From contig JAUWGW010000001.1 in NCBI GenBank assembly GCA_030606215.1, positions 90,905 to 154,904 on the forward strand: a DNA stretch of 64,000 nt, given 5' to 3'. The notes beneath the pieces were generated by a model. The model saw nothing but the letters and a program-made list of their open reading frames with translations. It made no database searches and was not told where the DNA came from. Numbering within the stretch: position 1 is the stretch's first letter; each line of letters starts with the position of its first letter. The DNA comes from a bacterium (GTDB lineage: Bacteria; NPL-UPA2; JAUVJM01). This document shows, piece by piece, positions 1 through 64,000 of this stretch. Both the position numbers and the translations under genes were made by a program.

Positions 1-434
1 GTCCTCTGCAAACGAAAATCCATGGGGAAGAAAAACAAAGTCTCAGGAAGTTCCCCGATCAATCGGTTGATTTCCATGCTGTTGTCCGGGACGACACGTG
101 TATCAATGGCAGTATAGAACGCTGGACGCCACGAAATACGGTCGAAAAGCAGGTAACATCTATTAGAGCCCCACACAAAATCACCTTTGAGTTTATCCAG
201 ATTCATCTGGTTGAGACTCGGCCCATTTCCCATGATGAAACAACGACGTCCACGATACAAATCCTTAAGAGAAAGAAGTCGTTGGCGATAATCTCGTACA
301 ATTGGGTCTGTGCACATAGCAATGCCCATAGCAACCAGCCTCCCCGGCCCCATCAACTTCCTTGCTCGGTAAATATACCTGCGCATAGATAATGGCATGA
401 CCTGCCGATATATTGTTTTAATAAGTGATCTCAC
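1..434 (-). CDS. DUF115 / MptE-like protein, N-terminal part (runs off the window)
   Basis: An open frame runs without a stop from a GTG at 434 to the left edge (144 residues), so the C-terminus is outside the window. Residues 66-75 read CFIMGNGPSL, followed by a segment with VWGSNRC and TAIDTRVVPDNS. This is the pattern of the DUF115 (6-hydroxymethylpterin pyrophosphokinase MptE-like) family, which is often found in LPS and flagellin-glycosylation loci. The GTG is preceded by GAGG about 12 bases upstream, a weak ribosome site, so the start is tentative. Its place at the end of a polysaccharide operon suggests a role in acidic sugar transfer, as proposed for the Maf motility accessory factors, rather than pterin synthesis. 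That is inference from context. Confidence 0.75.
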   Translation of the reverse strand, partial: MRSLIKTIYRQVMPLSMRRYIYRARKLMGPGRLVAMGIAMCTDPIVRDYRQRLLSLKDLYRGRRCFIMGNGPSLNQMNLDKLKGDFVWGSNRCYLLFDRISWRPAFYTAIDTRVVPDNSMEINRLIGELPETLFFFPMDFRLQR

Positions 435-494
435 TCTATACTTAACCTCGCAATCACTACACTATCTACAACAATCTCGAACTACTCATAAATG

Positions 495-1460
495 CTAACT
501 GTTCTCTAAAGTCTCCAGTATTGCATCATGTTCTGGCTTCTCGCCTTTCAGTACTCTTATACAATTCTCTGCAGCACCCAATTCCATCAAAAATCTGGAT
601 TCACGAGCTGATGCTCCCATATGGGCTGTAAGAATCACATTATCAAGCTGTGTTAGCATTCCTTCATATGGCTCCTTCTCGAATACATCTAATGCCGCTC
701 CGCCTAAATGCTTCTGGAGAAGTGCATCAGTCAGAGATTCTTCATCTACCACCGGACCGCGGGAGGTGTTAATCAGACAACTACCTGTTTTCATCCTGGA
801 TATGATTTTACGGTCAACATAATGATGATTTCGCTTATTGTATGGGATGTGCAGAGTTACCAGGTCTGCACATGAAAATAATTCCTCTTTAGATACCCAT
901 CTCAACCCAAATTTTTTGCCAAATTCAAAATCGGGTTCCAGTTCACAAGCTAATATTTTCGCATTAGATGGCTGAAGTAATTGGCAGACTCTCTTGCCAA
1001 TTCGTCCCACTCCAACAATTCCAATGGTTATTTCTTTCAAAAGCACTCCCATATAACGATTCCACGTTCCTTCTCGCACAGAACGGTCAGATGATAAAAT
1101 ATGCCTGCTCAGATTGATGATATTGCCAACAGTAAGTTCCGCCACAGCTTGCGATGGAGCATCCGGCGTGTAGGTAACAGCAATACCAAGTTTTTTGCAG
1201 GCTTCTAAATCCACACTGTCAAGCCCGATACCAACCCTACTAATGACTTTCAATTGCCTGGCATCCTGTAGTAAATCAGATGTGTAGGGTTCAGTTCCAG
1301 CAATCACTGCATCAATATCCTCAACAAGTTCACCTACCTCTCCAGCCTTCAACCTACGACCGTATGGGTTTTTTATTATTTCCCAGCCTGTTGCTTCCAA
1401 CAATTCCAGCGGCTCTCTACCAGCTTTTCCAAAAGGGTAAGTAGCAATAAATATTTTCAT
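495..1460 (-). CDS. D-2-hydroxyacid dehydrogenase (SerA-like)
   Basis: NAD-dependent oxidoreductase of 321 residues. It has the NAD-binding GVGRIG motif near residue 150 and the catalytic triad of the family: Arg in NTSRGPVVDEE, Glu in DVFEKEP and His in LTAHMGAS. The frame extends upstream to 1535, but that would run deep into the neighbouring cytidylyltransferase gene. The start at MKIFIATYPFGK (1460) leaves a 16-base gap and matches the family N-terminus. The substrate cannot be read from sequence; 3-phosphoglycerate and other 2-hydroxy or 2-keto acids are usual. Its place beside a pyruvate-type aldolase and a CMP-sugar synthetase suggests it makes or modifies a precursor of an acidic surface sugar rather than serving serine synthesis. 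That role is inferred. Confidence 0.85.
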   Translation of the reverse strand: MKIFIATYPFGKAGREPLELLEATGWEIIKNPYGRRLKAGEVGELVEDIDAVIAGTEPYTSDLLQDARQLKVISRVGIGLDSVDLEACKKLGIAVTYTPDAPSQAVAELTVGNIINLSRHILSSDRSVREGTWNRYMGVLLKEITIGIVGVGRIGKRVCQLLQPSNAKILACELEPDFEFGKKFGLRWVSKEELFSCADLVTLHIPYNKRNHHYVDRKIISRMKTGSCLINTSRGPVVDEESLTDALLQKHLGGAALDVFEKEPYEGMLTQLDNVILTAHMGASARESRFLMELGAAENCIRVLKGEKPEHDAILETLENS

Positions 1461-1476
1461 TCCACTGATGCTCTGT

Positions 1477-2157
1477 TTAGTGTGAACTGGCATATAAAGC
1501 GAGTAATTCGGCAAGACGGAAAGAAAACTCATCATCTATATCAATGGATTCCACTCTTGGTGTTTCAAACATCATTGGCTTATCTCCTATGCGGTGCTCA
1601 TGCAAAGCGAATGATTGTTTCGTGAATATATAAAGAACGGAATTTTCCTCATATACCGGTTGTAAATCCTGGGTAGGGATTAAATTCTCAGGGTCGTGGT
1701 TAATTGGTTTAACATCAGAAAGATAAAATCGGCTTTGGTGCCGGTTAACAGAGAAGAGAGAATCATATCCGGTTTCATCTTCCACAAATACCTTTAATGC
1801 TCTTGCAATGGTTTCAGCCTTTAAAAGCGGATTTGTAGCATGGGTTTGTAGGTAGATGTCACCATCTGAGATTGACAAATCATACCCAAAAATCTTGTTT
1901 ACATTGACATAATCACCTCTTAATTCTTTCGGTCTCTCCACAACTTTCACCTTAGAAAATAATTTTGGGGCCTCATTGATAACCAGAGGGCTATCTGTGT
2001 TAATAATGACCTCATCAACTGCATAGGTGTGTTCAAGCGTTCCCAAAATGTGATGATAAAGAGGCTTCCCGCAAAAATTGCGAAAATTCTTATCTTTTAC
2101 TCGTTCACTATGCTCCTTGATTGGGACCAGCGCCACAACCTTCTGACTATGCATCAT
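1477..2157 (-). CDS. acylneuraminate/ulosonate cytidylyltransferase-family protein
   Basis: 226 residues of the CMP-sugar synthetase fold (NeuA/KdsB superfamily). The N-terminus VVALVPIKEHSERVKDKNFR is the nucleotide-binding signature, here IKEHSERVK in place of the usual ARxGSKR. It is followed by a GKPLYHHIL segment. The mid-region LQTHATNPLLK corresponds to the LQPTSPL motif. The start at 2157 has AGGAGG eight bases upstream. It differs clearly from the second cytidylyltransferase of the locus (9756-10490), so the cluster may activate two different acidic sugars. It is flanked by an aldolase upstream and a hydroxyacid dehydrogenase downstream in the same operon. The substrate is unknown. 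Confidence 0.85.
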   Translation of the reverse strand: MMHSQKVVALVPIKEHSERVKDKNFRNFCGKPLYHHILGTLEHTYAVDEVIINTDSPLVINEAPKLFSKVKVVERPKELRGDYVNVNKIFGYDLSISDGDIYLQTHATNPLLKAETIARALKVFVEDETGYDSLFSVNRHQSRFYLSDVKPINHDPENLIPTQDLQPVYEENSVLYIFTKQSFALHEHRIGDKPMMFETPRVESIDIDDEFSFRLAELLALYASSH

Positions 2158-2182
2158 TTGCTATCCCTCCTGTAATATATCT

Positions 2183-2983
2183 CTACTTCCTCCTCCTTGA
2201 CGGGGGAGGATTAAGGTGGAGGTGTAGGTTGTTCAACTTTTGCCGAATTTCTTCCAACCCCTGACGGCAAGCATTACCTACCATAGTAATATCTAAACTG
2301 TAAGCCATTATAGAAAACCCTTCCTCAATTCTTTTCATTGCCTCTTGTGGGTCGGGCTCAATGACATGAATGCCTGCTCTGGCATTATTCCGTAAACACT
2401 CATCAAGAATGTTTCTTCTTACCTTCAAGTAATCAGGATGTTCAAATTGACCTGTGATGCCCATTGACGCAGTCAGATCATATGGTCCAATAAACACGGC
2501 ATCAACTCCCTCAACTGAAAGGATTTCGCCAAGATTCTTAACCGCCTTTATATGCTCAATTTGGACACAGACGAAGGTTTCCTTGTTTGCTTTAGCCATA
2601 TATTCATTAAAGGAGAATCCATAGCCATGGCTGCGACCGTAGCCTACCCCTCGTTCGCCCATTGGAGGATACTTCACAGAACGTACAAGCTCTTTTGCAT
2701 CATGCGCACAATTAATGAGTGGTGCGATTACCCCCATCGCTCCTGCATCCAGATATCGTTTTGTTTCAGCATATGAATTTTCAGGCAAGCGTACCATCGG
2801 TACACAATTTGGATTACCTGCTTTAATCGCTTGAAATATAACCTGTGCTTGTGGAACATCTACTGCTGAATGCTCCGCGTCAACAACAAGAAAGTCAAAA
2901 CCACATGCCGCCATTATCTCTGCAACAACAGCACTTCCTGTATTGATCCAACTGCCCAAAAGACAACTCCTCTCATTTAACAT
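2183..2983 (-). CDS. HpcH/HpaI-family pyruvate-type aldolase
   Basis: 266 residues, class II metal-dependent aldolase of the HpcH/HpaI family, which cleaves or forms 4-hydroxy-2-oxo acids with pyruvate. Visible landmarks: LLGSWINTGS at the N-terminus, DFLVVDAEHSAVD, GAMGVIAPLINCAHDA, the metal-binding EH region (VCVQIEHIKAV) and AVFIGPYDLTASMG. The frame could open further upstream (TTG at 3022), but the ATG at 2983 has a strong AAAGGAGGG site and matches the family start. The last residues (NPPPSRRRK) are encoded inside a short palindromic repeat and look like an acquired tail. In this operon it could supply a 2-keto-3-deoxy acid to the adjacent cytidylyltransferase (inference). Confidence 0.85.
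   Translation of the reverse strand: MLNERSCLLGSWINTGSAVVAEIMAACGFDFLVVDAEHSAVDVPQAQVIFQAIKAGNPNCVPMVRLPENSYAETKRYLDAGAMGVIAPLINCAHDAKELVRSVKYPPMGERGVGYGRSHGYGFSFNEYMAKANKETFVCVQIEHIKAVKNLGEILSVEGVDAVFIGPYDLTASMGITGQFEHPDYLKVRRNILDECLRNNARAGIHVIEPDPQEAMKRIEEGFSIMAYSLDITMVGNACRQGLEEIRQKLNNLHLHLNPPPSRRRK
2191..2228. repeat. C/G-rich palindromic repeat forming the aldolase C-terminus
   Basis: The hairpin TCCTCCTTGACGGGGGAGGA (2191-2210) is followed by TTAAGGTGGAGGTGTAGG. Arms TCCTCC/GGAGGA are perfect. The composition is unlike the surrounding AT-rich coding sequence. A related CTCCCT...AGGGAG hairpin lies at 16141-16162. It looks like a dispersed intergenic repeat that moved into the 3' end of the aldolase gene and extended its reading frame. 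A genome-wide count would settle this. Confidence 0.5.
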
Positions 2984-3018
2984 AATCTCCGTACCCTCCT
3001 TTGAGTTTCCCTGCCTCA

Positions 3019-4674
3019 TCAACGGTATCTAAACGGCTCCCCATGCAAAATAGCACGCAGGATGACATCTATTTCCTGTGAGTTTTCTGGCATTAGGTCC
3101 TGGACACTATTGATGGTTATTTTTGGAACTTGACTACCAGTGCCCAGGAAAGCTGAGAGGTCAAGGCAAGTTTTAAAAAGTATATAATAGTAATAGCGGC
3201 GTGCCAGACTTCGTCGTTCTTCATTACCTGGCATTTCCTCCGCAGTCAGGAAATCCATCACCTGCCGATGATATGCTTCTGGTGTGGGGGGGAAGAGCAC
3301 TGCTCTACAATCCTGGTAGGGCACTGCCCCTCCAGCAATCATCGGCTTGCCCAGTACCAACGACTCCAAACCAATGGTGGAACTATAAACCAACACAAAT
3401 TTAGAACGGTGAATCAGTTCATACGAACTCAAGTGTTCATTTGGTCCAATAAACTCCACATTTTTTAGTGTTAGCCATCCCTGCTCTTTCAACCAATCTC
3501 CTACTGGCTCACGGCTCGGTTTGCCAGGACGCGCCTCGTCAGGATGCGCACGCACAACGAACAGGGTATCCGGGCTTTCCCGCACAATGCTCATCGTCAT
3601 ATTTAACCAATCAAACATATTATCAAAGCTGACATTCGCATACTTCTGAATAGCGTCGTAGCTAACGTTGGTAAAGATGGGCACCAACTGGCGATAACAG
3701 CTAATCTTCTTCAACAAATTCTCATCCAGTTCCTTCATTTTTGGCCAGAAACGAAGACCTCCAACTGTGAAGTTGCCTTTAAACCTTCTGGTTAGATAGT
3801 CATCAAGTTCTTTGTTCATGGGCTCGCTCAGTTCAAAATCTTTTGGCACTTCTACCTCAAATCTTACTGCCCGATTATGTGCTAAAAAAGTTGTCCCTTC
3901 GCGAAGACCTGCCTCATACGTAATGACAGGGACACCTTGCTCCCGTGCAATTGTCAAGACGACTGCCTCCGGATATGTCAAACCACTAAAAACGACAACC
4001 GCAAGCGGGGTTTCATTAGCGACAAGTTGGCGGAAACAGCGTGCCAGGTGGGCAGCACCGACAATATATCGCGCCAGCAGCTGAGGTGCCCTCTTATCTT
4101 TTGCCGGATCTCCTGAGTTTAAAGCCCACATCAAAGATGGATAGCCTAACCTACCCAGGGGCAAACCCTCAAATATAACATCTCTTAACTTCATTAGTGA
4201 TTGGTCTTGCAAAGTATCCAGCCACGCAGTCAAATCGGAGTCGTAGCTATCGGGCCACCTGCCCCAATCGTGGCGCAGTTGGGCAGGAAATGTGAACTGA
4301 CTCAACTTGACACAATTGCGGCAAGGCTCCGGTGTGCATGGCTCGTCCCGCCAATCGGCGCCTCTCTGACACTGTAACAAACTCCGCTGACAGGAATAAT
4401 ATATTACCCGATGACCTTTCAATCGCAAAGCCCAGCCTATCAGCAAATCAGTCGCCGAGTTAAAACTAACACTTCCCCAAAATGACCGGGACGAAATATT
4501 CATCAGGACGATAGGTGGCCCTGCCAGCGGGTGTTTACGCTCCCAGGCCTGGACAGCATGTTCGACATCACGGAAGGAGCGCATCCTCTGTCTCTGCCGG
4601 AACAAGAGACCGGCGCCGCCATATATCAGAGAAATCACTGATTTTCCAAGAGAATTGTCCTCTTTTCTATTCAT
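3019..4674 (-). CDS. capsule-polysaccharide-type GT-B transferase
   Basis: 551 residues with no signal peptide. The C-terminal half carries the capsule-biosynthesis/GT-B pattern: FVVRAHPDEARPG, then VEFIGPNEHLSSYELIHRSKFVLVYSS split across residues near 400-430, then GLESLVLGKPMIAGG. The N-terminal third has a Cys-rich stretch (CQRSLLQCQRGAD...CTPEPCRNC) that could bind a metal. This is unusual for the KpsC/KpsS-like group. The start at 4674 is preferred over 4677 because AAGGG is then six bases upstream. The gene sits between the SDR and the aldolase in one operon. It probably adds a sugar, perhaps the CMP-activated acid made by neighbouring genes, to the surface polymer. Acceptor and donor are unknown. 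Confidence 0.7.
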   Translation of the reverse strand: MNRKEDNSLGKSVISLIYGGAGLLFRQRQRMRSFRDVEHAVQAWERKHPLAGPPIVLMNISSRSFWGSVSFNSATDLLIGWALRLKGHRVIYYSCQRSLLQCQRGADWRDEPCTPEPCRNCVKLSQFTFPAQLRHDWGRWPDSYDSDLTAWLDTLQDQSLMKLRDVIFEGLPLGRLGYPSLMWALNSGDPAKDKRAPQLLARYIVGAAHLARCFRQLVANETPLAVVVFSGLTYPEAVVLTIAREQGVPVITYEAGLREGTTFLAHNRAVRFEVEVPKDFELSEPMNKELDDYLTRRFKGNFTVGGLRFWPKMKELDENLLKKISCYRQLVPIFTNVSYDAIQKYANVSFDNMFDWLNMTMSIVRESPDTLFVVRAHPDEARPGKPSREPVGDWLKEQGWLTLKNVEFIGPNEHLSSYELIHRSKFVLVYSSTIGLESLVLGKPMIAGGAVPYQDCRAVLFPPTPEAYHRQVMDFLTAEEMPGNEERRSLARRYYYYILFKTCLDLSAFLGTGSQVPKITINSVQDLMPENSQEIDVILRAILHGEPFRYR

Positions 4675-4687
4675 CATTAACCCTTCA

Positions 4688-5638
4688 TCACAAGGGAGTC
4701 TGCGTAAAAGGATTAAACCAAGCCTCTTTAATCTTGCTCTTAAGTACTTTTTCTATTCCGTCTTTTAGGCTGACCGTACACTTGTACCCTAAAAATCTCT
4801 TCGCTTTGGAAATATCCGGAGTCCTTGTTACTATCTCTCGACATGCCTCCCTATCAGCATTTTGTAGGGGGACAAACTCGGGCTTAATTCTCTTGCCGCC
4901 AATTCCAATAACAGTCGTAGCTAAATCTTTCATAGTGATAGGCTTTTTGTCATCACCTATGTTGAATACTTCACCGTCAGCTTTCGTCGCAAACAAAGCT
5001 AAAGCTATCCCTTCTACCGCATCATCAACATAACAGAACGCTCTCACTTGCTCTCCAGTCCCATAAATACATGGTGATAACCCTTGCTGTATAGCTTTTA
5101 CAAATCTGGGAATCACAAACTCAGCAATTTGTCCAGTACCGTAAATATTGAATAGTCTTACAATAGTATGATCCAGAGCATAGGCTTGACGATATGCCCG
5201 AACATACTCTTCACCGGCCAACTTTGTTACCCCATATACTGATTTGGGATTGACAGGATTTGTCTCAGAAATTGGTTGCTTGGCTTGGTCGCCATAAACC
5301 TCTGAAGATGATATAAACAGAATTTTCTTTACTCTCTCCTTTACACAATTCTCAAGCACATTGACCGTCCCCAATATATTAATATTCAAGCAGTCCAGTC
5401 TTCTAATTTCTGTTCTCCTGACACCCACCATAGCAGCCAAATGCACAACATACTCACACCCCCGGATAGCTAATCGCAGTGCATCCGTATCCAGTATGCT
5501 ACCCATGTAGTTTTCTGCACCTTTAGCTCTTGATTCCACTATATCAAAAGCTCTTACATCATACCCTAATTTGACCAAATGTCTCACCAATGCTGAACCA
5601 ATAAACCCAGAGCCTCCAGTAACCAAAACCTTAGACAT
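4688..5638 (-). CDS. NAD-dependent epimerase/dehydratase (extended SDR)
   Basis: 316 residues. It has the Rossmann motif GGSGFIG at the N-terminus, VHLAAMVGV, the active-site SSSEVYG and the YGVTK catalytic Tyr-Lys. C-terminal VFNIGDDKKPIT and KRFLGYKC fit UDP-sugar 4-epimerases and related 4,6-dehydratases. The ATG at 5638 overlaps the stop of the upstream aminotransferase by one base (TAATG), so the two are probably translationally coupled. In the LegB-LegC-LegH order of legionaminate synthesis the gene paired with the aminotransferase is the 4,6-dehydratase. True dehydratases usually have TDEVYG, while this one has SSSEVYG, so epimerase activity is equally possible. Confidence 0.85.
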   Translation of the reverse strand: MSKVLVTGGSGFIGSALVRHLVKLGYDVRAFDIVESRAKGAENYMGSILDTDALRLAIRGCEYVVHLAAMVGVRRTEIRRLDCLNINILGTVNVLENCVKERVKKILFISSSEVYGDQAKQPISETNPVNPKSVYGVTKLAGEEYVRAYRQAYALDHTIVRLFNIYGTGQIAEFVIPRFVKAIQQGLSPCIYGTGEQVRAFCYVDDAVEGIALALFATKADGEVFNIGDDKKPITMKDLATTVIGIGGKRIKPEFVPLQNADREACREIVTRTPDISKAKRFLGYKCTVSLKDGIEKVLKSKIKEAWFNPFTQTPL

Positions 5639-6786
5639 TATAGACTTCTCCTATATTGAGAACATAGAGTTTCCACTACTTCCACAACAATAGATACTTC
5701 TTCCTCACTCATTGCGGGATAAATTGGCAGGGATAATGCAGTCCTGGCGAACTCAAGAGTATTTGGATAGTCATCGGAGATAGCCAAATCCGTGAACACT
5801 TTTTGTGTGTGTAGAGCCGGATAGTATAGTCTTGAACTTACCCCTTTTTCAGACAGGGCTTCAATGAACTGATTTCTGGTTATAGTCACCTCATCAAGAT
5901 TTAACCTGATTGTATAAAGCTGATAATTGATGTCATTCTCAGTTCTTTGAAATGGAGTGATGATGGCCTCTAAATCTTCAAACGCCATGGTATATCTATG
6001 AGCAATACTTCTTCTCCGACGAACTGCTTCTTCCAATTTTCTTAGCTGGACCAAACCTACGCCACCCATTACCTCAGGCATTCTAAAATTAAAACCTAAA
6101 TTCTCATACTCGAATTTACCTATGTCACTGAAATCCCTTATTAATCTACATTTTTTTGCTAAATCAGACTTATTTGTGGTAATCATGCCACCTTCCCCGG
6201 TAGTTATAGGTTTTGAAGGAGTGAAACTAAAAATAGCAATGTCTCCTATCCCCCCCGCCTTTTTGCCTTTGTACTCAGACAAATGTGCTTCTGCCGCATC
6301 CTCTAAGACGAACAGGCCGTATCTTTTTGCTATTTCTAATATATATTCCATATCAGCACTTTGCCCGGCATAATGCACAGGAATAATACCTTTGGTTCCC
6401 TTAGTAATTCTTCGCTTTATATCACCTGGATTTATACAATAGGTTTTCATCTCAATGTCTGCAAAGACTGGCTTAGCTCCCAGATACATGCAGGATGAGG
6501 CAGTGGAGATAAACGTCATATCTGGCACAATAACCTCATCGCCAGCCTGGACTCCCAGAGCTTGCTGTGCAATTAGCAAAGCACTGCTTCCACTGTTAAC
6601 AGCAACTGCGTGCCTAACAGCAATTTTTTCTGCAAATCTTTTTTCAAATTCAGCAACTTTAGGGCCGGATATGAGCCACCCAGACTTTACAATACTCTGG
6701 GCAATCTGTGCCTCTTCTGCACCGATCCATGGTTTTGACAAAGGGATCTTTACATTTCCCCTAATACTGCTTCCTGCAATACTCAC
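5638..6786 (-). CDS. DegT/DnrJ/EryC1-family sugar aminotransferase
   Basis: 382 residues, PLP-dependent aminotransferase acting on nucleotide-linked keto sugars. Typical features are IPLSKPWIGAEE at the N-terminus, SGWLISGPKVAEFE, VNSGSSALLIA, FVLEDAAEAH and the PLP lysine in FSFTPSKPITTGEGG. The start is a GTG at 6786, set by an AAGGAGG site at 6796-6802 with nine bases between. Longer in-frame starts would invade the acyltransferase gene. A LegC/PseC-like role (4-amino group onto a 4-keto-6-deoxy sugar) fits the neighbours, an acyltransferase upstream and an SDR downstream. The exact substrate is inferred. Confidence 0.9.
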   Translation of the reverse strand: MSIAGSSIRGNVKIPLSKPWIGAEEAQIAQSIVKSGWLISGPKVAEFEKRFAEKIAVRHAVAVNSGSSALLIAQQALGVQAGDEVIVPDMTFISTASSCMYLGAKPVFADIEMKTYCINPGDIKRRITKGTKGIIPVHYAGQSADMEYILEIAKRYGLFVLEDAAEAHLSEYKGKKAGGIGDIAIFSFTPSKPITTGEGGMITTNKSDLAKKCRLIRDFSDIGKFEYENLGFNFRMPEVMGGVGLVQLRKLEEAVRRRRSIAHRYTMAFEDLEAIITPFQRTENDINYQLYTIRLNLDEVTITRNQFIEALSEKGVSSRLYYPALHTQKVFTDLAISDDYPNTLEFARTALSLPIYPAMSEEEVSIVVEVVETLCSQYRRSL

Positions 6787-6795
6787 CTTAGATAT

Positions 6796-6802
6796 CCTCC
6801 TT
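6796..6802 (-). promoter_or_regulatory. strong ribosome-binding site fixing a GTG start
   Basis: AAGGAGG on the minus strand, nine bases upstream of the GTG at 6786. It begins inside the stop codon region of the acyltransferase gene and decides the start of the aminotransferase 96 bases downstream of the longest open frame. Confidence 0.8.
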
Positions 6803-7429
6803 CTATTTTTCTGCAGGTTTAGCTGGTATTCCCACATATACTTTGTTATTCTCAGTATCTTTGGTGATGACAGCTCCTGCACCTACAAAGACGTTTTCAC
6901 CGACTATTCTATTTTCTAATACAGTAGCACCTGCTCCTACTTGACTGAAATCACCTACTGTCGCAAATCCTAACACTGTCGCGCTGGGACTAATATGACA
7001 ATACTTGCCTATATTGGAGTTATGTTCAACAACCGCATTGCTGTTAATGATTGTATAGTCACCAATCACAGCATGAGGGTTGACCACACAGTTTACACAC
7101 AATTGTGCTGTTTCGCTTATCCTGGCGTTGTCAGAGACATAACATTGTGGGTGCTTTGCTCCAATTAGGGTTAGGCCTTTTTCCGCACTCCTTTCTACCA
7201 ACATCCTTCTCACTCTCCCATCAGCGACAGCAACAATCCCTTTCTCAACACCCTTTTTGATTAAACCATCTACTTTCTCAAAATTGCCCAAAACTTTTAC
7301 TCCATCTATCGCGGTGTCATACAATTCTTTACTGTCATCTATAAATCCTGCTACTTCAATATCGTTAAGTCTTAGTATCTCTAAAATTATTCTTCCGTGT
7401 CCTCCTGCACCAATAATTATGCACTTCAT
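6803..7429 (-). CDS. NeuD/PglD-type sugar acyltransferase (left-handed beta helix)
   Basis: 208 residues. The N-terminal IIIGAGGHGRIILEIL is the PglD/NeuD nucleotide-sugar-binding half. The C-terminal half is a hexapeptide-repeat beta helix ending in GIPAKPAEK. The catalytic-base His is in VVEHNSNIG. The start at 7429 has AGGGG seven bases upstream. PglD and LegH acetylate the 4-amino group of UDP-4-amino sugars made by the partner aminotransferase, whereas NeuD O-acetylates sialic acid. The direct pairing with a DegT aminotransferase favours N-acetylation of a 4-amino sugar, the LegH-type step. It lies between NeuC and the aminotransferase in the operon. Confidence 0.88.
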   Translation of the reverse strand: MKCIIIGAGGHGRIILEILRLNDIEVAGFIDDSKELYDTAIDGVKVLGNFEKVDGLIKKGVEKGIVAVADGRVRRMLVERSAEKGLTLIGAKHPQCYVSDNARISETAQLCVNCVVNPHAVIGDYTIINSNAVVEHNSNIGKYCHISPSATVLGFATVGDFSQVGAGATVLENRIVGENVFVGAGAVITKDTENNKVYVGIPAKPAEK

Positions 7430-7462
7430 TATATATCCCCTATGCTCATTCATCATACTCTG

Positions 7463-8617
7463 TCAATAAGTTATTTGTTTCTGCAGTAACTTTCTATCTA
7501 TCCTTACCCCAGCCAAAATATCGGCAATTCTATGACCTGTCTTGCCATCACCATAAGGATTCTTGCAATGCTGAACTCTCTCACGAAATTTCTTATCATA
7601 TAAAGCTTCTTCTATTGCACGCACTATTTCGTGCTTATCATATCCAACATCAATAATATTTTCTCCTCTCTCTCTATTTTTCTGCCTTGTGCCAACATTT
7701 ACTACAGGTAATCTGAAGGATGCCGACTCTATGATACCGCTACTGGAATTGCCAATCATGACACTTGCAATGCCCATTAGGCTTAGGTAATCTTCATAAG
7801 GCAAACTCTTATATGTCTGCAGAAATGGCAAGTTTTCATATTTTCTAATTCTTTGAACCATTACTCTTCCACCAGCATCAGCGTTCGGATATATCCATAC
7901 ACATTGCAGTTGCAATTTCTTGATTGCCTCAAGAGTTTGCTCAATCTGAAATTCGCAGTCAGATATTTCCATAGAGACAGGATGCTGAACTGCCAACAAT
8001 ATGGGCTCTTTAAAATCCAAATGATATTTTTTTCCCAATTCGTCTTTTTTGATTAGCGGTGCATTTAAGATTGTGTCCAAAGATGGCGCACCAACAACAT
8101 GTACTCTCCAAGCCTCTTCGCCCATCTTCAGGATTCTCTTTGCACTATTTTGAGTCGCTGGAAAGTGTATATGCGCTAATTTGGTAATCGCATGCCTGGC
8201 AATTTCATCCACTGTGCTGGATACCTCGCCTCCATGGATATGGGCGACTGGAATGCCACAGTAGACACCAGTAACAGCACCAGACAACATCTCTCCTCTA
8301 TCACCAAGAACTATAATTATATCCGGCTGTATCTTTTTAACAATCTGGAGAATACCCACTATGCAGTTCCCTACAAATTCCGCCATAGCAGGTTTATTAT
8401 CTTCCTGATAAACAAAATTAGCAATTTCGTATTCAAAACCATCCTTTTTAATCTCTTTAATGGTTTCTCCAAATTCAGACATCAAATGCATTCCTGTAAC
8501 TATCAGAGTCAATTCAAGTTTTGGATGGTTTCTTACAGCATTTAGTACCGATTTCATCAGGCCGTAATCTGCCCTGGTTCCTGTAACATAAACAATTTTC
8601 CTCGCAGTAGGTCTCAT
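7463..8617 (-). CDS. neuC: UDP-N-acetylglucosamine 2-epimerase, hydrolysing (NeuC/LegG-like)
   Basis: 384 residues of the hydrolysing 2-epimerase family. KIVYVTGTRADYGLMKSVL is the NeuC-type N-terminus. VLGDRGEMLSGA, PVAHIHGGEVS and GNSSSGIIESASF are the active-site and UDP-binding segments. The enzyme converts a UDP-HexNAc to free 2-epimerised sugar plus UDP. NeuC acts on UDP-GlcNAc and LegG on UDP-di-N-acetylbacillosamine; sequence alone does not tell them apart. The adjacent aminotransferase and acyltransferase make the bacillosamine-type substrate likely. It is directly downstream of neuB in the same operon. Confidence 0.9.
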   Translation of the reverse strand: MRPTARKIVYVTGTRADYGLMKSVLNAVRNHPKLELTLIVTGMHLMSEFGETIKEIKKDGFEYEIANFVYQEDNKPAMAEFVGNCIVGILQIVKKIQPDIIIVLGDRGEMLSGAVTGVYCGIPVAHIHGGEVSSTVDEIARHAITKLAHIHFPATQNSAKRILKMGEEAWRVHVVGAPSLDTILNAPLIKKDELGKKYHLDFKEPILLAVQHPVSMEISDCEFQIEQTLEAIKKLQLQCVWIYPNADAGGRVMVQRIRKYENLPFLQTYKSLPYEDYLSLMGIASVMIGNSSSGIIESASFRLPVVNVGTRQKNRERGENIIDVGYDKHEIVRAIEEALYDKKFRERVQHCKNPYGDGKTGHRIADILAGVRIDRKLLQKQITY

Positions 8618-8631
8618 CTTACGAACATATT

Positions 8632-9759
8632 TTAAGAGAAAGATTCTTCAGTTAACAACTCATCAGCTCTTATATTTCTTGCAGCCTTTTTACCAATGAT
8701 GTTTTTGAACTGTTTTGGAGGTAGACCAGTCCCTGGCCTTTTGATAGTTATCATATCCTCCTGGATTACTACTCCTTTCTTAATATCCTTTGCCGCCACC
8801 ACGCTTTTCCTTACAGCCTCTGCAATCCTTAATTCACTTTCCGTGGGCTTGACATTTCTTGAGCCTAAAATTAACTCAACACTATCCAGCGGAAAAGCGG
8901 TTTTGAGCTTCCTGTTAATCTCTCTTAGAACCTCAAAAGGATCCCTTATTTGAGCTTGTTCAACAAACCTTGCCATCTCGATCATTTGCTTGAGTTCATT
9001 TGGTTCCAGAGAAGCTTTATGGTCTAACCCATCCATATTCTTATCTAAGGTGAAGTGTTTTTCAATAATCGCAGCCCCTAAGGAAACGGCGACAGCCGCA
9101 GGCTCTATCCAAGAGGTATGGTCAGAAAATCCTACAGGCAGACCAAATTCATTCTCCAGAGTTTCCATCACTCGCAGATTCACATCCCCCAGTCTACACG
9201 GGTAGTCTGTCGTGCAATGTAAAATGATAATCTTGTTGGTGTTTTCCCTCACTGTATCAATTGCTTCTTTCACCTCTTCAAAGGTTGCCATTCCTGTACT
9301 TATTATCAAGGGCTTGCCTTTCTCGGAAACATACTCCAGTAACGGAACATTGGTCACATCGGGACTGGGAATCTTGAAAGCTACTACCCCTAAACTATCC
9401 AGAACATCAACACTCCATTTATTTGAATGGGATGAAGATAAGAAAATGATATTTTTCTGGTCACAGTACTCCTTTAAAACCTTATGTTCTTTTTCCGTAA
9501 GCTCAACCTTTTTGAGAACATTGAATTGTGAATCGCACTTCCCGATATTTTGGCGTTGATACTCAACGATGGGTAAGTCTTTCGTTACTATGTCTTCTGT
9601 TCTAAATGTTTGAAACTTAACCGCATCTGCACAAGCAGATACAGCTGCATCTATCATCCTCTTTGCTATTTCCATATTCCCGTTGTGGTTGACACCAGCC
9701 TCAGCAATTATGAATACTGGATATCCCTTCCCAATTTTCTTGTCAGCTATCTTAATCAT
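8632..9759 (-). CDS. neuB: N-acetylneuraminate/legionaminate synthase (NeuB family)
   Basis: 375 residues, close to family length. The N-terminal TIM barrel has FIIAEAGVNHNGNME, DAVKFQTF, VAFKIPSPD, LIISTGMATFEE, LHCTTDYPC, GFSDHTS and IIEKHFTLDK. The last roughly 65 residues form the SAF/antifreeze-like domain (SVVAAKDIKKG, GTGLPPKQF, GKKAARNI) that covers the active site in NeuB dimers. It condenses phosphoenolpyruvate with a 2-acetamido hexose to give a nine-carbon keto acid. The ATG overlaps the upstream cytidylyltransferase stop by four bases. The reaction type is certain; which nonulosonate is made is inferred from neighbours. Confidence 0.95.
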   Translation of the reverse strand: MIKIADKKIGKGYPVFIIAEAGVNHNGNMEIAKRMIDAAVSACADAVKFQTFRTEDIVTKDLPIVEYQRQNIGKCDSQFNVLKKVELTEKEHKVLKEYCDQKNIIFLSSSHSNKWSVDVLDSLGVVAFKIPSPDVTNVPLLEYVSEKGKPLIISTGMATFEEVKEAIDTVRENTNKIIILHCTTDYPCRLGDVNLRVMETLENEFGLPVGFSDHTSWIEPAAVAVSLGAAIIEKHFTLDKNMDGLDHKASLEPNELKQMIEMARFVEQAQIRDPFEVLREINRKLKTAFPLDSVELILGSRNVKPTESELRIAEAVRKSVVAAKDIKKGVVIQEDMITIKRPGTGLPPKQFKNIIGKKAARNIRADELLTEESFS

Positions 9760-10490
9760 GACCTATTGCGCGAGTGCTTCCTTTCTTTCATGATTGCCTC
9801 CGCAATCTTAAAGTCAAATTCATCATCTATATCTAATGATCTTTCTTTGGACATGGTATATGCCCTGGTGTCCTTGCCGATAACAAAGTCTTTCAATTGC
9901 ATGAGTACGCTAACTTTTGTAGCATAAATTGCTGCGTTTACTCTATACAGTTTCGGGGATTCTAAGTAACTACATGGTTTCCTGCTTGCCACTCTGGATA
10001 TGAATTCCTCCTCAATGCAGAACTTGATTCTCTTCTCATTATCTATCTTTAACATCCACAAGGATAAATAGTCCAATTCACATACACTGGCAACAGAATC
10101 TGCTCCTGTGTCTCTTAAGATTTTTAGAGCCTTATCAATATCTTCGACTGTTCGGAACGGGGAGGTTGGTTGTAAGAGAATAGCATAGTCAAATCCTTCT
10201 ATATTTCTCAATACATGTTGCATAACTGGCAAAGTAGGAGTTATGTCTTGCACTAATTCTACCGGCCTTATCACGACTTCAGCCCCATATTGTCGAGAGA
10301 CTTCGGCAATTTCGTCATCTTCAGTAGAAACCACCGTCTTTGTTATACGGTTTGATAGCAATGCCTGTTGAATGGTATAGGCAATCAGTGGTTTACCAGC
10401 CAATATTCTTAGGTTCTTCCTCTTAACCCGTTTAGAGTTTCCCCTTGCCGGAATTATGGCTATTATTTGAGCAGCGTTTTCAGTTTCCAT
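9756..10490 (-). CDS. neuA: CMP-N-acylneuraminate cytidylyltransferase (NeuA/LegF-like)
   Basis: 244 residues. IIAIIPARGNSKRVKRKN is the full nucleotide-binding signature, followed by GKPLIAYTI, VVSTEDDEIAE, LLQPTSPFRT and a C-terminal DIDDEFDFKIAEAIM. It activates the nonulosonic acid as its CMP ester. The start at METENAAQ (10490) has GGAAGG four bases upstream. It overlaps the 3' end of the amidotransferase gene by 28 bases, which argues for translational coupling. Compare the divergent second cytidylyltransferase at 1477-2157. Confidence 0.93.
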   Translation of the reverse strand: METENAAQIIAIIPARGNSKRVKRKNLRILAGKPLIAYTIQQALLSNRITKTVVSTEDDEIAEVSRQYGAEVVIRPVELVQDITPTLPVMQHVLRNIEGFDYAILLQPTSPFRTVEDIDKALKILRDTGADSVASVCELDYLSLWMLKIDNEKRIKFCIEEEFISRVASRKPCSYLESPKLYRVNAAIYATKVSVLMQLKDFVIGKDTRAYTMSKERSLDIDDEFDFKIAEAIMKERKHSRNRS

Positions 10491-11569
10491 TTGCCTTCCA
10501 CTTTCTCCCAAATTTCCTTGTTGCGAAATCTTTCAGCAATGTCCCAGAATTCTTCTTCAGTATAGCCAGTGAATTCCAGAAAGTCTTTTAAGGCTTTTGG
10601 GTCTAATTTATGGTCATGTTCCTTGACCAGCTTGATTGCTTCATCCCTGCTAATCCTACCTGTGCGTATCCAGTAACAACATACGTCCGTAACTCTAGCA
10701 TGACCATACTTGTAATATTTCAACCAGGGGTGTACCAGGTAACCAATAGCATCTATCTGGTCATAATCTTCTACGTATCCTTCCCTTTTCCATTCATCTC
10801 CTAAAGATTTAAACCCATACTTTCTGGCAACTTCATAATTACGATAACCATCCCAAGGGAAAAAATAGCTCAAATAGATGGGTTCTATACCAGCTTTTTC
10901 TATCTCTTCCTTCCCAGGATAAATAAAAGTGTTAAGGTCCTTCATTGTTATTTCCTCATCCAACCAAAAGTCCCAATCTATAGGCTTTACCACATCATTA
11001 TCAATTTGGTCTTTAGCGCTATAGGTCTCTTCTTTCTGAAAACCACCATATTCATAACTCACATTTTCACCATATACTACCAAGGGAATCTTCATATTTA
11101 TGGCCATTCTAATGGGGAAAACATATACTGCTCTATCCCAGCACCACATAGGACTTCCGAGCTTTTCAAAAGCCTTTCGCATCATCTTTCTGGCTAATTT
11201 CCTATTTAGGTGAAGAGAGATAGTATCGCAACCAAATGCATCACTAAGATTATTAAAATTGTGAAGCCCGGCCTTAGTCCAGCTGAAATTCGATACATTG
11301 ACCAGAAGAGGATTCATCTCCATCCGCTCTTTTATTACATACGCCTGGAAATGGCTATCCTTCCCTCCACTCACAGTAACAATACAATCATAATAGTTAC
11401 CATTTTTACCTCTAAACTTATCGCAGAGATTCTGAAGTTCGCTGTATCGCGAATCCCAGTCAATCCCCTTCTTCTTCTCAGCTACTTTACAAGCCTGGCA
11501 GATACCTTCGCTATCCAGGACCAGACCCGGCCTGGTATCTGGCATCACACATTTTTTACAATATCTCAT
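10463..11569 (-). CDS. N-acetyl sugar amidotransferase (PseA/WbpG-like)
   Basis: 368 residues. MRYCKKCVMPDTRPGL plus CQAC form the N-terminal Cys4 metal site. CIVTVSGGKDSHFQ is the ATP-binding PP-loop. The length and the segments YGENVSYEYGG and DVCCYWIRTGRISR match the N-acetyl sugar amidotransferase family. Relatives convert an acetamido into an acetamidino group on pseudaminic or related sugars. WbpG works with HisH/HisF-like ammonia suppliers; none is encoded in this window, so it may act alone like PseA or use partners elsewhere. It lies at the head of the neuA-neuB-neuC block, so the nonulosonate is probably acetamidino-modified. Confidence 0.88.
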   Translation of the reverse strand: MRYCKKCVMPDTRPGLVLDSEGICQACKVAEKKKGIDWDSRYSELQNLCDKFRGKNGNYYDCIVTVSGGKDSHFQAYVIKERMEMNPLLVNVSNFSWTKAGLHNFNNLSDAFGCDTISLHLNRKLARKMMRKAFEKLGSPMWCWDRAVYVFPIRMAINMKIPLVVYGENVSYEYGGFQKEETYSAKDQIDNDVVKPIDWDFWLDEEITMKDLNTFIYPGKEEIEKAGIEPIYLSYFFPWDGYRNYEVARKYGFKSLGDEWKREGYVEDYDQIDAIGYLVHPWLKYYKYGHARVTDVCCYWIRTGRISRDEAIKLVKEHDHKLDPKALKDFLEFTGYTEEEFWDIAERFRNKEIWEKVEGKWKLKTLLK

Positions 11570-11578
11570 TGTTTGCGA

Positions 11579-13219
11579 CTACTCACATTCCGCTCTGTCC
11601 AACCAACCATCGGGGCTGCTTATCGTTCCCATATCGGGTGACTCTCCAGCCTTTAGAAAAACAGATTTTAACAGCACCCAGTAAGACATACGGTCAACCG
11701 ATGAGTTGTCTGCATTAAGCCGGTACTCCAATCGCACTAATGACTCCGGACACGGATATCGGTCATTGGTAGTAACTGTGCATATCCATCCCTCTGGACG
11801 CAGCCAAAGATCTACTGACTCCTCATCATAAATGAACACTGGCGATACAATTGTATTGCGAGCAAAATTTACCGGGACGTTCAAATCCTCCGGCGACATT
11901 CTTCTATTCATCACCAGAACTTCTCTTGTGCTCGGGACCATCTTCAGGATGAACAGCGGTGGATCCACTAAGCCAGCAGGTATTATGCGAGCCAGTTTCG
12001 TGGCCAATTCACGCTGCACCAGCGAATCATAAATGTACCATTTGGTAACTCGTAAAGAGGAGAGAGCAAGAATCATCAGCACTACAAAAAATACGCTGAT
12101 TCTGATTCGATGATGCCGGATAGCCATAATAAACGTCGCGCCGATTATTGAAATACCAGGAATCGAAGCATACGCAAAGCGACTGAAAAAGTGGCAAGCC
12201 GAGGGCACTCTGCCAATTAGTGCGTAGGGTAATGCGCCCAGTATCGCAAGTAGTACTCCGAATGCAAGCTGCCAAGTAATCAGACTCCTCTGCTTCAAGT
12301 GCGACGTCTTTCTTCGCCTACCCGCTGGCTCCCAAAACCACACAATTAAAAGTCCCAAAACTCCCAAAATAATGATTCCATGCCAGGAAGCCAATTTAAG
12401 CGCGGAACTCAGTGTGTAGCTGACACCATGCAGGTAGTAGCGACCATGCCTGGCCAAATCCTTTAGTAACGGCAACATCGAGAATCTTAGCTGATTGTAA
12501 CTTGCATAGTACCCGTAGGGTTTTAACCAGGTAAACTTGGCAATGATAAAAGCAACAGCTATAATCCAAAATGGCATGCAACGCCGGGTCACCTTGCGAA
12601 TCCCCTTGCCACTCTGATGCACAAATAGAACTCGTAACGGTTCCAGGAACATAAGGGTTTCAAACGATAAAGAAGTAATAAAAGCTCCCACTGCCAGGAT
12701 ACTTCCTCTCTTTCGGCCAGAAGACATGACCCAGATGGACAACAAATAACAAAACATGAAAATGTCATAACTGGTATGTACTAAACACCCACGCGCATAG
12801 TAGAACGGAGAAAGCAAATATATTGCCGCGGCCCAGACAGAAATATCCTGTGTCAAGCGCGGCCGCCGCAAGATCCGGTAGAGAAGAACACCATTGGCAA
12901 GATGACAGACCACGGCAAAGACCCTTGCCAGTATCCCAGCGTGTTGGCCTCCCACTCCATAGAACAGGGCAAGAGGCAGCCAGTAGCCCGGATGCCGCAT
13001 CTGCAATGTGTACTCAAATAGTTTATTTAAACCCTCAACCCTTGATACCCAAAACCAGGCCCAATCATCCCAATACATGCCCGAAATAAGGAGAAATGGA
13101 ACATAGATTAGACCACAGGTGATAAATAGCACAGAAACAGCCCGCGGTGTCAGAATGTTTAAACCTCGGTTATGTGTTGATAAAAGGTGTAATCTCTGTC
13201 TGTTAATTTTACCGGTCAT
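11579..13219 (-). CDS. polytopic GT-C-like membrane protein, copy B
   Basis: 546 residues with about ten hydrophobic segments. The first predicted extracytoplasmic loop holds YWDDWAWFWV, whose acidic pair resembles the catalytic Asp of GT-C glycosyltransferases using lipid-linked donors. The hydrophilic C-terminal 120 residues (NRRMSPEDLN, YDEESVD, LEYRLNADNSSVDRMSY) would face the periplasm. It is a clear tandem duplicate of 13209-14852. The ATG at 13219 overlaps the end of copy A by 11 bases and gives both proteins the same length. Function is not established; a flippase-independent sugar transferase or O-antigen modification enzyme is a reasonable inference. Confidence 0.7.
   Translation of the reverse strand: MTGKINRQRLHLLSTHNRGLNILTPRAVSVLFITCGLIYVPFLLISGMYWDDWAWFWVSRVEGLNKLFEYTLQMRHPGYWLPLALFYGVGGQHAGILARVFAVVCHLANGVLLYRILRRPRLTQDISVWAAAIYLLSPFYYARGCLVHTSYDIFMFCYLLSIWVMSSGRKRGSILAVGAFITSLSFETLMFLEPLRVLFVHQSGKGIRKVTRRCMPFWIIAVAFIIAKFTWLKPYGYYASYNQLRFSMLPLLKDLARHGRYYLHGVSYTLSSALKLASWHGIIILGVLGLLIVWFWEPAGRRRKTSHLKQRSLITWQLAFGVLLAILGALPYALIGRVPSACHFFSRFAYASIPGISIIGATFIMAIRHHRIRISVFFVVLMILALSSLRVTKWYIYDSLVQRELATKLARIIPAGLVDPPLFILKMVPSTREVLVMNRRMSPEDLNVPVNFARNTIVSPVFIYDEESVDLWLRPEGWICTVTTNDRYPCPESLVRLEYRLNADNSSVDRMSYWVLLKSVFLKAGESPDMGTISSPDGWLDRAECE
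11596..11764. repeat. 169-bp near-identical segment, copy in gene B
   Basis: Matches 13223-13391 with three mismatches and no gaps by direct comparison. Immediately beyond 11764 the two genes diverge sharply. It encodes the shared C-terminus from YPCPESLVRLEYRLN to SSPDGWLD. Confidence 0.85.
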
Positions 13220-14852
13220 TTTTGTCCAACCAGCCATCGGGGCTGCTTATCATTCCCATATCGGGTGACTCTCCAGCCTTTAGAAAAACAGATTTTAACA
13301 GCACCCAGTAAGACATACGGTCAACCGATGAGTTGTCTGCATTAAGCCGGTACTCCAATCGCACCAATGACTCCGGACACGGATATCGGTCGTGCCATGT
13401 AACTGTGCATAAGTAGCCTTCTGGACGTCGCAAACCGTCAACGGACTCTTCGTCATAAATGAACACTGGCGATGCAGTTGTATTGCGAGCCAGATTTACC
13501 GGGGCGTTCAGATCCTCCGGGTCCATTCTTCTGTTTAACACCAAAACTTCTCTTGTGCTTGGAACCATCTTCAAGATGAACAGCGGCGGATGCACAAGAT
13601 TAGCAGGTATTATGCGAACCAGCTTCATGACCAATTCACGCTGTACCAGCGAGTCATAAATATACCATTTTGTAATTCGTAAGGAGGAAAGAGCAAGAAT
13701 CATCATTACTATGAAAAATACACTGATTCTAATTCGATAATGCCGAATGGCCATAATAAGTGCCGCGCCAATTATCGAAATACCCGGGATCGAAATATAT
13801 GCAAAACGACTATAAAAAGCATAAGACGATGGAACTCTACCAATTAGCGCGTAGGGTAACGCACCCAGTATCGCGAGCAGTGTTCCGAATAGAAGCTGCC
13901 AACCGACCAAGTTGTGCCCTTCCCGGCATTGTGCTTCTTTTCGCCTGCTCCTTCGACTGAAAAGCCACGCGATTAAAAGTCCCAAAACTCCCAAAGTAAT
14001 AATTCCAGGCCACGAAGCCAATTTAAGTGCGGAACTCAATGTGTAGCCGACACCACGCAGGTAATAGCGACCATGCCTCGCCAGATTCTGTAACAACGGT
14101 AGCATCGAAAATCTCAACTGATTATAACTTGCGAAGTCACCATAGGGTTTTAACCAGACAACCCTAGCGACAGTGAACGCAGCAAACATAATCCAAAACG
14201 GCACGCAACGTCGGATAGTGTTGCGGACCCCTTTCCAACCCCGATGCACAAATAGGACTCGTAATGGTTCTAAGAACATAAGGGTCTCAAAGAATAATGA
14301 AATAATAAAAGCTCCCACTGCAAGCAGATTCCCTCTCCTTCGACCAGAACGCAGGAGCCAGATCGAGAATAGATAAAAGAACATGAAGATGTCATAAATG
14401 GCATGGCTTATAGTTCCACGCGCATAGTAAAATGGAGAAAGCAAATATATTGCCGCAGCCCAGACAGAAATATCACGTGTCAAGAGCGGCCGCCGCAAGA
14501 TCCGGTAGAGAAGAATACCATTGACGAGATGACAGACTACGGCAAAGACTCTCGCCAGTATCCCAGCGTGCTCACCCCCAACCCCGTAGAACAGCGCAAG
14601 AGGGAACCAGTAGCCCGGATGCCGCATCTGCAACGTGTAATCAAATAGTCTATCCAGACCCTCGACCCTTGACACCCAGAACCAGGCCCAATCGTCCCAA
14701 TAGATGCCCGGAATCAACAGAAACGGGATATAGACTAAACCGCAGGCGATAAATAGTAGAAAGATAGCCCGCGGTGTCATAATAGCTGAATGTCGATTAT
14801 CCAATGCCAGAAATCGTTCGTGTCGAAATAATATCAGATGTGAGAATTTCAT
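13209..14852 (-). CDS. polytopic GT-C-like membrane protein, copy A
   Basis: 547 residues. It shares layout with copy B: N-terminal TM helix, YWDDWAWFWVSRVEGL loop, RHPGYWFPLALFYGVGG, several TM helices and a soluble C-terminal domain with PVFIYDEESVD. The start at MKFSHLILFRH (14852) forms an ATGA overlap with the stop of the ABC ATPase gene; longer frames would run into that gene. Most of the gene differs from copy B at scattered sites, but the last 169 bases are almost identical. Its place directly after Wzt suggests it acts on the polymer or its lipid carrier at the membrane. Confidence 0.7.
   Translation of the reverse strand: MKFSHLILFRHERFLALDNRHSAIMTPRAIFLLFIACGLVYIPFLLIPGIYWDDWAWFWVSRVEGLDRLFDYTLQMRHPGYWFPLALFYGVGGEHAGILARVFAVVCHLVNGILLYRILRRPLLTRDISVWAAAIYLLSPFYYARGTISHAIYDIFMFFYLFSIWLLRSGRRRGNLLAVGAFIISLFFETLMFLEPLRVLFVHRGWKGVRNTIRRCVPFWIMFAAFTVARVVWLKPYGDFASYNQLRFSMLPLLQNLARHGRYYLRGVGYTLSSALKLASWPGIITLGVLGLLIAWLFSRRSRRKEAQCREGHNLVGWQLLFGTLLAILGALPYALIGRVPSSYAFYSRFAYISIPGISIIGAALIMAIRHYRIRISVFFIVMMILALSSLRITKWYIYDSLVQRELVMKLVRIIPANLVHPPLFILKMVPSTREVLVLNRRMDPEDLNAPVNLARNTTASPVFIYDEESVDGLRRPEGYLCTVTWHDRYPCPESLVRLEYRLNADNSSVDRMSYWVLLKSVFLKAGESPDMGMISSPDGWLDKNDR
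13223..13391. repeat. 169-bp near-identical segment, copy in gene A
   Basis: Partner of 11596-11764. The abrupt edge of high identity inside two otherwise diverged paralogues is what recent gene conversion leaves behind. Confidence 0.85.
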
Positions 14853-16135
14853 CCGGCGAACTCCGTTTCCCATTTGAAGTCCGGTCTGATCACACCACTT
14901 CTTCCATCTGCCCAATGGGATCCTACACCCGCTGTCATATCCACGGAAAACCGAATCAGTTCAAAATCTCGGTAAAGTCGCTGTGCCCCCTTAATTCCTG
15001 TAATTACTCCCAGAACGAATGTTCCATCATTCAGTAAATTCTCAGGGATCGTGCACATAGCAACATAAATCCCCTGTTTCCGATTGTACCAGCCATGTTC
15101 TTCAGTTCTATCGCGATCAAAGGATGTACAGACCCATTGTCCCTCAGTTGTCTTCAAAGTCAGACCAACGCGTAGATTGGACACACTCTCGGTGAGCTGA
15201 TATCGAAACTCAATCTGAAACGGATATCTTGCTAGTACCCGTTCCGAAACCTTGCCTTTATGGTCTAAGATCCGTAGTGACAGCGGCACAAGTAAGCCCA
15301 GGTCGTTAAGGCGTTCCTCTTCCCATTGCCAGATGTACTCACCACTTTCCACTGAGTTACCTTTCAAATACGTTTTCACTACCTCTGCACTGGAGCCGCG
15401 CATCTGAAGACATCCCTGCTCCAGCAAAAGCGTCTGTGGACAGAGGGCCTGAATCACAGCCATATTGTGACTCACAAACAACACAGTTCGCCCCTCGCCC
15501 GTTACATCTTTCATTTTCCCCAGGCACTTCTTCTGAAACTCCACATCCCCCACTGCCAGTACCTCATCTACTAACAGTATTTCCGGTTCAAGGTGGGCGG
15601 CAACGGCAAAGGCAAGACGAACATGCATCCCTGCGCTATAGTGTTTCACAGGAGTATCAATAAACTTTTCTATTTCTGCAAATGATACTATCTCATTAAA
15701 CTTTTTATCTATCTCTCTTTTCTTCATTCCAAGAATAGCTCCATTAAGGTAAATATTCTCTCTTCCCGTAAGCTCGGGATGGAAACCGGTGCCTACTTCA
15801 AGGAGACTCCCTACTCTTCCACGAATTTCTGCATGTCCTTTCGTTGGCTCAGTTACTCTTGATAAAATCTTGAGTAGTGTTGTCTTCCCCGCTCCATTTC
15901 TTCCGATAATTCCAACTACCTCTCCTCTTTTGACTTCAAGGGAAACATCCTTCAATGCCCAGATGTATCCTTTTTCTCTTTTTGGAGCTGACTGGTTCTT
16001 GAGCTTCCCAAAGGGCGTGGTGAAAAGTTTAGTTATTTCATCCCTCAATGCTTTGTAAGGAACTTTCTCTCCTATCCTGTATCTTTTGCTTAAATTTTCT
16101 GCGCTGACGGCTACATCATTCATTTTCGCCCTCAT
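14849..16135 (-). CDS. wzt: O-antigen/capsule ABC exporter ATPase with Wzt C-terminal domain
   Basis: 428 residues. The ATPase core has Walker A GIIGRNGAGKTT, the signature HYSAGMHVRLAFA, Walker B EILLVDEVLAVGD and the H-loop VLFVSHN. Residues after about 270 form a separate beta-rich domain of Wzt type that binds the polymer end (PLSLRILDHKGK, FRYQLTESVSNLRVGLTLKT). The start at 16135 is set by GGGAGGGAG five bases upstream; the longer frame is less likely. The cognate permease lies immediately upstream. The presence of the C-terminal domain implies that export is coupled to a chain-terminating modification recognised by Wzt. Confidence 0.93.
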   Translation of the reverse strand: MRAKMNDVAVSAENLSKRYRIGEKVPYKALRDEITKLFTTPFGKLKNQSAPKREKGYIWALKDVSLEVKRGEVVGIIGRNGAGKTTLLKILSRVTEPTKGHAEIRGRVGSLLEVGTGFHPELTGRENIYLNGAILGMKKREIDKKFNEIVSFAEIEKFIDTPVKHYSAGMHVRLAFAVAAHLEPEILLVDEVLAVGDVEFQKKCLGKMKDVTGEGRTVLFVSHNMAVIQALCPQTLLLEQGCLQMRGSSAEVVKTYLKGNSVESGEYIWQWEEERLNDLGLLVPLSLRILDHKGKVSERVLARYPFQIEFRYQLTESVSNLRVGLTLKTTEGQWVCTSFDRDRTEEHGWYNRKQGIYVAMCTIPENLLNDGTFVLGVITGIKGAQRLYRDFELIRFSVDMTAGVGSHWADGRSGVIRPDFKWETEFAG

Positions 16136-16140
16136 TCTAA

Positions 16141-16162
16141 CTCCCTCCCACAAAGGGAGAGG
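16141..16162. repeat. CTCCCT/AGGGAG hairpin in the wzm-wzt gap
   Basis: CTCCCTCCCACAAAGGGAG with arms CTCCCT (16141-16146) and AGGGAG (16154-16159). It fills the gap between wzm and wzt, and its minus-strand GGGAGGGAG doubles as the wzt ribosome site. It resembles the C/G-rich hairpin at 2191-2210. Confidence 0.5.
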
Positions 16163-16171
16163 AAAATTTTT

Positions 16172-17065
16172 TCACACCACATCTGCAAAAGTTTGTTCCA
16201 TCTTTCGGAAATAGAGAATTCCACCGATAAGAATCAGAACTATTATCGAAATTGAAACAGCAAGAGATGGTCCCCAGATTGCTCCCTTGCCGAGCAATGC
16301 TTTCCTAAATCCTTCTATTACTCCTACCATTGGATTAAGCCCGTAAAGAGCTCTCCATCGCTCTGGAACTATAGTGATTGGGTACGCAATTGGAGTTGCG
16401 AAAAGCCAGAGCTGTATTAGAAATCCCACGGCATAACGGACATCCCTGTACTGAACATTCAATGCTGAGAGCCATAACCCTACCCCAAATGCAGTTATGA
16501 TTGACAGAAGCACAAACAGAGGTATTGTCCATATCGCCCCTGTGGGGTAAATATTATAGAAAAACATCATCCCGATAAGGACAGTAAAAGCAATGACAAA
16601 ATCTACCAATCCTCCAAGAACTGAGGATAAAGGTAAGATCAGGCGAGGAAAATATACTTTGGTAATTGTCTGTTGATGTTCCACAAGACTGTTTGTCGCA
16701 TGGGTGAGGCTATTTGCAAAATATGTCCAGGGAACAAGTGCACTATAGGCGAAAATCGGATAGGGCAACCCCTCCGAGGGAATTCTCGCAAATTTACCAA
16801 AGAATAGACTGAAGATCATCATCGTAAAAAAAGGTTGGATAATTGCCCATGCACCACCAATTGCAGTTTGCTTATACCGCACCTTTATGTCACGCCATGT
16901 GAGGAAGTAGACAAGTTCTCGGTATTCCCACAGTTCTTTGAAATTGAGAAATCGCCAACCATGAGTAGCCCGTATGCAGATTGTTGGAATTCCTCTCATG
17001 GATTCTGTAGGCAAGCTACAATTCCCTCCACGAACTCGCTTTTTTTTAGAATCAAGTAAACTCAC
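16172..17065 (-). CDS. wzm: ABC-2 type polysaccharide export permease
   Basis: About 297 residues. The conserved amphipathic start LNFKELWEYRELVYFLTWRD is followed by IKVRYKQT and six hydrophobic segments, including the IIQPFFTMMIFSLFFG helix and the terminal LILIGGILYFRKME helix. It pairs with the Wzt ATPase to move lipid-linked glycan across the inner membrane. The start is uncertain. A GTG at 17065 has GGAAAG four bases upstream, a TTG lies at 17077, and an ATG at 16999 matches the conserved region but has no ribosome site. It overlaps the preceding small membrane protein gene slightly. Confidence 0.9.
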   Translation of the reverse strand: MSLLDSKKKRVRGGNCSLPTESMRGIPTICIRATHGWRFLNFKELWEYRELVYFLTWRDIKVRYKQTAIGGAWAIIQPFFTMMIFSLFFGKFARIPSEGLPYPIFAYSALVPWTYFANSLTHATNSLVEHQQTITKVYFPRLILPLSSVLGGLVDFVIAFTVLIGMMFFYNIYPTGAIWTIPLFVLLSIITAFGVGLWLSALNVQYRDVRYAVGFLIQLWLFATPIAYPITIVPERWRALYGLNPMVGVIEGFRKALLGKGAIWGPSLAVSISIIVLILIGGILYFRKMEQTFADVV

Positions 17066-17576
17066 TTTTCTTTCCAAAAACTATCAGCTTCATTGTTACT
17101 ATAATTTTTGCTATCAACAACATCATGGGATTGCCAACATAATATCTGTCATTTTTGCATATTATCTGACCGTTATTAATTAACCTATTCATTCTTTTCT
17201 CAATAATCTCTTTAGCACTGTACCGTTCCAGAATTTCTGACATAGCGAGCCCTTCCTTAGAATCATATAATTCTCTTAATATTCTAATCCTCCGCGCTGT
17301 TTCCCCAAGATTTATAAAATGAAAATATCCGTATCCTAAAGCTGAATATGTAACAATATTAACAAAAGTAGAAGGCGCATTTCCTGGCAAAGATAAAGAA
17401 AGTTGCTTAAAACAATACAATTCAACAATTAACAAACTGAACATTCCAGCCGTGAAACCAACAAAAATAGACTTTAATACACTAAATCCAGTAATATAGC
17501 GACAACAGCAAACCTGACATACTACATTTACTCCAAAGCCGATGATAGGCGAAAATGCATGTAGACAATTCATCAT
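17052..17576 (-). CDS. small membrane protein with winged-helix-like tail, copy 2
   Basis: 174 residues, no recognised family. The N-terminal half has three hydrophobic stretches (IIGFGVNVVCQVCC, VLKSIFVGFTAGMFSLLIV, FVNIVTYSALGYGYFHF). The soluble half reads like a small winged-helix unit: a helix with SEILERYSAKEIIEKRMNRL, then a beta-type wing NNGQIICKNDRYYVG, then a final amphipathic helix LIAKIIVTMKLIVFG. Size and layout match the neighbour 17590-18114, including a shared TYSAL motif, so they are paralogues. Position before wzm suggests a regulatory or assembly role in export; this is inference. Confidence 0.6.
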   Translation of the reverse strand: MMNCLHAFSPIIGFGVNVVCQVCCCRYITGFSVLKSIFVGFTAGMFSLLIVELYCFKQLSLSLPGNAPSTFVNIVTYSALGYGYFHFINLGETARRIRILRELYDSKEGLAMSEILERYSAKEIIEKRMNRLINNGQIICKNDRYYVGNPMMLLIAKIIVTMKLIVFGKKSEFT

Positions 17577-17589
17577 ATCAACAATTTTG

Positions 17590-18114
17590 TCAACCGCCCC
17601 TCTGAACTTTTCCTATAAGTCTCCGATATGCCACAAATATACGTGCTATAAAAATACCTTTTGGCTTAAGCTTGTATGTTTCTCTATCCAAGCAAATCAT
17701 TCCTCCGGCAACGAGATCTCTTAGTCTCGGCAGTATCAGAACATCATTGCTCATTTCTTGCTCAAGCGTATTTTTGTCTAATCCATTAGAACCCGCTTTA
17801 GCAATATTCATCACCATTACAAGCGAAGGGCTATCTACCTCTAACGCAGAATAAGTAGCTATATAAGCCGTGGTTAAAGAGACAAAGAAAAAAGAAAGTT
17901 GGAAATATTCATAGGTGGTCGTGGGAGCAGGCAAGCCCAAAATTGTAATATAAGCTGAAGATTTCCACAAGATTAAAAAACCGATTATCATAGTGCCAAA
18001 GAATATCTGTACCAATGCTTTTGTTTGATTTTGAGGTAAACGGATTTTCCAAATAGTAAGATGGATAAAAAATGCAATAAAAATTAAGCCTGTGCCGTAG
18101 AATAATACGTTCAT
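17590..18114 (-). CDS. small membrane protein with winged-helix-like tail, copy 1
   Basis: 174 residues, no recognised family. Hydrophobic stretches occur at residues 1-20 (LFYGTGLIFIAFFIHLTIW), about 32-50 (LVQIFFGTMIIGFLILW) and about 70-90 (LSFFFVSLTTAYIATYSAL). The tail has a helix-helix-wing pattern: DKNTLEQEMSNDVLILPRL, RDLVAGGMICLDRETYKLK, then a closing helix IFIARIFVAYRRLIG. The hydrophobic N-terminus is a membrane anchor and not a cleavable signal. It forms a pair with 17052-17576 and lies between the B12-type radical SAM gene and wzm. Two similar anchored proteins could form a heterodimer. Confidence 0.6.
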   Translation of the reverse strand: MNVLFYGTGLIFIAFFIHLTIWKIRLPQNQTKALVQIFFGTMIIGFLILWKSSAYITILGLPAPTTTYEYFQLSFFFVSLTTAYIATYSALEVDSPSLVMVMNIAKAGSNGLDKNTLEQEMSNDVLILPRLRDLVAGGMICLDRETYKLKPKGIFIARIFVAYRRLIGKVQRGG

Positions 18115-18136
18115 AAAAGACTCAATGTTAAATTCT

Positions 18137-19633
18137 TTATCTCTTAAGAGGTCTCATTGCCTCATACAGAAATAGTTTAGTAAAAGAGCATAATATTCTA
18201 AATCCAAATTTTATCAAGTAAGACCACTCTTCTGGATTGAGATACCATCTTTCCGGCAGAGTTAGCCAACCGGCAGGGCCAATCCTCTCTTTCAAAATCT
18301 TAAATATACTCTGCGGGCGAAATGAATAAAGAAGATTATACTTCAATATATCGTGGCTAAGTTCTTTCTGGGAAGCTGTAAGAGGGACGTAAGCCAGGGG
18401 AGTTTCCTTAAAGGGTGATTCTACAAGCGTTCCGCACGCGTTGAGGTTCTCCCAATTATTGCCAGGATTTAACCTATTTTCTTCTTTTGCTATCTCGTAC
18501 AATTTTGTTCCGGGATAAGGCGTGGCGTTATTGAATCTCACGTAATCTAAAGCTAATTCCTTGGCAAGTCTATATGCCGCTTTTCTCTCTTCCTTGGTCT
18601 CTGTTGGAAGCCCCAATATAAATGTACCTGAGACCTGGAACCCAAATCTTTTTGCTAATTTGACTCCTTCTATTACTTGTTGTACAGTTTCTCTCTTATC
18701 AATTAGTTTCATTAATCTTTCCGATGCTGTCTCTATTCCAAAATGAATAGTTCTAAAGCCAGCCTCTCTAAGGGACTGTAAAACTTGTTCACTAACTGTG
18801 TCCCCCCTTGCCTGACAGTCAAAAATTGCCTTTTTGTGAAAATCTTTTTGTACCATCATCTCACAAAGATGCATAATTCTTTTCTTATTCATGAGAAAAG
18901 AATCATCTACAAATGTAATATAAGGACGGTTGTATTTATATATAAGCTCTTCTATATACTGAATAACAAGTTCAGAGGGGAAAAATCTGTATTTTCTTCC
19001 TGATATACTGCGCTGACTGCAGAACATGCAATTATAGGGACACCCTCGAGAACTAGCAATAAAACCTAATTCGTACCTATCTGAATACTGCTCAAATAAA
19101 TAGTAGGGAAACTTAGGCATCTTTTCTAAATCTGGCAATTGCGCTCGCTCATTATTAACAATAAACCCATCTTTGCGAAAAGAAATGCCTTTTATACTGC
19201 TATAATCTTCATTATTCTTTATCCTTTCATATAATAAATTTAGAATTTCCTCACCTTCACCGCAAACCACTATATCTATGTTTCTATCTCTTAGAACCTC
19301 CTCTGGCAAAACAGTTGGATGCATACCGCCCAATATAACTTTACCATCAGGATATTTTGTCTTTATAATGTGTGCTAACTCGTGAGCTCTGCCGATACCC
19401 GCTGTCAAACATGATAAGCCAAAAATGTAAGGTTGCTCGAGCCCTTTGACGTATTTGCCAAGCATCTCATCAGACACACACACCATTTCCTCATCCAATA
19501 TTCTGACTGTCTTACCATGCTCAATAAGATAACCTGCAAGATAACCTATGCCAATAGGAACGCTCACAGGAACATACCTTGAAAATCCACCTAATTTTTG
19601 CTTACGATTATAATCGGGATTAATCAATATCAT
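18137..19633 (-). CDS. B12-binding-type radical SAM protein
   Basis: 498 residues. The N-terminal region has the cobalamin-domain layout (PVSVPIGIGYLAGYLIEHG, KVILGGMHPTVLPEEVL, DIVVCGEGE) but no obvious DxHxxG, so B12 may not be bound through the usual His. The radical SAM core follows with RGCPYNCMFCSQRS, FVDDSFLMN, FGIETASERLM and GTFILGLPTETKEE. Members modify unactivated carbons or carry out methyl transfer and rearrangements. It is the last of four radical SAM genes in the polysaccharide operon. The substrate is unknown. Confidence 0.85.
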   Translation of the reverse strand: MILINPDYNRKQKLGGFSRYVPVSVPIGIGYLAGYLIEHGKTVRILDEEMVCVSDEMLGKYVKGLEQPYIFGLSCLTAGIGRAHELAHIIKTKYPDGKVILGGMHPTVLPEEVLRDRNIDIVVCGEGEEILNLLYERIKNNEDYSSIKGISFRKDGFIVNNERAQLPDLEKMPKFPYYLFEQYSDRYELGFIASSRGCPYNCMFCSQRSISGRKYRFFPSELVIQYIEELIYKYNRPYITFVDDSFLMNKKRIMHLCEMMVQKDFHKKAIFDCQARGDTVSEQVLQSLREAGFRTIHFGIETASERLMKLIDKRETVQQVIEGVKLAKRFGFQVSGTFILGLPTETKEERKAAYRLAKELALDYVRFNNATPYPGTKLYEIAKEENRLNPGNNWENLNACGTLVESPFKETPLAYVPLTASQKELSHDILKYNLLYSFRPQSIFKILKERIGPAGWLTLPERWYLNPEEWSYLIKFGFRILCSFTKLFLYEAMRPLKR

Positions 19634-19656
19634 TTATCTGTGATGTTGGCACAAAA

Positions 19657-20763
19657 TCATATAAAATTTATATGCAGTGGGGGGGCACCTTTCGGTTCTT
19701 CAAGAATGGCATTTCCGTGTTTCAAATCCCAGAGGAACTCATTTACCTTATGTTGAAGACACAGGGTGCCACACATCGTTTTGGCATCAAACTTATTCGA
19801 AGCGATAAAATTCATAACCTCCCAATAACGCTCACTCTGCCAGACCTCCTTGAAAGATGTATCCACTATATTGCCAATATGAAATCTTTTATACTTTTTA
19901 TTGAACAGCATACCGCAAGGGGCAACAAGTCCTGAGCCAGAAAATTGCGTAATAAAAGGTGGGCCGAAACACCGGGAATACTTACGCTTCCCACTACTTA
20001 AAATCTTAGACCATTTCACCTTCATTAAATATCCGTTCTCAGCGTAAGTCTCTGCTCTTTTTAAAACATCAACTAACTTGAAGTACTCAGAGTAATCTAT
20101 TCCTAAACTTCCCTCCTCATCATCACTGCAATGTTTAATAATCGCATAGTCAACTCCCAATTCCTTGCCAAGTTTAGCAAAAGGAATAATCTGATCAGAA
20201 AATTCAGGCATTAAAACCATCTGTATACCTATGGTGACAGAAAGCTCTTTCTCTTCCTTTATTTTTACACATGTCTTTATTGTATTATATACTTTATAAA
20301 AATATTCTTTTTTACAACCCATTATTTGACTATAGCGAGAAGGTTCTGCGGCGGAGATATTGAACCTGAGATAAGTTAAACAAGGCAAGAGTTCTTCCAA
20401 CTTTTCATCTTTCACTAAATAACCGTTCGTTCCTAATGCCATATCTAAACCATTTGCCCTGCCTCTTAAAACAGCATCATATAGATGGGGAGAACAGGTG
20501 CTTTCTCCGTCACTTACAAAACTTATAGCTTTTACCCCAATCTCGGTGGCATCGTCGAGAAACCTGAAAATCACATCTTTTGTCATCCTCTTCTCATCGT
20601 TAGCCTGCAGTTGACCATAACAATAAATACATCTATAAGTGCAGCGTCTGGTCAAAGCACAATCAATAGTGACGGGAGCTATTCTTTCTCCCCTTAACCA
20701 AGCTTCCACCCTTTCCTTATGCCATGCCAGTTTGTGCCCATCAAGAATCAATTCAGCAGCCAA
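19657..20763 (-). CDS. radical SAM/SPASM-type protein with PPLHINFI tail
   Basis: 368 residues. The cluster motif is CTYRCIYC (CxxxCxxC), followed by FVSDGESTCSPHLYD. C-terminal cysteines (CFGPPF, APCGMLF, MCGTLCLQHK) fit a SPASM or twitch domain with an extra iron-sulfur cluster. The extreme C-terminus LWDLKHGN...PPLHINFI recurs in 23593-24657, so these two are members of one family. The N-terminal sequence LAWHKERVEAWLRGE also has its counterpart there. It lies between the B12-type radical SAM gene and the GT2 gene. The substrate cannot be assigned. Confidence 0.82.
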   Translation of the reverse strand: MAAELILDGHKLAWHKERVEAWLRGERIAPVTIDCALTRRCTYRCIYCYGQLQANDEKRMTKDVIFRFLDDATEIGVKAISFVSDGESTCSPHLYDAVLRGRANGLDMALGTNGYLVKDEKLEELLPCLTYLRFNISAAEPSRYSQIMGCKKEYFYKVYNTIKTCVKIKEEKELSVTIGIQMVLMPEFSDQIIPFAKLGKELGVDYAIIKHCSDDEEGSLGIDYSEYFKLVDVLKRAETYAENGYLMKVKWSKILSSGKRKYSRCFGPPFITQFSGSGLVAPCGMLFNKKYKRFHIGNIVDTSFKEVWQSERYWEVMNFIASNKFDAKTMCGTLCLQHKVNEFLWDLKHGNAILEEPKGAPPLHINFI

Positions 20764-20786
20764 AGTAATTTCCCTCTCTCAGGCAT

Positions 20787-21569
20787 TTAATCATCCCTAT
20801 TCCGTCTGATTGCTGTCAAGGAATCTTCTGTGAATCGCACCCTAATTTTTGTATCTTTCTCAATATGAATGTTGTTTACTAACCGAAAATAGCCCTTTGT
20901 GACCTGTAGCAAAGAAGGAAATGAAACCGCTTTGGAAATCCCCTCTTTTCTTAAACCAATCCTGTAAGGAACCTCAGCGAAAAGATAGCCTTCTTTTATT
21001 GTTCTTATTAGAATATCAGTTTGAAAAAAGAAACCGTTACTTCTATAGTTCAGCTCTTTCAAAATGGATTTTCGGTAGAGGACCGTACCGTTGGTGTAGT
21101 TAAGGTTAACGAAAAACGTGCTATTAATAATGAAACGATAAAAAAATGAGAGAGCATTCCTGAAGAGAGACCTCGCTCCTTTGTTAAAGATAAAAGGGAT
21201 AACAATATCCACGTGATCGAGCAACCTGTAATACCGGAGAATTTCCCGTGGATTATTCTCATTATCTCCAGGGATCATAACAATTATGTTCCCGTTAGCA
21301 TTATCAACCCCGTCCCAAAATGACGCACCCACACCTTGAGGAACTTGATGAGATATCATTCTAACACGATTATCTTTTTTTATTAGAGTATCCACCACAC
21401 CTTTTGTATTATCTGCACTTCCATCGTCAACAACGATTATTTCACCCTTGATGTTGAAATCCTCAAGAGCTTTTAATGTGTTATCAATAACAACCGGAAT
21501 ATTTTTCCCCTCGTTAAGAGCTGGCATGATAACAGTGATATTGAGTCTGTCTTTATTCTCAAGGTTCAT
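20787..21569 (-). CDS. glycosyltransferase family 2 (DPM1-like)
   Basis: 260 residues. ITVIMPALNEGKNIPVVID, EIIVVDDGSADNT and MIPGDNENNPREIL give the GT-A nucleotide-sugar-binding pattern of dolichol/polyprenyl-phosphate mannosyltransferase-like enzymes. There is no C-terminal membrane pair, so it is the short soluble type. Such enzymes transfer a sugar from NDP-sugar to polyprenyl phosphate, which GT-C enzymes then use; two GT-C-like proteins lie downstream in the same operon. It overlaps the E1 beta gene by four bases (ATGA). Confidence 0.87.
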   Translation of the reverse strand: MNLENKDRLNITVIMPALNEGKNIPVVIDNTLKALEDFNIKGEIIVVDDGSADNTKGVVDTLIKKDNRVRMISHQVPQGVGASFWDGVDNANGNIIVMIPGDNENNPREILRYYRLLDHVDIVIPFIFNKGARSLFRNALSFFYRFIINSTFFVNLNYTNGTVLYRKSILKELNYRSNGFFFQTDILIRTIKEGYLFAEVPYRIGLRKEGISKAVSFPSLLQVTKGYFRLVNNIHIEKDTKIRVRFTEDSLTAIRRNRDD

Positions 21570-22618
21570 TTTAGCACTCTCTTCACTTCCGTAATGATTT
21601 GCTCCTCCCCAGAGTAATACGCCTTCTCAAGGATTGGACTCGCCGGCGTGGGGACATCAGGCAGTGCTACTCTTAAAACAGAGGTCTCCAAATGCTCAAA
21701 AGCATTTTCCATCAGAAAGGAAGAGACCTCAGAACTTATACCGCAAAACTTATACCCAAAATCTAAAATCACAGCTCTTCCTGTTTTTTTAACAGAATTC
21801 AAAATCAAATCATAGTCTAAGGGTTTTATTGTACGCAAATCTATTAATTCTATATCAATCCCTTCTTTTTCCAACACTCTCGCGGCCGCCATCGCCAAGA
21901 TCACCATAAAAGAATCAGCAATCAATGTTAAATCTTTTCCCTCCCTTCTTAAGCTCCCCTTTCCTAAGGGTATAAAATAGGGCTCAGGAGGTACTATATC
22001 TTTATGGTCATAGAGCCAGCGGTGCTCAACAAAGACTACAGGAGACTCATTATGAATACTTGACAGAAGAAGACCTTTCGCATCATATGCAGTAGAAGGC
22101 ATGACAACTTTTAATCCCGGGATATGGGTAAATAAACCTTGAAGAGGTTGAGAATGTTGAGCAGCTGAACCCCACCCACCTCCTATTATTGTCCTGACTA
22201 CCATGGGAACAGACACTTTTCCTCCAAACATGTATTTCCACTTAGCCGCATGATTCATTAGCTGATCCATTGAAAGAAGCATAAAGTCCGTTCTCATCTG
22301 GACCAAAATTGGCCTTAGCCCTGCCAAGGAAGCTCCAATAGCAATTCCCGTTAAGGCGTTTTCACATATAGGTGTATCAAAAACTCTCTCCTGACCAAAT
22401 TCTTTATGAAGGTTGAGCGTTGTTCCAAAAACTCCTCCGGGGTCATCCACCCCTTCACCGAATATGAAAACCCTTGTGTCTCTTCCCAAAGCTGAAGATA
22501 GAGCTTCTCTGATAGCTTCTCTGTAACTGATTACCCGCTCTCCCTTAAATTCATCCTTTTGAGTAAGAACTCTTATCCCGGATAAATCTACAGGCACTCT
22601 ATCCCACGACATAGTCAA
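21566..22618 (-). CDS. TPP-dependent alpha-ketoacid dehydrogenase E1 beta-like subunit
   Basis: 350 residues of the transketolase-like E1 beta family. ISYREAIREALSSAL, VFIFGEGVDDPGG (the glutamate that activates TPP), TPICENALTGIAIGA and GGGWGSAAQHSQ are diagnostic. The C-terminal domain has LIADSFMVILAM and DLRTIKPLD. It overlaps the alpha-subunit gene by four bases. No E2 lipoyl transferase or E3 dehydrogenase gene is present, so it may carry out a lipoate-independent carboligation or decarboxylation in sugar synthesis. That role is inferred from absence and context. Confidence 0.9.
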   Translation of the reverse strand: MTMSWDRVPVDLSGIRVLTQKDEFKGERVISYREAIREALSSALGRDTRVFIFGEGVDDPGGVFGTTLNLHKEFGQERVFDTPICENALTGIAIGASLAGLRPILVQMRTDFMLLSMDQLMNHAAKWKYMFGGKVSVPMVVRTIIGGGWGSAAQHSQPLQGLFTHIPGLKVVMPSTAYDAKGLLLSSIHNESPVVFVEHRWLYDHKDIVPPEPYFIPLGKGSLRREGKDLTLIADSFMVILAMAAARVLEKEGIDIELIDLRTIKPLDYDLILNSVKKTGRAVILDFGYKFCGISSEVSSFLMENAFEHLETSVLRVALPDVPTPASPILEKAYYSGEEQIITEVKRVLK

Positions 22619-23589
22619 TAGACATCCTTATATAGGTCTTCTTCTTCAGGGTAACGACTGGTTAGGGCAAAATCTAACGCTTCTTGAACCTCTTTCTCTA
22701 TCTTTTTTCCCACTTCCTGAAGGTCTTTCTTCTCCAGCAGGTTGTTTCTTAGTACATGCTCTTCAAACTTTTTCAAAGGGCATTTATTAACCCACTCCGC
22801 AACCTCTTTCTCATCCCTGAACCCTTTTTCAATATCTGTTTCAGGACCAACATGTGTCTTCCACCTATATGTTCTCGCCTCAATTAATGAGGGACCTGAA
22901 CCATGCTTTGCTCTATCTATGAATTCTTTAGCTATTTTATAGATTTCCAACACATCATTCCCATCAACACAAACCCCTGGCATGAGGAAGAAATCTGCTA
23001 TTTTGTAAATATCAGGGTTCACCTGGCGGTTTTCTTGAGGAGAATTTGTGGCATAGAAATTATTCTCACACACAAATACTATAGGCAATTTCTTTAAAGA
23101 GGCGAAATTAAGACTTTCATAGAATACACCTTCATCCACAGCTCCATCTCCGAAAAATACAACGACCACTCTCTCATCCCTATTCATTTTAGAGGCTAAT
23201 GCTGTTCCCACGGCTATAGGTATTCCCCCACCTACAATCGATGATGTTCCCATTATAGAACGTTCCGGGAAAACCATGTGCATTGATCCACCTTTACCTT
23301 TGGAACATCCAGTTATTTTTCCATAGAGTTCTGCAAACATAGGCTTCAGATCCACACCCTTAGCAATTAAATGCCCGTGGTTTCTATGATTGCTAAAAAC
23401 ATAGTCTTCCTTCTTTAAATTAGCACAGAACCCAACGGCAATTGCTTCCTGGCCAATGTAGAGGTGAACAGGACAACGCATTTCCTGCTGAGGATAAAGT
23501 TCTATTATTTTTTCTTCAAATCTCCTTATTTTCACTAAATAATAATACATCTTCTTAAGAATTCCAGTATCAATTACGAGATTTTTCAT
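22615..23589 (-). CDS. TPP-dependent dehydrogenase E1 alpha-like subunit
   Basis: 324 residues. YIGQEAIAVGFCANL, NHRNHGHLIAKG, GKGGSMHMV and the TPP-binding GDGAVDEGVFYESLNFA...ENN segment identify the E1 alpha subunit. SPQENR and ARTYRWKTHVGPE are family-specific loops. It is one codon-overlap upstream of its beta partner, and a radical SAM gene precedes it by a few bases. The pair forms an alpha2beta2 enzyme by analogy with acetoin and branched-chain dehydrogenases. The usual E1 alpha phospho-loop is not needed in bacteria and gives no clue to the substrate. Confidence 0.9.
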   Translation of the reverse strand: MKNLVIDTGILKKMYYYLVKIRRFEEKIIELYPQQEMRCPVHLYIGQEAIAVGFCANLKKEDYVFSNHRNHGHLIAKGVDLKPMFAELYGKITGCSKGKGGSMHMVFPERSIMGTSSIVGGGIPIAVGTALASKMNRDERVVVVFFGDGAVDEGVFYESLNFASLKKLPIVFVCENNFYATNSPQENRQVNPDIYKIADFFLMPGVCVDGNDVLEIYKIAKEFIDRAKHGSGPSLIEARTYRWKTHVGPETDIEKGFRDEKEVAEWVNKCPLKKFEEHVLRNNLLEKKDLQEVGKKIEKEVQEALDFALTSRYPEEEDLYKDVY

Positions 23590-23592
23590 AAT

Positions 23593-24657
23593 TTAGATAA
23601 AATTTACGTGAAGTGGAGGATTTTTAAGATTCCAGAGATATCTATTTATCTCATCAAGACGACACATTTCTCGACAATTCTCTATGTTCCACTCGCTTTC
23701 CATCATCTTCATAATTTCCCTTCTTTTCTCCCCTTCCCATATTTTAGGAAAAGAATTTTGATATATGTTCCCGTAGCAGAAACGCTCATCACCGAGAAAA
23801 GCACTACAGGCAAAAAGGTCACCCTTAGATGTAAGATAAGCCCAAAAGGAAAGACCGAAGCACTTCTTATAAGGTCTCCGCTCTCCAATTTTTAGCATAG
23901 TGTTCTTCCGAAATATTATCTTAAAATTTTCTCTTTCGCGATTTCTGAGTTCTTCTTTAAGGAATAAAAGTCTTTCATAATCGAGCTGAGGTTTCAAACG
24001 ATTTATACTTGAAGGATGCTGAGAATAGGGTTTTACAATTAAATAATCAGTTCCTATACTACTTAAGATTTCTGCCAGCATGGGAACTTCCTTATAATTC
24101 TCATTCAAAAGAAGCAGTTGAACACCAACCGTGCAGAGATAACCCTTTTCCTTCTTTAGCTGTATTGCTTCTTTGATATTTCCAATGACCTTATCAAAAT
24201 CTTTAGGATTCGTCCTGTGAATAAAAGAGTAAGTTTTGCGTGTACCTGCATCAAGGCTTATTCTCAACCAGCTAAGGTGGGGAAGTATCTCATTTAAAAG
24301 TCTTTTGGATAATAATACACCGTTAGTAGTAATCGCTACATCCAGATTGCAACTTTTCGCATATATTACTAATTCTGAAGTATCTTTATGAAGCAAAGGT
24401 TCTCCTTCTCCAGCGAACATTACACTTTTTACTCCTCTCACCGAAATTTCTTCCAAAAAACTCTTAAGCACTTCTGTGTCTAAGTGGGTAGGATTATATT
24501 TCAAATAGTCTAAGGCGCAGAATATGCAACGGTGATTACAACCACCATATGGAGAAATTTCCATATAAAGCGGGAAAATATCCTTTCCATCAAGCCAATC
24601 TGCAACTCTCCTGGGATGGTAGATTAGCTTATGACTATCTATACGATATGTGTCCAT
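23593..24657 (-). CDS. radical SAM/SPASM-type protein with PPLHVNFI tail
   Basis: 354 residues. The cluster motif is CNHRCIFCALDYL, followed by MFAGEGEPLLH and LRISLDAGTRKT. C-terminal cysteines CFGLSF, FACSAFLGD and CREMCRLDEI fit an auxiliary-cluster domain. The C-terminus YLWNLKNPPLHVNFI matches that of 19657-20763, as do the N-terminal HPRRVADWLDGK and the mid-region VGVQLLLLNENY. The ATG at 24657 follows an in-frame TTG that is probably not used. The gene precedes E1 alpha by a few bases, so the two are transcribed together. Confidence 0.82.
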   Translation of the reverse strand: MDTYRIDSHKLIYHPRRVADWLDGKDIFPLYMEISPYGGCNHRCIFCALDYLKYNPTHLDTEVLKSFLEEISVRGVKSVMFAGEGEPLLHKDTSELVIYAKSCNLDVAITTNGVLLSKRLLNEILPHLSWLRISLDAGTRKTYSFIHRTNPKDFDKVIGNIKEAIQLKKEKGYLCTVGVQLLLLNENYKEVPMLAEILSSIGTDYLIVKPYSQHPSSINRLKPQLDYERLLFLKEELRNRERENFKIIFRKNTMLKIGERRPYKKCFGLSFWAYLTSKGDLFACSAFLGDERFCYGNIYQNSFPKIWEGEKRREIMKMMESEWNIENCREMCRLDEINRYLWNLKNPPLHVNFI

Positions 24658-24699
24658 CAATTTTACTGCTGTGTAAGAGCTCCCCTTGGCCTGTTATTA

Positions 24700-25650
24700 T
24701 CACTTAAGCAGCCCTTCATGGAATGCCCGGTTAATTTCGCTAAAAACATCTTTGGGATAAATATGTCTCATACACGGGTTGTTTATTTTACACTCGGGCA
24801 AACAGCATGGAAAATCACTGCACTCCACTTTTCCCGGAGTAATGATTTTTCCCCGGTCATAAAGACATACCTCTCTAAAGTTCATGGGGCCGAACAACGC
24901 TACAACATACTTTTTCATCGCTATTGCGAGATGCAGGCCAAACGAATCATTTGTGACGATAAGACGACATGAATGAATCCAATCAAAATATTCTTCCATA
25001 TTGTCGAGTCCCTGCTGCCATGAAATGCAATATTTGTTTCCGATGATTTTTTCGAGCTTTTTCCAGTAATCCATCGGCCAGGCTTTTGAAGACCACTTAT
25101 TGCCCACTTGGTAGTTGAATCCGATATCATGTGTTACAGCTGATTTCGGTTCGTGACCGAGGATGTACTCTTCATCCCTCCACTGCGCATTTACTATTTT
25201 GTAAAGTCCTTCCTGCCAAAACGAAGCGTATTTTTTCTTCTTCTCTATGTCCAGACATACAGCTAATGCTTCCTGAGTTCCATCATAAGCCTCTGCACAT
25301 CCAGTTCTTTCATCAAACCTGAAACCATAACGTCGCCAGGCATTGATTGAATCAGTCAGGGCACATAATCCGGGAACCTTCTCTAGATTAATAACAGTGT
25401 CGAAATATTCTGCCTGCAGTTGTAATACAGAAGAAAGGTTGTAAATCATAACTCTGTCAATATATTCGTTACCTTTTAGAATGGGATAAGCTCTCTCATC
25501 TACAAGCCACGTAACATGGTCATTTTTATAAAGATGTAACAAAACTGTTGTGCGGAGCACATCTCCGTAACTTGTCGTGTTACTTATTTCTGGATCCAGG
25601 GTTTCCGAGTAGCCTACTTTAATTATCAATACTTTTGATTTCTTGCTCAT
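24700..25650 (-). CDS. glycosyltransferase family 9 (heptosyltransferase-like)
   Basis: 316 residues. KVLIIKVGYSETL, SYGDVLRTTVLLHLY, VTWLVDERAYPIL and the C-terminal RLIVTNDSFGLHLAIAMKK with VALFGPMN follow the ADP-heptose:LPS heptosyltransferase pattern. A Cys-rich C-terminal stretch (CSDFPCCLPECKINNPC) is common in this family. The start at 25650 is supported by GGAGG seven bases upstream and overlaps the radical SAM gene by 32 bases. It probably adds a heptose or related sugar to a core or lipid-linked glycan. Confidence 0.85.
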   Translation of the reverse strand: MSKKSKVLIIKVGYSETLDPEISNTTSYGDVLRTTVLLHLYKNDHVTWLVDERAYPILKGNEYIDRVMIYNLSSVLQLQAEYFDTVINLEKVPGLCALTDSINAWRRYGFRFDERTGCAEAYDGTQEALAVCLDIEKKKKYASFWQEGLYKIVNAQWRDEEYILGHEPKSAVTHDIGFNYQVGNKWSSKAWPMDYWKKLEKIIGNKYCISWQQGLDNMEEYFDWIHSCRLIVTNDSFGLHLAIAMKKYVVALFGPMNFREVCLYDRGKIITPGKVECSDFPCCLPECKINNPCMRHIYPKDVFSEINRAFHEGLLK

Positions 25651-26527
25651 CGTGTCCGCCTCCTGGAAATTTTATGTCTACTGATGTATATCCATAAATT
25701 TGATACCTGTTTGTTTTAATCTTTACATCACATTCACTGCAAGTGCCGTAATTATCACAACTATAATATTTATCCTTAATGACCAAACCCTCATCCAAAA
25801 CATTCCCTAATTTGAGAGATTTTCTTCTAAAATATAAATCGGAATGACACCGGTATATGTCACCATCCGGTGCAATAGGAACCACTGTGTCCTTGCACAT
25901 TACGCTTATCCCTTTCTTTTTACCAATACAGGCGTCCTTATACCGAAAAGTACCATATAATTTACCGTTCCAGCAACCTAAAAATTCTTTCTGCCTCACT
26001 TCAACACCAAATCTTCTGGCAAATTGTTTAACTTCAATAAACTCTTCCTTATAAGAAGGATGCTCTAAGCAGTACAAACCTATGCTTAGTACAGTTTGTA
26101 ACTCGGCAATTCTTCTTATTAGTTCTTTGTAATCATGTTGCCCTTTATGATAAGAAACCCTTATGGTAGGGTAAGGAGCTTTTCTTTTGTTCCATTCTAA
26201 TGTTCTCAATTTAACAAAGTGCTCTCTCGTCAGGAAAGATGGCAGTGCTGTTAGTATATCTATCTTGTGCCTGATTCCTTCTAATACCTCCCAAATCCCG
26301 GCATAAAGAAACGGTTCTCCCCCCTGCAAGGTGATAGGAACATCCTCTGGAAGCACAAACCTGTTCAATGATTCAATCCACTGCCCTGGAGACAAGTATT
26401 TTATCTGTTCATACTGAAAGTTAGAATTGTGGTGAGCAGTTATACAGTAATCACATTTCAAATGACACTTGTTGGTGAGATAGACACCTATATAATCGTA
26501 ATGATCAGGGATAATTACCTTCTTCAT
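25619..26527 (-). CDS. radical SAM protein
   Basis: 302 residues. IGVYLTNKCHLKCDYCITAHH holds the CxxxCxxC cluster motif, followed by ITLQGGEPFLYAGIW. Further cysteines (DACIGKKKG, SVMCKDTV, YRCHSD, SCDNYGTCSECDV) suggest an auxiliary cluster. It is first in the run of four radical SAM genes and lacks the PPLH tail of 19657 and 23593. There is no clear ribosome site. Two small hairpins lie just upstream of its ATG (26541-26570). The substrate is unknown. Confidence 0.8.
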   Translation of the reverse strand: MKKVIIPDHYDYIGVYLTNKCHLKCDYCITAHHNSNFQYEQIKYLSPGQWIESLNRFVLPEDVPITLQGGEPFLYAGIWEVLEGIRHKIDILTALPSFLTREHFVKLRTLEWNKRKAPYPTIRVSYHKGQHDYKELIRRIAELQTVLSIGLYCLEHPSYKEEFIEVKQFARRFGVEVRQKEFLGCWNGKLYGTFRYKDACIGKKKGISVMCKDTVVPIAPDGDIYRCHSDLYFRRKSLKLGNVLDEGLVIKDKYYSCDNYGTCSECDVKIKTNRYQIYGYTSVDIKFPGGGHDEQEIKSIDN

Positions 26528-26540
26528 TTCAGATAATTGC

Positions 26541-26570
26541 AGGGCTTCGCCCTCTCAGTCCCAATGACTG
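26541..26570 (-). promoter_or_regulatory. paired small hairpins upstream of the first radical SAM gene
   Basis: AGGGCTTCGCCCT (26541-26553) and CAGTCCCAATGACTG (26556-26570) each have five-base perfect arms. They sit in the 76-base leader between the regulator gene and the radical SAM start. No T-run follows, so they are not obvious terminators; an RNA structure affecting initiation is possible. Confidence 0.35.
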
Positions 26571-26603
26571 TTTCCTTGAACCATATTTTCGATTCATCCC
26601 GGT

Positions 26604-27104
26604 TCACTCCAACAAATCTGTTGGTAGAAGTTTGAGTAATTTTTCCAGTCTTTCTGACATTTTTCTTACGGTTTTTATTCTCTCCATATAGGTTCTGGCA
26701 AGTTTTTTGTTTTCATCATTAAATTTCTTCTCGGAATCCTTCAACATCTTTTCAACCTGCCCAACTGCTCCATTTGCTTCGGAAATCCTTCTCTCAAGCC
26801 CCACTTTCAAGCGGTTAGAGGCAATTTTCCACACATCTCTATCAGCAATATAGTGGTCGCGCCTGTTTCCTTTCACCCAGATTTTTTTTGCAGCTCCCCA
26901 CCCCTCCAGCGCGCGGATATTCACACTTGCACTTGCCTTACTTATTTTGAGTTTTCCAACCATCTCGTTAAGGGAAATTGGTTCGGGACTCAGGTAAAGG
27001 AGGGCATAGAGCTGACCTGCTATTTCGTTCAGGCCCATGCTCTTGGAAAGCCGCCCTGCTGTTTCTATAAAATAATCATGTGCCTTTTCAAGTTCAGAGT
27101 TCAT
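26604..27104 (-). CDS. GbsR/MarR-family transcriptional regulator
   Basis: 166 residues. IAGQLYALLYLSPEPISL leads into a winged-helix motif (LNEMVGKLKISKASASVNIR, ALEGWGAAKKIWVKGNRRDH) typical of GbsR-type MarR relatives. The C-terminal 70 residues are charged and helical and likely form the dimer coiled coil. It stands alone in its control region with a consensus promoter upstream and is the first gene of the long run into the polysaccharide locus. It is therefore a good candidate regulator of that locus and of itself. The effector is unknown. Confidence 0.88.
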   Translation of the reverse strand: MNSELEKAHDYFIETAGRLSKSMGLNEIAGQLYALLYLSPEPISLNEMVGKLKISKASASVNIRALEGWGAAKKIWVKGNRRDHYIADRDVWKIASNRLKVGLERRISEANGAVGQVEKMLKDSEKKFNDENKKLARTYMERIKTVRKMSERLEKLLKLLPTDLLE

Positions 27105-27117
27105 ATTTGTTCACTTT

Positions 27118-27157
27118 GTTCTGAACGAATTATACATATTAGATTAAAGCCTGTCAA
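27118..27157 (-). promoter_or_regulatory. consensus sigma-70-type promoter and candidate operator of the GbsR/MarR gene
   Basis: On the minus strand TTGACA (27157-27152) and TATAAT (27134-27129) are separated by exactly 17 bases. GTTCTGAAC (27118-27126), a palindrome around a central base, falls at the expected transcription start and would suit repressor binding. The full 12-mer GTTCTGAACGAA (27118-27129) recurs at 27244-27255. Confidence 0.75.
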
Positions 27158-27240
27158 GCGAATTCTGTTTGACAATCATAATATGCCTGTGCTAAACTTC
27201 GCCAGTTGCGATTGGGGGTAAATGCTCAGTAAACTCTTGT

Positions 27241-27302
27241 GTCGTTCTGAACGAAGTGAAGAATCTATATAGATTCTTCGTTCCTTTGCTCCTCAGAATG
27301 AC
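27241..27302. repeat. imperfect inverted repeat upstream of the regulator gene
   Basis: GTCGTTCTGAACGAAGTGAAG on the left and CTTCGTTCCTTTGCTCCTCAG on the right flank the perfect centre GAATCTATATAGATTC. This style of long imperfect hairpin is found as dispersed intergenic repeats in many environmental genomes. It lies between fhs and the regulator. The 277-base gap 27105-27381 contains this, the promoter and the 27356 palindrome, and no gene. Confidence 0.6.
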
Positions 27303-27355
27303 AGATTAGGGAAAATCTGGTTAAAAAAGAGTGGGCGGAAGGAGAAAAGGTTGGC

Positions 27356-27375
27356 GGGTTCAATAAATTGAACCC
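27356..27375. repeat. 20-base palindrome downstream of fhs
   Basis: GGGTTCAATAAATTGAACCC, two nine-base arms around AA, followed by CTACG. Read on the minus strand it is preceded by GTAGGGG, the same flank as the repeat at 45051-45087. There is no T-run, so a dispersed repeat is more likely than a terminator. Confidence 0.6.
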
Positions 27376-27381
27376 CTACGA

Positions 27382-29079
27382 TTAGAATAACCCAACTGTC
27401 TTACCATTTTCATCAATGTCAACCGCAACAAAGGCTGGAACTGATGGAAGCCCCGGCATTGTCCTCATTTCTCCAAGAAGAGGATAGAGAAAACCTGCGC
27501 CAACTGAAGCTCTTATATCACGCACCGGGACACGGTAATTTTTGGGGACTCCTTTAAGGTTGGGGTCGTGTGAAAGCGAAAGGTGCGTCTTTGCCATATT
27601 TATGCATAATTTGTCATAACCAAGTTCTGTATACAGTTTAATCCTCTTCTCTGCAATCGGAGTATAATCAACACCATCAGCGCGATAAACTTTAGTTGCA
27701 ATTGTCTCAATCTTTTCCTTGATTGAAAGTTCATCAGGATAGAGGAGATGAAAATTGTTTGGCTCATCACAGGCTTTCACAATTTTTTCTGCCGCTTCAA
27801 TACAACCTTCCCCGCCTTTTGCCCACGGGTCTATGGCGCATGCGGCATATGCTCCGTTTTCAAGAGCATATTTTACGACAGAATCTATTTCCTTATCCCT
27901 GTCAGCAGTGAAACGGTTGACTGTGACCACAACAGGAATTCCAAAAGAAAGCATATTTTCAAGGTGAACTTTGAGATTCTCACATCCTCTCTCAAGCGCT
28001 GGCATATTCTCTTTCTCGGCAATCTTCCTGTCATATTTCTGTCCGGGTTTTAAAGTAAATGCTCCTCCATGCATTTTCAGAGCGCGAATACTACAGGTTA
28101 TGACTACAGCATCCAGTTTAATACCGCTCTGGCGGCAGACAACATCTATCAGTTTTTCAGCTCCACAATCAGCCCCGAACCCGCTTTCAGTAACTACATA
28201 ATCGGCGACTTTTAAAGCGACAAGGTTAGCGAGAACTGAGTTATTTCCATGAGCAACATTCGCAAACGGAAAACCATGGTCAATCACAGGAGTGTTTTCA
28301 AGACTCTGAACAAGATTCGGTTTTATGGAATCCTTCATAAGGACAGTCATTGTCCCCGCAACTTTAAGGTCTTCGGCAGTTACTGGTTTCCCCTCATATG
28401 TGAAACCGCATACCATTCTTCCAAGTCTTTTCCTCAAATCAAAAAGTCCTGTTGTAAGGGCATGGACGGCGGCTGTTTCTGTTGCTACAGTTATATCGTA
28501 TCCAGTCTCTCTCGGATAACCGTTTGCCTTACCTCCAAGCCCGACAACTATATGTCTCAGTGCCCTGTCACTGACATCAACACATCTCCTAAGTGTTATG
28601 TTTAGCAAGTCTATATTTAATTTGTTTCCATGAAGGATAGAAGCATCCAGCGCGGCATTCAGCAGATTATGGGCAGTCTCAACCGCATGAATATCCCCTG
28701 TGAAGTGGAGGTTGATATTCTCCATTGGAACCACCTGCGAATAACCTCCACCACACGCCCCTCCTTTTATTCCGAAGGTAGGACCTTTTGAAGGTTCCCT
28801 TATTGTATTACAAACATTCTTCCCAATTTTTGCTAAAGCTTGACCAATCCCAAGATTTGTAACAGTCTTCCCTTCCCCCAATGGAGTTGGAGTAATTGCG
28901 GTTACAGTGATAAATTTTCCATTGGGCTTGTCTTTAAATCTTTCAAGAATCTTGAGGTCAATTTTAGCCATATATTTCCCGTATGGCTCAAGCTCATCTT
29001 CCTGCACTCCGAGTTTGTCTGCAATCTGAGTGATTGGTTTTAATTTAGCCGCCTGAGCAATTTCCAAGTCACTAAGCAT
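27382..29079 (-). CDS. fhs: formate--tetrahydrofolate ligase
   Basis: 565 residues, normal family length. Diagnostic segments are FITVTAITPTPLGEGKTVTN (ATP loop), REPSKGPTFGIKGGACGGGY, NLHFTGDIHAV and VVTESGFGADCGAEK. It makes 10-formyl-THF from formate and ATP, or the reverse to gain ATP. AAGGAGG lies eight bases before the ATG. It is the last gene of the unit with the ADP-forming acyl-CoA synthetase, which hints at acetate- or formate-linked energy metabolism, though fhs alone does not prove a Wood-Ljungdahl pathway. Confidence 0.97.
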   Translation of the reverse strand: MLSDLEIAQAAKLKPITQIADKLGVQEDELEPYGKYMAKIDLKILERFKDKPNGKFITVTAITPTPLGEGKTVTNLGIGQALAKIGKNVCNTIREPSKGPTFGIKGGACGGGYSQVVPMENINLHFTGDIHAVETAHNLLNAALDASILHGNKLNIDLLNITLRRCVDVSDRALRHIVVGLGGKANGYPRETGYDITVATETAAVHALTTGLFDLRKRLGRMVCGFTYEGKPVTAEDLKVAGTMTVLMKDSIKPNLVQSLENTPVIDHGFPFANVAHGNNSVLANLVALKVADYVVTESGFGADCGAEKLIDVVCRQSGIKLDAVVITCSIRALKMHGGAFTLKPGQKYDRKIAEKENMPALERGCENLKVHLENMLSFGIPVVVTVNRFTADRDKEIDSVVKYALENGAYAACAIDPWAKGGEGCIEAAEKIVKACDEPNNFHLLYPDELSIKEKIETIATKVYRADGVDYTPIAEKRIKLYTELGYDKLCINMAKTHLSLSHDPNLKGVPKNYRVPVRDIRASVGAGFLYPLLGEMRTMPGLPSVPAFVAVDIDENGKTVGLF

Positions 29080-29097
29080 TTATCCATCCTCCTTCTT

Positions 29098-30201
29098 TCA
29101 AGAGATCTTATCCCACATTCTGTCCACATCTACGTGTTTATCTATCAACTCCATTGCAATATTAATTTTTTCCGTGTCAGTGTCTCTGATTTTGACAACA
29201 AAGTCGTGAAGTTTTGAGGCAACAGTGTATGTGTCTTGCTCCGCGCTCAAGACCGGGATATCCGTTTTCTTTATCAGGTCAACTATAGTTGTGTGTGTGG
29301 GTATCCCGCCTGTAAGTATAAGCCCTGAAATTCTCAGCTGTTTTTTATCTTTCGTGATTGTTGGTCCCATCGCAGCGAGAATCAAATCCTCTCTATCTCC
29401 CGGAGTTACAAGGAGAGAACTATGATGAATGTATTTAAGAGCGTGATGCGGGAACATAGCTCCAACCACGATATTGTCGACTCTCTTGTAGAGAAATTTC
29501 TCTCCGCTGATTAATTTTAGAGATAGCCCAGTTTTAATTTGAGACATTGTTGAAGTTGTAAGCGCCTTAGTATACGGTATCACACCGAGCAGGTCAATTC
29601 CCTTCTTCTTCAATCCCTTCTCAAGATACACCTTTAACTTATCTATCTTCTCAGGTAAGACTTTATTCACAATTACACCAACAACCTCAACTCCTTCTTT
29701 TTCAAACAGCGCCTGGTTTAATACAATCTCATCAATAGGTCTGCCAATCCCGCCTATTGCTACCAGGACAACTTTTGAATTTAATATCCTTGCAACTGTC
29801 GCATTATTCAAATCAAATGTAGAACCAACCCCGGCATGCCCCGTTCCCTCAATTACCACAAGGTCATTACCCTCACAACATTTCTCATACGAATTTTTAA
29901 TGTTAGATATCAATGTATCCAGCCCGCCTTTATCCAGATATTTTTCTGTAAAACCCCTCTCAATAGCGACAGGACTCATTTCCTTCAACCTTCTAAAATC
30001 CGACTTAAAAATTTTGCTTACGAGAACAGCATCTTCATCAACCTTAACTCCATCAAATTCAACGTATCTCTGACCAACTGGTTTAATAAAACCGATGTTT
30101 GATGTAATTTGCCTGAGCTTCATTAACAGACCGATACATACGACAGTTTTACCATCATTCTGTCTTGTAGCCGCTAAGAATATTCTTTTTTCTCTGCTCA
30201 T
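29098..30201 (-). CDS. BioD/CobB-like ATPase with DRTGG domain (Pta N-terminal-like)
   Basis: 367 residues. The N-terminal P-loop LAATRQNDGKTVVCIGLL and DLVVIEGTGHAGVGST give the AAA_26 (dethiobiotin synthetase-like) fold. The C-terminal half (SGLILTGGIPTHTTIVDLI, IPVLSAEQDTYTVASKL) is a DRTGG domain. The two-domain layout is the N-terminal regulatory part of long phosphotransacetylases without the catalytic part. It overlaps the acyl-CoA synthetase gene by four bases. Standalone versions next to ADP-forming acetyl-CoA synthetase are known; a sensory role in acetate metabolism is likely but not proven. Confidence 0.85.
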   Translation of the reverse strand: MSREKRIFLAATRQNDGKTVVCIGLLMKLRQITSNIGFIKPVGQRYVEFDGVKVDEDAVLVSKIFKSDFRRLKEMSPVAIERGFTEKYLDKGGLDTLISNIKNSYEKCCEGNDLVVIEGTGHAGVGSTFDLNNATVARILNSKVVLVAIGGIGRPIDEIVLNQALFEKEGVEVVGVIVNKVLPEKIDKLKVYLEKGLKKKGIDLLGVIPYTKALTTSTMSQIKTGLSLKLISGEKFLYKRVDNIVVGAMFPHHALKYIHHSSLLVTPGDREDLILAAMGPTITKDKKQLRISGLILTGGIPTHTTIVDLIKKTDIPVLSAEQDTYTVASKLHDFVVKIRDTDTEKINIAMELIDKHVDVDRMWDKIS

Positions 30202-32297
30202 TTTGTAATTATTCTTGCATCAACTACTTTACACCCTTCTGGATACACTATTAATGGATTTATATCAAGTTCAGATACCTCATCAAAATCCATAATCAAC
30301 TGAGACAACCTCATTAAATTCTCCCCTATTGCAGATATGTCAGCAGGCAATTGTCCTCTGGCCCCAGCCAGTATTTTGTACATCTTCACAGATTTTATCA
30401 TCTTAATTGCACCCGAACTCCCCAAAGGCGCAAACCCAAAAGCAACATCTTTTATAACTTCTGTATATATACCACCGACTCCAAACATAACCACGGGACC
30501 AAAAAGCTCATCTCTTCTGGCACCCAAAATAACCTCCTGTCCCTTTTCAGCCATCTGCTGAATATTCACTCCCCATATCTTAGCCCGCGGCATATTTTTT
30601 CTGATATTTCCCATCATCTCTTCATAGGCTTTCTTAACCTCCAAATCCTCCGCCAATCCTAAGATTACCCCTCCCGTTTCGAATTTATGGATAATATCCG
30701 GAGAGACTATCTTCATAGCAACTGGATAGCCAACATCACAAGCTGCTTTTAAACATTCATCAGAACCTGTACACAACCTTGACTTTAATACGGGAAACCC
30801 GTAGGCATTTAGAACTTTTAGGACTTCTATTTCCGGCAAAAAAATCCTTCCTTCCTGCTTCGCTCTGCTCAACACCTGACTTGCTTTCTCCCTATCGACG
30901 GAAAAACTTTTAACCTCAGTTCGTGGTCTGGCGCCCCACTCTCTGTAACTATTCATATCACCCAGAGCTTTTGCCGCTTTCTCAGGGAATTTATAATGCG
31001 GGATATTTCCGCTCTCAAGTATCTCCACACCGCCGGAAACATCAGATGCACCCATAAAAGAACATAAGACCGGTTTCAGGCCTCCCTTAGCTGCCTTCAC
31101 CAAAACCCGGGCTATTTCTTCTACATCAGTCATTGCCTGTGGTGTTAGCAAAACTATAACCCCATCAACATTTTTATCCTTCAGAACATTATTTACTGCA
31201 TGCTCATACTTATCGTGCCGCGCATCCCCGATCAAATCAACTGGATTGTTAAGACTTGCTGTTTTCGGAAGATGTTTCTTCAATTCCTCAACCGTGCTGT
31301 CCTCAAACTTGGCTAATTCGAGACCGCACTTTATGCTTGCATCTGTAGCCATAACCCCGGGACCACCAGCATTAGTGATAATAGCAATCCTTCTCCCCCC
31401 CGGGACAGGTGAATTAGCAAAAGCTGAAGCAGTAGCAAAAAGTTCCTCCAGCGAATCAACTCTTATAACGCCGCTCTGCTGAAACAACGCATCGTAGATT
31501 TCATCTGCCCCGGCCAATGCGCCTGTGTGAGAAAGCGCCGCTTTAGCTCCCTGTGAGGTCCTCCCCGACTTTATAGCAATTATCGGTTTTCCTCCAGCCG
31601 TAATACTTCTTGCGACTTTCATAAATTCTCTCGTATCAGTCAAATCTTCAACATATATCAAAATAACTTTTGTTTGAGGGTCCTCATTCAGATACGATAC
31701 AAAATCAATTTCGTTTAGGTGCGCCTTGTTACCGAAACTTATAAATTTGGAAAAACCTACCCCCTCACTCCTCGCATAGTCCAGAATAGCCGTGCACAGA
31801 GCACCGCTCTGCGAAATGAAACTGATATTCCCTGCCGAAGGCATATGTTTCCCAAAAGAAGCATTCAGAGATACCGAAGGGTCAGTATTGATAATCCCAA
31901 GACAATTTGGACCAACCATCACCATTCCATATTTATCTACAATGTTAATAACCTCTTTTTCCAGCTCAACTCCCTTACTGCCAACCTCTTTGAACCCAGC
32001 AGAAATTATTATTACACCTTTCACTCCTTTTTGCCCGCAGTCATTTAGGATTTTCGGAATGATCGGACTTGGAACCACTATAACCACTAAATCCACAGTC
32101 TCCGGAACAGACTTAATATCAGGGTAACATTTTACTCCAAGAACATCCTCAGTCTTGGGGTTGACAGGGAACAGTTTTCCTGTATACCCTCCCTTAAGTA
32201 TATTGGAAAATACTTCTCTCCCTACAGCGCCTTCTTTTCTGGAAGCGCCTATTACCGCAATTGATTCAGGTGAAAATATACTCTGTAAATTTTCCAT
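30198..32297 (-). CDS. ADP-forming acetate--CoA ligase, fused alpha-beta
   Basis: 699 residues. The N-terminal CoA-binding domain has IAVIGASRKEGAVG. The succinyl-CoA-ligase-like part has ISQSGALCTAI, and AALSHTGALAGAD carries the catalytic histidine that becomes phosphorylated. A C-terminal ATP-grasp (beta) part has PVAMKIVSPDIIHKFETGGV, MAEKGQEVILGARRD and ELDINPLIVYPEG. It converts acetyl-CoA (or other acyl-CoA), ADP and Pi to acid, CoA and ATP. A GGAGG site precedes the ATG. The gene forms an operon with the DRTGG protein and fhs. The acyl specificity is not certain. Confidence 0.93.
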   Translation of the reverse strand: MENLQSIFSPESIAVIGASRKEGAVGREVFSNILKGGYTGKLFPVNPKTEDVLGVKCYPDIKSVPETVDLVVIVVPSPIIPKILNDCGQKGVKGVIIISAGFKEVGSKGVELEKEVINIVDKYGMVMVGPNCLGIINTDPSVSLNASFGKHMPSAGNISFISQSGALCTAILDYARSEGVGFSKFISFGNKAHLNEIDFVSYLNEDPQTKVILIYVEDLTDTREFMKVARSITAGGKPIIAIKSGRTSQGAKAALSHTGALAGADEIYDALFQQSGVIRVDSLEELFATASAFANSPVPGGRRIAIITNAGGPGVMATDASIKCGLELAKFEDSTVEELKKHLPKTASLNNPVDLIGDARHDKYEHAVNNVLKDKNVDGVIVLLTPQAMTDVEEIARVLVKAAKGGLKPVLCSFMGASDVSGGVEILESGNIPHYKFPEKAAKALGDMNSYREWGARPRTEVKSFSVDREKASQVLSRAKQEGRIFLPEIEVLKVLNAYGFPVLKSRLCTGSDECLKAACDVGYPVAMKIVSPDIIHKFETGGVILGLAEDLEVKKAYEEMMGNIRKNMPRAKIWGVNIQQMAEKGQEVILGARRDELFGPVVMFGVGGIYTEVIKDVAFGFAPLGSSGAIKMIKSVKMYKILAGARGQLPADISAIGENLMRLSQLIMDFDEVSELDINPLIVYPEGCKVVDARIITK

Positions 32298-32348
32298 TTA
32301 CAATTTCCTCCAGGAATCCATCCCCGCCTTTACCGGTAACTGCTGTTT

Positions 32349-33809
32349 TCATCTACGAAGCATCTCCAGCGCTTTATTGATGCGGCGCAGCACTTTTTCC
32401 TTCCCGAGAAGCACCATAACTTCAAAAAGTCCCGGAGTTGCCTTCTTTCCCGTTATTGCAACCCGAACAGGCTGCATTAAATCTTTCCCCTTAAGATTCT
32501 TCTCATTAATGAACTCTTTTGCAGCCTTCTCAACAGTTGGGATATCAAATGGCTCAACTTTCGTAAGCTTCCCACTGAAAGATTCAAGAAGTTCCGGAAC
32601 GCTTCCCTTCCTCAAAATCTCATCAACTGCCTTAGAGTCGTATTTGACGTCTTCAGTGAAGAAAAAGTCTGTAAACTCAGTTATCTCGCTGAGTTTCTTA
32701 AGCCGCTCCTGTTCAAGTGAAATAACCTTCTTTGCAAATTCTCTCTCCCTGCTGTTCCGCCCTTCTATCAAGTTACTCTCTCTCAAATAAGGGATTACCA
32801 GTTCAAAAAGCTCATCTATACTGAGTTTTCTGATGTAATATCCATCCATCCACTCAAGCTTTTTCATATCAAATACAGCGGGGTTTTTACCCACCCGGTC
32901 AAGAGAAAATTTCTCAATCATTTCTTCTTTTGAATTGAATATCTGCTGGCTATCGGTAGTGCCCCATCCAAGTAAAGCAAGATAGTTTAAAAGAGCACCC
33001 GGCAGAAAACCTTCCTTTTTGAACCACTGAACTGAAATTGCACCATGGCGTTTACTCAACTTTGCCCCATCAGAGCCAAGAATCATCGGCAGATGTGCAA
33101 ATTCTGGCATCTCAAAACCTAACGTCTGATAAAGTAAAATCTGTCTCGGTGTATTTGAAAGGTGTTCATCACCTCTTATCACGTGAGTAATCTCCATAAG
33201 ATGGTCATCAATGACATTCGCAAAATTAAAAGTGGGCACATAACTTGATTTAAGAATTACAAAATCATGAAGAGAAGAATTTTTGAATTCTACATCACCT
33301 CTGACTATATCAGAAAATCTTGTTACTCCATCCTGTGGAACTCTAAATCTTAGAACACTTTTTCGCCCCTCATTCTCAAACTTCCTCTTCTCACTCTCAG
33401 AAAGATGGGAGCAACGCCCATCATAACCAGGGGGAATCCTTTCTTTAAGCGCCTTTTCCCTTCTCTCAGTTAGCTCTTCCTCTGTGCAGTAGCATGGGTA
33501 AACTACTTTCTTTCTTAGAAGCTTCTCAGCATACTCCCTGTATATATGGAGTCTTTCCATCTGCGTATATGGACCAAACCCTCCACCAATCCCGGGTCCC
33601 TCGTCCCAGTCAATCCCCAGCCACTTAAGACCTTCAAAAATACTCCCTGTGGACTCCTCCGTCGAACGTAACTCATCAGTATCTTCTATACGAAGGATAA
33701 ACTCCCCATTATAGTGTTTTGCCAAAAGCCAGTTGAATAAAGCTGTCCTTACTCCTCCAATATGCAGGGAACCTGTTGGAGAGGGCGCAAACCTCACTCG
33801 CACATTCAT
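32349..33809 (-). CDS. gltX: glutamyl-tRNA synthetase
   Basis: 486 residues. RFAPSPTGSLHIGGVRTALF contains the class I HIGH-type motif, and AKLSKRHG is the KMSKS-type loop. CYCTEEEL and the Glu-pocket region RIEDTDE are present, and the C-terminal alpha-helical anticodon cage ends in LLGKEKVLRRINKAL. It charges tRNA-Glu, and possibly tRNA-Gln if the organism uses the amidation route. It lies between dprA and the acyl-CoA synthetase on the same strand. Confidence 0.97.
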   Translation of the reverse strand: MNVRVRFAPSPTGSLHIGGVRTALFNWLLAKHYNGEFILRIEDTDELRSTEESTGSIFEGLKWLGIDWDEGPGIGGGFGPYTQMERLHIYREYAEKLLRKKVVYPCYCTEEELTERREKALKERIPPGYDGRCSHLSESEKRKFENEGRKSVLRFRVPQDGVTRFSDIVRGDVEFKNSSLHDFVILKSSYVPTFNFANVIDDHLMEITHVIRGDEHLSNTPRQILLYQTLGFEMPEFAHLPMILGSDGAKLSKRHGAISVQWFKKEGFLPGALLNYLALLGWGTTDSQQIFNSKEEMIEKFSLDRVGKNPAVFDMKKLEWMDGYYIRKLSIDELFELVIPYLRESNLIEGRNSREREFAKKVISLEQERLKKLSEITEFTDFFFTEDVKYDSKAVDEILRKGSVPELLESFSGKLTKVEPFDIPTVEKAAKEFINEKNLKGKDLMQPVRVAITGKKATPGLFEVMVLLGKEKVLRRINKALEMLRR

Positions 33810-33818
33810 ATTAAAATC

Positions 33819-34949
33819 CTATTTTTTTGCAAACTGTTTACCTGGCAGCTGTCTAATGAGTCCTTTGACTTCAAGCATTACCAGTGTTGAAGAAACTTTA
33901 CTTACCGGCAGGTTTGCTTCACTGCAGATAACATCTATGTGGCGCGGGTCCGATGAAAGAAGCTCGTAAACCTTTTCCTCTTCCCCTTTTAAATGAGGGA
34001 CATCTGTTTGCTGACGGGCAGACATTCCATTTTTTGGATCCTGGCTCTTCCCCCCACCCAAACCTCGCACCTGCATACTCAGTTCTTCAAGAATGTCATC
34101 AACATCCTGCACAAGTTTTGCACCTTCCTTGATGAGCCGATGCGTGCCATAACTTTTAGGCGAATCAACTTTCCCCGGTACCGCAAAAACTTCCCTGCCC
34201 TGTTCAAGAGCAAATCCTGCAGTAATCAACGAACCGCTATTTTTTGCCGCTTCAACAACAATAACCCCGAGAGAAAGTCCGCTTATAATACGATTTCGCC
34301 TGGGGAAATTTTCTCTATCAGGCTTGGCACCAATTGGAAACTCACTTAGAACTGCTCCTGAACTTATTATCTCCTTCATCAATCTTGCATTCTCAGGAGG
34401 ATATACAGTATCTATCCCACAACCGAGAACTGCTATTGTCCGCCCTTTAACTGCAAGTGCTCCTCTATGTGCGGCTGAATCAATACCTCGCGCCATCCCG
34501 CTTACTATCGTAAACCCTCTCATAGCAAGCTTCTTACCCAAATCTTCAGTAATCATCCTTCCATAAAAAGAAGGATACCTCGTCCCGACAATAGCTATTG
34601 CTTTCTCATCATTAGCAGAAACCTCACCTTTCACATACAGCACAGCAGGCGGGTCATATATTTCTCTAAGCCGACATGGATACTCCTCATCATCCAGATT
34701 CAGAACATATGCCCCGTATTTTTCAACAAGCTCAAGCTCTCTTTTAACATCTACAGTCTCTCGCCACCTTGTTATCCTGCCGGCGAATTCTCTCCCAATA
34801 CCTTCAACCTTCTGGAGCTCTTTCACGGATGCATTCAGAATTCTCTCAGGACTCTTGAAATATTCCAGAAGTTTTTTTATCCTGAGAGCCCCTATCCCGG
34901 GAATCAAATTCAAAACTACCCAGCAGTCTTTACTCTTATCCTTCTTCAC
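33819..34949 (-). CDS. dprA: DNA processing protein DprA/Smf
   Basis: 376 residues. The N-terminal SAM/HhH part has GIGALRIKKLLEYF and VEGIGREFAGRI. The Rossmann-like DprA core has AIVGTRYPSFYGRMI, VSGMARGIDSAAHRGAL, TIAVLGCGIDTVYPPENARL and PGKVDSPKSYGTHRLIKEGA. The C-terminal winged helix (VYELLSSDPRHIDVICSEAN) is the DprA_WH domain. It loads RecA on incoming single-stranded DNA in transformation. The start is GTG. Its presence is consistent with natural DNA uptake, which would fit the patchwork seen in region 4. Confidence 0.95.
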   Translation of the reverse strand: MKKDKSKDCWVVLNLIPGIGALRIKKLLEYFKSPERILNASVKELQKVEGIGREFAGRITRWRETVDVKRELELVEKYGAYVLNLDDEEYPCRLREIYDPPAVLYVKGEVSANDEKAIAIVGTRYPSFYGRMITEDLGKKLAMRGFTIVSGMARGIDSAAHRGALAVKGRTIAVLGCGIDTVYPPENARLMKEIISSGAVLSEFPIGAKPDRENFPRRNRIISGLSLGVIVVEAAKNSGSLITAGFALEQGREVFAVPGKVDSPKSYGTHRLIKEGAKLVQDVDDILEELSMQVRGLGGGKSQDPKNGMSARQQTDVPHLKGEEEKVYELLSSDPRHIDVICSEANLPVSKVSSTLVMLEVKGLIRQLPGKQFAKK

Positions 34950-35001
34950 GCTCTTTTCCCTATACCAAGAAAAAAATTAATTGAACCTATTCTGAGCCTC
35001 T

Positions 35002-36183
35002 TTAAATAAATGCCGTTAAAAATTTGCTGGCACTAATAACCCTGATATTATCTTTCAGGAAATCAGCATTATCTTCTTTTATAACCTCATAAGTAAAAGG
35101 AATTCCTAACTTTTCTTTAAAGTATATCATGGAGGCAGGGATTTCGCTGAAGGATGTTTTTGCTTCAACGCAAAACCATGGTTTCTCATTAACAGTTACC
35201 AGAAAATCAACCTCTCTCTTCTCAATATCTCTCAAATAGTAAAGATTTGCCTTAATCCCTTGCGAATCAACAAGAAAATGACAAAATTTTAAAAGATGGG
35301 ATGCAATGATATTCTCAAATTTCTCTGCTTCACCGCCTAATTCTGACCAATCCCATAAATAAATTTTCGCCTCCTTTCTTAACGACTTTATCCTTTTGTT
35401 TCTAAAAGGATAAACTCTAAAATGATAATAGAACCTCTCCAGTATATCCACCCAGAGAGATATTGTTTTATGTGTTACGTTCAAATCCTCTCTTAATGAA
35501 TTCAACGATAACAAGCCGCCCACCTTTTCCGGGAGAATTTCCACCAGAACTTGCAGGGCAGACAGGTCCCTAACATTTTCTATATCTCTTATATCCTCTC
35601 TTATTACTCTATCCATCCTCTGATTGTGCCAGCGTCTTAATGTTCTTTCACTTTGCTTGATAAGCGGTTCAGGGAAGCCACCAAATTTTAAAAGTATATT
35701 GAATTTCTCCCTGACCTCTTTTTCAAAATCAGAAAATTCAAGTTCCTTGAATGCTTCTACTTTTCTATCTTTCTCCAGCATTTCATTCAGAGAAAAAGGA
35801 TGCAGCCTATAGTAATGATATCTCCCCAGTAAAGAATCTCCCCCTCTCCTATAAATATCAAGGCGGGCACTGCCTGTTATTAAAATCCTGAATCTATCCT
35901 TATATTTGTCGTATTCTCCTTTAAGATAATTTTTCCAGTTCTTATATTTATGAATCTCATCAAAAATTATCAAATCTTTATCGGCCCTGAAAGTGGACTC
36001 CATGATAATCTTTCTATCCTCCCTGTTATCCCAATTCAGATATGCATATCTTCCCGGATAAAACTTTTTCCCGATGCTCAGAGCCAGTGTGGTTTTACCT
36101 ACCTGCCGTGGCCCGGCCACAAAGACCATCTTCTCTCTCAAATCTTCAATAGCAAACCTTTCTAAATATCTCTTCCTTATCAT
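35002..36183 (-). CDS. AAA_14 / DUF4143 ATPase
   Basis: 393 residues. The Walker A is VAGPRQVGKTTLAL and the Walker B DLIIFDEIHKYKNW, followed by ILITGSARLDIYRRGGDSL. This is the typical AAA_14 core. The C-terminal DUF4143 part has KREVDFLVTVNEKPWFCVEAKTS, split here as REVDFLV and CVEAK, a nuclease-like PD-(D/E)xK arrangement. Such genes are common and mobile and have no settled function. It has its own promoter at 36214-36241 and a GGTGGGGG ribosome site. Confidence 0.88.
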   Translation of the reverse strand: MIRKRYLERFAIEDLREKMVFVAGPRQVGKTTLALSIGKKFYPGRYAYLNWDNREDRKIIMESTFRADKDLIIFDEIHKYKNWKNYLKGEYDKYKDRFRILITGSARLDIYRRGGDSLLGRYHYYRLHPFSLNEMLEKDRKVEAFKELEFSDFEKEVREKFNILLKFGGFPEPLIKQSERTLRRWHNQRMDRVIREDIRDIENVRDLSALQVLVEILPEKVGGLLSLNSLREDLNVTHKTISLWVDILERFYYHFRVYPFRNKRIKSLRKEAKIYLWDWSELGGEAEKFENIIASHLLKFCHFLVDSQGIKANLYYLRDIEKREVDFLVTVNEKPWFCVEAKTSFSEIPASMIYFKEKLGIPFTYEVIKEDNADFLKDNIRVISASKFLTAFI

Positions 36184-36213
36184 ATTACCCCCACCAATTA
36201 AGATGTCGGATAA

Positions 36214-36241
36214 ATTATACCATAGTCCAAAATTAAGTCAA
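36214..36241 (-). promoter_or_regulatory. promoter of the AAA_14 ATPase gene within an inverted repeat
   Basis: Minus strand TTGACT (36241-36236), 16-base spacer, TATAAT (36219-36214). The spacer contains CATAGTCCAA (36221-36230, plus strand), whose exact reverse complement TTGGACTATG lies at 36341-36350. The paired sites about 110 bases apart could be operators. The 217-base gap 36184-36400 holds nothing else recognisable. Confidence 0.6.
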
Positions 36242-36400
36242 GAATTTTCTACTTGGGGAGAAACCCTCAAGCCGTTTTCGCCACTTCATTATGTCTTGTT
36301 CAAACTCGAGTTCCTGGAGTACACTTCTATTCTATGTAATTTGGACTATGTTACAGTGCGGATTCTCAACCACATCGTTCAGCGATTTGTTAGCCAGCCT

Positions 36401-36697
36401 TTAGGCAACAGCCAATTGGTGAACTTCCTTATGGATCTTTGTAGAGAGAGTATCCTCTGCAATATCGAGATCATAATCCATCTGGAGACCAAGCCAGAAG
36501 GAAGAGGAATTGCCAAAGTAGACAGATAGACGGAGAGCTGTATCTGCCGTGATACTCCTTTTCCCATGGATGATTTCGTTAATTCTACGAGGAGATACCC
36601 CAAGATCTCTGCCCAGTTGGTTCTGACTGATGTCCATCGGTTTAAGAAACTCCTCAAACAGAATCTCACCGGGATGTACTGCTGGTATTTTTTTCAC
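36401..36697 (-). CDS. higA: HigA-family antitoxin
   Basis: 98 residues. VHPGEILFEEFLKPMDISQN opens the HigA/VapI pattern. QLGRDLGVSPRRINEIIHGK is the helix-turn-helix, and NSSSFWLGLQMDYDLDIAE is the family C-terminus. It binds and neutralises the toxin encoded immediately upstream and represses the shared promoter. The final residues KEVHQLAVA are ordinary. The toxin-antitoxin order is the reverse of most systems but normal for higBA. Confidence 0.93.
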   Translation of the reverse strand: MKKIPAVHPGEILFEEFLKPMDISQNQLGRDLGVSPRRINEIIHGKRSITADTALRLSVYFGNSSSFWLGLQMDYDLDIAEDTLSTKIHKEVHQLAVA

Positions 36698-36706
36698 TTT
36701 ATCACC

Positions 36707-36988
36707 TCAATGATAATCAACAATCTCAACATTATATACATTTCCATCTTGCCATTCAAAACATATCCGCCATTGATCGTTAATCCGAATACTGTGTTGC
36801 CCCTTTTTTTTCCCAGATAGAACTTCAAGTCGATTCGCCAGTGGAACTCTCAAATCCTGGATCGTTGAACTTCGATTCAGCATTCGCAGTTTCCGGAATG
36901 CGATCTTCTGAATATTAGTCAGCAGTTTTTTTGAAATCTGCCGATTAAATATTTTCTCAGTTTCCTTGCACCTAAAGTTTTCTATCAT
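36707..36988 (-). CDS. higB: HigB-type RelE-superfamily toxin
   Basis: 93 residues. IENFRCKETEKIFN, KLRMLNRSSTIQDLRVPLAN, LEVLSGKKKGQHSIRINDQW and RICFEWQDGNVYNVEIVDYH follow the HigB/plasmid-maintenance killer family of ribosome-dependent mRNA endonucleases. The frame opens further upstream at a GTG, but the -10 box overlaps that region, so the ATG at 36988 is the usable start. It precedes higA by nine bases. Confidence 0.93.
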   Translation of the reverse strand: MIENFRCKETEKIFNRQISKKLLTNIQKIAFRKLRMLNRSSTIQDLRVPLANRLEVLSGKKKGQHSIRINDQWRICFEWQDGNVYNVEIVDYH

Positions 36989-36992
36989 TACG

Positions 36993-37026
36993 ATACAATT
37001 GTATAACACATAACGTTATATGTCAA
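36993..37026 (-). promoter_or_regulatory. higBA promoter with overlapping palindromes
   Basis: Minus strand TTGACA (37026-37021), a 17-base spacer and TACAAT (37003-36998). The palindrome ATACAATTGTAT (36993-37004) covers the -10 box and ATAACGTTAT (37010-37019) lies in the spacer. Both are suited to autorepression by HigA. The predicted transcription start is within a few bases of the toxin ATG at 36988, so the mRNA would be nearly leaderless. Confidence 0.7.
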
Positions 37027-37073
37027 GATGTGTTTTGAAATGTGGGATATTTGAAAGCCTAGAAAAGCCCTTG

Positions 37074-38321
37074 TTATCCTACCCAACCAAAAATAACAAG
37101 TGAGAATATCTTGATGGCATTGATATATTCCCGAATGGAAAGAGATTCATTTACATGGTGTGCCTGAGATAAATCTCCGGGACCAAAGATAAATGTCGGG
37201 ATATGTCCGATATTATTAAGGATACGGGCATCAGCACCTGAAGGTAGGCCAGTAACTCTTGCCTTTCCAGTTACTCTGATTGCTGATTCCTTTAAAATTT
37301 TAACCAGAGGATGGGAAATTTTTGTTTCATATGGTGAAGTATTCAGAAGCCATGTCAGTTCCGGAGGATGCTTCTTCAGCCAGGCATCAGAATTAGAAAT
37401 AGTTCTTATTTTTTCTTCTACCTCCTTCTGGACATCCTCCTTTTTTTCTGCAGGTAAATACTTAATATTTACCTTTGCCTCACATTCCTCAGGAATAATA
37501 GAAGCACCCACTCCTCCCGAAATCTGGCATAAGGTAATAGTAGGAGAAGGAAGTAAAGGATGCCTTTTCTTCTTACACCATTCTTTCTCAAGCTCCTCTA
37601 AAGATTTCATTATCTTAACCATCTTCTCAATAGCATTTACCCCCTTTTCCTTCAAGCAGGCATGGGTGGATAAACCTTTCACTTTAATCCTGAGATGCAT
37701 TGCTCCCCTATGAGCAGCGCAAATCTCAAGGTTAGTAGGTTCAGCAATGATAGCTACATCTGCTTTATATCCTCTATCAACGCAGGCTAAAGTTCCATTT
37801 CCTCCACCTTCTTCATCAACCACACTCTGAAAAATAATATCTCCCTTTAATTTTGCCTTCATCTTTTTAAGAATTTTAATAGCCATAATCATTGCCGAAA
37901 CTCCAGATTTCATATCCACTGCCCCAAGACCAAAGATTTTTCTTCCCACTATCTCTCCTATGTATGGATTATACTTCCAGAGAGCAAGATTTCCAGGAGA
38001 TACAGTATCTATGTGACCGTTAAGGATAATAGATCTACCCCCGCCCTCACCTTTAAAAACCGCTACTACATTCGGTCGTTTGGTGTAATTATGACCGGGA
38101 TTAAAATCAGAATATTTCCTGAGCTTCTTATTATCCGGTTCAAATATATCTACATCTGCCCCTAAATTCTTGAACTCCTTGGCCAAAAATCTCTGAGCAG
38201 AGCTTTCCTTTCCCCCTTTTCCTTGCTCTATAACCTGAGTATCAAAAGAGATTAATTTCCGGAGGAATTTTATTGCTTCTCTCTTCTCCCTTTCAACAGC
38301 TTTTAATATCTTTTCTCCCAT
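37074..38321 (-). CDS. M20-family metallohydrolase (ArgE/DapE-like), intact copy
   Basis: 415 residues. Metal and catalytic sites are all present: LNGHIDTVSPG, GAVDMKSGVSAM, VVDEEGGGNGT (the catalytic and bridging glutamates), AIIAEPTNLEICAAHRG and the final SQAHHVNESLSI. A dimerisation lid lies between residues about 205 and 315. The family deacylates N-acyl amino acids or related amides. It ends the operon that begins with the class III aminotransferase and MocA genes, and overlaps the URO-D gene by 29 bases. A degraded paralogue is at 53659-54648. Confidence 0.9.
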   Translation of the reverse strand: MGEKILKAVEREKREAIKFLRKLISFDTQVIEQGKGGKESSAQRFLAKEFKNLGADVDIFEPDNKKLRKYSDFNPGHNYTKRPNVVAVFKGEGGGRSIILNGHIDTVSPGNLALWKYNPYIGEIVGRKIFGLGAVDMKSGVSAMIMAIKILKKMKAKLKGDIIFQSVVDEEGGGNGTLACVDRGYKADVAIIAEPTNLEICAAHRGAMHLRIKVKGLSTHACLKEKGVNAIEKMVKIMKSLEELEKEWCKKKRHPLLPSPTITLCQISGGVGASIIPEECEAKVNIKYLPAEKKEDVQKEVEEKIRTISNSDAWLKKHPPELTWLLNTSPYETKISHPLVKILKESAIRVTGKARVTGLPSGADARILNNIGHIPTFIFGPGDLSQAHHVNESLSIREYINAIKIFSLVIFGWVG

Positions 38322-39402
38322 TACCTATGCTCCTTATAAGATCCAGATAATACAAGTAATTTGAGAATGAAATATCAGGAGGAACAGCATGATCTACTGC
38401 TGGCACATAACCTCCCTGAGAAAGAAGGTACGGAACTTTCTTCATCACCTCTCTCTTAATTTCTTCCTTTCCTTTTGCCAACGCCCTTTTATCTATATTA
38501 CCCATAAGAATAAGGTCTTCACCATATTTCTTTCTTAATGCCACTGCATCCATACTAGCAGCCACTTCCAAAGGGTATATTCCATTGACTCCTCCCTCCA
38601 GCCAGAGGGGGATAAGTTCATTGACGTTGCCATCACTATCAACAAGGATTATATCAATCCCATGGCTTCTCAAAAAGGGGGTAATCTTCTTATATTGAGG
38701 AAGTAAAAGCTCCCGAAAATGTTTCGGGGAAATTAAAGAAGCAGTCTTGTAAGCCATATCTTCCCAGAACCAAACATAGTCAAGTTTTACCTCCTCTATT
38801 AATTTCCGATTTGCTTCAACAAAGAAATCACTTAAGAACTCAAAAATCTCGTGAAGAAGATTCATGTCATCGTAAAGCATTACAGCTAAATTCTCTAACC
38901 CTATCCATTCCCTTGCCCAACCAAAGAAACCTCCAACCATAGTTCCCAATGGGTACTTTCTATTCTCTACAGATTTCTTGTAATCCTCCCAATACTGTGG
39001 ATATCTGGCTGGAGATTTTGGATTATATCTCTTTTTTAGGTCTTCGAAATCTTGGCGATTTTTGACAGGAAACTCTAAAAATTGAGGCATGGTTTCTCTG
39101 CCCTTTCCTTTAAATTCTTTCTTTTTAACTCCTGCTTCGTCAATAACAATTCTATAATCGTTAGTCTCTTCAATTACCTGGAATTCAAATGGAGGCAAAG
39201 GACGAAGTATATCAGTTATTGGCTTTCCCTCCATCCGCCTGAATCCCAAAAATTCATCAATATGCACATCTTCTGGTAATCCCTCTTTATGCCAGCGTTT
39301 AATCGTTTCATCCCAGAAGTCCTGATAAATAGCATGAGATATGTAGGCATCATTTGGCCTTTTGAATCTCATTATTTCTAAAAATCTCTCTCGATCATTC
39401 AT
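38293..39402 (-). CDS. URO-D/MtaA-like protein, VDSDG type (1)
   Basis: About 369 residues with the URO-D TIM-barrel layout: RERFLEIMRF at the start, GGFFGWAREWIGLENL, WFWEDMAYKTASLISPKHF and YVPAVDHAVPPDISF at the end. The zinc site HxC of MtaA/MtbA methyltransferases is replaced by ILVDSDGNVNEL, so a zinc-thiolate methyl transfer as in MtaA is unlikely. True HemE residues are not evident. The start is either 39402, which matches paralogues, or 39420. It overlaps both neighbours, so it is part of a tightly packed operon. Most similar in this window to 51100-52185. Confidence 0.82.
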   Translation of the reverse strand: MNDRERFLEIMRFKRPNDAYISHAIYQDFWDETIKRWHKEGLPEDVHIDEFLGFRRMEGKPITDILRPLPPFEFQVIEETNDYRIVIDEAGVKKKEFKGKGRETMPQFLEFPVKNRQDFEDLKKRYNPKSPARYPQYWEDYKKSVENRKYPLGTMVGGFFGWAREWIGLENLAVMLYDDMNLLHEIFEFLSDFFVEANRKLIEEVKLDYVWFWEDMAYKTASLISPKHFRELLLPQYKKITPFLRSHGIDIILVDSDGNVNELIPLWLEGGVNGIYPLEVAASMDAVALRKKYGEDLILMGNIDKRALAKGKEEIKREVMKKVPYLLSQGGYVPAVDHAVPPDISFSNYLYYLDLIRSIGNGRKDIKSC

Positions 39403-40549
39403 TAGTTTTTTGCCATCCATATTCCTTTGCAGTTTTTAACATTAGAAGAAAGTTATCTACTGGAACTCCTGGATGAATAGTATTTGATGATCCAAAGATA
39501 TATCCGCCGCCTCGTGCCCCTTTATCTATACATCTTTTGGTCTCGGCTATTATTTCTTCTCTTGAGCCATCAATTAATGTTTTAGCACAGTCTACATTAC
39601 CCCAGAGTGTCAGCTGAGGAAACTTTTCCTTAAGCTCACCTATATCCATTCCTGCTTGTGCATCAATTTCACCATATCCGTCAACACCAGACTCAACAAA
39701 AAGTTCCTGAGCAACAGGCCAAACATTCCCATCAGTACGATATATATATGGCAACCCAAGCTCATGCGCAAACTTAACAATTCTTTTTAATCGAGGTAAA
39801 ATAAATTTCTGGAAATCCTTAGGTGAATATATAGGCCCTCTATTATCTGCAACATCAGCACCACCAAGTATGAAATCTACACCATGTCCAGATTGTAATC
39901 TGATCCATTTAATAACCTTTTCGGTTTGCTGATCAAGATATCTTTCTATCAGATCAGGTTCCACAACCATCGCTTCAAGCCATGTTTCTTCTAAAGGTAT
40001 CCAACAACAGTTATCAGAAATAATGGTAACGGCTTTATCCTTACCAAGTTCCTCTATTACATAATCGGCAATGTCAAGTTTACTTTCATCTGGAGATAAA
40101 AATTTTTCATTTATCTCCACTAACTTTCGAATTGCAGGAATACCATCTTTTCGAAAGGTCGAATCCACTTCAGAAAACATCATTGCTTCTGGAGTATATT
40201 TCATGACAGACCAGAACCCATTTTCATCTTCGTAATAATAAGTATGTCCGTCCAATTTCTTTATGGATATAGAATATATCTCTGGAGGGGCCGGAGGTAC
40301 ACCAATAGCATCTATTTCCAATCTACTATAAAGCTCAACAATGTCCTTGCCTGTTTTCTCAACGATAAAATCTCTTTCTCCGCTGTAGAGATGTTCTGCA
40401 ACATCACGCCAATATGGTCCACAGGCAGTGTATGTTTTTCTTCCCAATATCTTCGAAGCAACATTGGAAGCGATCTCCTGTTCAAAAACAGGAACTCGAT
40501 CTGATTCTTGGTGCTGAAATGCTCTCTTTACTCGCTCTTTAGAGGTCAT
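39395..40549 (-). CDS. URO-D/MtaA-like protein, NTI type
   Basis: About 384 residues. SKERVKRAFQHQESDRVPVF is the usual URO-D-superfamily start. AVTIISDNCCWIPLEE, HGVDFILGGADVADNRGPIYSP and YRTDGNVWPVAQELF follow, and the end is YIFGSSNTIHPGVPVDN. The HxC zinc motif is absent (YRTDG). The ATG at 40549 has GGAAGG five bases upstream and is preferred over the ATGA-overlapping start at 40570. It sits between the aminotransferase and the URO-D gene above. Confidence 0.82.
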   Translation of the reverse strand: MTSKERVKRAFQHQESDRVPVFEQEIASNVASKILGRKTYTACGPYWRDVAEHLYSGERDFIVEKTGKDIVELYSRLEIDAIGVPPAPPEIYSISIKKLDGHTYYYEDENGFWSVMKYTPEAMMFSEVDSTFRKDGIPAIRKLVEINEKFLSPDESKLDIADYVIEELGKDKAVTIISDNCCWIPLEETWLEAMVVEPDLIERYLDQQTEKVIKWIRLQSGHGVDFILGGADVADNRGPIYSPKDFQKFILPRLKRIVKFAHELGLPYIYRTDGNVWPVAQELFVESGVDGYGEIDAQAGMDIGELKEKFPQLTLWGNVDCAKTLIDGSREEIIAETKRCIDKGARGGGYIFGSSNTIHPGVPVDNFLLMLKTAKEYGWQKTNE

Positions 40550-40566
40550 TGAACCTTCCTTTTTGC

Positions 40567-41940
40567 TCATTTTCCCACCAATCCAATTACCTCATCCAGA
40601 ACCTTCACCCCGATATCTATTTCTTCTTTAGTAACGATAAGCGGTGGAACAATGTTTAACCTGTTCCCAAAATGACCGGAGATAGTCAGGAGAAGCCCTC
40701 TCTTTATCGCCTCCTTGATAATTTGCATCATCTCATCTGAAGCAGATTCCTTCGTTTTTCTATCACGAACAAATTCCATAGAAAGCATTAAAGCCTTGCC
40801 CTGAACACAACCAATCAACTCATGTTTCTCCTGAAGTTCCTTTAGTTTTTCCAGGAAGTAATCTCCCATCTTGCAAGCATTTCTTAGAAGGTTCTTCTTC
40901 TCCAGAGTCTCTAACATTGCCAGAACCGCCGCAGAACCTACAGGATTACCAGAGAAAGTAACGCTCTGATGGATAGGTTTAAGGACATCCATTATTTCAG
41001 TTCTTGCAATAATCGCCGCATTGGGGAAAACACCTGCAGTAAATGCTTTGCCTACTGCTATTATGTCCGGTGTTACTCCCCATGCCTCAATGGCAAACAT
41101 CCTGCCAGACCTCCCCCAGCCCATCTGAATTTCATCGTCAACCAGCAGGATATCAAACTCATCACATACTTCCCGGACTTCTTGCCAGTATCCATCAGGC
41201 GGGATAATATAGCCGCCTGCGCCCTGGGCCGGTTCAATCAAAAGACCGGCAACAAGATTCGTTCCTTTCTTCTTATCTACCAAGCCAAAGGTGGGATCAG
41301 ATAGCATATTCTTAAGATATTCTACACAGAACATGCCACATGAACCATGCTCTCTTCCAAAAGGACAGCGGTAGCAGTAAGGATAGGGAATCCTAACCGC
41401 CCCGGGCATAATAGGAAAGAAGTTTTCTTTTAAGAAAGGGAAACAGGTCACTGCAAGTGTTCCAAAACTTCTCCCATGATATGCACCACTGTAGCAAAGA
41501 ATATATGGCCTCTTAGTATAAGCCTTAGCCAACTTCATCCCTACCTCTACAGCATTGGTGCCGCCTGTATCAAACTGGACTTTGCTATTATTCCTTAAAT
41601 TCCCCGGAGCAATTTCTACTAATTTCTTAGCTAAAGCAGCTCTAATCTCGGTAGGCTGTTGGGCAGTATGATGAACTTTTCTCATCTGAGTATAGACTGC
41701 CTCAATTACTTCCTTAGGACAATGCCCTAAATTCAATGCGGCAAAACCACCGGTTAAATCAAGATAAACATTCCCATCCACGTCTTTAACAAAGCAACCT
41801 TCCGCTTCCTCTATTACAGGTGGAATACCATAGTTGGCAAAACATAAATCTCCCTGGGATTCATATTTCTTGAGATTCTCCAAAACCGCGCTAGTCTTTG
41901 GTCCAGGGAATGGAACTTTCATCTCAATTCTCTTATTCAC
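40567..41940 (-). CDS. class III PLP-dependent aminotransferase
   Basis: 457 residues. VYLDLTGGFAALNLGHCP, DTGGTNAVEVGMKLAKAYT, YSGAYHGRSFGTLAVT, LLIEPAQGAGGYIIPP, LLVDDEIQMGWGRSG and the PLP lysine in DIIAVGKAFTAGVFPNAA identify a fold type I omega-aminotransferase (GABA or acetylornithine type). A Cys-rich loop PYCYRCPFGREHGSCGMFC is not general in the family and could bind metal. The gene follows MocA by five bases, which suggests a pathway in which a dehydrogenase product is transaminated. The amino donor and acceptor are unknown. Confidence 0.92.
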   Translation of the reverse strand: MNKRIEMKVPFPGPKTSAVLENLKKYESQGDLCFANYGIPPVIEEAEGCFVKDVDGNVYLDLTGGFAALNLGHCPKEVIEAVYTQMRKVHHTAQQPTEIRAALAKKLVEIAPGNLRNNSKVQFDTGGTNAVEVGMKLAKAYTKRPYILCYSGAYHGRSFGTLAVTCFPFLKENFFPIMPGAVRIPYPYCYRCPFGREHGSCGMFCVEYLKNMLSDPTFGLVDKKKGTNLVAGLLIEPAQGAGGYIIPPDGYWQEVREVCDEFDILLVDDEIQMGWGRSGRMFAIEAWGVTPDIIAVGKAFTAGVFPNAAIIARTEIMDVLKPIHQSVTFSGNPVGSAAVLAMLETLEKKNLLRNACKMGDYFLEKLKELQEKHELIGCVQGKALMLSMEFVRDRKTKESASDEMMQIIKEAIKRGLLLTISGHFGNRLNIVPPLIVTKEEIDIGVKVLDEVIGLVGK

Positions 41941-41945
41941 AGTTC

Positions 41946-42932
41946 TTATCCTCCTAATTCTATTGGTTTATTTTTCTCAATTGACTCCAAAATCGCTAAT
42001 GCTATCTCTAAAGATTTTCTGCCCTCGGCTCCATTGCAAAGGGATTCTTTATCCTCGGTAATGCATTCTATAAAATGTCTTATCTCCTCCCTTACTCCAT
42101 CACTACCTTCAAAATGATGCTCCTCTACCTCATCCTCATTACGCCAGAGTAATTTTAAATCAAATGGGTAATCTAATTTGCCAGAAACTTGGGCAAGTCC
42201 ATTTTCAAAATGGATATCCAGGTATTCCCTACTGATTCTTCTATCTGATGTACAACCTCCACCAATACCAGCAACTGCTCCATTCTTAAATCTTAAAGTA
42301 AAAATTGTAGAATCAGGCAATGTAGGATGTTTGAAAACAGCTCTATTTCCTTCAGCATAAACCCTTTCCACATTCCCCATCAGATAAATCAATCCATCTA
42401 TAGCATGGACTACATTTTCTACTATTATTCCTCTAGTTCCTTTTTCTTGAAATTTCCAACCCGGGTCATCTACCTTCCACAAAGGATAGGTATACATCGC
42501 CCAGAGGGGCTTCCTCAACTCAGCAGACCTTTCCTTAAGAAAGGAAAATGCCTTTGCAAATCTATGTTTGAAGGCCACCATTAGTTTGACTTCATTTTTC
42601 TGGCAGACTTCTATCATCTTATCACAGTCTTTCAGATTGTGAGCCATGGGTTTTTCACAGAAAATATGAATTCCTCTCTCTGCTGCAAGTTGGGTTGGTT
42701 TAAGGTGGTCAGTAGGAGGGGTAAAAATTGCCACTCCATCCATCTTATTTCCCTTAAACATTTCTTCCATGTCTGAGTAATAACGCGCATCCTGTAAAAT
42801 TTCTTCAGGAATATCCTTCCGCTTATCAGAAACTGCAACTATTTTCACATTGGGAACTTCTCTAAAGTTCTGTGTCTGAATTTGTCCCCACCAGCCAAAA
42901 CCTACCACACCAACTTTAATTTCTCTCTCCAT
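41946..42932 (-). CDS. Gfo/Idh/MocA-family oxidoreductase
   Basis: 328 residues. The Rossmann motif VGVVGFGWWGQ, AIFTPPTDHLKPTQLAAERG, the catalytic lysine in FCEKPMAHNLKD and the distal histidine in ENVVHAIDGLIYLM are in place. The C-terminal alpha/beta domain is complete. These enzymes oxidise or reduce sugars, inositols and amino sugars with NAD(P). Its neighbours, a PfkB kinase, myo-inositol-1-phosphate synthase and an aminotransferase, make scyllo- or myo-inositol and aminocyclitol chemistry worth testing. Confidence 0.93.
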   Translation of the reverse strand: MEREIKVGVVGFGWWGQIQTQNFREVPNVKIVAVSDKRKDIPEEILQDARYYSDMEEMFKGNKMDGVAIFTPPTDHLKPTQLAAERGIHIFCEKPMAHNLKDCDKMIEVCQKNEVKLMVAFKHRFAKAFSFLKERSAELRKPLWAMYTYPLWKVDDPGWKFQEKGTRGIIVENVVHAIDGLIYLMGNVERVYAEGNRAVFKHPTLPDSTIFTLRFKNGAVAGIGGGCTSDRRISREYLDIHFENGLAQVSGKLDYPFDLKLLWRNEDEVEEHHFEGSDGVREEIRHFIECITEDKESLCNGAEGRKSLEIALAILESIEKNKPIELGG

Positions 42933-42942
42933 CTCTCCTCTC

Positions 42943-43896
42943 CTATTTTCTTCTCATCCTTTTTAATACTTCTTCCCGAGTAGGCATTCTTGAAAGGGTA
43001 ACTCCGCCTGTTTTCTCAATTACCAGAGAAGCAGTTGCGGAAGCAAAGAAAGCCGCTCTTTTGATGACATCTTCTAAATCTCTAATTTTTAATTTTGAAT
43101 CTTTAATTTCAGATACATACTCGCACAAAAACGCACTATACCAGACATCTCCGGCGCCAGTGCAGTCAATCGCCTGAGAAGGAAAAGCAGGAATTTTAAA
43201 GCCTTCTTTAGAACTTGTTATCAGAACACCCTCAGACCCCAGCGTAACAATACTTACTTCCGCGCCCCAGCGGAAAAATTTAGCAAGGATCTTCTCCTCT
43301 GGCAAAGAGCCTTCACCAAAAAGATGCTGACAATCTTCCCTGCCAGCCTTAACTATTTTGAAAAAGGGAATTATCTTTTTCAGAAAGGATAACTTCTCTT
43401 TTTTGGTAAAATGATCCGCTCTGGAAGAGGCTCCTCCATAACCACCCAAATCAACCGCCATCTCTTTATTTAAAGAAGATAATTTTCGTAGAAGCTCAAA
43501 CGGAACTTCGTAATCTATTGGGCAGATTAAAAATACAGAGCAATTCAAATATTTCTCTGGTATATCCTTGAAAGCAATATCATCCGCTTTTTTTAGAAAT
43601 TCCAATTTCTTCTTTCCCGATTTTTCATAAATCAGGAGATTAGTGGTAGTATTATCACCTATTCTAATTCCTTCAGTATCAACTCCTGCTTCTTTAAATA
43701 CTTTTAGCAGTCCCTCTGGCATATCTTTCCCTATTCTGGTAACGAGACCCACCTTAAGTCCTAATTTTGCTGCTGCAACTGAAGCATACGCAGCAGGACT
43801 TCCCAATACCGGACCTATCTCTTTGCCATCAGCAAATATGATCTTTTCTTTTAACAGATGTCCAATGACAATTAAATCAAAATTAGAATTTTTCAC
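42943..43896 (-). CDS. PfkB-family carbohydrate kinase
   Basis: 317 residues. FDLIVIGHLLKEKII, LGSPAAYASVAAAKLGLKVG, EAGVDTEGI and the anion-hole signature IDCTGAGDVWYSAFLCEY (catalytic Asp) are clear. It phosphorylates a sugar, nucleoside or inositol using ATP. It overlaps myo-inositol-1-phosphate synthase by four bases, so the products are probably made in step. PfkB kinases that act on myo-inositol are known in some archaea, which would suit this context, but ribose- or fructose-type substrates cannot be excluded. Confidence 0.9.
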   Translation of the reverse strand: MKNSNFDLIVIGHLLKEKIIFADGKEIGPVLGSPAAYASVAAAKLGLKVGLVTRIGKDMPEGLLKVFKEAGVDTEGIRIGDNTTTNLLIYEKSGKKKLEFLKKADDIAFKDIPEKYLNCSVFLICPIDYEVPFELLRKLSSLNKEMAVDLGGYGGASSRADHFTKKEKLSFLKKIIPFFKIVKAGREDCQHLFGEGSLPEEKILAKFFRWGAEVSIVTLGSEGVLITSSKEGFKIPAFPSQAIDCTGAGDVWYSAFLCEYVSEIKDSKLKIRDLEDVIKRAAFFASATASLVIEKTGGVTLSRMPTREEVLKRMRRK

Positions 43897-44981
43897 CTTT
43901 CCCTTTTTCTTTCAATAAACTCATCCATTGCCTTTCTTGCTTCTTCATCTGAAGGATATTGAGTTGGTCCGCTTTTCATAAGGTAGGAAGATGCACTCTC
44001 TAATACTCCACCTATCCCTCTATCAAGAGCTAACTTACAGCATCTTATTCCATCTACCATTACACCAGCAGAGTTAGGACTATCCACAACATGAAGTTTT
44101 GCTTCTAATTTTACTGGTGTCCCACCAAAATTCTCTCCCCATATCTCAATTCGGCAAATCTTATCATCATTAAGAACTTCCAGATGAGAAACATTAACAG
44201 AAAAAGGTGCTTCATATTTCATTACAGCATCTACCCCTCTTTTCTTGGAAGCGTGTTTGCTCTTCCCTCTCTGCCAATCAGTCAGATTCCAAAAGTCGGT
44301 ATTCCCTCCATAGTTAAGTTGATATGATTTGGTAATCTTTATCCCTCTCTGCATACAGAGATTGAGCAAATCTCTATCTAAGATTGTTCCTCCAAGCTGA
44401 CTCTTATAGTCATCTCCTACTATGGGAACTTTATTACTTTCTGCTTTTTTGGCAAACTCTTTATTGTTGGCAATTAATACAGGGATACCATTAACTATTC
44501 CGCACCCTGCTTTTAAAGCAGCTTCGGAATAGAACCAGGAAGCTTTTTCTGAGGCAGTGGGAAGGTTAATCACAAGAACATCTACTTTAGCACCTTTTAA
44601 AATCTGCGCTATTTTATCCACATCATCAATCTCTTTTTCGGATGAGACCTCTACATACTTTTTCAAATGTTCCGTTACTCCATCCAATACTGGTCCCATC
44701 AGGACTTTTATTCCAAGATGGGGAACCTCTGAAAACTTCTCCGTGCAGTTAGGAAGAGCCCAGATTGCTTCCGAAAGGTCTTTTCCAACTTTACGAGCAT
44801 CAACATCAAAGGCAACTACAGGAATAATATCACTTACTGTGTATCCTCCTAATGCAGGATGCATTAACCCGGGAATTACTTCTCCTTCTTTTACTGTGAG
44901 ATTCTGGTAATAGAATCTCCCTTGCACCAATGAATTCGTGCAATTACCGACTCCTACTGCCGCTATTCTTATTTCAGACAT
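43893..44981 (-). CDS. ino1: myo-inositol-1-phosphate synthase
   Basis: 362 residues. RIAAVGVGNCTNSLVQG, LGGYTVSDIIPVVAFDVDAR, NLPTASEKASWFYSEAALKA, VPIVGDDYKSQLGGTIL, YQLNYGGNTDFWNL and DSPNSAGVMVDGIRCCKLAL are the characteristic segments of the prokaryotic type. It isomerises glucose 6-phosphate to inositol 1-phosphate with bound NAD. The start at 44981 has GGGAGG five bases upstream; the longer frame from 45023 has no support. Use could be in inositol lipids, compatible solutes, or inositol-derived sugars handled by the MocA and kinase genes downstream. Confidence 0.93.
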   Translation of the reverse strand: MSEIRIAAVGVGNCTNSLVQGRFYYQNLTVKEGEVIPGLMHPALGGYTVSDIIPVVAFDVDARKVGKDLSEAIWALPNCTEKFSEVPHLGIKVLMGPVLDGVTEHLKKYVEVSSEKEIDDVDKIAQILKGAKVDVLVINLPTASEKASWFYSEAALKAGCGIVNGIPVLIANNKEFAKKAESNKVPIVGDDYKSQLGGTILDRDLLNLCMQRGIKITKSYQLNYGGNTDFWNLTDWQRGKSKHASKKRGVDAVMKYEAPFSVNVSHLEVLNDDKICRIEIWGENFGGTPVKLEAKLHVVDSPNSAGVMVDGIRCCKLALDRGIGGVLESASSYLMKSGPTQYPSDEEARKAMDEFIERKRER

Positions 44982-45050
44982 TGTTCCCTCCCTTTCCATT
45001 TTTTTAGACTCTGCTTTCCACACGTAACAGCTATCAAAAGTGCATCTCAG

Positions 45051-45087
45051 TTGTAGTCGCAGAGCTTGCTCTGCGCTTCGCCCCTAC
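45051..45087. repeat. GTAGGGG-flanked palindromic repeat
   Basis: CGCAGAGCTTGCTCTGCG (45058-45075) has two eight-base arms around TT. On the minus strand the unit starts GTGTAGGGGCGAAG and ends GACTAC. The GTAGGGG flank is shared with 27356-27375. It overlaps the last codons of the propeller gene 45084-46361. Dispersed repeat by appearance. Confidence 0.6.
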
Positions 45088-46361
45088 ACGCTGTCTTTTT
45101 GCCTTCTGCCCCGAAGTATCGGCGGATAGTAAATCCATAAATGGCTAATTCTATCAGCTTCCCCTAAATATATTTCCCCATCTTTTCCAGTAGCCGCTGC
45201 TCCAAACTCATAACCATACCAGGGAGTCTCAACAGTAGCTAAAGGAACGCCTAAATCACGAAGTTCACGAGTTAAAGGCTCATATGTAAAGAGATGTGCA
45301 CAACTACCTGCTTCACCAGCAATGCCAAATACTCTCCCATCTCTACCGACAGTAAGTGCTCTGATTCTTATCTGGTCAATGGGCTTGCCCAGAGCGGTTA
45401 TAGTTCTCTCACAAGGATTAAAGATGAATAATATTCCATCTATGCTTCCACCATAAATCAAACCACTCTCTTCATCCAGAGCCCAAGAATCTACTCGATT
45501 ATATAATTCCCTTCCCTTTAAAGATGGAATAAACAAACCAAGTTCTTCCATTTTATCTTTTTCTGGGTCATACTTAAAAAGTTTCCCCCTGGCTTTTGCT
45601 CCGTAAACATTTCCTTCCTTATCCATAACTAACTTTTTGGAGAACTCATTAACTTCATCAACAGTTCCTTTAATTATTACCTTTTTATCGGGGATATCAT
45701 AAATAAAAAATATGCCTTTTTTCTCAGATAGTCCGTATAATAGTTTTCTCCTACCATCCATCACCAAAGAAGCAACCCCATCCCCTTTTACTGGAGTAGC
45801 TAAAATATTTACCTCACCAGCAGAATGACACGGGTCAACTATACTGTGAAAAATCCCATCCTCTACAGGGGTGTCGAATACCTTTCTCACACCCTTTCCT
45901 TTAATATCAATTTGTTCTATCATTACTTCACACGGTGAATAAGAGAACAAGAATCCATCACCATTTCTATCTCTCTGCACTGTCCCCCCAAATATTCTTC
46001 CCTTTTCTTCAGTAACAAGAGAGGTGACCCTTAAATTTTCTCCAATCACTCCTATATCCACCACTGTATCAGCATCCGGGGAAGGGTCATAATAAAACAG
46101 ATGCACTCTTTTACCAGAAGTCCCTCCATAAACCTTACCGTTATGATAACAAAGAAGAGCGGTAATGGCACATTCTCCTGCTGGAATAGGTTTTGTAAAA
46201 GCAACAGGGCCTAAACGGCGAACCTCAATATGTCCTTCACTGACAAAGGCTGATTTCTCATATTCAGCCCTTAGTTTCAAAAATTCCTTTATTTTCTCTC
46301 CTTTAAATCTTTCTTCCCCTCTTGGAGGAACTGGCCACTTTTTCTTTTTCAAATCATCCAT
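45084..46361 (-). CDS. seven-bladed beta-propeller protein 1
   Basis: 425 residues, no signal peptide. Seven repeats of the form [VI]YGG...LFxYDP can be read: KVYGGTSGKRVHLFYYDP, RIFGGTVQRDRNGDG, LLYGLSEKKGIFFIYDIP, NVYGAKARGKLFKYDPEKDK, LIYGGSIDGILFIFNP, RVFGIAGEAG...LFTYEP and EIYLGEADRISHLWIYYP. This indicates a cytoplasmic propeller. Lyases, lactonases and isomerases of sugar pathways have such folds, but none is specifically recognised. The C-terminus (GRRQKDSV) ends in a palindromic repeat. It is upstream of inositol-phosphate synthase and downstream of a second propeller. Confidence 0.75.
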   Translation of the reverse strand: MDDLKKKKWPVPPRGEERFKGEKIKEFLKLRAEYEKSAFVSEGHIEVRRLGPVAFTKPIPAGECAITALLCYHNGKVYGGTSGKRVHLFYYDPSPDADTVVDIGVIGENLRVTSLVTEEKGRIFGGTVQRDRNGDGFLFSYSPCEVMIEQIDIKGKGVRKVFDTPVEDGIFHSIVDPCHSAGEVNILATPVKGDGVASLVMDGRRKLLYGLSEKKGIFFIYDIPDKKVIIKGTVDEVNEFSKKLVMDKEGNVYGAKARGKLFKYDPEKDKMEELGLFIPSLKGRELYNRVDSWALDEESGLIYGGSIDGILFIFNPCERTITALGKPIDQIRIRALTVGRDGRVFGIAGEAGSCAHLFTYEPLTRELRDLGVPLATVETPWYGYEFGAAATGKDGEIYLGEADRISHLWIYYPPILRGRRQKDSV

Positions 46362-46371
46362 TTAATTGCTT

Positions 46372-47592
46372 TCATCCCCAGTATCTGATATTTCCTTCAG
46401 ACGGATACGATTTATCTTTCTTTATTCCTTCAGGTTGATATTTAAATAGTTTTGTGGGACTATTACCCACTTCAGAAAAGTAAAGGTTGCCATAAAAATC
46501 ACGAGTTCCCCTTGAAATATGATCCGCTGGCTTCCCTTCATAAGTTATTTCGCCTACAAGCTCTCTCTTTAAAGTTTCTGTATTCAAGTGAACAAGATAA
46601 GGGGAAATTCTACCATTAACAGAAAGGTTTGAAACAAAATACAAATAACCATCATCTCCAAAAACAAGCCCACCTGTATGACTGTTTATTATGTGAAACC
46701 ATTCTTCACTTTCCTCCCCAGCATCGTATTTGCCATCTGCCCTGTTGTAAGCTTCCCCTAAATCATAAATCTTATTTCTTCTAAAATTATAACAGAATAA
46801 CCTTTCTCCAAATGTCCATGTTACTCCGTATACACTCTCTCCATCAGGAGAAGGTGTCACATCATAAAGAACATTATGAAAACCATTTCTGAAACTTGTA
46901 TGAGGAATTTGAATCCCCGTATCAATTAGTTCTTCTTTATCCCCATCACACTTTATTAAATTTCCATAATCATCTGTAGTATAGGCATTCTCGTCATTAT
47001 CAAGAAATATGCATTGAGGATTGATGCTTCCAATACGACCTAAATCACGCACCTCGTGCTTATTCAAATCATAGATAAAGAAGTGGTCTCTCGGATATGA
47101 AATTCCATAAATTTTCCTCCTCTTGCAACTTATAGCCATGCATCTACTTCCTTCATGCGGAAGAAGAAAATCAGTGAAGAGAACTTCCTTCTTTTTAGGG
47201 TCATAACCAAATATTCCCGAACCTTTGAAATGTTTTATCGGATGACTCCAGCAATTCCAGGGTCTCCAGATAAAGTCTCCTTTTGGAGCACCAGTGCAAT
47301 GTGTCGCTCCATAAAGCATTCCTTCATCATCAGAAAGTAAACAGTAATGAACCTTCGCATGGGCAGCCCCACCATTATCCGGAGGAACACCCAGGGCAGT
47401 AGCTACTTCTAATAGATATTCTACTTTCTCAGTTTCAGGATTATAGGAAACAAGGTAGGCACTCAAGCCCCCGGTCATTTCCCCACAGACACCAATATAT
47501 ATTTTCCCATCAACTCCCGTAATCAACGACCAGCAGGTATCGTGAACAGGCAATTCTCCAAATACTATTGCTTCAAATTTAGTATTTTCCAT
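46372..47592 (-). CDS. seven-bladed beta-propeller protein 2
   Basis: 406 residues, no signal peptide. Repeats KIYIGVCGEMTGG...YLVSYNPE, MLYGATHCTGAP...FGYDPKK, KIYGISYPRDHFFIYDL, NAYTTDDYGNLIKCDG, SVYGVTWTFGERLFCYNF, YLYFVSNLSVNG...LVHLNTE and NLYFSEVGNSPTKLFKYQPE give seven blades. It is distantly related to its neighbour 45084-46361, with the same blade consensus but different loops. The ATG overlaps the URO-D gene by 14 bases. The same URO-D/next-gene overlap recurs at 54635-54648. Function unknown; a sugar-acid lyase or lactonase is one possibility. Confidence 0.75.
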   Translation of the reverse strand: MENTKFEAIVFGELPVHDTCWSLITGVDGKIYIGVCGEMTGGLSAYLVSYNPETEKVEYLLEVATALGVPPDNGGAAHAKVHYCLLSDDEGMLYGATHCTGAPKGDFIWRPWNCWSHPIKHFKGSGIFGYDPKKKEVLFTDFLLPHEGSRCMAISCKRRKIYGISYPRDHFFIYDLNKHEVRDLGRIGSINPQCIFLDNDENAYTTDDYGNLIKCDGDKEELIDTGIQIPHTSFRNGFHNVLYDVTPSPDGESVYGVTWTFGERLFCYNFRRNKIYDLGEAYNRADGKYDAGEESEEWFHIINSHTGGLVFGDDGYLYFVSNLSVNGRISPYLVHLNTETLKRELVGEITYEGKPADHISRGTRDFYGNLYFSEVGNSPTKLFKYQPEGIKKDKSYPSEGNIRYWG

Positions 47593-48700
47593 ATTTTTTC
47601 ACCATCTCCATAACATACTTATAATTCTCGAAACTTACCGATGGGGGAACAGAATGGTCAGAGTGATAAAGATAGCCACCATTTTCTTTAGCAATTAAAA
47701 CCTTGCTCTTTACCTCTTCTTCTATTTCCTCTTTTGAGCCAGACATTTTCTGTACATCAATATTGCCAACAAACACAATGTCCTTTCCATAAATCTCTTT
47801 CAACTTACGCACATCATTCCCGGCTTTTGCTTCTATGGGCTGAATAGAGGTGATTCCAGTTTTTATTAATAAAGGCAATGCTTCATCCAATTTACCATCG
47901 GTATGAAACATTATGGGTAATCCTTCAGATTTAAAGAAATCACATAACCTCTTATGGTAAGGAAACAGTAACTCTTTATAAGTTTTTGGCGAAAACAACA
48001 TTCCATTTTTGTAAGCAATATCATCAGCAAAGTGGAAACCATCAACCTCTATCCCTTCACTTTTAATTTCCTCATACGATACTATAATCAAATCAGTTAT
48101 TGTATCAAAGATATCAACAATAAATTCAGGCTCTTCCATTAATTTAATGTAAACTTCCTCTGCATTAATGAAGTTCCTGGTGTTTTCAAAAGGTCCAGAG
48201 GCTACAAAAAACATGAATTTATTCCTGGCTCTGGCTTTTTTGTATTTATCTAGAGTGGTCTGCCAAGGATCTTTAAGTAATCCAACGTTTTTCTCACTGA
48301 AAAGTTCATATTCCCCCCAGTGGCAAACTTCTATTCTTTCTTTAGAAGGTTTTAGTAAAGGTTTATATCTCAACCAGTCTTCTTTAGTTTTGATTAGATA
48401 ATCAATTACTAATGGTGCTCCTGTTTGATTTCTGATAACTTTATTAGTAACGCCGCAGTGGTCAGAATAAATGATATATTTTTCATCCTTTTGAATAATT
48501 TTTTCTGGCAATTGAAAGGAAGTATCTAATAATACACATTCGTCAATGTCGTAACCAAAGTTATCATTTACATGGACATCCTTAAGCAGACCTTCTTTAT
48601 GCCAGCGGTTTACTGTCTCAGGCCATGGAGCATCAAAAATACCTACTCTATCTGGAATTCGAAAATTAAAAGTTCTTTTAACCCTTTCTCGAGAATTCAT
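47579..48700 (-). CDS. URO-D/MtaA-like protein, HTDG type
   Basis: 373 residues. SRERVKRTFNFRIPDRVGIF at the N-terminus, GFHFADDIAYKNGMLFSP, PIMFHTDGKLDEALPLL and YLYHSDHSVPPSVSFENY are the main landmarks. The first zinc-ligand histidine of MtaA enzymes is present (FHTDG) but the following cysteine is not. It is the intact relative of the fragment at 54635-54790. ATGA overlap with the amidohydrolase gene upstream shows tight coupling. Confidence 0.82.
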   Translation of the reverse strand: MNSRERVKRTFNFRIPDRVGIFDAPWPETVNRWHKEGLLKDVHVNDNFGYDIDECVLLDTSFQLPEKIIQKDEKYIIYSDHCGVTNKVIRNQTGAPLVIDYLIKTKEDWLRYKPLLKPSKERIEVCHWGEYELFSEKNVGLLKDPWQTTLDKYKKARARNKFMFFVASGPFENTRNFINAEEVYIKLMEEPEFIVDIFDTITDLIIVSYEEIKSEGIEVDGFHFADDIAYKNGMLFSPKTYKELLFPYHKRLCDFFKSEGLPIMFHTDGKLDEALPLLIKTGITSIQPIEAKAGNDVRKLKEIYGKDIVFVGNIDVQKMSGSKEEIEEEVKSKVLIAKENGGYLYHSDHSVPPSVSFENYKYVMEMVKKYGKY

Positions 48701-49434
48701 TTAAAGAATAACTCCTTCGCATTTTTGTATAATATTCTCTCTTTCTTTTCCGATGGTATTTCAGCATCTAAAACCATTCCTAAACTGGAACCAGGGTCAA
48801 GAAGAGTCATATCACTTCCAAATAGCACTCTTTGCACTCCTACTGCTTCTACCGCATCCTCAATCTTGTTTCTTAAAGGATAACCTGAGCATATCTCCAA
48901 ATAGAGATTCTTCACTTCTTTAGCCTTTTCTACCGCCTCTCTCCATTCTATCCCTCCCATATGTCCCATAATAAATTTAAGGGTGGGGAATTCCTTTGCT
49001 AATTCTATTAATTGGGAAACACTTTGAAACCAGCAATGAAAGAGAATCACACCTTTTTCCGGGTAATCTTCGGCCAAAAGTTGTAAGAATCTTCTATGAC
49101 CTTCACAATTTAGAGGCTGATTGATGTACCCATTGCTATAGAGTTTTAATCCCACAAAATTTTCTCTACTAAGGTATTTGTTCATCTCCTTTAAGCTAAG
49201 TTGGATATAATTAGGATTAAGAAATATATATCCAAAGAGATTTTTATATCCTTCTATCACCTTAGATAATTCTCTGTTTCCTTCCACAAAATTATAAATA
49301 ATTGCTAAAGAAGAAGAAAGAATAGCCCTTTCAATGTTATTTTTCCTCATTATCTCTAAGGTATCTTTTATGGAATTTTTATTAGTAGGAATAAACCACT
49401 TCCCATAATGAGCATGAACATCAATTATCTTCAT
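48697..49434 (-). CDS. amidohydrolase-2-family metal-dependent hydrolase
   Basis: 245 residues. IIDVHAHYGKWF (HxH), ILFHCWFQSVSQL, KFIMGHMGGIEWREAV and VLFGSDMTLLDPG supply the His-His-His-Asp metal ligands of the amidohydrolase-related TIM barrel (decarboxylase/hydrolase group). Likely active on a cyclic or lactone intermediate. It forms a pair with 49431-50177, which has lost these residues, and overlaps the URO-D gene by four bases. Confidence 0.85.
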   Translation of the reverse strand: MKIIDVHAHYGKWFIPTNKNSIKDTLEIMRKNNIERAILSSSLAIIYNFVEGNRELSKVIEGYKNLFGYIFLNPNYIQLSLKEMNKYLSRENFVGLKLYSNGYINQPLNCEGHRRFLQLLAEDYPEKGVILFHCWFQSVSQLIELAKEFPTLKFIMGHMGGIEWREAVEKAKEVKNLYLEICSGYPLRNKIEDAVEAVGVQRVLFGSDMTLLDPGSSLGMVLDAEIPSEKKERILYKNAKELFFK

Positions 49435-50177
49435 AGGTTTTTCTTTAGTAAACTTGTTATGTTTTTACTTAGGATCTTCTCTTTCTGTTTTTTAGAGATG
49501 TCTGCGTTCTTCAAGCAAATAAGAGGAGTAGCAAGGTAGTTTAAAGGCGAATTTGAACCAAAAATTATTTTTTCTTCTCCTACTTCAGTAATGAATATTT
49601 CAAAACTATCTGGAGTATTAAAAAGTGAGGTTTCAACATAAATATTAGAATTTTCCTTCATTACTACTAGCACTTCTGGGTAATAGAAATTATCAAAGGA
49701 AGTTAATATTACCGGAATTTTAAGACCTTTGGTTGTTTTAGAAATCTCAGTAATCATGCCTAAGTGATGAAAACCAAAAGGTTTAACAACTATAGTAATC
49801 ATCAGAGGGATTTTGAACTTCTCTGTTTCCTCCAACAATCTATAAAAGGGGGCATAACTTATTGGCCAACCCTGTAAGTTAGGGAAAAGTTTGAGAACCT
49901 TGAATCCTTGTTCTAAAATCTTCTTCACTATCTCTCCCTTTCCAAAGTATTTTCTTAAATCTATGGTAGCGGCTGGAATTATCTGAGAATACTTTTTGGC
50001 CATCCTTAAAGTTTCCTCATTCCCTTCTTCATGATCATAAAAGATACCCTTAAGGGATAAAGATATGGATTTATCTACTTTGTGCTTTTCCATAATCTCC
50101 AGCAATTTTTTGAGAGATACATCTACCTTTCTTTTTGGCCAAAAACCAAAAAAAGTATTGGCATCAATTATCTTCAT
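49431..50177 (-). CDS. amidohydrolase-like paralogue without metal ligands
   Basis: 248 residues, same length and fold pattern as 48697-49434 but the metal residues are replaced: IIDANTFFGFW instead of HxH, LMITIVVKPFGFHH in the second His region, ILTSFDNFYY in the third and IIFGSNSPLNYL in place of GSD. It is therefore probably not a hydrolase. It could be a structural partner of its neighbour or a decaying gene. The frame is intact and overlaps the neighbour by four bases, which argues for continued expression. Confidence 0.75.
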   Translation of the reverse strand: MKIIDANTFFGFWPKRKVDVSLKKLLEIMEKHKVDKSISLSLKGIFYDHEEGNEETLRMAKKYSQIIPAATIDLRKYFGKGEIVKKILEQGFKVLKLFPNLQGWPISYAPFYRLLEETEKFKIPLMITIVVKPFGFHHLGMITEISKTTKGLKIPVILTSFDNFYYPEVLVVMKENSNIYVETSLFNTPDSFEIFITEVGEEKIIFGSNSPLNYLATPLICLKNADISKKQKEKILSKNITSLLKKNL

Positions 50178-50188
50178 GGGTTTTTTCC

Positions 50189-50680
50189 TTAAGAAAGAAT
50201 CTTCTTTATTCCTTCCACTGTCTTTTTTATTTCTTGAAATGACATGGAATGATGAATATCTATTATTAAAAGCGTCTTCATCGCTTCTTCAAGCACCGGA
50301 CATAAACCTTCTCTATACTCTATTTTCTCAGGATACCATTTACAATCAAAGGGGCAGCTATACTTATAAGTAGCTTTATCTTTGAAGACTGGCTCCAAAT
50401 AATTTGGCCTTGGGATATAACCTCCATCGGCAAAGCCTATATTTAGATTATTCTTTCGGCAACATCTCAAAATTCCTTTTTTGAAAATTTTGCCTTTTCT
50501 TCATTATACCTCATTGGATAAAGCCAATAATTTGGCTCGGCTCCTTCAGGCACATAAGCCAATGAGATTGCTGGAATGTCTTTCAGAGTTTTCTCAATAA
50601 GATTGACAAATCTTTTTCTTTCTCTATTAAATTTATCAATCTTTTTAAGTTGGGCAATTGCTACTGCTGATTGAAGTTCT
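50189..50680 (-). pseudogene. DegT-type aminotransferase, C-terminal fragment with frameshift
   Basis: Two overlapping frames (50467-50721 and 50189-50470) together give the C-terminal third of a DegT aminotransferase: ELQSAVAIAQLKKIDKFNRE, PNYWLYPMRYNEEKAKFSKK, NIGFADGGYIPRPNYLEP, CPVLEEAMKTLLIIDIHHSM, EIKKTVEGIKKIL. The frames join if one T is restored in the run GAATTTTGAGA near 50468. The N-terminal two thirds with the PLP lysine are gone, and the sequence runs directly into the MocA fragment upstream. Confidence 0.85.
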
Positions 50681-51098
50681 CTATCAAATTCTTTATTTTT
50701 ATATTTGGTCGATAAAATCAATGGCAGAATCCCAGCATTAGAATAACACCAGCCTTCTGAACAGCCGTTATCATTTCCTTAGCTTCTTTAGAAGATAAAG
50801 CCATCGGCTTTTCACAGAGGATATGTTTACCTGCCTTAGCTGCAGTTGTGACCATCTCTCTATGTAACCACACAGGTGTAGTAATACTCACCGCATCAAT
50901 ATCATCTCGCTCTAGCGCTTTTTTATAATCTGTATAATAGGCTTTTGCCTTCTATCTCTTGGCTGCTTTCCTAGCATGAGTCTCCGTTCTAGAATAAACT
51001 GCTACAATTTCTACTTTTTTACTCCTGTTATACCATGGGAAATGTCCCATCCAAGCATGCCTCCCACAACCCAAAATACCAATTTTTACTTTCTGCAT
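50681..51098 (-). pseudogene. Gfo/Idh/MocA oxidoreductase, N-terminal fragment with two stops
   Basis: The ATG at 51098 with GGGAGG upstream opens VKIGILGCGRHAWMGHFPWY and IVAVYSRTETHARKAAKR, then TAG (50952-50954), then [46 protein letters not shown], then TGA (50718-50720) and FYRPNIKIKN. The Rossmann GxGxxG and the EKP motif are readable in one frame. The C-terminal domain is missing and is replaced by the DegT fragment at about 50680, so a deletion fused two genes. Confidence 0.88.
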
Positions 51099-51099
51099 A

Positions 51100-52185
51100 C
51101 TAGTTTCCTCCCAATTTTAAACTTTCCAGAAAATACCTAAAGTTTTCATAAGGAACATCAGGTGGAACAGAATGGTCTACTGCAGGGAAGTATCCACCTG
51201 AAAATAACAACTCCTTCACTTTTTGAACCTCTTTATCTATTTCACTCTTACCCTTAATCAAAGCGCGTTTATCAACATTGCCGGCAAGGACTATGTCTTT
51301 TCCATACTTTTTCTTCAAGCTCTTTGCATCCATCCCAGCAGCAACCTCCAGAGGAGAAAATCCATTTATCCCTACCTCCATCCACAAAGGAATTAGTTCA
51401 TCCAGATATCCATCGCTGTCTACAAAAATTATTTCTATTCCATTTTCTCTTAAAAATTCACAAATTTTAACATAGTGAGGCTGAATAAATTCTTTGAACA
51501 TCTCAGGAGATATAAATGAACGCCCCTTATAGGCTATATCCTCGCCAAAGGAAGCAAAATCCAAAACCACCTCTCGAACAGGTTTTTTTATCAGTTCTAA
51601 AAAAAAATACTCTAAATACTCCAGCATTTCATGAACAAAGTTAGGGTCATCATAAAGAAGCATACATAAGTTTTCCGTTCCTACCCATCTTTGTAGAGTA
51701 TGGCCATAGAAACTACCGGAAGCAATCCCTAAAGGATAATCTCTCTTCTCCCGTATCTTTTTCAAATCCTCCCAATTGGCAGGATAGCGAGATGGAGAAT
51801 GAGGATCTAACCTTCTCTTGAACTCTTCAAAATCTTCTTTGGATTTGATCGGAAAATCTAACCACTGGGGCATCTTTGAATTCTCATACTTTTTAAATAC
51901 TCTCTTAGTAATGCCCAATTCATCGCGGATAATTTTGGTATCTTTGTCCTCAGAAATTATTTCTTCTTCAAAAGGAGGGACTAAACTATAGGGGTTGCCA
52001 GAAATAAGCTCTATGTGGTCAAATCCAAAGAAACTTAAAAGGTTAACATCTTCCGGCATTCCTTCTTCCTTCCACCTATCTAAGGTTTCTTCCATAAACC
52101 AGTCATAATTGAGATTATAAGGTAAAAACAATTCACCTTTTAATTCCGACTTGGCTATCTTTAGAAATTTTTCCCGACTATCCAT
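51100..52185 (-). CDS. URO-D/MtaA-like protein, VDSDG type (2)
   Basis: 361 residues. SREKFLKIAKSELKGELFLP, GSFYGHTLQRWVGTENLCML, FGEDIAYKGRSFISPEMF, IIFVDSDGYLDELIPLW and YFPAVDHSVPPDVPYEN. It is the closest relative of 38293-39402 and likewise lacks the HxC zinc motif. AGGAG lies about ten bases upstream, inside the truncated mannosidase frame. It precedes the MocA::DegT pseudogene by one base, so the order URO-D then MocA was once a working operon. Confidence 0.82.
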   Translation of the reverse strand: MDSREKFLKIAKSELKGELFLPYNLNYDWFMEETLDRWKEEGMPEDVNLLSFFGFDHIELISGNPYSLVPPFEEEIISEDKDTKIIRDELGITKRVFKKYENSKMPQWLDFPIKSKEDFEEFKRRLDPHSPSRYPANWEDLKKIREKRDYPLGIASGSFYGHTLQRWVGTENLCMLLYDDPNFVHEMLEYLEYFFLELIKKPVREVVLDFASFGEDIAYKGRSFISPEMFKEFIQPHYVKICEFLRENGIEIIFVDSDGYLDELIPLWMEVGINGFSPLEVAAGMDAKSLKKKYGKDIVLAGNVDKRALIKGKSEIDKEVQKVKELLFSGGYFPAVDHSVPPDVPYENFRYFLESLKLGGN

Positions 52186-52187
52186 TT

Positions 52188-52331
52188 CTATCTTTCTCCT
52201 AAAATCACTACATTCTCTGGATTAAGATAGTCCACAATAAGATTGACCAATCTTATTCTGAATTGCTGGTAGGTAAAATGCCACTCTCTATCCCAGTGAG
52301 TATGAGATATTATATGAAATTGCTCTTTCAT
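52188..52331 (-). pseudogene. GH38 alpha-mannosidase, 47-codon N-terminal stub
   Basis: The ATG at 52331 overlaps the stop of the binding-protein gene (ATGA). The frame reads EQFHIISHTHWDREWHFTY, then QQFRIRLVNLIVDYLNPEN, and stops at 52188. HTHWDREW is the hallmark zinc-binding N-terminal motif of GH38 alpha-mannosidases, which are normally 800-1000 residues. Everything after residue 47 is gone and the URO-D gene follows at once. It is a deletion scar, too short to function. Confidence 0.85.
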
Positions 52332-53650
52332 TCCCTCATCTCTTTTTCTAATAATTTATTTAAGTCATCTTCCATCTTTTTAGCAAATTCTTTCGGAGTA
52401 TATTTGCCAAGAGCGAAAAGGTCATAATTCATTATCATTATTTTATTGACAAGCTCCATAGGGACATTTGGGTTCCCATAGAAGTTATAATATGAGACAG
52501 GATTAGGTCTATTTAGAATCTCAAAGATCGTTTCTTTAACCTCCTCTTTTTCTGGATATTCCTTTAAGAAATACTCCATCTCTAAGCCCTTCTGCCTCAC
52601 TGGAATAGAGTCTCCTACCCTTATCCAATCTTTTATTGCCTCCGGCCCTACAATAAATTTTAGAAGCTCTACTGCTGCATCAGGATGTTTTGTCTTATTA
52701 GAGACCCCTATCCTTAAATACCTCATAAAAGGTCCTTTATTTATGCCTTCGACTTTAGGGATAGGAACAAAACCCCAATCAACTTTTTCTTTATCAGCAA
52801 ATCTTAATCTTTGACGGTCTGCTGTTATTCCTTCAAACATTGCCACTCTTCCCATAAGGAAACCAGGGATATCTCCTCCTCCTTCCACTTTTGCCTTTAA
52901 AGGAGAAGGGGCAACCTTGTACTTCCTGTAGAGCTCTTGATAAAAGGTAAGAGCTTTTATATTGTTTGGAGAATTAAATATGGATTTTGTTCTATCCTTA
53001 TTCCATATCTCTCCGCCAAAGGAATAAATAAGAGTAACCCGGATAGGTAGAACTGTTCCAAACTGATAAGCAACTCCTCTGGAATCTCTCTTTGTAAGTT
53101 TTATTGCCGCTTCCAAAAAACCATTCCAGGTCCAGTTCTCATCTGGATAGGGAATACCTTCCGCATCAAATAACTTTTTATTATAAAATAGACAATGTAC
53201 TCCTAAATTCCCTGGCATGCTATAAATGCCTTCTCTATATCTCATAAAGTTTATTAAATAAGAAGGAATCTGGCCAAAATATTCCTTGTCTTTCTCTATA
53301 TAAGGGGTTAAATCAAGAAGAATGCCTCTTCGGGCAAAGTCCAGTTCAGAGCCAACTGGAACAAAAAATATATCTGGAAGGATACCTCCAACAGCTAAGC
53401 TTAATATCTTGGCTGTATAATTACTACCGCCGGAAATAGGATTATATCTTACAGACATCTCTGGATGTAATTCCTCAAATCTTTTAGTCTGTTCAATCCT
53501 TATTCTGTTGAATTCTGGATATTCATAACCTGACCAGACAAGGCTAATTTTCTTGGCCTCTTTTGCCTCTTTTTTACTACATCCATTAAACAAAAAAGAT
53601 AAAAATAACAAAACTATTCCAACAAAATAACCTATTTTCTGTCGAGACAT
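52328..53650 (-). CDS. ABC sugar-transporter substrate-binding lipoprotein (SBP family 1)
   Basis: About 440 residues. A charged start plus hydrophobic core (IGYFVGIVLLFLSFLFNGC) ends at a lipobox cysteine, so the protein is an anchored lipoprotein. KISLVWSGYEYPEFNRIRIE, LSLAVGGILPDIFFVPVGSE, YSMPGNLGVHCLFYNKKLFD and KHPDAAVELLKFIVGPEAI are typical of extracellular solute-binding family 1. The ATG at 53650 with AAAGG upstream is preferred to 53671, which lies inside the M20 gene. No permease or ATPase genes follow; the mannosidase stub does instead. It is either an orphan or uses subunits encoded elsewhere. Confidence 0.88.
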   Translation of the reverse strand: MSRQKIGYFVGIVLLFLSFLFNGCSKKEAKEAKKISLVWSGYEYPEFNRIRIEQTKRFEELHPEMSVRYNPISGGSNYTAKILSLAVGGILPDIFFVPVGSELDFARRGILLDLTPYIEKDKEYFGQIPSYLINFMRYREGIYSMPGNLGVHCLFYNKKLFDAEGIPYPDENWTWNGFLEAAIKLTKRDSRGVAYQFGTVLPIRVTLIYSFGGEIWNKDRTKSIFNSPNNIKALTFYQELYRKYKVAPSPLKAKVEGGGDIPGFLMGRVAMFEGITADRQRLRFADKEKVDWGFVPIPKVEGINKGPFMRYLRIGVSNKTKHPDAAVELLKFIVGPEAIKDWIRVGDSIPVRQKGLEMEYFLKEYPEKEEVKETIFEILNRPNPVSYYNFYGNPNVPMELVNKIMIMNYDLFALGKYTPKEFAKKMEDDLNKLLEKEMRE

Positions 53651-53658
53651 TATTACCT

Positions 53659-54648
53659 TTACATGCTCCATCCTATCATAATCAAGGCCAATACCTTAAT
53701 CGCTTTTAAATACTCACCGATACTTACATATTCATCAATGCTATGTGCTTTCCTTAAATTGCCTGAGCCGAAAATTACTGTTGGAATACCTCCAATATTA
53801 TTCAGAATTCTTGCATCTGCTCCGGACGGTAACCCAGAAATTTCTGGGTTATCTATGAATTTAGATGCTACCTTCTTTATTATCTTTACAATAGAATGGT
53901 CTTTTCGTGTCTCATAGGGAGATGTATTTAATAACCAGTTAATCTCTGGTGGATGTTTCTTAAGCCAGGGGTCAGCCTTTGAAATATTTAATATATTATC
54001 CTCTACCTCTCTCTGGACATCTTCTTTTTTCTCGCCGGGAAGATAGTCAATTTCAACCTTTAATTCGCAAGCGTCAGGGATAATTGAAGCTCCTATTCCA
54101 CCTTTAATCTCACCAAACATAATAGTTGGTGATGGGAGCAATGGATGGTGTTTGAAGGCTAACCATTCTTTTTCCAATTTATCTAAACCAGCCATTATCA
54201 TGGCAGCTACTCCAGCCTTCATATCACAAACACCACGGCCGAATATCTTCCCTTTTTCTATTATACCACTCCAAGGATTATGTTTCCACGTAGTTATATC
54301 TCCAGGAGAAACAGTATCTACATGGCCATTCAGGATAAGGGAACGGCCTTTTTCTTTTCCTTTGAGGATACCCACTACATTGGGCTGATCTGTATAATCA
54401 TGCCCAGGATTAAAGTCACTGTATTTCTTTAATTTTTTATTATCTGGTTCAAAAATATCCACCTGGCACCCCATGGTTTTCAATTCTTTAGCCAGCCATC
54501 TTTGAATATTGCCTTCTTTGCCTTTAACACCTTGCTCTATTATCTGGCTATCAAATGATATCATCTTCTGAAGGAATCTTCTTGCTTCACTTTCGCTTCT
54601 TTTGATAATATCCAAAACTTCTTTTTGTTCCTTTTCAATACTTCCCAT
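53659..54648 (-). pseudogene. M20 metallohydrolase copy lacking its catalytic core
   Basis: 329 residues in one open frame. The N-terminal LNGHVDTVSPG and GRGVCDMKAGVAAMIMA match 37074-38321, but the sequence then jumps straight to LDKLEKEWLAFKHHPLLPSP. About 82 residues present in the intact copy, including the catalytic DEEGG and the third metal ligand (AEPTN), are missing in frame. The end GNLRKAHSIDEYVSI is kept. The protein cannot be an active M20 enzyme. It is called a pseudogene although the frame is open; a regulatory remnant cannot be excluded. Confidence 0.75.
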
Positions 54649-54790
54649 ATCTTTTTACCAAATCAAGTACATACTCATAATTTTCTAAACTTACAGATGG
54701 CGGAACAGAATGGTCAGAATGAAATATATAACCACCATTTTCTTTAGCAATTAAAACTTTGCTTCTTACCTCCGTTACCAAATCAAAGTC
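54635..54790 (-). pseudogene. URO-D-like gene, 3' remnant cut by IS66 sequence
   Basis: The last 51 codons of a copy related to 47579-48700: EVRSKVLIAKENGGYIFHSD, HSVPPSVSLENYEYVLDL, VKRYGKY, stop at 54635. Homology ends abruptly at about 54790 where plus-strand transposase coding begins. The stop overlaps the start of the M20 copy by 14 bases, exactly as the intact relative overlaps its downstream gene. Confidence 0.88.
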
Positions 54791-55666
54791 TCCTATGATG
54801 ATGTCCAACGAATCTTCCAGGCCTTTGGATTAAAATTATCTCCTGCAGCCTTTGTTGGATTCGATAACAAAACCTTTCAGAAAGGCCTGCCTCTTTACGA
54901 AACCATAAAAAAGATGTTACCATACTCCGACTCCGTTAATGTAGATGAAACTGGATGGAAAGGTGACTGGCTCTGGACTTTTATAACCGCGCAAGCTGCC
55001 TACTATCATATCGATGAACATCGATCCGGTGATGTAGTTAAAGAACATCTTGGAGAAAATTATAAAGGCATCCTTGGCTCTGATTTTTACTCTGCCTATA
55101 ATTCTATTAAGTCCTTTGCCAAACAAAAATGTAATGCCCACCTTCTCAGAGATATTGAGGATCTTGAGGAAAGCTTCCCTGAAAACGTTATTGTTCTTTC
55201 TTTTTGTCATGACCTTAAAAAGCTTATTCAAGATGCTATACTCCTGCATAGCCAATTTTCTAAACTTAAGGGTTTAGAAGAATGGGACATACGTAAAAAG
55301 GATATATTCTCTCGATTTAAAGACCTATGGCAAAACCCTATCCCACATCCCAGGACTGAAACCCTGCGTAAAAGATTATTCAAGCACAAGGATGAAATCT
55401 TCACTTTTTTAATCCACCCTGAAAAAACTTTCCCTACGAATAATGTAAGCGAGCAGAGTTTACAGAACTGGGTTTTATTCAGAAAAATTACCTTTGGCAA
55501 TCGCTCGGACCAGGGTAAAAAGAACGTATCCTTCATGGCTACTATCTTACAAACAGCTAAACGTAAGGGGCTTAACCCAATAGAAATTCTACAAAGCTTA
55601 TTAACCAAAGGCTTTTGTCCTGAGCTCATCCAGAGATTTGGCCTGCCACAACCACGAGCTCCGTGA
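54791..55666 (+). mobile_element. IS66-family transposase, 5'-truncated
   Basis: This is the only plus-strand coding sequence. The open frame from SYDDVQRIFQAFGLKLSPAA (54791) continues through the ATG at 54914 to 55666. It contains the DDE-type residues in VDETGWKGDWLW, LGSDFYSAYN and TNNVSEQSLQNW, and ends in LLTKGFCPELIQRFG. The N-terminal DNA-binding part and accessory tnpA/tnpB genes are absent, and I could find no terminal inverted repeats. It has cut the adjacent URO-D gene and is probably immobile. Confidence 0.88.
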
Positions 55667-55974
55667 TTGGCTCTATTTACCCAAGCTAAAATACCTGCTT
55701 CCACTTGCTTTTTACAACCTACTGCCATCGGTATCTCCGTCTTCACTTCCGCAAACTAAACTATTACCTCCTTACACACGCTTCATGATAATTCTAGTAA
55801 ATATTCAGTGAATAGCGTTCATTTTTTTTGCCATTTTATTTCAGCCCCACGATATATATTAACATCAAACTTTTGCAGGTCCTCATAAAATTTTATCTTA
55901 TGTAATTTTTGTATACGCTTTAGGATCTTCCAATGAAGCTCCATTAATCCCTCTAATGGTATCTACCAAAAATA
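55667..55974. other. 308-base gap after the transposase remnant
   Basis: AT-rich, no ORF of note. A short minus-strand frame ending in GASLEDPKAYTKIT is too short to assign. It probably contains the right flank of the IS66 element; no clear inverted-repeat end is visible. Confidence 0.5.
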
Positions 55975-57147
55975 CTAAAAGCCTCCTTTCTCTTCACATA
56001 ATTTGCGAATAAGTGGTGTAAGAGATAGAGGGTCATTATCACCAATTACAAAGCCTTCTTCTATCCGGTTGGAACCATCTGGATGTCCAAATAAACTGAT
56101 ATCTGAATTGACACACATGCCTGAGCGCAAAGGATAATCAGAATTTTCATCAGGATAAGGGGATTCTGCTTCTGCCAATCCAATGCCGTGCATGGGAGGA
56201 TATACATCATATTCTGATAACTTGTGTTTTCTAAATACTCCCTTAACAGCAAGAACCATATCTTTTGCAATTACACCATTTTTGAGATATTTAAGCTGAA
56301 CATTGACAGCCTCAAATAATGCGCTCAAAAACCGTTTCTGTCCATCTGAAGCACTCCCAGCAACAAAAGGAAATTCTACTGTGGAAACATATCCCTGATA
56401 CTGAACAGCCATTGATGCCATGATCATATCGCCGTTTTCTATTACCTTTTCTGTGGCTCTACCTATGATGGTCTGGGTGCGAAGGCCACTGCCCAAAACC
56501 ATAAATGTGATATCTTCAGCACCTGACATCCTGGCTGCGCCTTCAGCAGCACCTGCTGCCATGAGTTCTGTGTTGCCAGGGACCGCGCTTTCAATAAGTT
56601 TTTTGTATCCTATACAGGCTATGCGACCTGCTTCCTTCAAACACGCTATCTCTGCCTCACTTTTGATAAGACGCAGATCATTGATAATTGAAGCGCTGTC
56701 TATTATTTCTAATTTATTAATCGCATTTTTAATACGTTCTAAAATTGGTGCAGGCATATCCCATAAACCAACAATACCTAACTTTTTACCACCGCCTAGC
56801 GTTTCTTCAAGAATTTCCTTTAATGAAGAAAATGTGGCAAGGGGGTAGTCTATTTCATCAGGCACAGAAACACAGGCAAATTCCTTGATGTTACGGACAT
56901 CATCCCAAACACACATCTCTCGGGCGTATTTTTCCCCTTCAGGAGCACCCGCCAGAATCGGCTTCCCTTTTCTGGGAATAAAACAGGCTCCTCGTTCGAA
57001 AATAGGCCAAAAATTAGAGACATACCGCAGGTTTTCTTTACGGTATTCATCTCCATACACCATCATACCCTCAAGCCCCAGATTTTCAAACGCGTGTTGA
57101 ATATGTGCAATACGTTCAAAGAATTCTTTTTTCGGACTATTAATCAT
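55975..57147 (-). CDS. M24/creatinase-like protein without metal ligands
   Basis: 390 residues with the two-domain pita-bread layout: an N-terminal creatinase domain (FENLGLEGMMVYGDEYRKEN to RLIKSEAEIACLKEAG) and a C-terminal M24 fold. The metal-binding aspartates of aminopeptidase P (DAG...SD) are replaced by MIMASMAVQYQGYVSTVEF, while PPMHGIGLAEAESPYP keeps the histidine. It is therefore more like creatine amidinohydrolase, which needs no metal, than Xaa-Pro peptidase. Substrate unknown. It stands alone between two gaps. Confidence 0.8.
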   Translation of the reverse strand: MINSPKKEFFERIAHIQHAFENLGLEGMMVYGDEYRKENLRYVSNFWPIFERGACFIPRKGKPILAGAPEGEKYAREMCVWDDVRNIKEFACVSVPDEIDYPLATFSSLKEILEETLGGGKKLGIVGLWDMPAPILERIKNAINKLEIIDSASIINDLRLIKSEAEIACLKEAGRIACIGYKKLIESAVPGNTELMAAGAAEGAARMSGAEDITFMVLGSGLRTQTIIGRATEKVIENGDMIMASMAVQYQGYVSTVEFPFVAGSASDGQKRFLSALFEAVNVQLKYLKNGVIAKDMVLAVKGVFRKHKLSEYDVYPPMHGIGLAEAESPYPDENSDYPLRSGMCVNSDISLFGHPDGSNRIEEGFVIGDNDPLSLTPLIRKLCEEKGGF

Positions 57148-57234
57148 AATCCCATCCCTTCTCTAAATTTTTTCGCTTTCTGTGAGGATAGACATCTTTC
57201 CAGTTTATTAAATTTTATAGCTCATCTAACAATT

Positions 57235-58359
57235 TTAGTTCTTATTACGTTGCCTTAATCCTTCCTCAAGCATTAAAAAATAATTTTCAACCGGGACATA
57301 ATTTGCTATTGTATTTCCCGATCCTAAAAGATAACCACCTGTAGAATCGCATTTCTTAATAATTCCCTGAATATATCTTTGCAGTTTTTTTCCTGTCAAT
57401 GAGGATAACTTATTCATATCTACCCCTCCTACCACAGCAATTCTTTCCCCATACTTTTTTTTAAAGTCAGTTACAGGCATGATGGTATCTTCAAATGAAT
57501 GCTTTCCATCTATGCTTACATCCTCGATTAAATCATCCATAATTGACTCACAATATCCACAATTATGAATAATAAAGAAAAGACCATTATCATGGGCAAG
57601 TTGAGCAAATTTTTTATGCCAGGGAAGAACATATTTCCTTAAAACTTCAGGAGAAACAAGAGTAGCGGTCTTAAATCCCATATCATCTCCTTGTATAAAG
57701 CCTGCCAATTTATCCAAACCAATCACCATTTTATAGGAATCTAAAAGTATTTTCCCTATCTTTTCAAAGATCGCTTCTACCAGTTTTGGGTCATCGTAAA
57801 GAAGATAACACAAAGTCTCATATCCTACCAATATATTCATAGCATAATCTAAAACCCCTCCCCCTAATGGACAATCTATAATTCCCATGCCTTCAGGGAG
57901 ATTCTGAGAGACAAACTTATAGAACCAGAAGAAGGATTCTTTTACCTCTGGCCAGGGATATCTTTCAAAATCTTCCCAGGAAGAAATTATACCTTTGTTG
58001 ACTGTCCAATCTCGTTGAACCCGAGAAAGTGAAGCAGTATCCTCTCCCTTACGCATTGATTTGGGAAATTCCATAAATTTCCATACCATCACATAATCAT
58101 AGCCCATCTTGTAGTAAAAATGAATGACATTTTCCCAGTACAGCTTTTCAGACTCTATATTGCTACCAGGTTCAACCCACTTTCTACCAAAATATCTTTC
58201 CGTAACAAATTTCATTACTTCTTCATCTACTCCCAGTTCTACAAAGGGTAGATAGCCAATATTCTCTCGCCGAACCACCTTCTTAAATTTTTCTATATTT
58301 GGGGAAGGTTTTTGCCAATATTTTTTTAAAAGATTAATCTCTGTATTCATCCTTAGCAT
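57235..58359 (-). CDS. URO-D/MtaA-like protein, HNCG type
   Basis: 374 residues. LPFVELGVDEEVMKFVTERY, GGGVLDYAMNILVGYETLCY, GDDMGFKTATLVSPEVL, FFIIHNCGYCESIMDDLI and YLLGSGNTIANYVPVEN. It is the only copy in the window with HxCG, the zinc motif used by MtaA/MtbA-type corrinoid methyltransferases, though the distal cysteine region reads GSGNT. The start may be 58359 or 58350. A 15-codon frame, MFDMQVKDAKDEYRD, homologous to the start of 62040-63473, overlaps the start region. Confidence 0.82.
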   Translation of the reverse strand: MLRMNTEINLLKKYWQKPSPNIEKFKKVVRRENIGYLPFVELGVDEEVMKFVTERYFGRKWVEPGSNIESEKLYWENVIHFYYKMGYDYVMVWKFMEFPKSMRKGEDTASLSRVQRDWTVNKGIISSWEDFERYPWPEVKESFFWFYKFVSQNLPEGMGIIDCPLGGGVLDYAMNILVGYETLCYLLYDDPKLVEAIFEKIGKILLDSYKMVIGLDKLAGFIQGDDMGFKTATLVSPEVLRKYVLPWHKKFAQLAHDNGLFFIIHNCGYCESIMDDLIEDVSIDGKHSFEDTIMPVTDFKKKYGERIAVVGGVDMNKLSSLTGKKLQRYIQGIIKKCDSTGGYLLGSGNTIANYVPVENYFLMLEEGLRQRNKN

Positions 58360-58381
58360 CTTTCACTTGCATATCAAACAT
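58334..58381 (-). pseudogene. 15-codon leader derived from the TIM-barrel glycosidase gene start
   Basis: GGAGAGAAATTATG then MFDMQVKDAKDEYRD and stop at 58334. The intact gene 62040-63473 starts GAGAGAAATTATG and MFNMQVKNVRDG. The match includes the ribosome site. The remainder has been replaced by the URO-D gene, whose start lies within this leader in another frame, so it may now provide translation coupling. Confidence 0.7.
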
Positions 58382-58475
58382 AATTTCTCTCCTAAATCAT
58401 AAGGAATGATTTTGTGAAATATCAGGCAACCTATCCTGATTGGTATCTATTTCAAACCCAGTGTTTTTCAAGTGG

Positions 58476-58720
58476 TTATTTTTTTCTCTCAACTTCATTT
58501 TTTAATTTTCCATACACCTCTATTTCTCTTACACGAACACCAAAATTGGCAAAATTATAGATCACGGTTAAGCGAACCTTTCAATCACATCATTATTGCT
58601 ATTTCTGCGCTCAACTAATATCCTCAGTTTTTGTTTAAGTTTAAACCCTTCTGTGCCGACTCTTATTTGCTGTGGCGATGGATTTCTTACATTTCTGTCA
58701 CTTAAAGATTTTTTGCTCAT
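58476..58720 (-). pseudogene. remnants of a discoidin-like tail and a 50-codon frame
   Basis: The 367-base gap 58360-58726 holds two broken minus-strand frames. One, 58476-58583, reads VRLTVIYNFANFGVRVREIE then VYGKLKNEVERKK, which looks like the end of a galactose-binding F5/8-type domain. The other, 58568-58720, encodes MSKKSLSDRNVRNPSPQQI and runs to RFA, with no recognised family. A TGA sits just before the first, so they do not join in frame. Both look like debris from lost genes. Confidence 0.5.
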
Positions 58721-58726
58721 ATTAAC

Positions 58727-60196
58727 CTATTTTAATATAATTTTGTCAATCCCCATACAATCGGCAACTGAAGCTAACTCATCTACAATATGGCCGTGCA
58801 CAAGAATCAGGTGGTGAGCAACCCCATTTTTCAGGACATTGGTCACGTATTCCTTAATCGGTGTTGCTACCTGAACCATGGCGTGGATCTCATCACACGG
58901 AAGACAGGAAAAAGGAATTGATTCACCTTCTGATATAAACATACGCCAACCATTGGCAGTATTAAGGAAATGCCCCATTGTGACAGGCCCAGGCTTTATA
59001 ATCATTTGATAGTTTATCCCCTTCCCTTTAAATCCCCACTCTTCAGGTGACCGGGTAAGTGTTACTAACTTTCTATCAGCGGCAAGTTCTGGACTTGCAA
59101 TGCCATGTCCTAAGAGAAACAATGCATTGTTCTTGATATCAAACTGGCCCCATTCAGCCTGGAGAGGCACATTGCCAGTAAGCTCATACATTATCTGCAT
59201 CATAATCAATCCACCAATATCACCTTCGCATGTAACCATAAAACGGTCATCCTCTATCAGCATGGATGCCCCCATTCGTGCCGGTGCCCCTGTCATTTTT
59301 TCAATATAGTGCTGACCCAAAAAACAGAGTGCATCAAGATGGTATCTTTGAGCAAGTCTTTTCATTGCCAGTCCCAATCGGCAGGATCTTCTGGCATCAT
59401 CCATAGTCACATGTTTGACAGCAAAACGATTCATCAGCTCTTCTGCTGTTTTTTCAACTTCCTCGTCTGGAATATCCTTCCAAATTATAATCAGGTGGTC
59501 AATCTGAATTGTTATAACTTCAGGGCCCAGAAACCCTTTGATTTTTGTTCTATCATATTCAAGATCATACATACCTCTGAACACATGTCCTATAATGCCA
59601 ATAGCATAGGATTTAAGATATCTGGTAATCTGATGTACGCGAATCAGTCCTCTGATTTTGAGATACGCAGATTCATTGTCGAGCTCATCTACAACTACCT
59701 CATAATTTCTGTTAATTTTTCTAAATGTTCCTGTAAGCTGTGATATCCCAATAAAGGCGCTGTTTCGCATGGTTGCCTCATAATCATCATCAGGTGAGAC
59801 ATTAGACCCTGTTTGAGTATTGAAAAGTATTATTGACGCATTACTGACGTATTCAATAGCATGCAGGGTGATAAAATCAGGCAGGTAAGTGCCTTCAACA
59901 ACGATGATCACCTCTACATTTGCATCTGAGAAAGCATTCCCTGCTTTCTCTGCCTTATCCAATGTGTCGACCATACAAGGATATACAACTTCAAAATCTT
60001 TGCAAAGACGTTTATAAACCTTTTGAAGATCATCTTCGACTTTTTTCTTAAGAGACGGATACATACGCCAATACTCGAAGTACCCACAGCCAAGAAGGCC
60101 TACTTTTATTGGATGTTTAGCTTTTTTTACATTCAATATATCGCCGAATGTCTGAGAATTGGCTGCATCAAATGATGTGATATTATTTTCATTCAC
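58727..60196 (-). CDS. L-fucose/L-arabinose isomerase-family protein
   Basis: 489 residues. IKVGLLGCGYFEYWRMYPSL, VIIVVEGTYLPDFITLHAIE, LFNTQTGSNVSPDDDYEATM, ARMGASMLIEDDRFMVTCEG, DIGGLIMMQIMYELTG and MGHFLNTANGWRMFISEGES follow the fucose/arabinose isomerase fold, where Glu, Asp and His in the central and C-terminal parts bind Mn. The CEGD motif and MGHF histidine are in the expected order. It would convert an aldose to a ketose. It lies just downstream of a PIG-L deacetylase, with a two-base gap. Confidence 0.8.
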   Translation of the reverse strand: MNENNITSFDAANSQTFGDILNVKKAKHPIKVGLLGCGYFEYWRMYPSLKKKVEDDLQKVYKRLCKDFEVVYPCMVDTLDKAEKAGNAFSDANVEVIIVVEGTYLPDFITLHAIEYVSNASIILFNTQTGSNVSPDDDYEATMRNSAFIGISQLTGTFRKINRNYEVVVDELDNESAYLKIRGLIRVHQITRYLKSYAIGIIGHVFRGMYDLEYDRTKIKGFLGPEVITIQIDHLIIIWKDIPDEEVEKTAEELMNRFAVKHVTMDDARRSCRLGLAMKRLAQRYHLDALCFLGQHYIEKMTGAPARMGASMLIEDDRFMVTCEGDIGGLIMMQIMYELTGNVPLQAEWGQFDIKNNALFLLGHGIASPELAADRKLVTLTRSPEEWGFKGKGINYQMIIKPGPVTMGHFLNTANGWRMFISEGESIPFSCLPCDEIHAMVQVATPIKEYVTNVLKNGVAHHLILVHGHIVDELASVADCMGIDKIILK

Positions 60197-60198
60197 AA

Positions 60199-60891
60199 TT
60201 ATAAGTCCTTTATTAAATTAAAAACGGTCTTTGGAATAAAATATGAGCACTTCAATGCTTCTGCATATTTTACACCGATCTTACTGCCATGATAACGGGC
60301 GCGGGCTTCCAGCTGGTCTGTCATTTTGTCAAGAAACTCTTCTGATGTTTTAAATTTTTTCCAGGATTCAATCTTTGCCTCAAAGGTATCGGTTATATCA
60401 ACAATATGTGTTGGTTCTGGCAAATCATGTAGAACCTCAAAATGATATAACGCCCTTGCAACCCATGGACTACCCAAATCTACACTACAATTCCATCCAG
60501 CCTGCCACCACGCATCACATGCGAGACGGGCCATGGCACGATGCTGAAAGTACTCTGCCCAGTAATGCCCAAAAATGATATCTGGTTTGGTTCGACGAAT
60601 TGCCTCAATAGAATGACGATAGGTCTCACGATTTTCTTGAACAGCAAAATCCGGCAGATCCAGACACTGAAAGTCCTCAACTCCAAGCACCTTATGCGCC
60701 TCAACTGCTTCTTCCTTAAATTTTTCTACGACATTCTCTCGCTGTCCCATTTCAGCAAAAGCCTCATCTCCACTACCAAAACAGACAACAGATACCTTAC
60801 AGCCAAAATTTACAAATTTACGAATGATTCCTCCTACAGCAATTACGGAATCATCCAGATGCCCAGAAAGCACTAATATTTTCCTCATAAC
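60199..60891 (-). CDS. PIG-L/LmbE-family deacetylase
   Basis: 230 residues. The family motif (A/G)HPDD appears as LSGHLDDSVIAVGG, with VVCFGSGDEAFAEMG and the third metal ligand in GHYWAEYFQHRAMARL. Zn-dependent removal of an N-acetyl group from a GlcNAc-like sugar is usual. The ATG at 60891 has GGGGTG upstream. The longer frame to 60927 would be encoded within a pseudogene fragment and is rejected. It is paired with the isomerase-like gene downstream. Confidence 0.87.
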   Translation of the reverse strand, partial: VMRKILVLSGHLDDSVIAVGGIIRKFVNFGCKVSVVCFGSGDEAFAEMGQRENVVEKFKEEAVEAHKVLGVEDFQCLDLPDFAVQENRETYRHSIEAIRRTKPDIIFGHYWAEYFQHRAMARLACDAWWQAGWNCSVDLGSPWVARALYHFEVLHDLPEPTHIVDITDTFEAKIESWKKFKTSEEFLDKMTDQLEARARYHGSKIGVKYAEALKCSYFIPKTVFNLIKDL

Positions 60892-60911
60892 TATCACCCC
60901 TATTAATTGGT

Positions 60912-61010
60912 AGTCATAACCGCGCAAATGTTACCAATAGAATTGCTTATATTATGCCTAAGATAACATACCTCAAATATTTTTCGTCAAACGGGCAGAA
61001 ATGCTCACCT
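60912..61010 (-). pseudogene. internal fragment of a TIM-barrel glycosidase paralogue
   Basis: About 99 bases match 62310-62406 of the intact gene with a few substitutions and two small gaps. Readable minus-strand peptides are GEHFCPFDEKYLRYVI and SNSIGNIC. The rest of the 60892-61184 gap is AT-rich and holds nothing else recognisable. It is a recombination scar of a lost second copy. Confidence 0.8.
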
Positions 61011-61184
61011 TTATTCCTATCCGTATTCCAGATATCCTCTCCTGAAATTAGTATTGTGAACATTACTTTAACAAATTTTCAAACATACTGTATTCCAGTG
61101 TGTTATTTAAAATTTGCTTGTCCATGGGAGATAATGCCAAACTGTAATTGTTAAATTGAATTCATCAAATCTAATTTTATTTTA

Positions 61185-61793
61185 TTAATTTTTGTTTACT
61201 TTCTTTCTCGCATCCTTTAATTCTTCCTGGATGAATTTTAGGCTCATAACTGCATCCTCAGGAGTAATTACCTTTGAAACCTTTTTACCAGAACATAGAT
61301 TTAAAAAATATTCTATTTCTTTTATAAAACCACCTAAACTGGCTATATTCCCAGTACTTCCTTCTGCTGTAATCTCATTTGCAAGTCTGGGTGACTCTAT
61401 TTCACCACCTTTTTTATAAATATTAAAAATATTGTGGCGGCTATTGTATTCAACAGTTCCTTTATCAAAATTGGCTGTAAACGCCATGGTAAATGGATAA
61501 TTTTCAGACATATCCCAGCCAGCTTCAAGATAGGCTATGGTCCCACTTTTATAATAAAAAGTAGAAAAGACATGATCCCAGCTCCAGATAGGTCTTGAAG
61601 CAAGGCGAGTTAGAGTGATTGACTTGAGCCTTCCCAGCTCTTTTCGTTTAACCAACTCTTTTAAATAGACATATTCTGGCCAGAAACGTATGACATGGGC
61701 AATCATAAATTTTTCCTTTGCCTTCTTGAACTGTTCTTCCAAAGACACCTCCCTCCCTAAAAACGCCCACGTGCTTATGCCTTTTCTAATCAT
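61185..61793 (-). pseudogene. chimera of a xylose-isomerase-like start and a MocA C-terminal domain
   Basis: 202 residues in one frame. The first 27 (MIRKGISTWAFLGREVSLEE, QFKKAKE) match the start of xylose-isomerase-like TIM-barrel proteins. From about 61712 the sequence becomes FMIAHVIRFWPEYVYLKELV, YYKSGTIAYLEAGWDMSENY and VSKVITPEDAVMSLKFIQEE, the C-terminal domain of a MocA dehydrogenase. The NAD-binding domain and EKP motif are missing, so it cannot be a dehydrogenase. The frame is intact and has AAGGAGG upstream, so a protein may still be made. Confidence 0.8.
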
Positions 61794-62029
61794 CATCCTC
61801 CTTGAAATTCTCCACCGAGATCCACTACACTGTATCGATTAGCAGAGCGAGCAATCCTTTTGGAAAAATCTGTCCGCATTTTAGAAAGATAAACAGAAAT
61901 CTCCTCTGTAGTTATCTCCAATCCAAATTGCGATTTTAACAGAGCTGCTACTTTTCCAGCGGTAACCGGTTGATTAGCTTCAACTACTGCTAGAACCTTT
62001 TCCTTAATAGTTTGTTTTAAAATTGACAT
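61793..62029 (-). CDS. small winged-helix-like protein
   Basis: 78 residues. VLAVVEANQPVTAGKVAALL, KSQFGLEITTEEISVYLSKM, RTDFSKRIARSANRYSVVDL reads as helix-helix-recognition helix and wing, the pattern of a DNA-binding winged helix. It is too short for a full regulator and has no effector domain. No ribosome site is obvious at the ATG at 62029. Its stop overlaps the start of the chimera. It could be a small local regulator or the surviving end of a larger one. Confidence 0.55.
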   Translation of the reverse strand: MSILKQTIKEKVLAVVEANQPVTAGKVAALLKSQFGLEITTEEISVYLSKMRTDFSKRIARSANRYSVVDLGGEFQGG

Positions 62030-62039
62030 CGTCAAAATT

Positions 62040-63473
62040 TTAGCAATTAATGCCCTCAATTTTATCAGTAGTTGTACTGTCCTGGTTCATTAAAGGTTTT
62101 AACTCGACGACGCTCATCTTTTCTCCTGAGTTGAGTTTTCTTAACTTAGGATAGTATTCTTCCTCCATCATTTTTTGATATTCTCTTGCCACAGAGGGAC
62201 TCCAATTTTGATACTCTCTTGAGACAGAGGCAGGAGGAACCCAATAAGGAATTTGCACATTAGCCAGGAGGCAATGGTCAATAAGTTTTTTCTGAAATGA
62301 TAATGGGAAATCATAACTGCAAATGTTCCCAATAGAATTGCTTATATTATACCCTGAGATAACATACCTCAAATATCTTTCGTCAAACGGGTAGAAATGT
62401 TCACCTCTAAGTATATAATCTGCATAGGCATCAATAAATGGACAGTACAAATATCTGTTAGTTCCAGTAGAGTGTATATACAGAATCTTATCCCCTAATA
62501 ACTTTCTTGTATTGCGTACTGTTTTATAAGCTTTTTCTATATTGTTGCCGACTAATAACTCATCAAAATAGACCCCATCAAATTCATATTTCTCAAGAAC
62601 CCTTTTTATTTCTCCCTGAAATTCACCTCCCTCAGCCAGAGAATAAAAAGGACTCATATAAGGAATTACTTTCATTTTAAATTTGTGAGCAGTGTTTACT
62701 ACCCGAAGCAATTTTTTCTCATCTACAGGAATATGATGATAGCTACTCCAGTTGGTATTAAGATACCTTTCTTCTTTCTTGCCGATATCAAAATCTATTC
62801 CTCTTTTAGCAAACTTACCTTTCCAGATAGCATAAAACAATGCTAATATCTTCCCATACTTACTCCATTCCTTGATCTTCTCATTACTTGGATATGGCGA
62901 ATGATAACTGATATCGTGGACAATATTGCTCTCAAATGCTTGTTTATGATTAAAAGGTTTTGGAGGAAATACGGAAATTATTATCTCTCTTTGAAAATTA
63001 AAAGGATAGGTAATATTCCAACTATCTCCTGAGAAATTGGAAATAATTTTATCTGGCCAGGAAATTAGATTAGGATATAATCCTATCCCCCCTGCCTGGT
63101 CTATGAGTAGAAAATTACCTCCCTCAGCAGCGTTGTACTCAGGTCTGAAATTTCCTGAACAGGTAAGACTCTTTATTAGGTTATTGGAATAAAAAACAAG
63201 TAGCGAATCTCCATTTATTCGTATCTTCAGAAATGCAGCGGTAGGAGAAGATTGATGAAGGATTACCCTTTCATCATTTTTTTCTTCTAATATTAAATCC
63301 TTAAAGGAGAGAGAAACCGTAACTTTGGCCAAAAGCCGTTGTTTCCCTAAATTCTGATAACATAATATTTCTCCTTTATTAGTATCCTTATTAAATACAA
63401 ATTTTGCTCCAGTAGTTACGACCGATATTTTATGCTTTCCATCTCTAACATTTTTCACTTGCATATTGAACAT
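62040..63473 (-). CDS. TIM-barrel glycoside-hydrolase-like protein
   Basis: 477 residues, no signal peptide. An N-terminal beta-rich region (residues 1-190) precedes a barrel with VIPYMSPFYSLAEGGEFQGE, VLEKYEFDGVYFDELLVGNN, ILYIHSTGTNRYLYCPFIDA and SNSIGNICSYDFPLSF. The DGVYFDE segment resembles the beta-4 catalytic region of alpha-galactosidase-like and GH-type hydrolases. The exact family is not recognised. The MFNMQVKNVRDG start, including its GAGAGAAATT ribosome region, is duplicated at 58381, and an internal part at 60912-61010, so this gene had at least one sibling. Confidence 0.7.
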   Translation of the reverse strand: MFNMQVKNVRDGKHKISVVTTGAKFVFNKDTNKGEILCYQNLGKQRLLAKVTVSLSFKDLILEEKNDERVILHQSSPTAAFLKIRINGDSLLVFYSNNLIKSLTCSGNFRPEYNAAEGGNFLLIDQAGGIGLYPNLISWPDKIISNFSGDSWNITYPFNFQREIIISVFPPKPFNHKQAFESNIVHDISYHSPYPSNEKIKEWSKYGKILALFYAIWKGKFAKRGIDFDIGKKEERYLNTNWSSYHHIPVDEKKLLRVVNTAHKFKMKVIPYMSPFYSLAEGGEFQGEIKRVLEKYEFDGVYFDELLVGNNIEKAYKTVRNTRKLLGDKILYIHSTGTNRYLYCPFIDAYADYILRGEHFYPFDERYLRYVISGYNISNSIGNICSYDFPLSFQKKLIDHCLLANVQIPYWVPPASVSREYQNWSPSVAREYQKMMEEEYYPKLRKLNSGEKMSVVELKPLMNQDSTTTDKIEGINC

Positions 63474-63655
63474 AATTTCTCTCTATAAAAAATAATCTTG
63501 TAAAACCATTGTATATTTGCAAACTAAATGTCGAAGCCTATCATAATCATTAAATATAAAACCCTTTGGCAATTTGCGATCACCTTTCACTTTCGATCTT
63601 TCTTGAACCATGGCTTTTTACGAACAGGCAACTCTTTTTTTCTACAATCCCAATG

Positions 63656-64000
63656 TTATTCTGTACAAGGGGCTTTACCAGAAAAATACGATGCATCCAT
63701 TGGTTCTACATGCCCATAGCAAACAAAGTGTTGGCCTTGCCAAAATGCCGAAGATGAACATATCTGGTGTTTACATCTTTTGCATTATCTACATAATAGC
63801 ATTGACGTGGCACAATTGTATGGATACTATCTACCAGTAGAAAATATTCGCTTGGGCTCGCGAGAGAAGATAAACGGATATGATAAGTAAAGTAACCAGG
63901 GACTAACATTCTTAAGCCGTAAGTATACGACCAGTTTGAAGGTGCTTGTTTACTGACAGCCGGCATTTTGCTTGGGCAGTAAAAAACCTTCAGCCCTGTT
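63656..64000 (-). pseudogene. prepilin-type H-X9-DG protein, C-terminal part, one-base frameshift
   Basis: From the right edge the minus strand reads TGLKVFYCPSKMPAVSK, QAPSNWSYTYGLR, SPSEYFLLVDSIHTIV and HLRHFGKANTLFA, then goes out of frame. Adding one G between 63718 and 63717 restores ADGHVEPMDASYFSG, the H-X9-DG signature, ending KAPCTE with TAA at 63656-63658. The gene starts outside the window and would carry an N-terminal methylation motif. Either a real frameshift or an assembly error. The 182-base gap 63474-63655 holds nothing clear. Confidence 0.8.

Follow-up and report, generated by a model that had tools for sequence, protein, structure and literature searches.

A mobile cassette of radical SAM enzymes and an E2-free TPP enzyme, possibly for an unusual surface sugar, in bacteria, archaea and phages

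What do four radical SAM (rSAM) enzymes and an E1 alpha/beta pair without E2 do in a polysaccharide operon? The first-pass annotation of the window (the whole analysed stretch of 64,000 nucleotides) had described these genes, together with a GT2 and a GT9 glycosyltransferase, as tightly packed, and its coordinates proved right: all lie on the minus strand, in the order, from 27104 to 14849, HTH regulator, rSAM C, GT9, rSAM A, E1 alpha, E1 beta, GT2, rSAM B, cobalamin-binding rSAM (B12-rSAM), m2, m1, Wzm and Wzt (Table 1). The intergenic gaps from rSAM C to Wzt range from -32 to +39 bases, so that this block reads as one operon, which exceeds the limits noted earlier, with an HTH/MarR-like gene and a promoter match at its start and Wzm/Wzt downstream. 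Past Wzt there are sugar genes of the nonulosonic-acid type (NeuB, a CMP-transferase, a NeuC-like epimerase, DegT and a hexapeptide transferase). The Rfam search gave no match. The gene set is more than a chance assembly, since genomes and viruses that are unrelated carry these genes in the same order. We consider it quite possible, if somewhat short of probable, that the window holds a single copy of a mobile cassette whose enzymes make an unusual sugar destined for a surface glycan, with rSAM A and B oxidising or remodelling the sugar and the TPP enzyme adding a two-carbon unit.

Table 1. Features of the operon in the window, in the order of transcription.
Feature	Position	Strand	Remarks
Sigma-70-type promoter match, TTGACA-17-TATAAT, 12/12	27129..27157	-	Precedes the operon's first gene; consensus match only
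Small HTH (MarR-like) regulator	26604..27104	-	Leads the apparent operon; HTH_11/MarR_2 matches weak and under the cut-off
rSAM C, radical SAM with SPASM-like C-terminus	25619..26527	-	30-45% homologues in phages and genomes
GT9-family glycosyltransferase	24700..25650	-	Phage contig L003/L004 has a 49% homologue
rSAM A, twitch/SPASM radical SAM, tail PPLHVNFI	23593..24660	-	Putative auxiliary-cluster Cys 267, 285, 329, 333
E1 alpha-type TPP enzyme subunit, without E2	22615..23589	-	
E1 beta-type TPP enzyme subunit	21566..22618	-	
GT2 glycosyltransferase, polyprenyl-phosphate sugar synthase-like	20787..21569	-	Weak ArnC/AglJ/PpgS-type matches
rSAM B, twitch/SPASM radical SAM, tail PPLHINFI	19657..20763	-	Putative auxiliary-cluster Cys 265, 283, 331, 335
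Cobalamin-binding radical SAM (B12-binding + rSAM; BchE/HpnJ-like), accessory	18137..19633	-	
m2, small membrane protein, no Pfam family	17590..18114	-	Travels with m1
m1, small membrane protein, no Pfam family	17052..17576	-	
Wzm-type ABC-2 permease (polysaccharide export)	16172..17077	-	Outside the conserved cassette
Wzt-type ABC ATPase	14849..16153	-	

With rSAM B as the query, 335 relatives were identified among 84,980 genomes. The best 80, at 68-85% identity to the window protein, are spread over Omnitrophota, Nitrospirota, Myxococcota, other former Deltaproteobacteria, Planctomycetota, Elusimicrobiota, Auribacterota, Patescibacteria, Chloroflexota, Schekmanbacteria and Pace-/Nanoarchaeota. 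Conservation of the neighbours, on which the first-pass reading depended, was found across phyla: among the genome loci with enough flank, a TPP enzyme lies near rSAM B in 40/47 and rSAM A in 34/47, and no close homologue with a known role was found. rSAM A, rSAM B and the TPP enzyme, often with rSAM C, co-occur in at least eight bacterial phyla, in DPANN archaea and in dozens of IMG/VR phage contigs, and rSAM A, rSAM B and the TPP enzyme form a conserved unit. GT2 is kept in 33/47 full-flank genome loci and in 0/47 viral ones, 22 adjacent m2-m1 pairs occur among the collected loci, and no Wzm homologue was counted at the other cassette loci; the sugar genes found around the cassette everywhere are GT2, GT9, the nucleotidyltransferase-PfkB fusion (NT-PfkB), SIS, SDR, DegT and NeuB. 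The B12-rSAM, at the threshold of at least 38% identity, is found in only 8/47 genome loci and at no viral locus, and is therefore not part of the core, which comprises rSAM A, B and C and the TPP enzyme. The set named at first, i.e. the E1 pair with four rSAM enzymes, is indeed present, but a split transketolase can replace E1 and the B12-rSAM is only an accessory.

The same scarcity of the B12-rSAM bears on whether the genes might modify a membrane lipid or the polyprenyl carrier, with this BchE/HpnJ/HpnR-like protein as the key enzyme. Its matches to lipid and tetrapyrrole families and the polyprenyl-phosphate type of the GT2 would agree with such a function, but an enzyme missing from most genome loci and from all viral ones makes a poor centre for it, and we regard it as very unlikely; the unusual lipid carrier proposed earlier as a product found no direct support.

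The cassette is real, widespread and mobile. In the tree the phyla are intermixed (22 label changes against a possible minimum of 10), and within Omnitrophota the cassette rSAM B occurs in only 30/285 genomes, about 24 of them at 60% identity or more; such patchy occurrence is as expected for a mobile island, with the reservation that genome bins may contain foreign contigs, so that single cases are no proof. No other carrier was found in the window genome's own phylum, for which the search returned 9 genomes.

The E1 pair could be suspected of being a displaced part of pyruvate dehydrogenase (PDH), residing in a sugar operon and served by an E2 encoded elsewhere. Window E1 alpha and E1 beta belong to the E1 sequence family and give their highest scores against PDH models, and E1 beta retains the Glu and His that are catalytic in PDH beta, as read from its translation against the human sequence. 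The window genome does have one E2, on contig 9 (C9:44885), but this E2 has its own adjoining E1 pair (order E1-E1-E2); of the four E1 alpha genes in the genome only the contig 9 copy is followed by E2, and the other E1s group apart from the cassette E1 (support 100/100). Moreover, the neighbourhood is conserved across loci, no E2 homologue was found at any of the 163 cassette loci, and E2 is absent from 7/9 carrier genomes, in 5 of which the cassette E1 alpha is the sole E1 alpha. Some of these genomes are incomplete; still, the agreement in the absence of E2 would be hard to explain otherwise. The earlier description of the pair as an orphan has thus held, a displaced PDH is largely refuted and in our estimate the least probable of the explanations considered, and the gene content places the cassette TPP enzyme outside any 2-oxo acid dehydrogenase complex.

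The substitutions at the TPP position are informative as to the type of reaction. A split transketolase stands in place of E1 in 18/47 genome loci, and the two occur together in 3/47 genome and 0/47 viral loci; since they exclude each other, the slot requires TPP-dependent acyl- or ketol-transfer and not a dehydrogenase. Around this slot two kits alternate. One consists of a GmhA-like SIS isomerase and the NT-PfkB fusion (Pfam CTP_transf_like, PfkB), the viral versions of which carry the PHROG label heptose kinase/adenylyltransferase; the other is rSAM C, accompanied by GT9 in 7/8 such genome loci. The kits are mutually exclusive: SIS/NT-PfkB were found in 0/8 genome loci with rSAM C as against 25/39 without it (P-value 0.001), and in 0/5 as against 31/34 distinct viral loci (P-value 1e-4), these P-values being guides only because related loci are not independent. 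The window operon exhibits the rSAM C/GT9 kit and lacks SIS and NT-PfkB. Its nearest layout is that of an Omnitrophota locus (L039), the E1 alpha of which is the sister of the window E1 alpha with support 100/100.

These observations bear directly on the main rival explanation, according to which the cassette merely supplies heptose: a dedicated transketolase would make a ketose resembling sedoheptulose-7-phosphate, SIS and NT-PfkB would convert it to an activated heptose, and the rSAM enzymes would only decorate the product. The replacement of E1 by split transketolase, the presence of the SIS and/or the HldE-like NT-PfkB in 25/47 genome and 31/39 distinct viral loci, and the membership of GT9 in the heptosyltransferase family all speak for it. 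The first kit shares its GmhA-like SIS and HldE-like NT/PfkB fusion with the ADP/GDP-heptose pathway (GmhA, HldE), but differs in that the nucleotidyltransferase comes first in the fusion and in that it is joined to rSAM and TPP enzymes; from the window operon the heptose kit is absent, and elsewhere in the window genome only weak NT/PfkB matches were obtained. What weakens the heptose route is that the TPP enzyme stays where the isomerase and kinase are missing, i.e. in every rSAM C locus of this kind (8/8 genome and 5/5 viral), as it also does in the window, and, in addition, E1 alpha/beta is no known ketose transferase. We therefore regard heptose supply as unlikely, though well ahead of the other rivals.

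rSAM A and rSAM B, the two proteins with the PPLH tail, are paralogs (31% identity). Both exhibit the CxxxCxxC motif, with Cys 41/45/48 invariant, SPASM matches and four further conserved C-terminal Cys residues, which probably ligate one BtrN-like auxiliary cluster; the C-terminal HxNF[IV] is found in most members of these two sister families, and both window proteins end with HxNFI. The AlphaFold models (pLDDT 95; plasmid sequence rows were left out of the alignments) identified DesII as the best match for both proteins (Foldseek 6.5e-17 for B; Z 24.7 and 26.7), followed by BlsE (Z 24.3 and 25.1), and the sequence profiles also placed rSAM A nearest to BlsE and DesII. DesII and BlsE are 14-21% identical in sequence and belong to antibiotic pathways, and we know of no TPP partner for either. 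The C-terminal part of rSAM B aligns with that of BtrN, an enzyme with a single four-Cys auxiliary cluster that carries out two-electron oxidation of an alcohol (PMC9012708). A and B resemble BtrN in this four-cysteine cluster within a truncated SPASM domain and differ from it in the conserved HxNFI tail, while the substrate of BtrN is an aminocyclitol. The BtrN-like cluster and the DesII/BlsE-like fold of the models would fit, without proving, the oxidation of a sugar by A and B. Against this reading counts the fact that DesII and BlsE catalyse deamination and decarboxylation of their native substrates and are not known to make a keto sugar from them by simple oxidation.

Or perhaps A, B and C mature a peptide or protein, for instance a RiPP, with the sugar genes as mere neighbors? 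Most SPASM enzymes act on peptides, which counts for this explanation, and the peptide enzymes SkfB and SuiB tie in fold score with DesII and BlsE, the differences being about one Z unit or slightly above, so that the fold alone cannot say 'sugar'. Against it, sugar genes recur at the loci and peptide genes do not, the gaps of at most 76 bases leave no space for a precursor ORF in the window operon, and none of the window proteins A, B and C has an RRE/PqqD domain, which together make a peptide role highly improbable.

The viral copies extend the distribution. In IMG/VR, rSAM B was found in 58 contigs and rSAM A, at 33% identity or more, in about two dozen; among the viral loci (n=47), E1 or split transketolase lies beside rSAM B in 36/47 and rSAM A in 17/47. 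One locus (L097) has the order portal protein, E1 alpha, E1 beta, rSAM B, NT-PfkB, SDR, DegT, SIS and major head protein; in another (L143) the cassette is followed by a major head protein gene, and in a third (L091) by major tail and tape-measure genes. Homologs of structural genes from three separate sets occur within about 2.5-9.5 kb of the cassette at 22 viral loci (some of these are the same contig twice, and several come from one contig or from close relatives) and at no cellular locus; a chance join of contigs behind the viral loci was considered and rejected on this pattern. The GenBank phage records contain no close relative (the best match has 26% identity over most of the query), so that the phage evidence rests on IMG/VR contigs. 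The viral rSAM B proteins are 43-64% identical to the window protein, and 38/39 fall into one group of a quick tree (SH-aLRT 84), a moderate argument for a separate phage lineage. Because the viral copies lack GT2, the membrane pair and a close B12-rSAM, phages probably use an acceptor other than the polyprenyl carrier. The position of the cassette among late structural genes suggests that it may serve to decorate the virion. Conservation across phyla, with one enzyme at 68-85% identity, and the location between phage portal and head genes point to a glycan chemistry under strong selection at the surface where phage and host meet.

In the reading that we prefer, that of an unusual surface sugar, rSAM A and/or B would abstract hydrogen from a nucleotide- or lipid-linked sugar, plausibly of the heptose type, yielding a keto (or deoxy-keto) sugar by oxidation or deoxygenation. 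The E2-free TPP enzyme, E1 alpha/beta here and split transketolase elsewhere, would then take a two-carbon acyl anion from either pyruvate or a ketose and add it to the carbonyl, giving a branched or chain-extended sugar, which rSAM C and the B12-rSAM would tailor further. GT9 and the polyprenyl-phosphate-type GT2 would transfer the sugar, and Wzm/Wzt would export the polymer in the window genome; in phages, where the cassette lies among late structural genes and both GT2 and the membrane pair are missing, this chemistry may decorate the virion. Here we infer the substrate and the product of the cassette, while the order of the steps is a guess. It counts against this reading that the split transketolase found in the place of E1 would suit a ketose-type transfer no less than a pyruvate-type one.

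The two-carbon branching of sugars by TPP enzymes has precedents. The PDH-like pairs AviB1/AviB2 of avilamycin and Pau11/Pau12 of paulomycin have been proposed to form two-carbon sugar branches, and YerE of yersiniose is a TPP-dependent flavoprotein that carries out two-carbon branching of an O-antigen sugar (PMC4425429, PMC4753412). Like the avilamycin and paulomycin clusters, the cassette combines an E1 alpha/beta-type pair, here without E2, with sugar genes; the cassette pair, however, can be swapped with a split transketolase, occurs in surface-glycan operons and phages, and is locked to radical SAM enzymes, whereas the helper named for avilamycin is AviO2, a non-heme iron enzyme. YerE, likened to the proposed cassette step for its TPP-dependent C2 branching, is a single protein without a radical SAM partner. 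Of the earlier suggestion that radical modification and TPP carboligation form an undescribed branched-sugar pathway, the conserved setting stands, but the TPP-branching half is less new than thought. All components belong to familiar types, and branching of this sort is precedented; in the open-access literature searched, however, we found no description of the rSAM/TPP/heptose combination, of the joint use of rSAM enzymes with a stand-alone TPP enzyme, or of its occurrence among phage structural genes.

The cassette chemistry is not in current annotation libraries and would bring radical reactions into the repertoire of branched-sugar formation; for its study the cassette offers concrete enzymes and a cultured carrier, Azospirillum oryzae KACC 14407, which has an rSAM B at 58% identity, an E1 pair, SIS, NT-PfkB and two DegT genes. 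A bolder and rather doubtful extension is that A, B and the E2-free TPP enzyme together provide an anaerobic pathway, not described before, to branched or chain-extended sugars of a new class, which the surface glycans of bacteria and archaea would share with phage virions; phages would then make such a sugar of their own while assembling, as a coat for the particle or in imitation of the host surface.

The two small membrane proteins of the window, of ~174 aa each and without a Pfam family, are paired side by side in 22 loci and the pair occurs in none of the phages; inspection of the sequence by eye suggests that their cytoplasmic ends are possibly winged-helix-like. Two larger proteins that lie next to each other (~550–570 aa, with ~8 hydrophobic segments apiece), for which Pfam gave no match, represent possible membrane glycosyltransferases. 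The genes just upstream of the operon belong to C1/acetate metabolism.

Orphan E1 pairs are unusually numerous in the window genome, where two additional alpha/beta pairs lie on other contigs, neither with an E2 alongside. Among the genome loci, the nucleotidyltransferase is preceded in 14 by a member of a ~321 aa family, which exhibits a weak, ArgZ-like Rossmann match in its C-terminus.

On one viral contig, the genes next to the radical SAM enzyme rSAM B match those found in the nonulosonic acid block of the window. On another, the cassette alternates with a number of P-loop ORFs that resemble sulfotransferases (motif HFPRTGGT and variants of it), recognized by eye only.

Features in the window, its genome and related loci
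Feature	Location	Remark
Small membrane proteins	window 17052-18114	
Possible membrane glycosyltransferases	window 11579-14915	
Formate-THF ligase, AAA_26/DRTGG protein, ADP-forming acyl-CoA synthetase	window 27382-32297	
Additional E1 alpha/beta pairs	C11:62354 (L203), C6:5258 (L204)	
~321 aa family	L038:2759-3727	and 13 other genome loci
rSAM B, then homologue of window gene 10463-11569, CMP-sugar transferase, NeuB	L134:9845-15933	viral contig
Sulfotransferase-like ORFs	L004:2548-3189, L004:6154-6942, L004:8972-10458	viral contig
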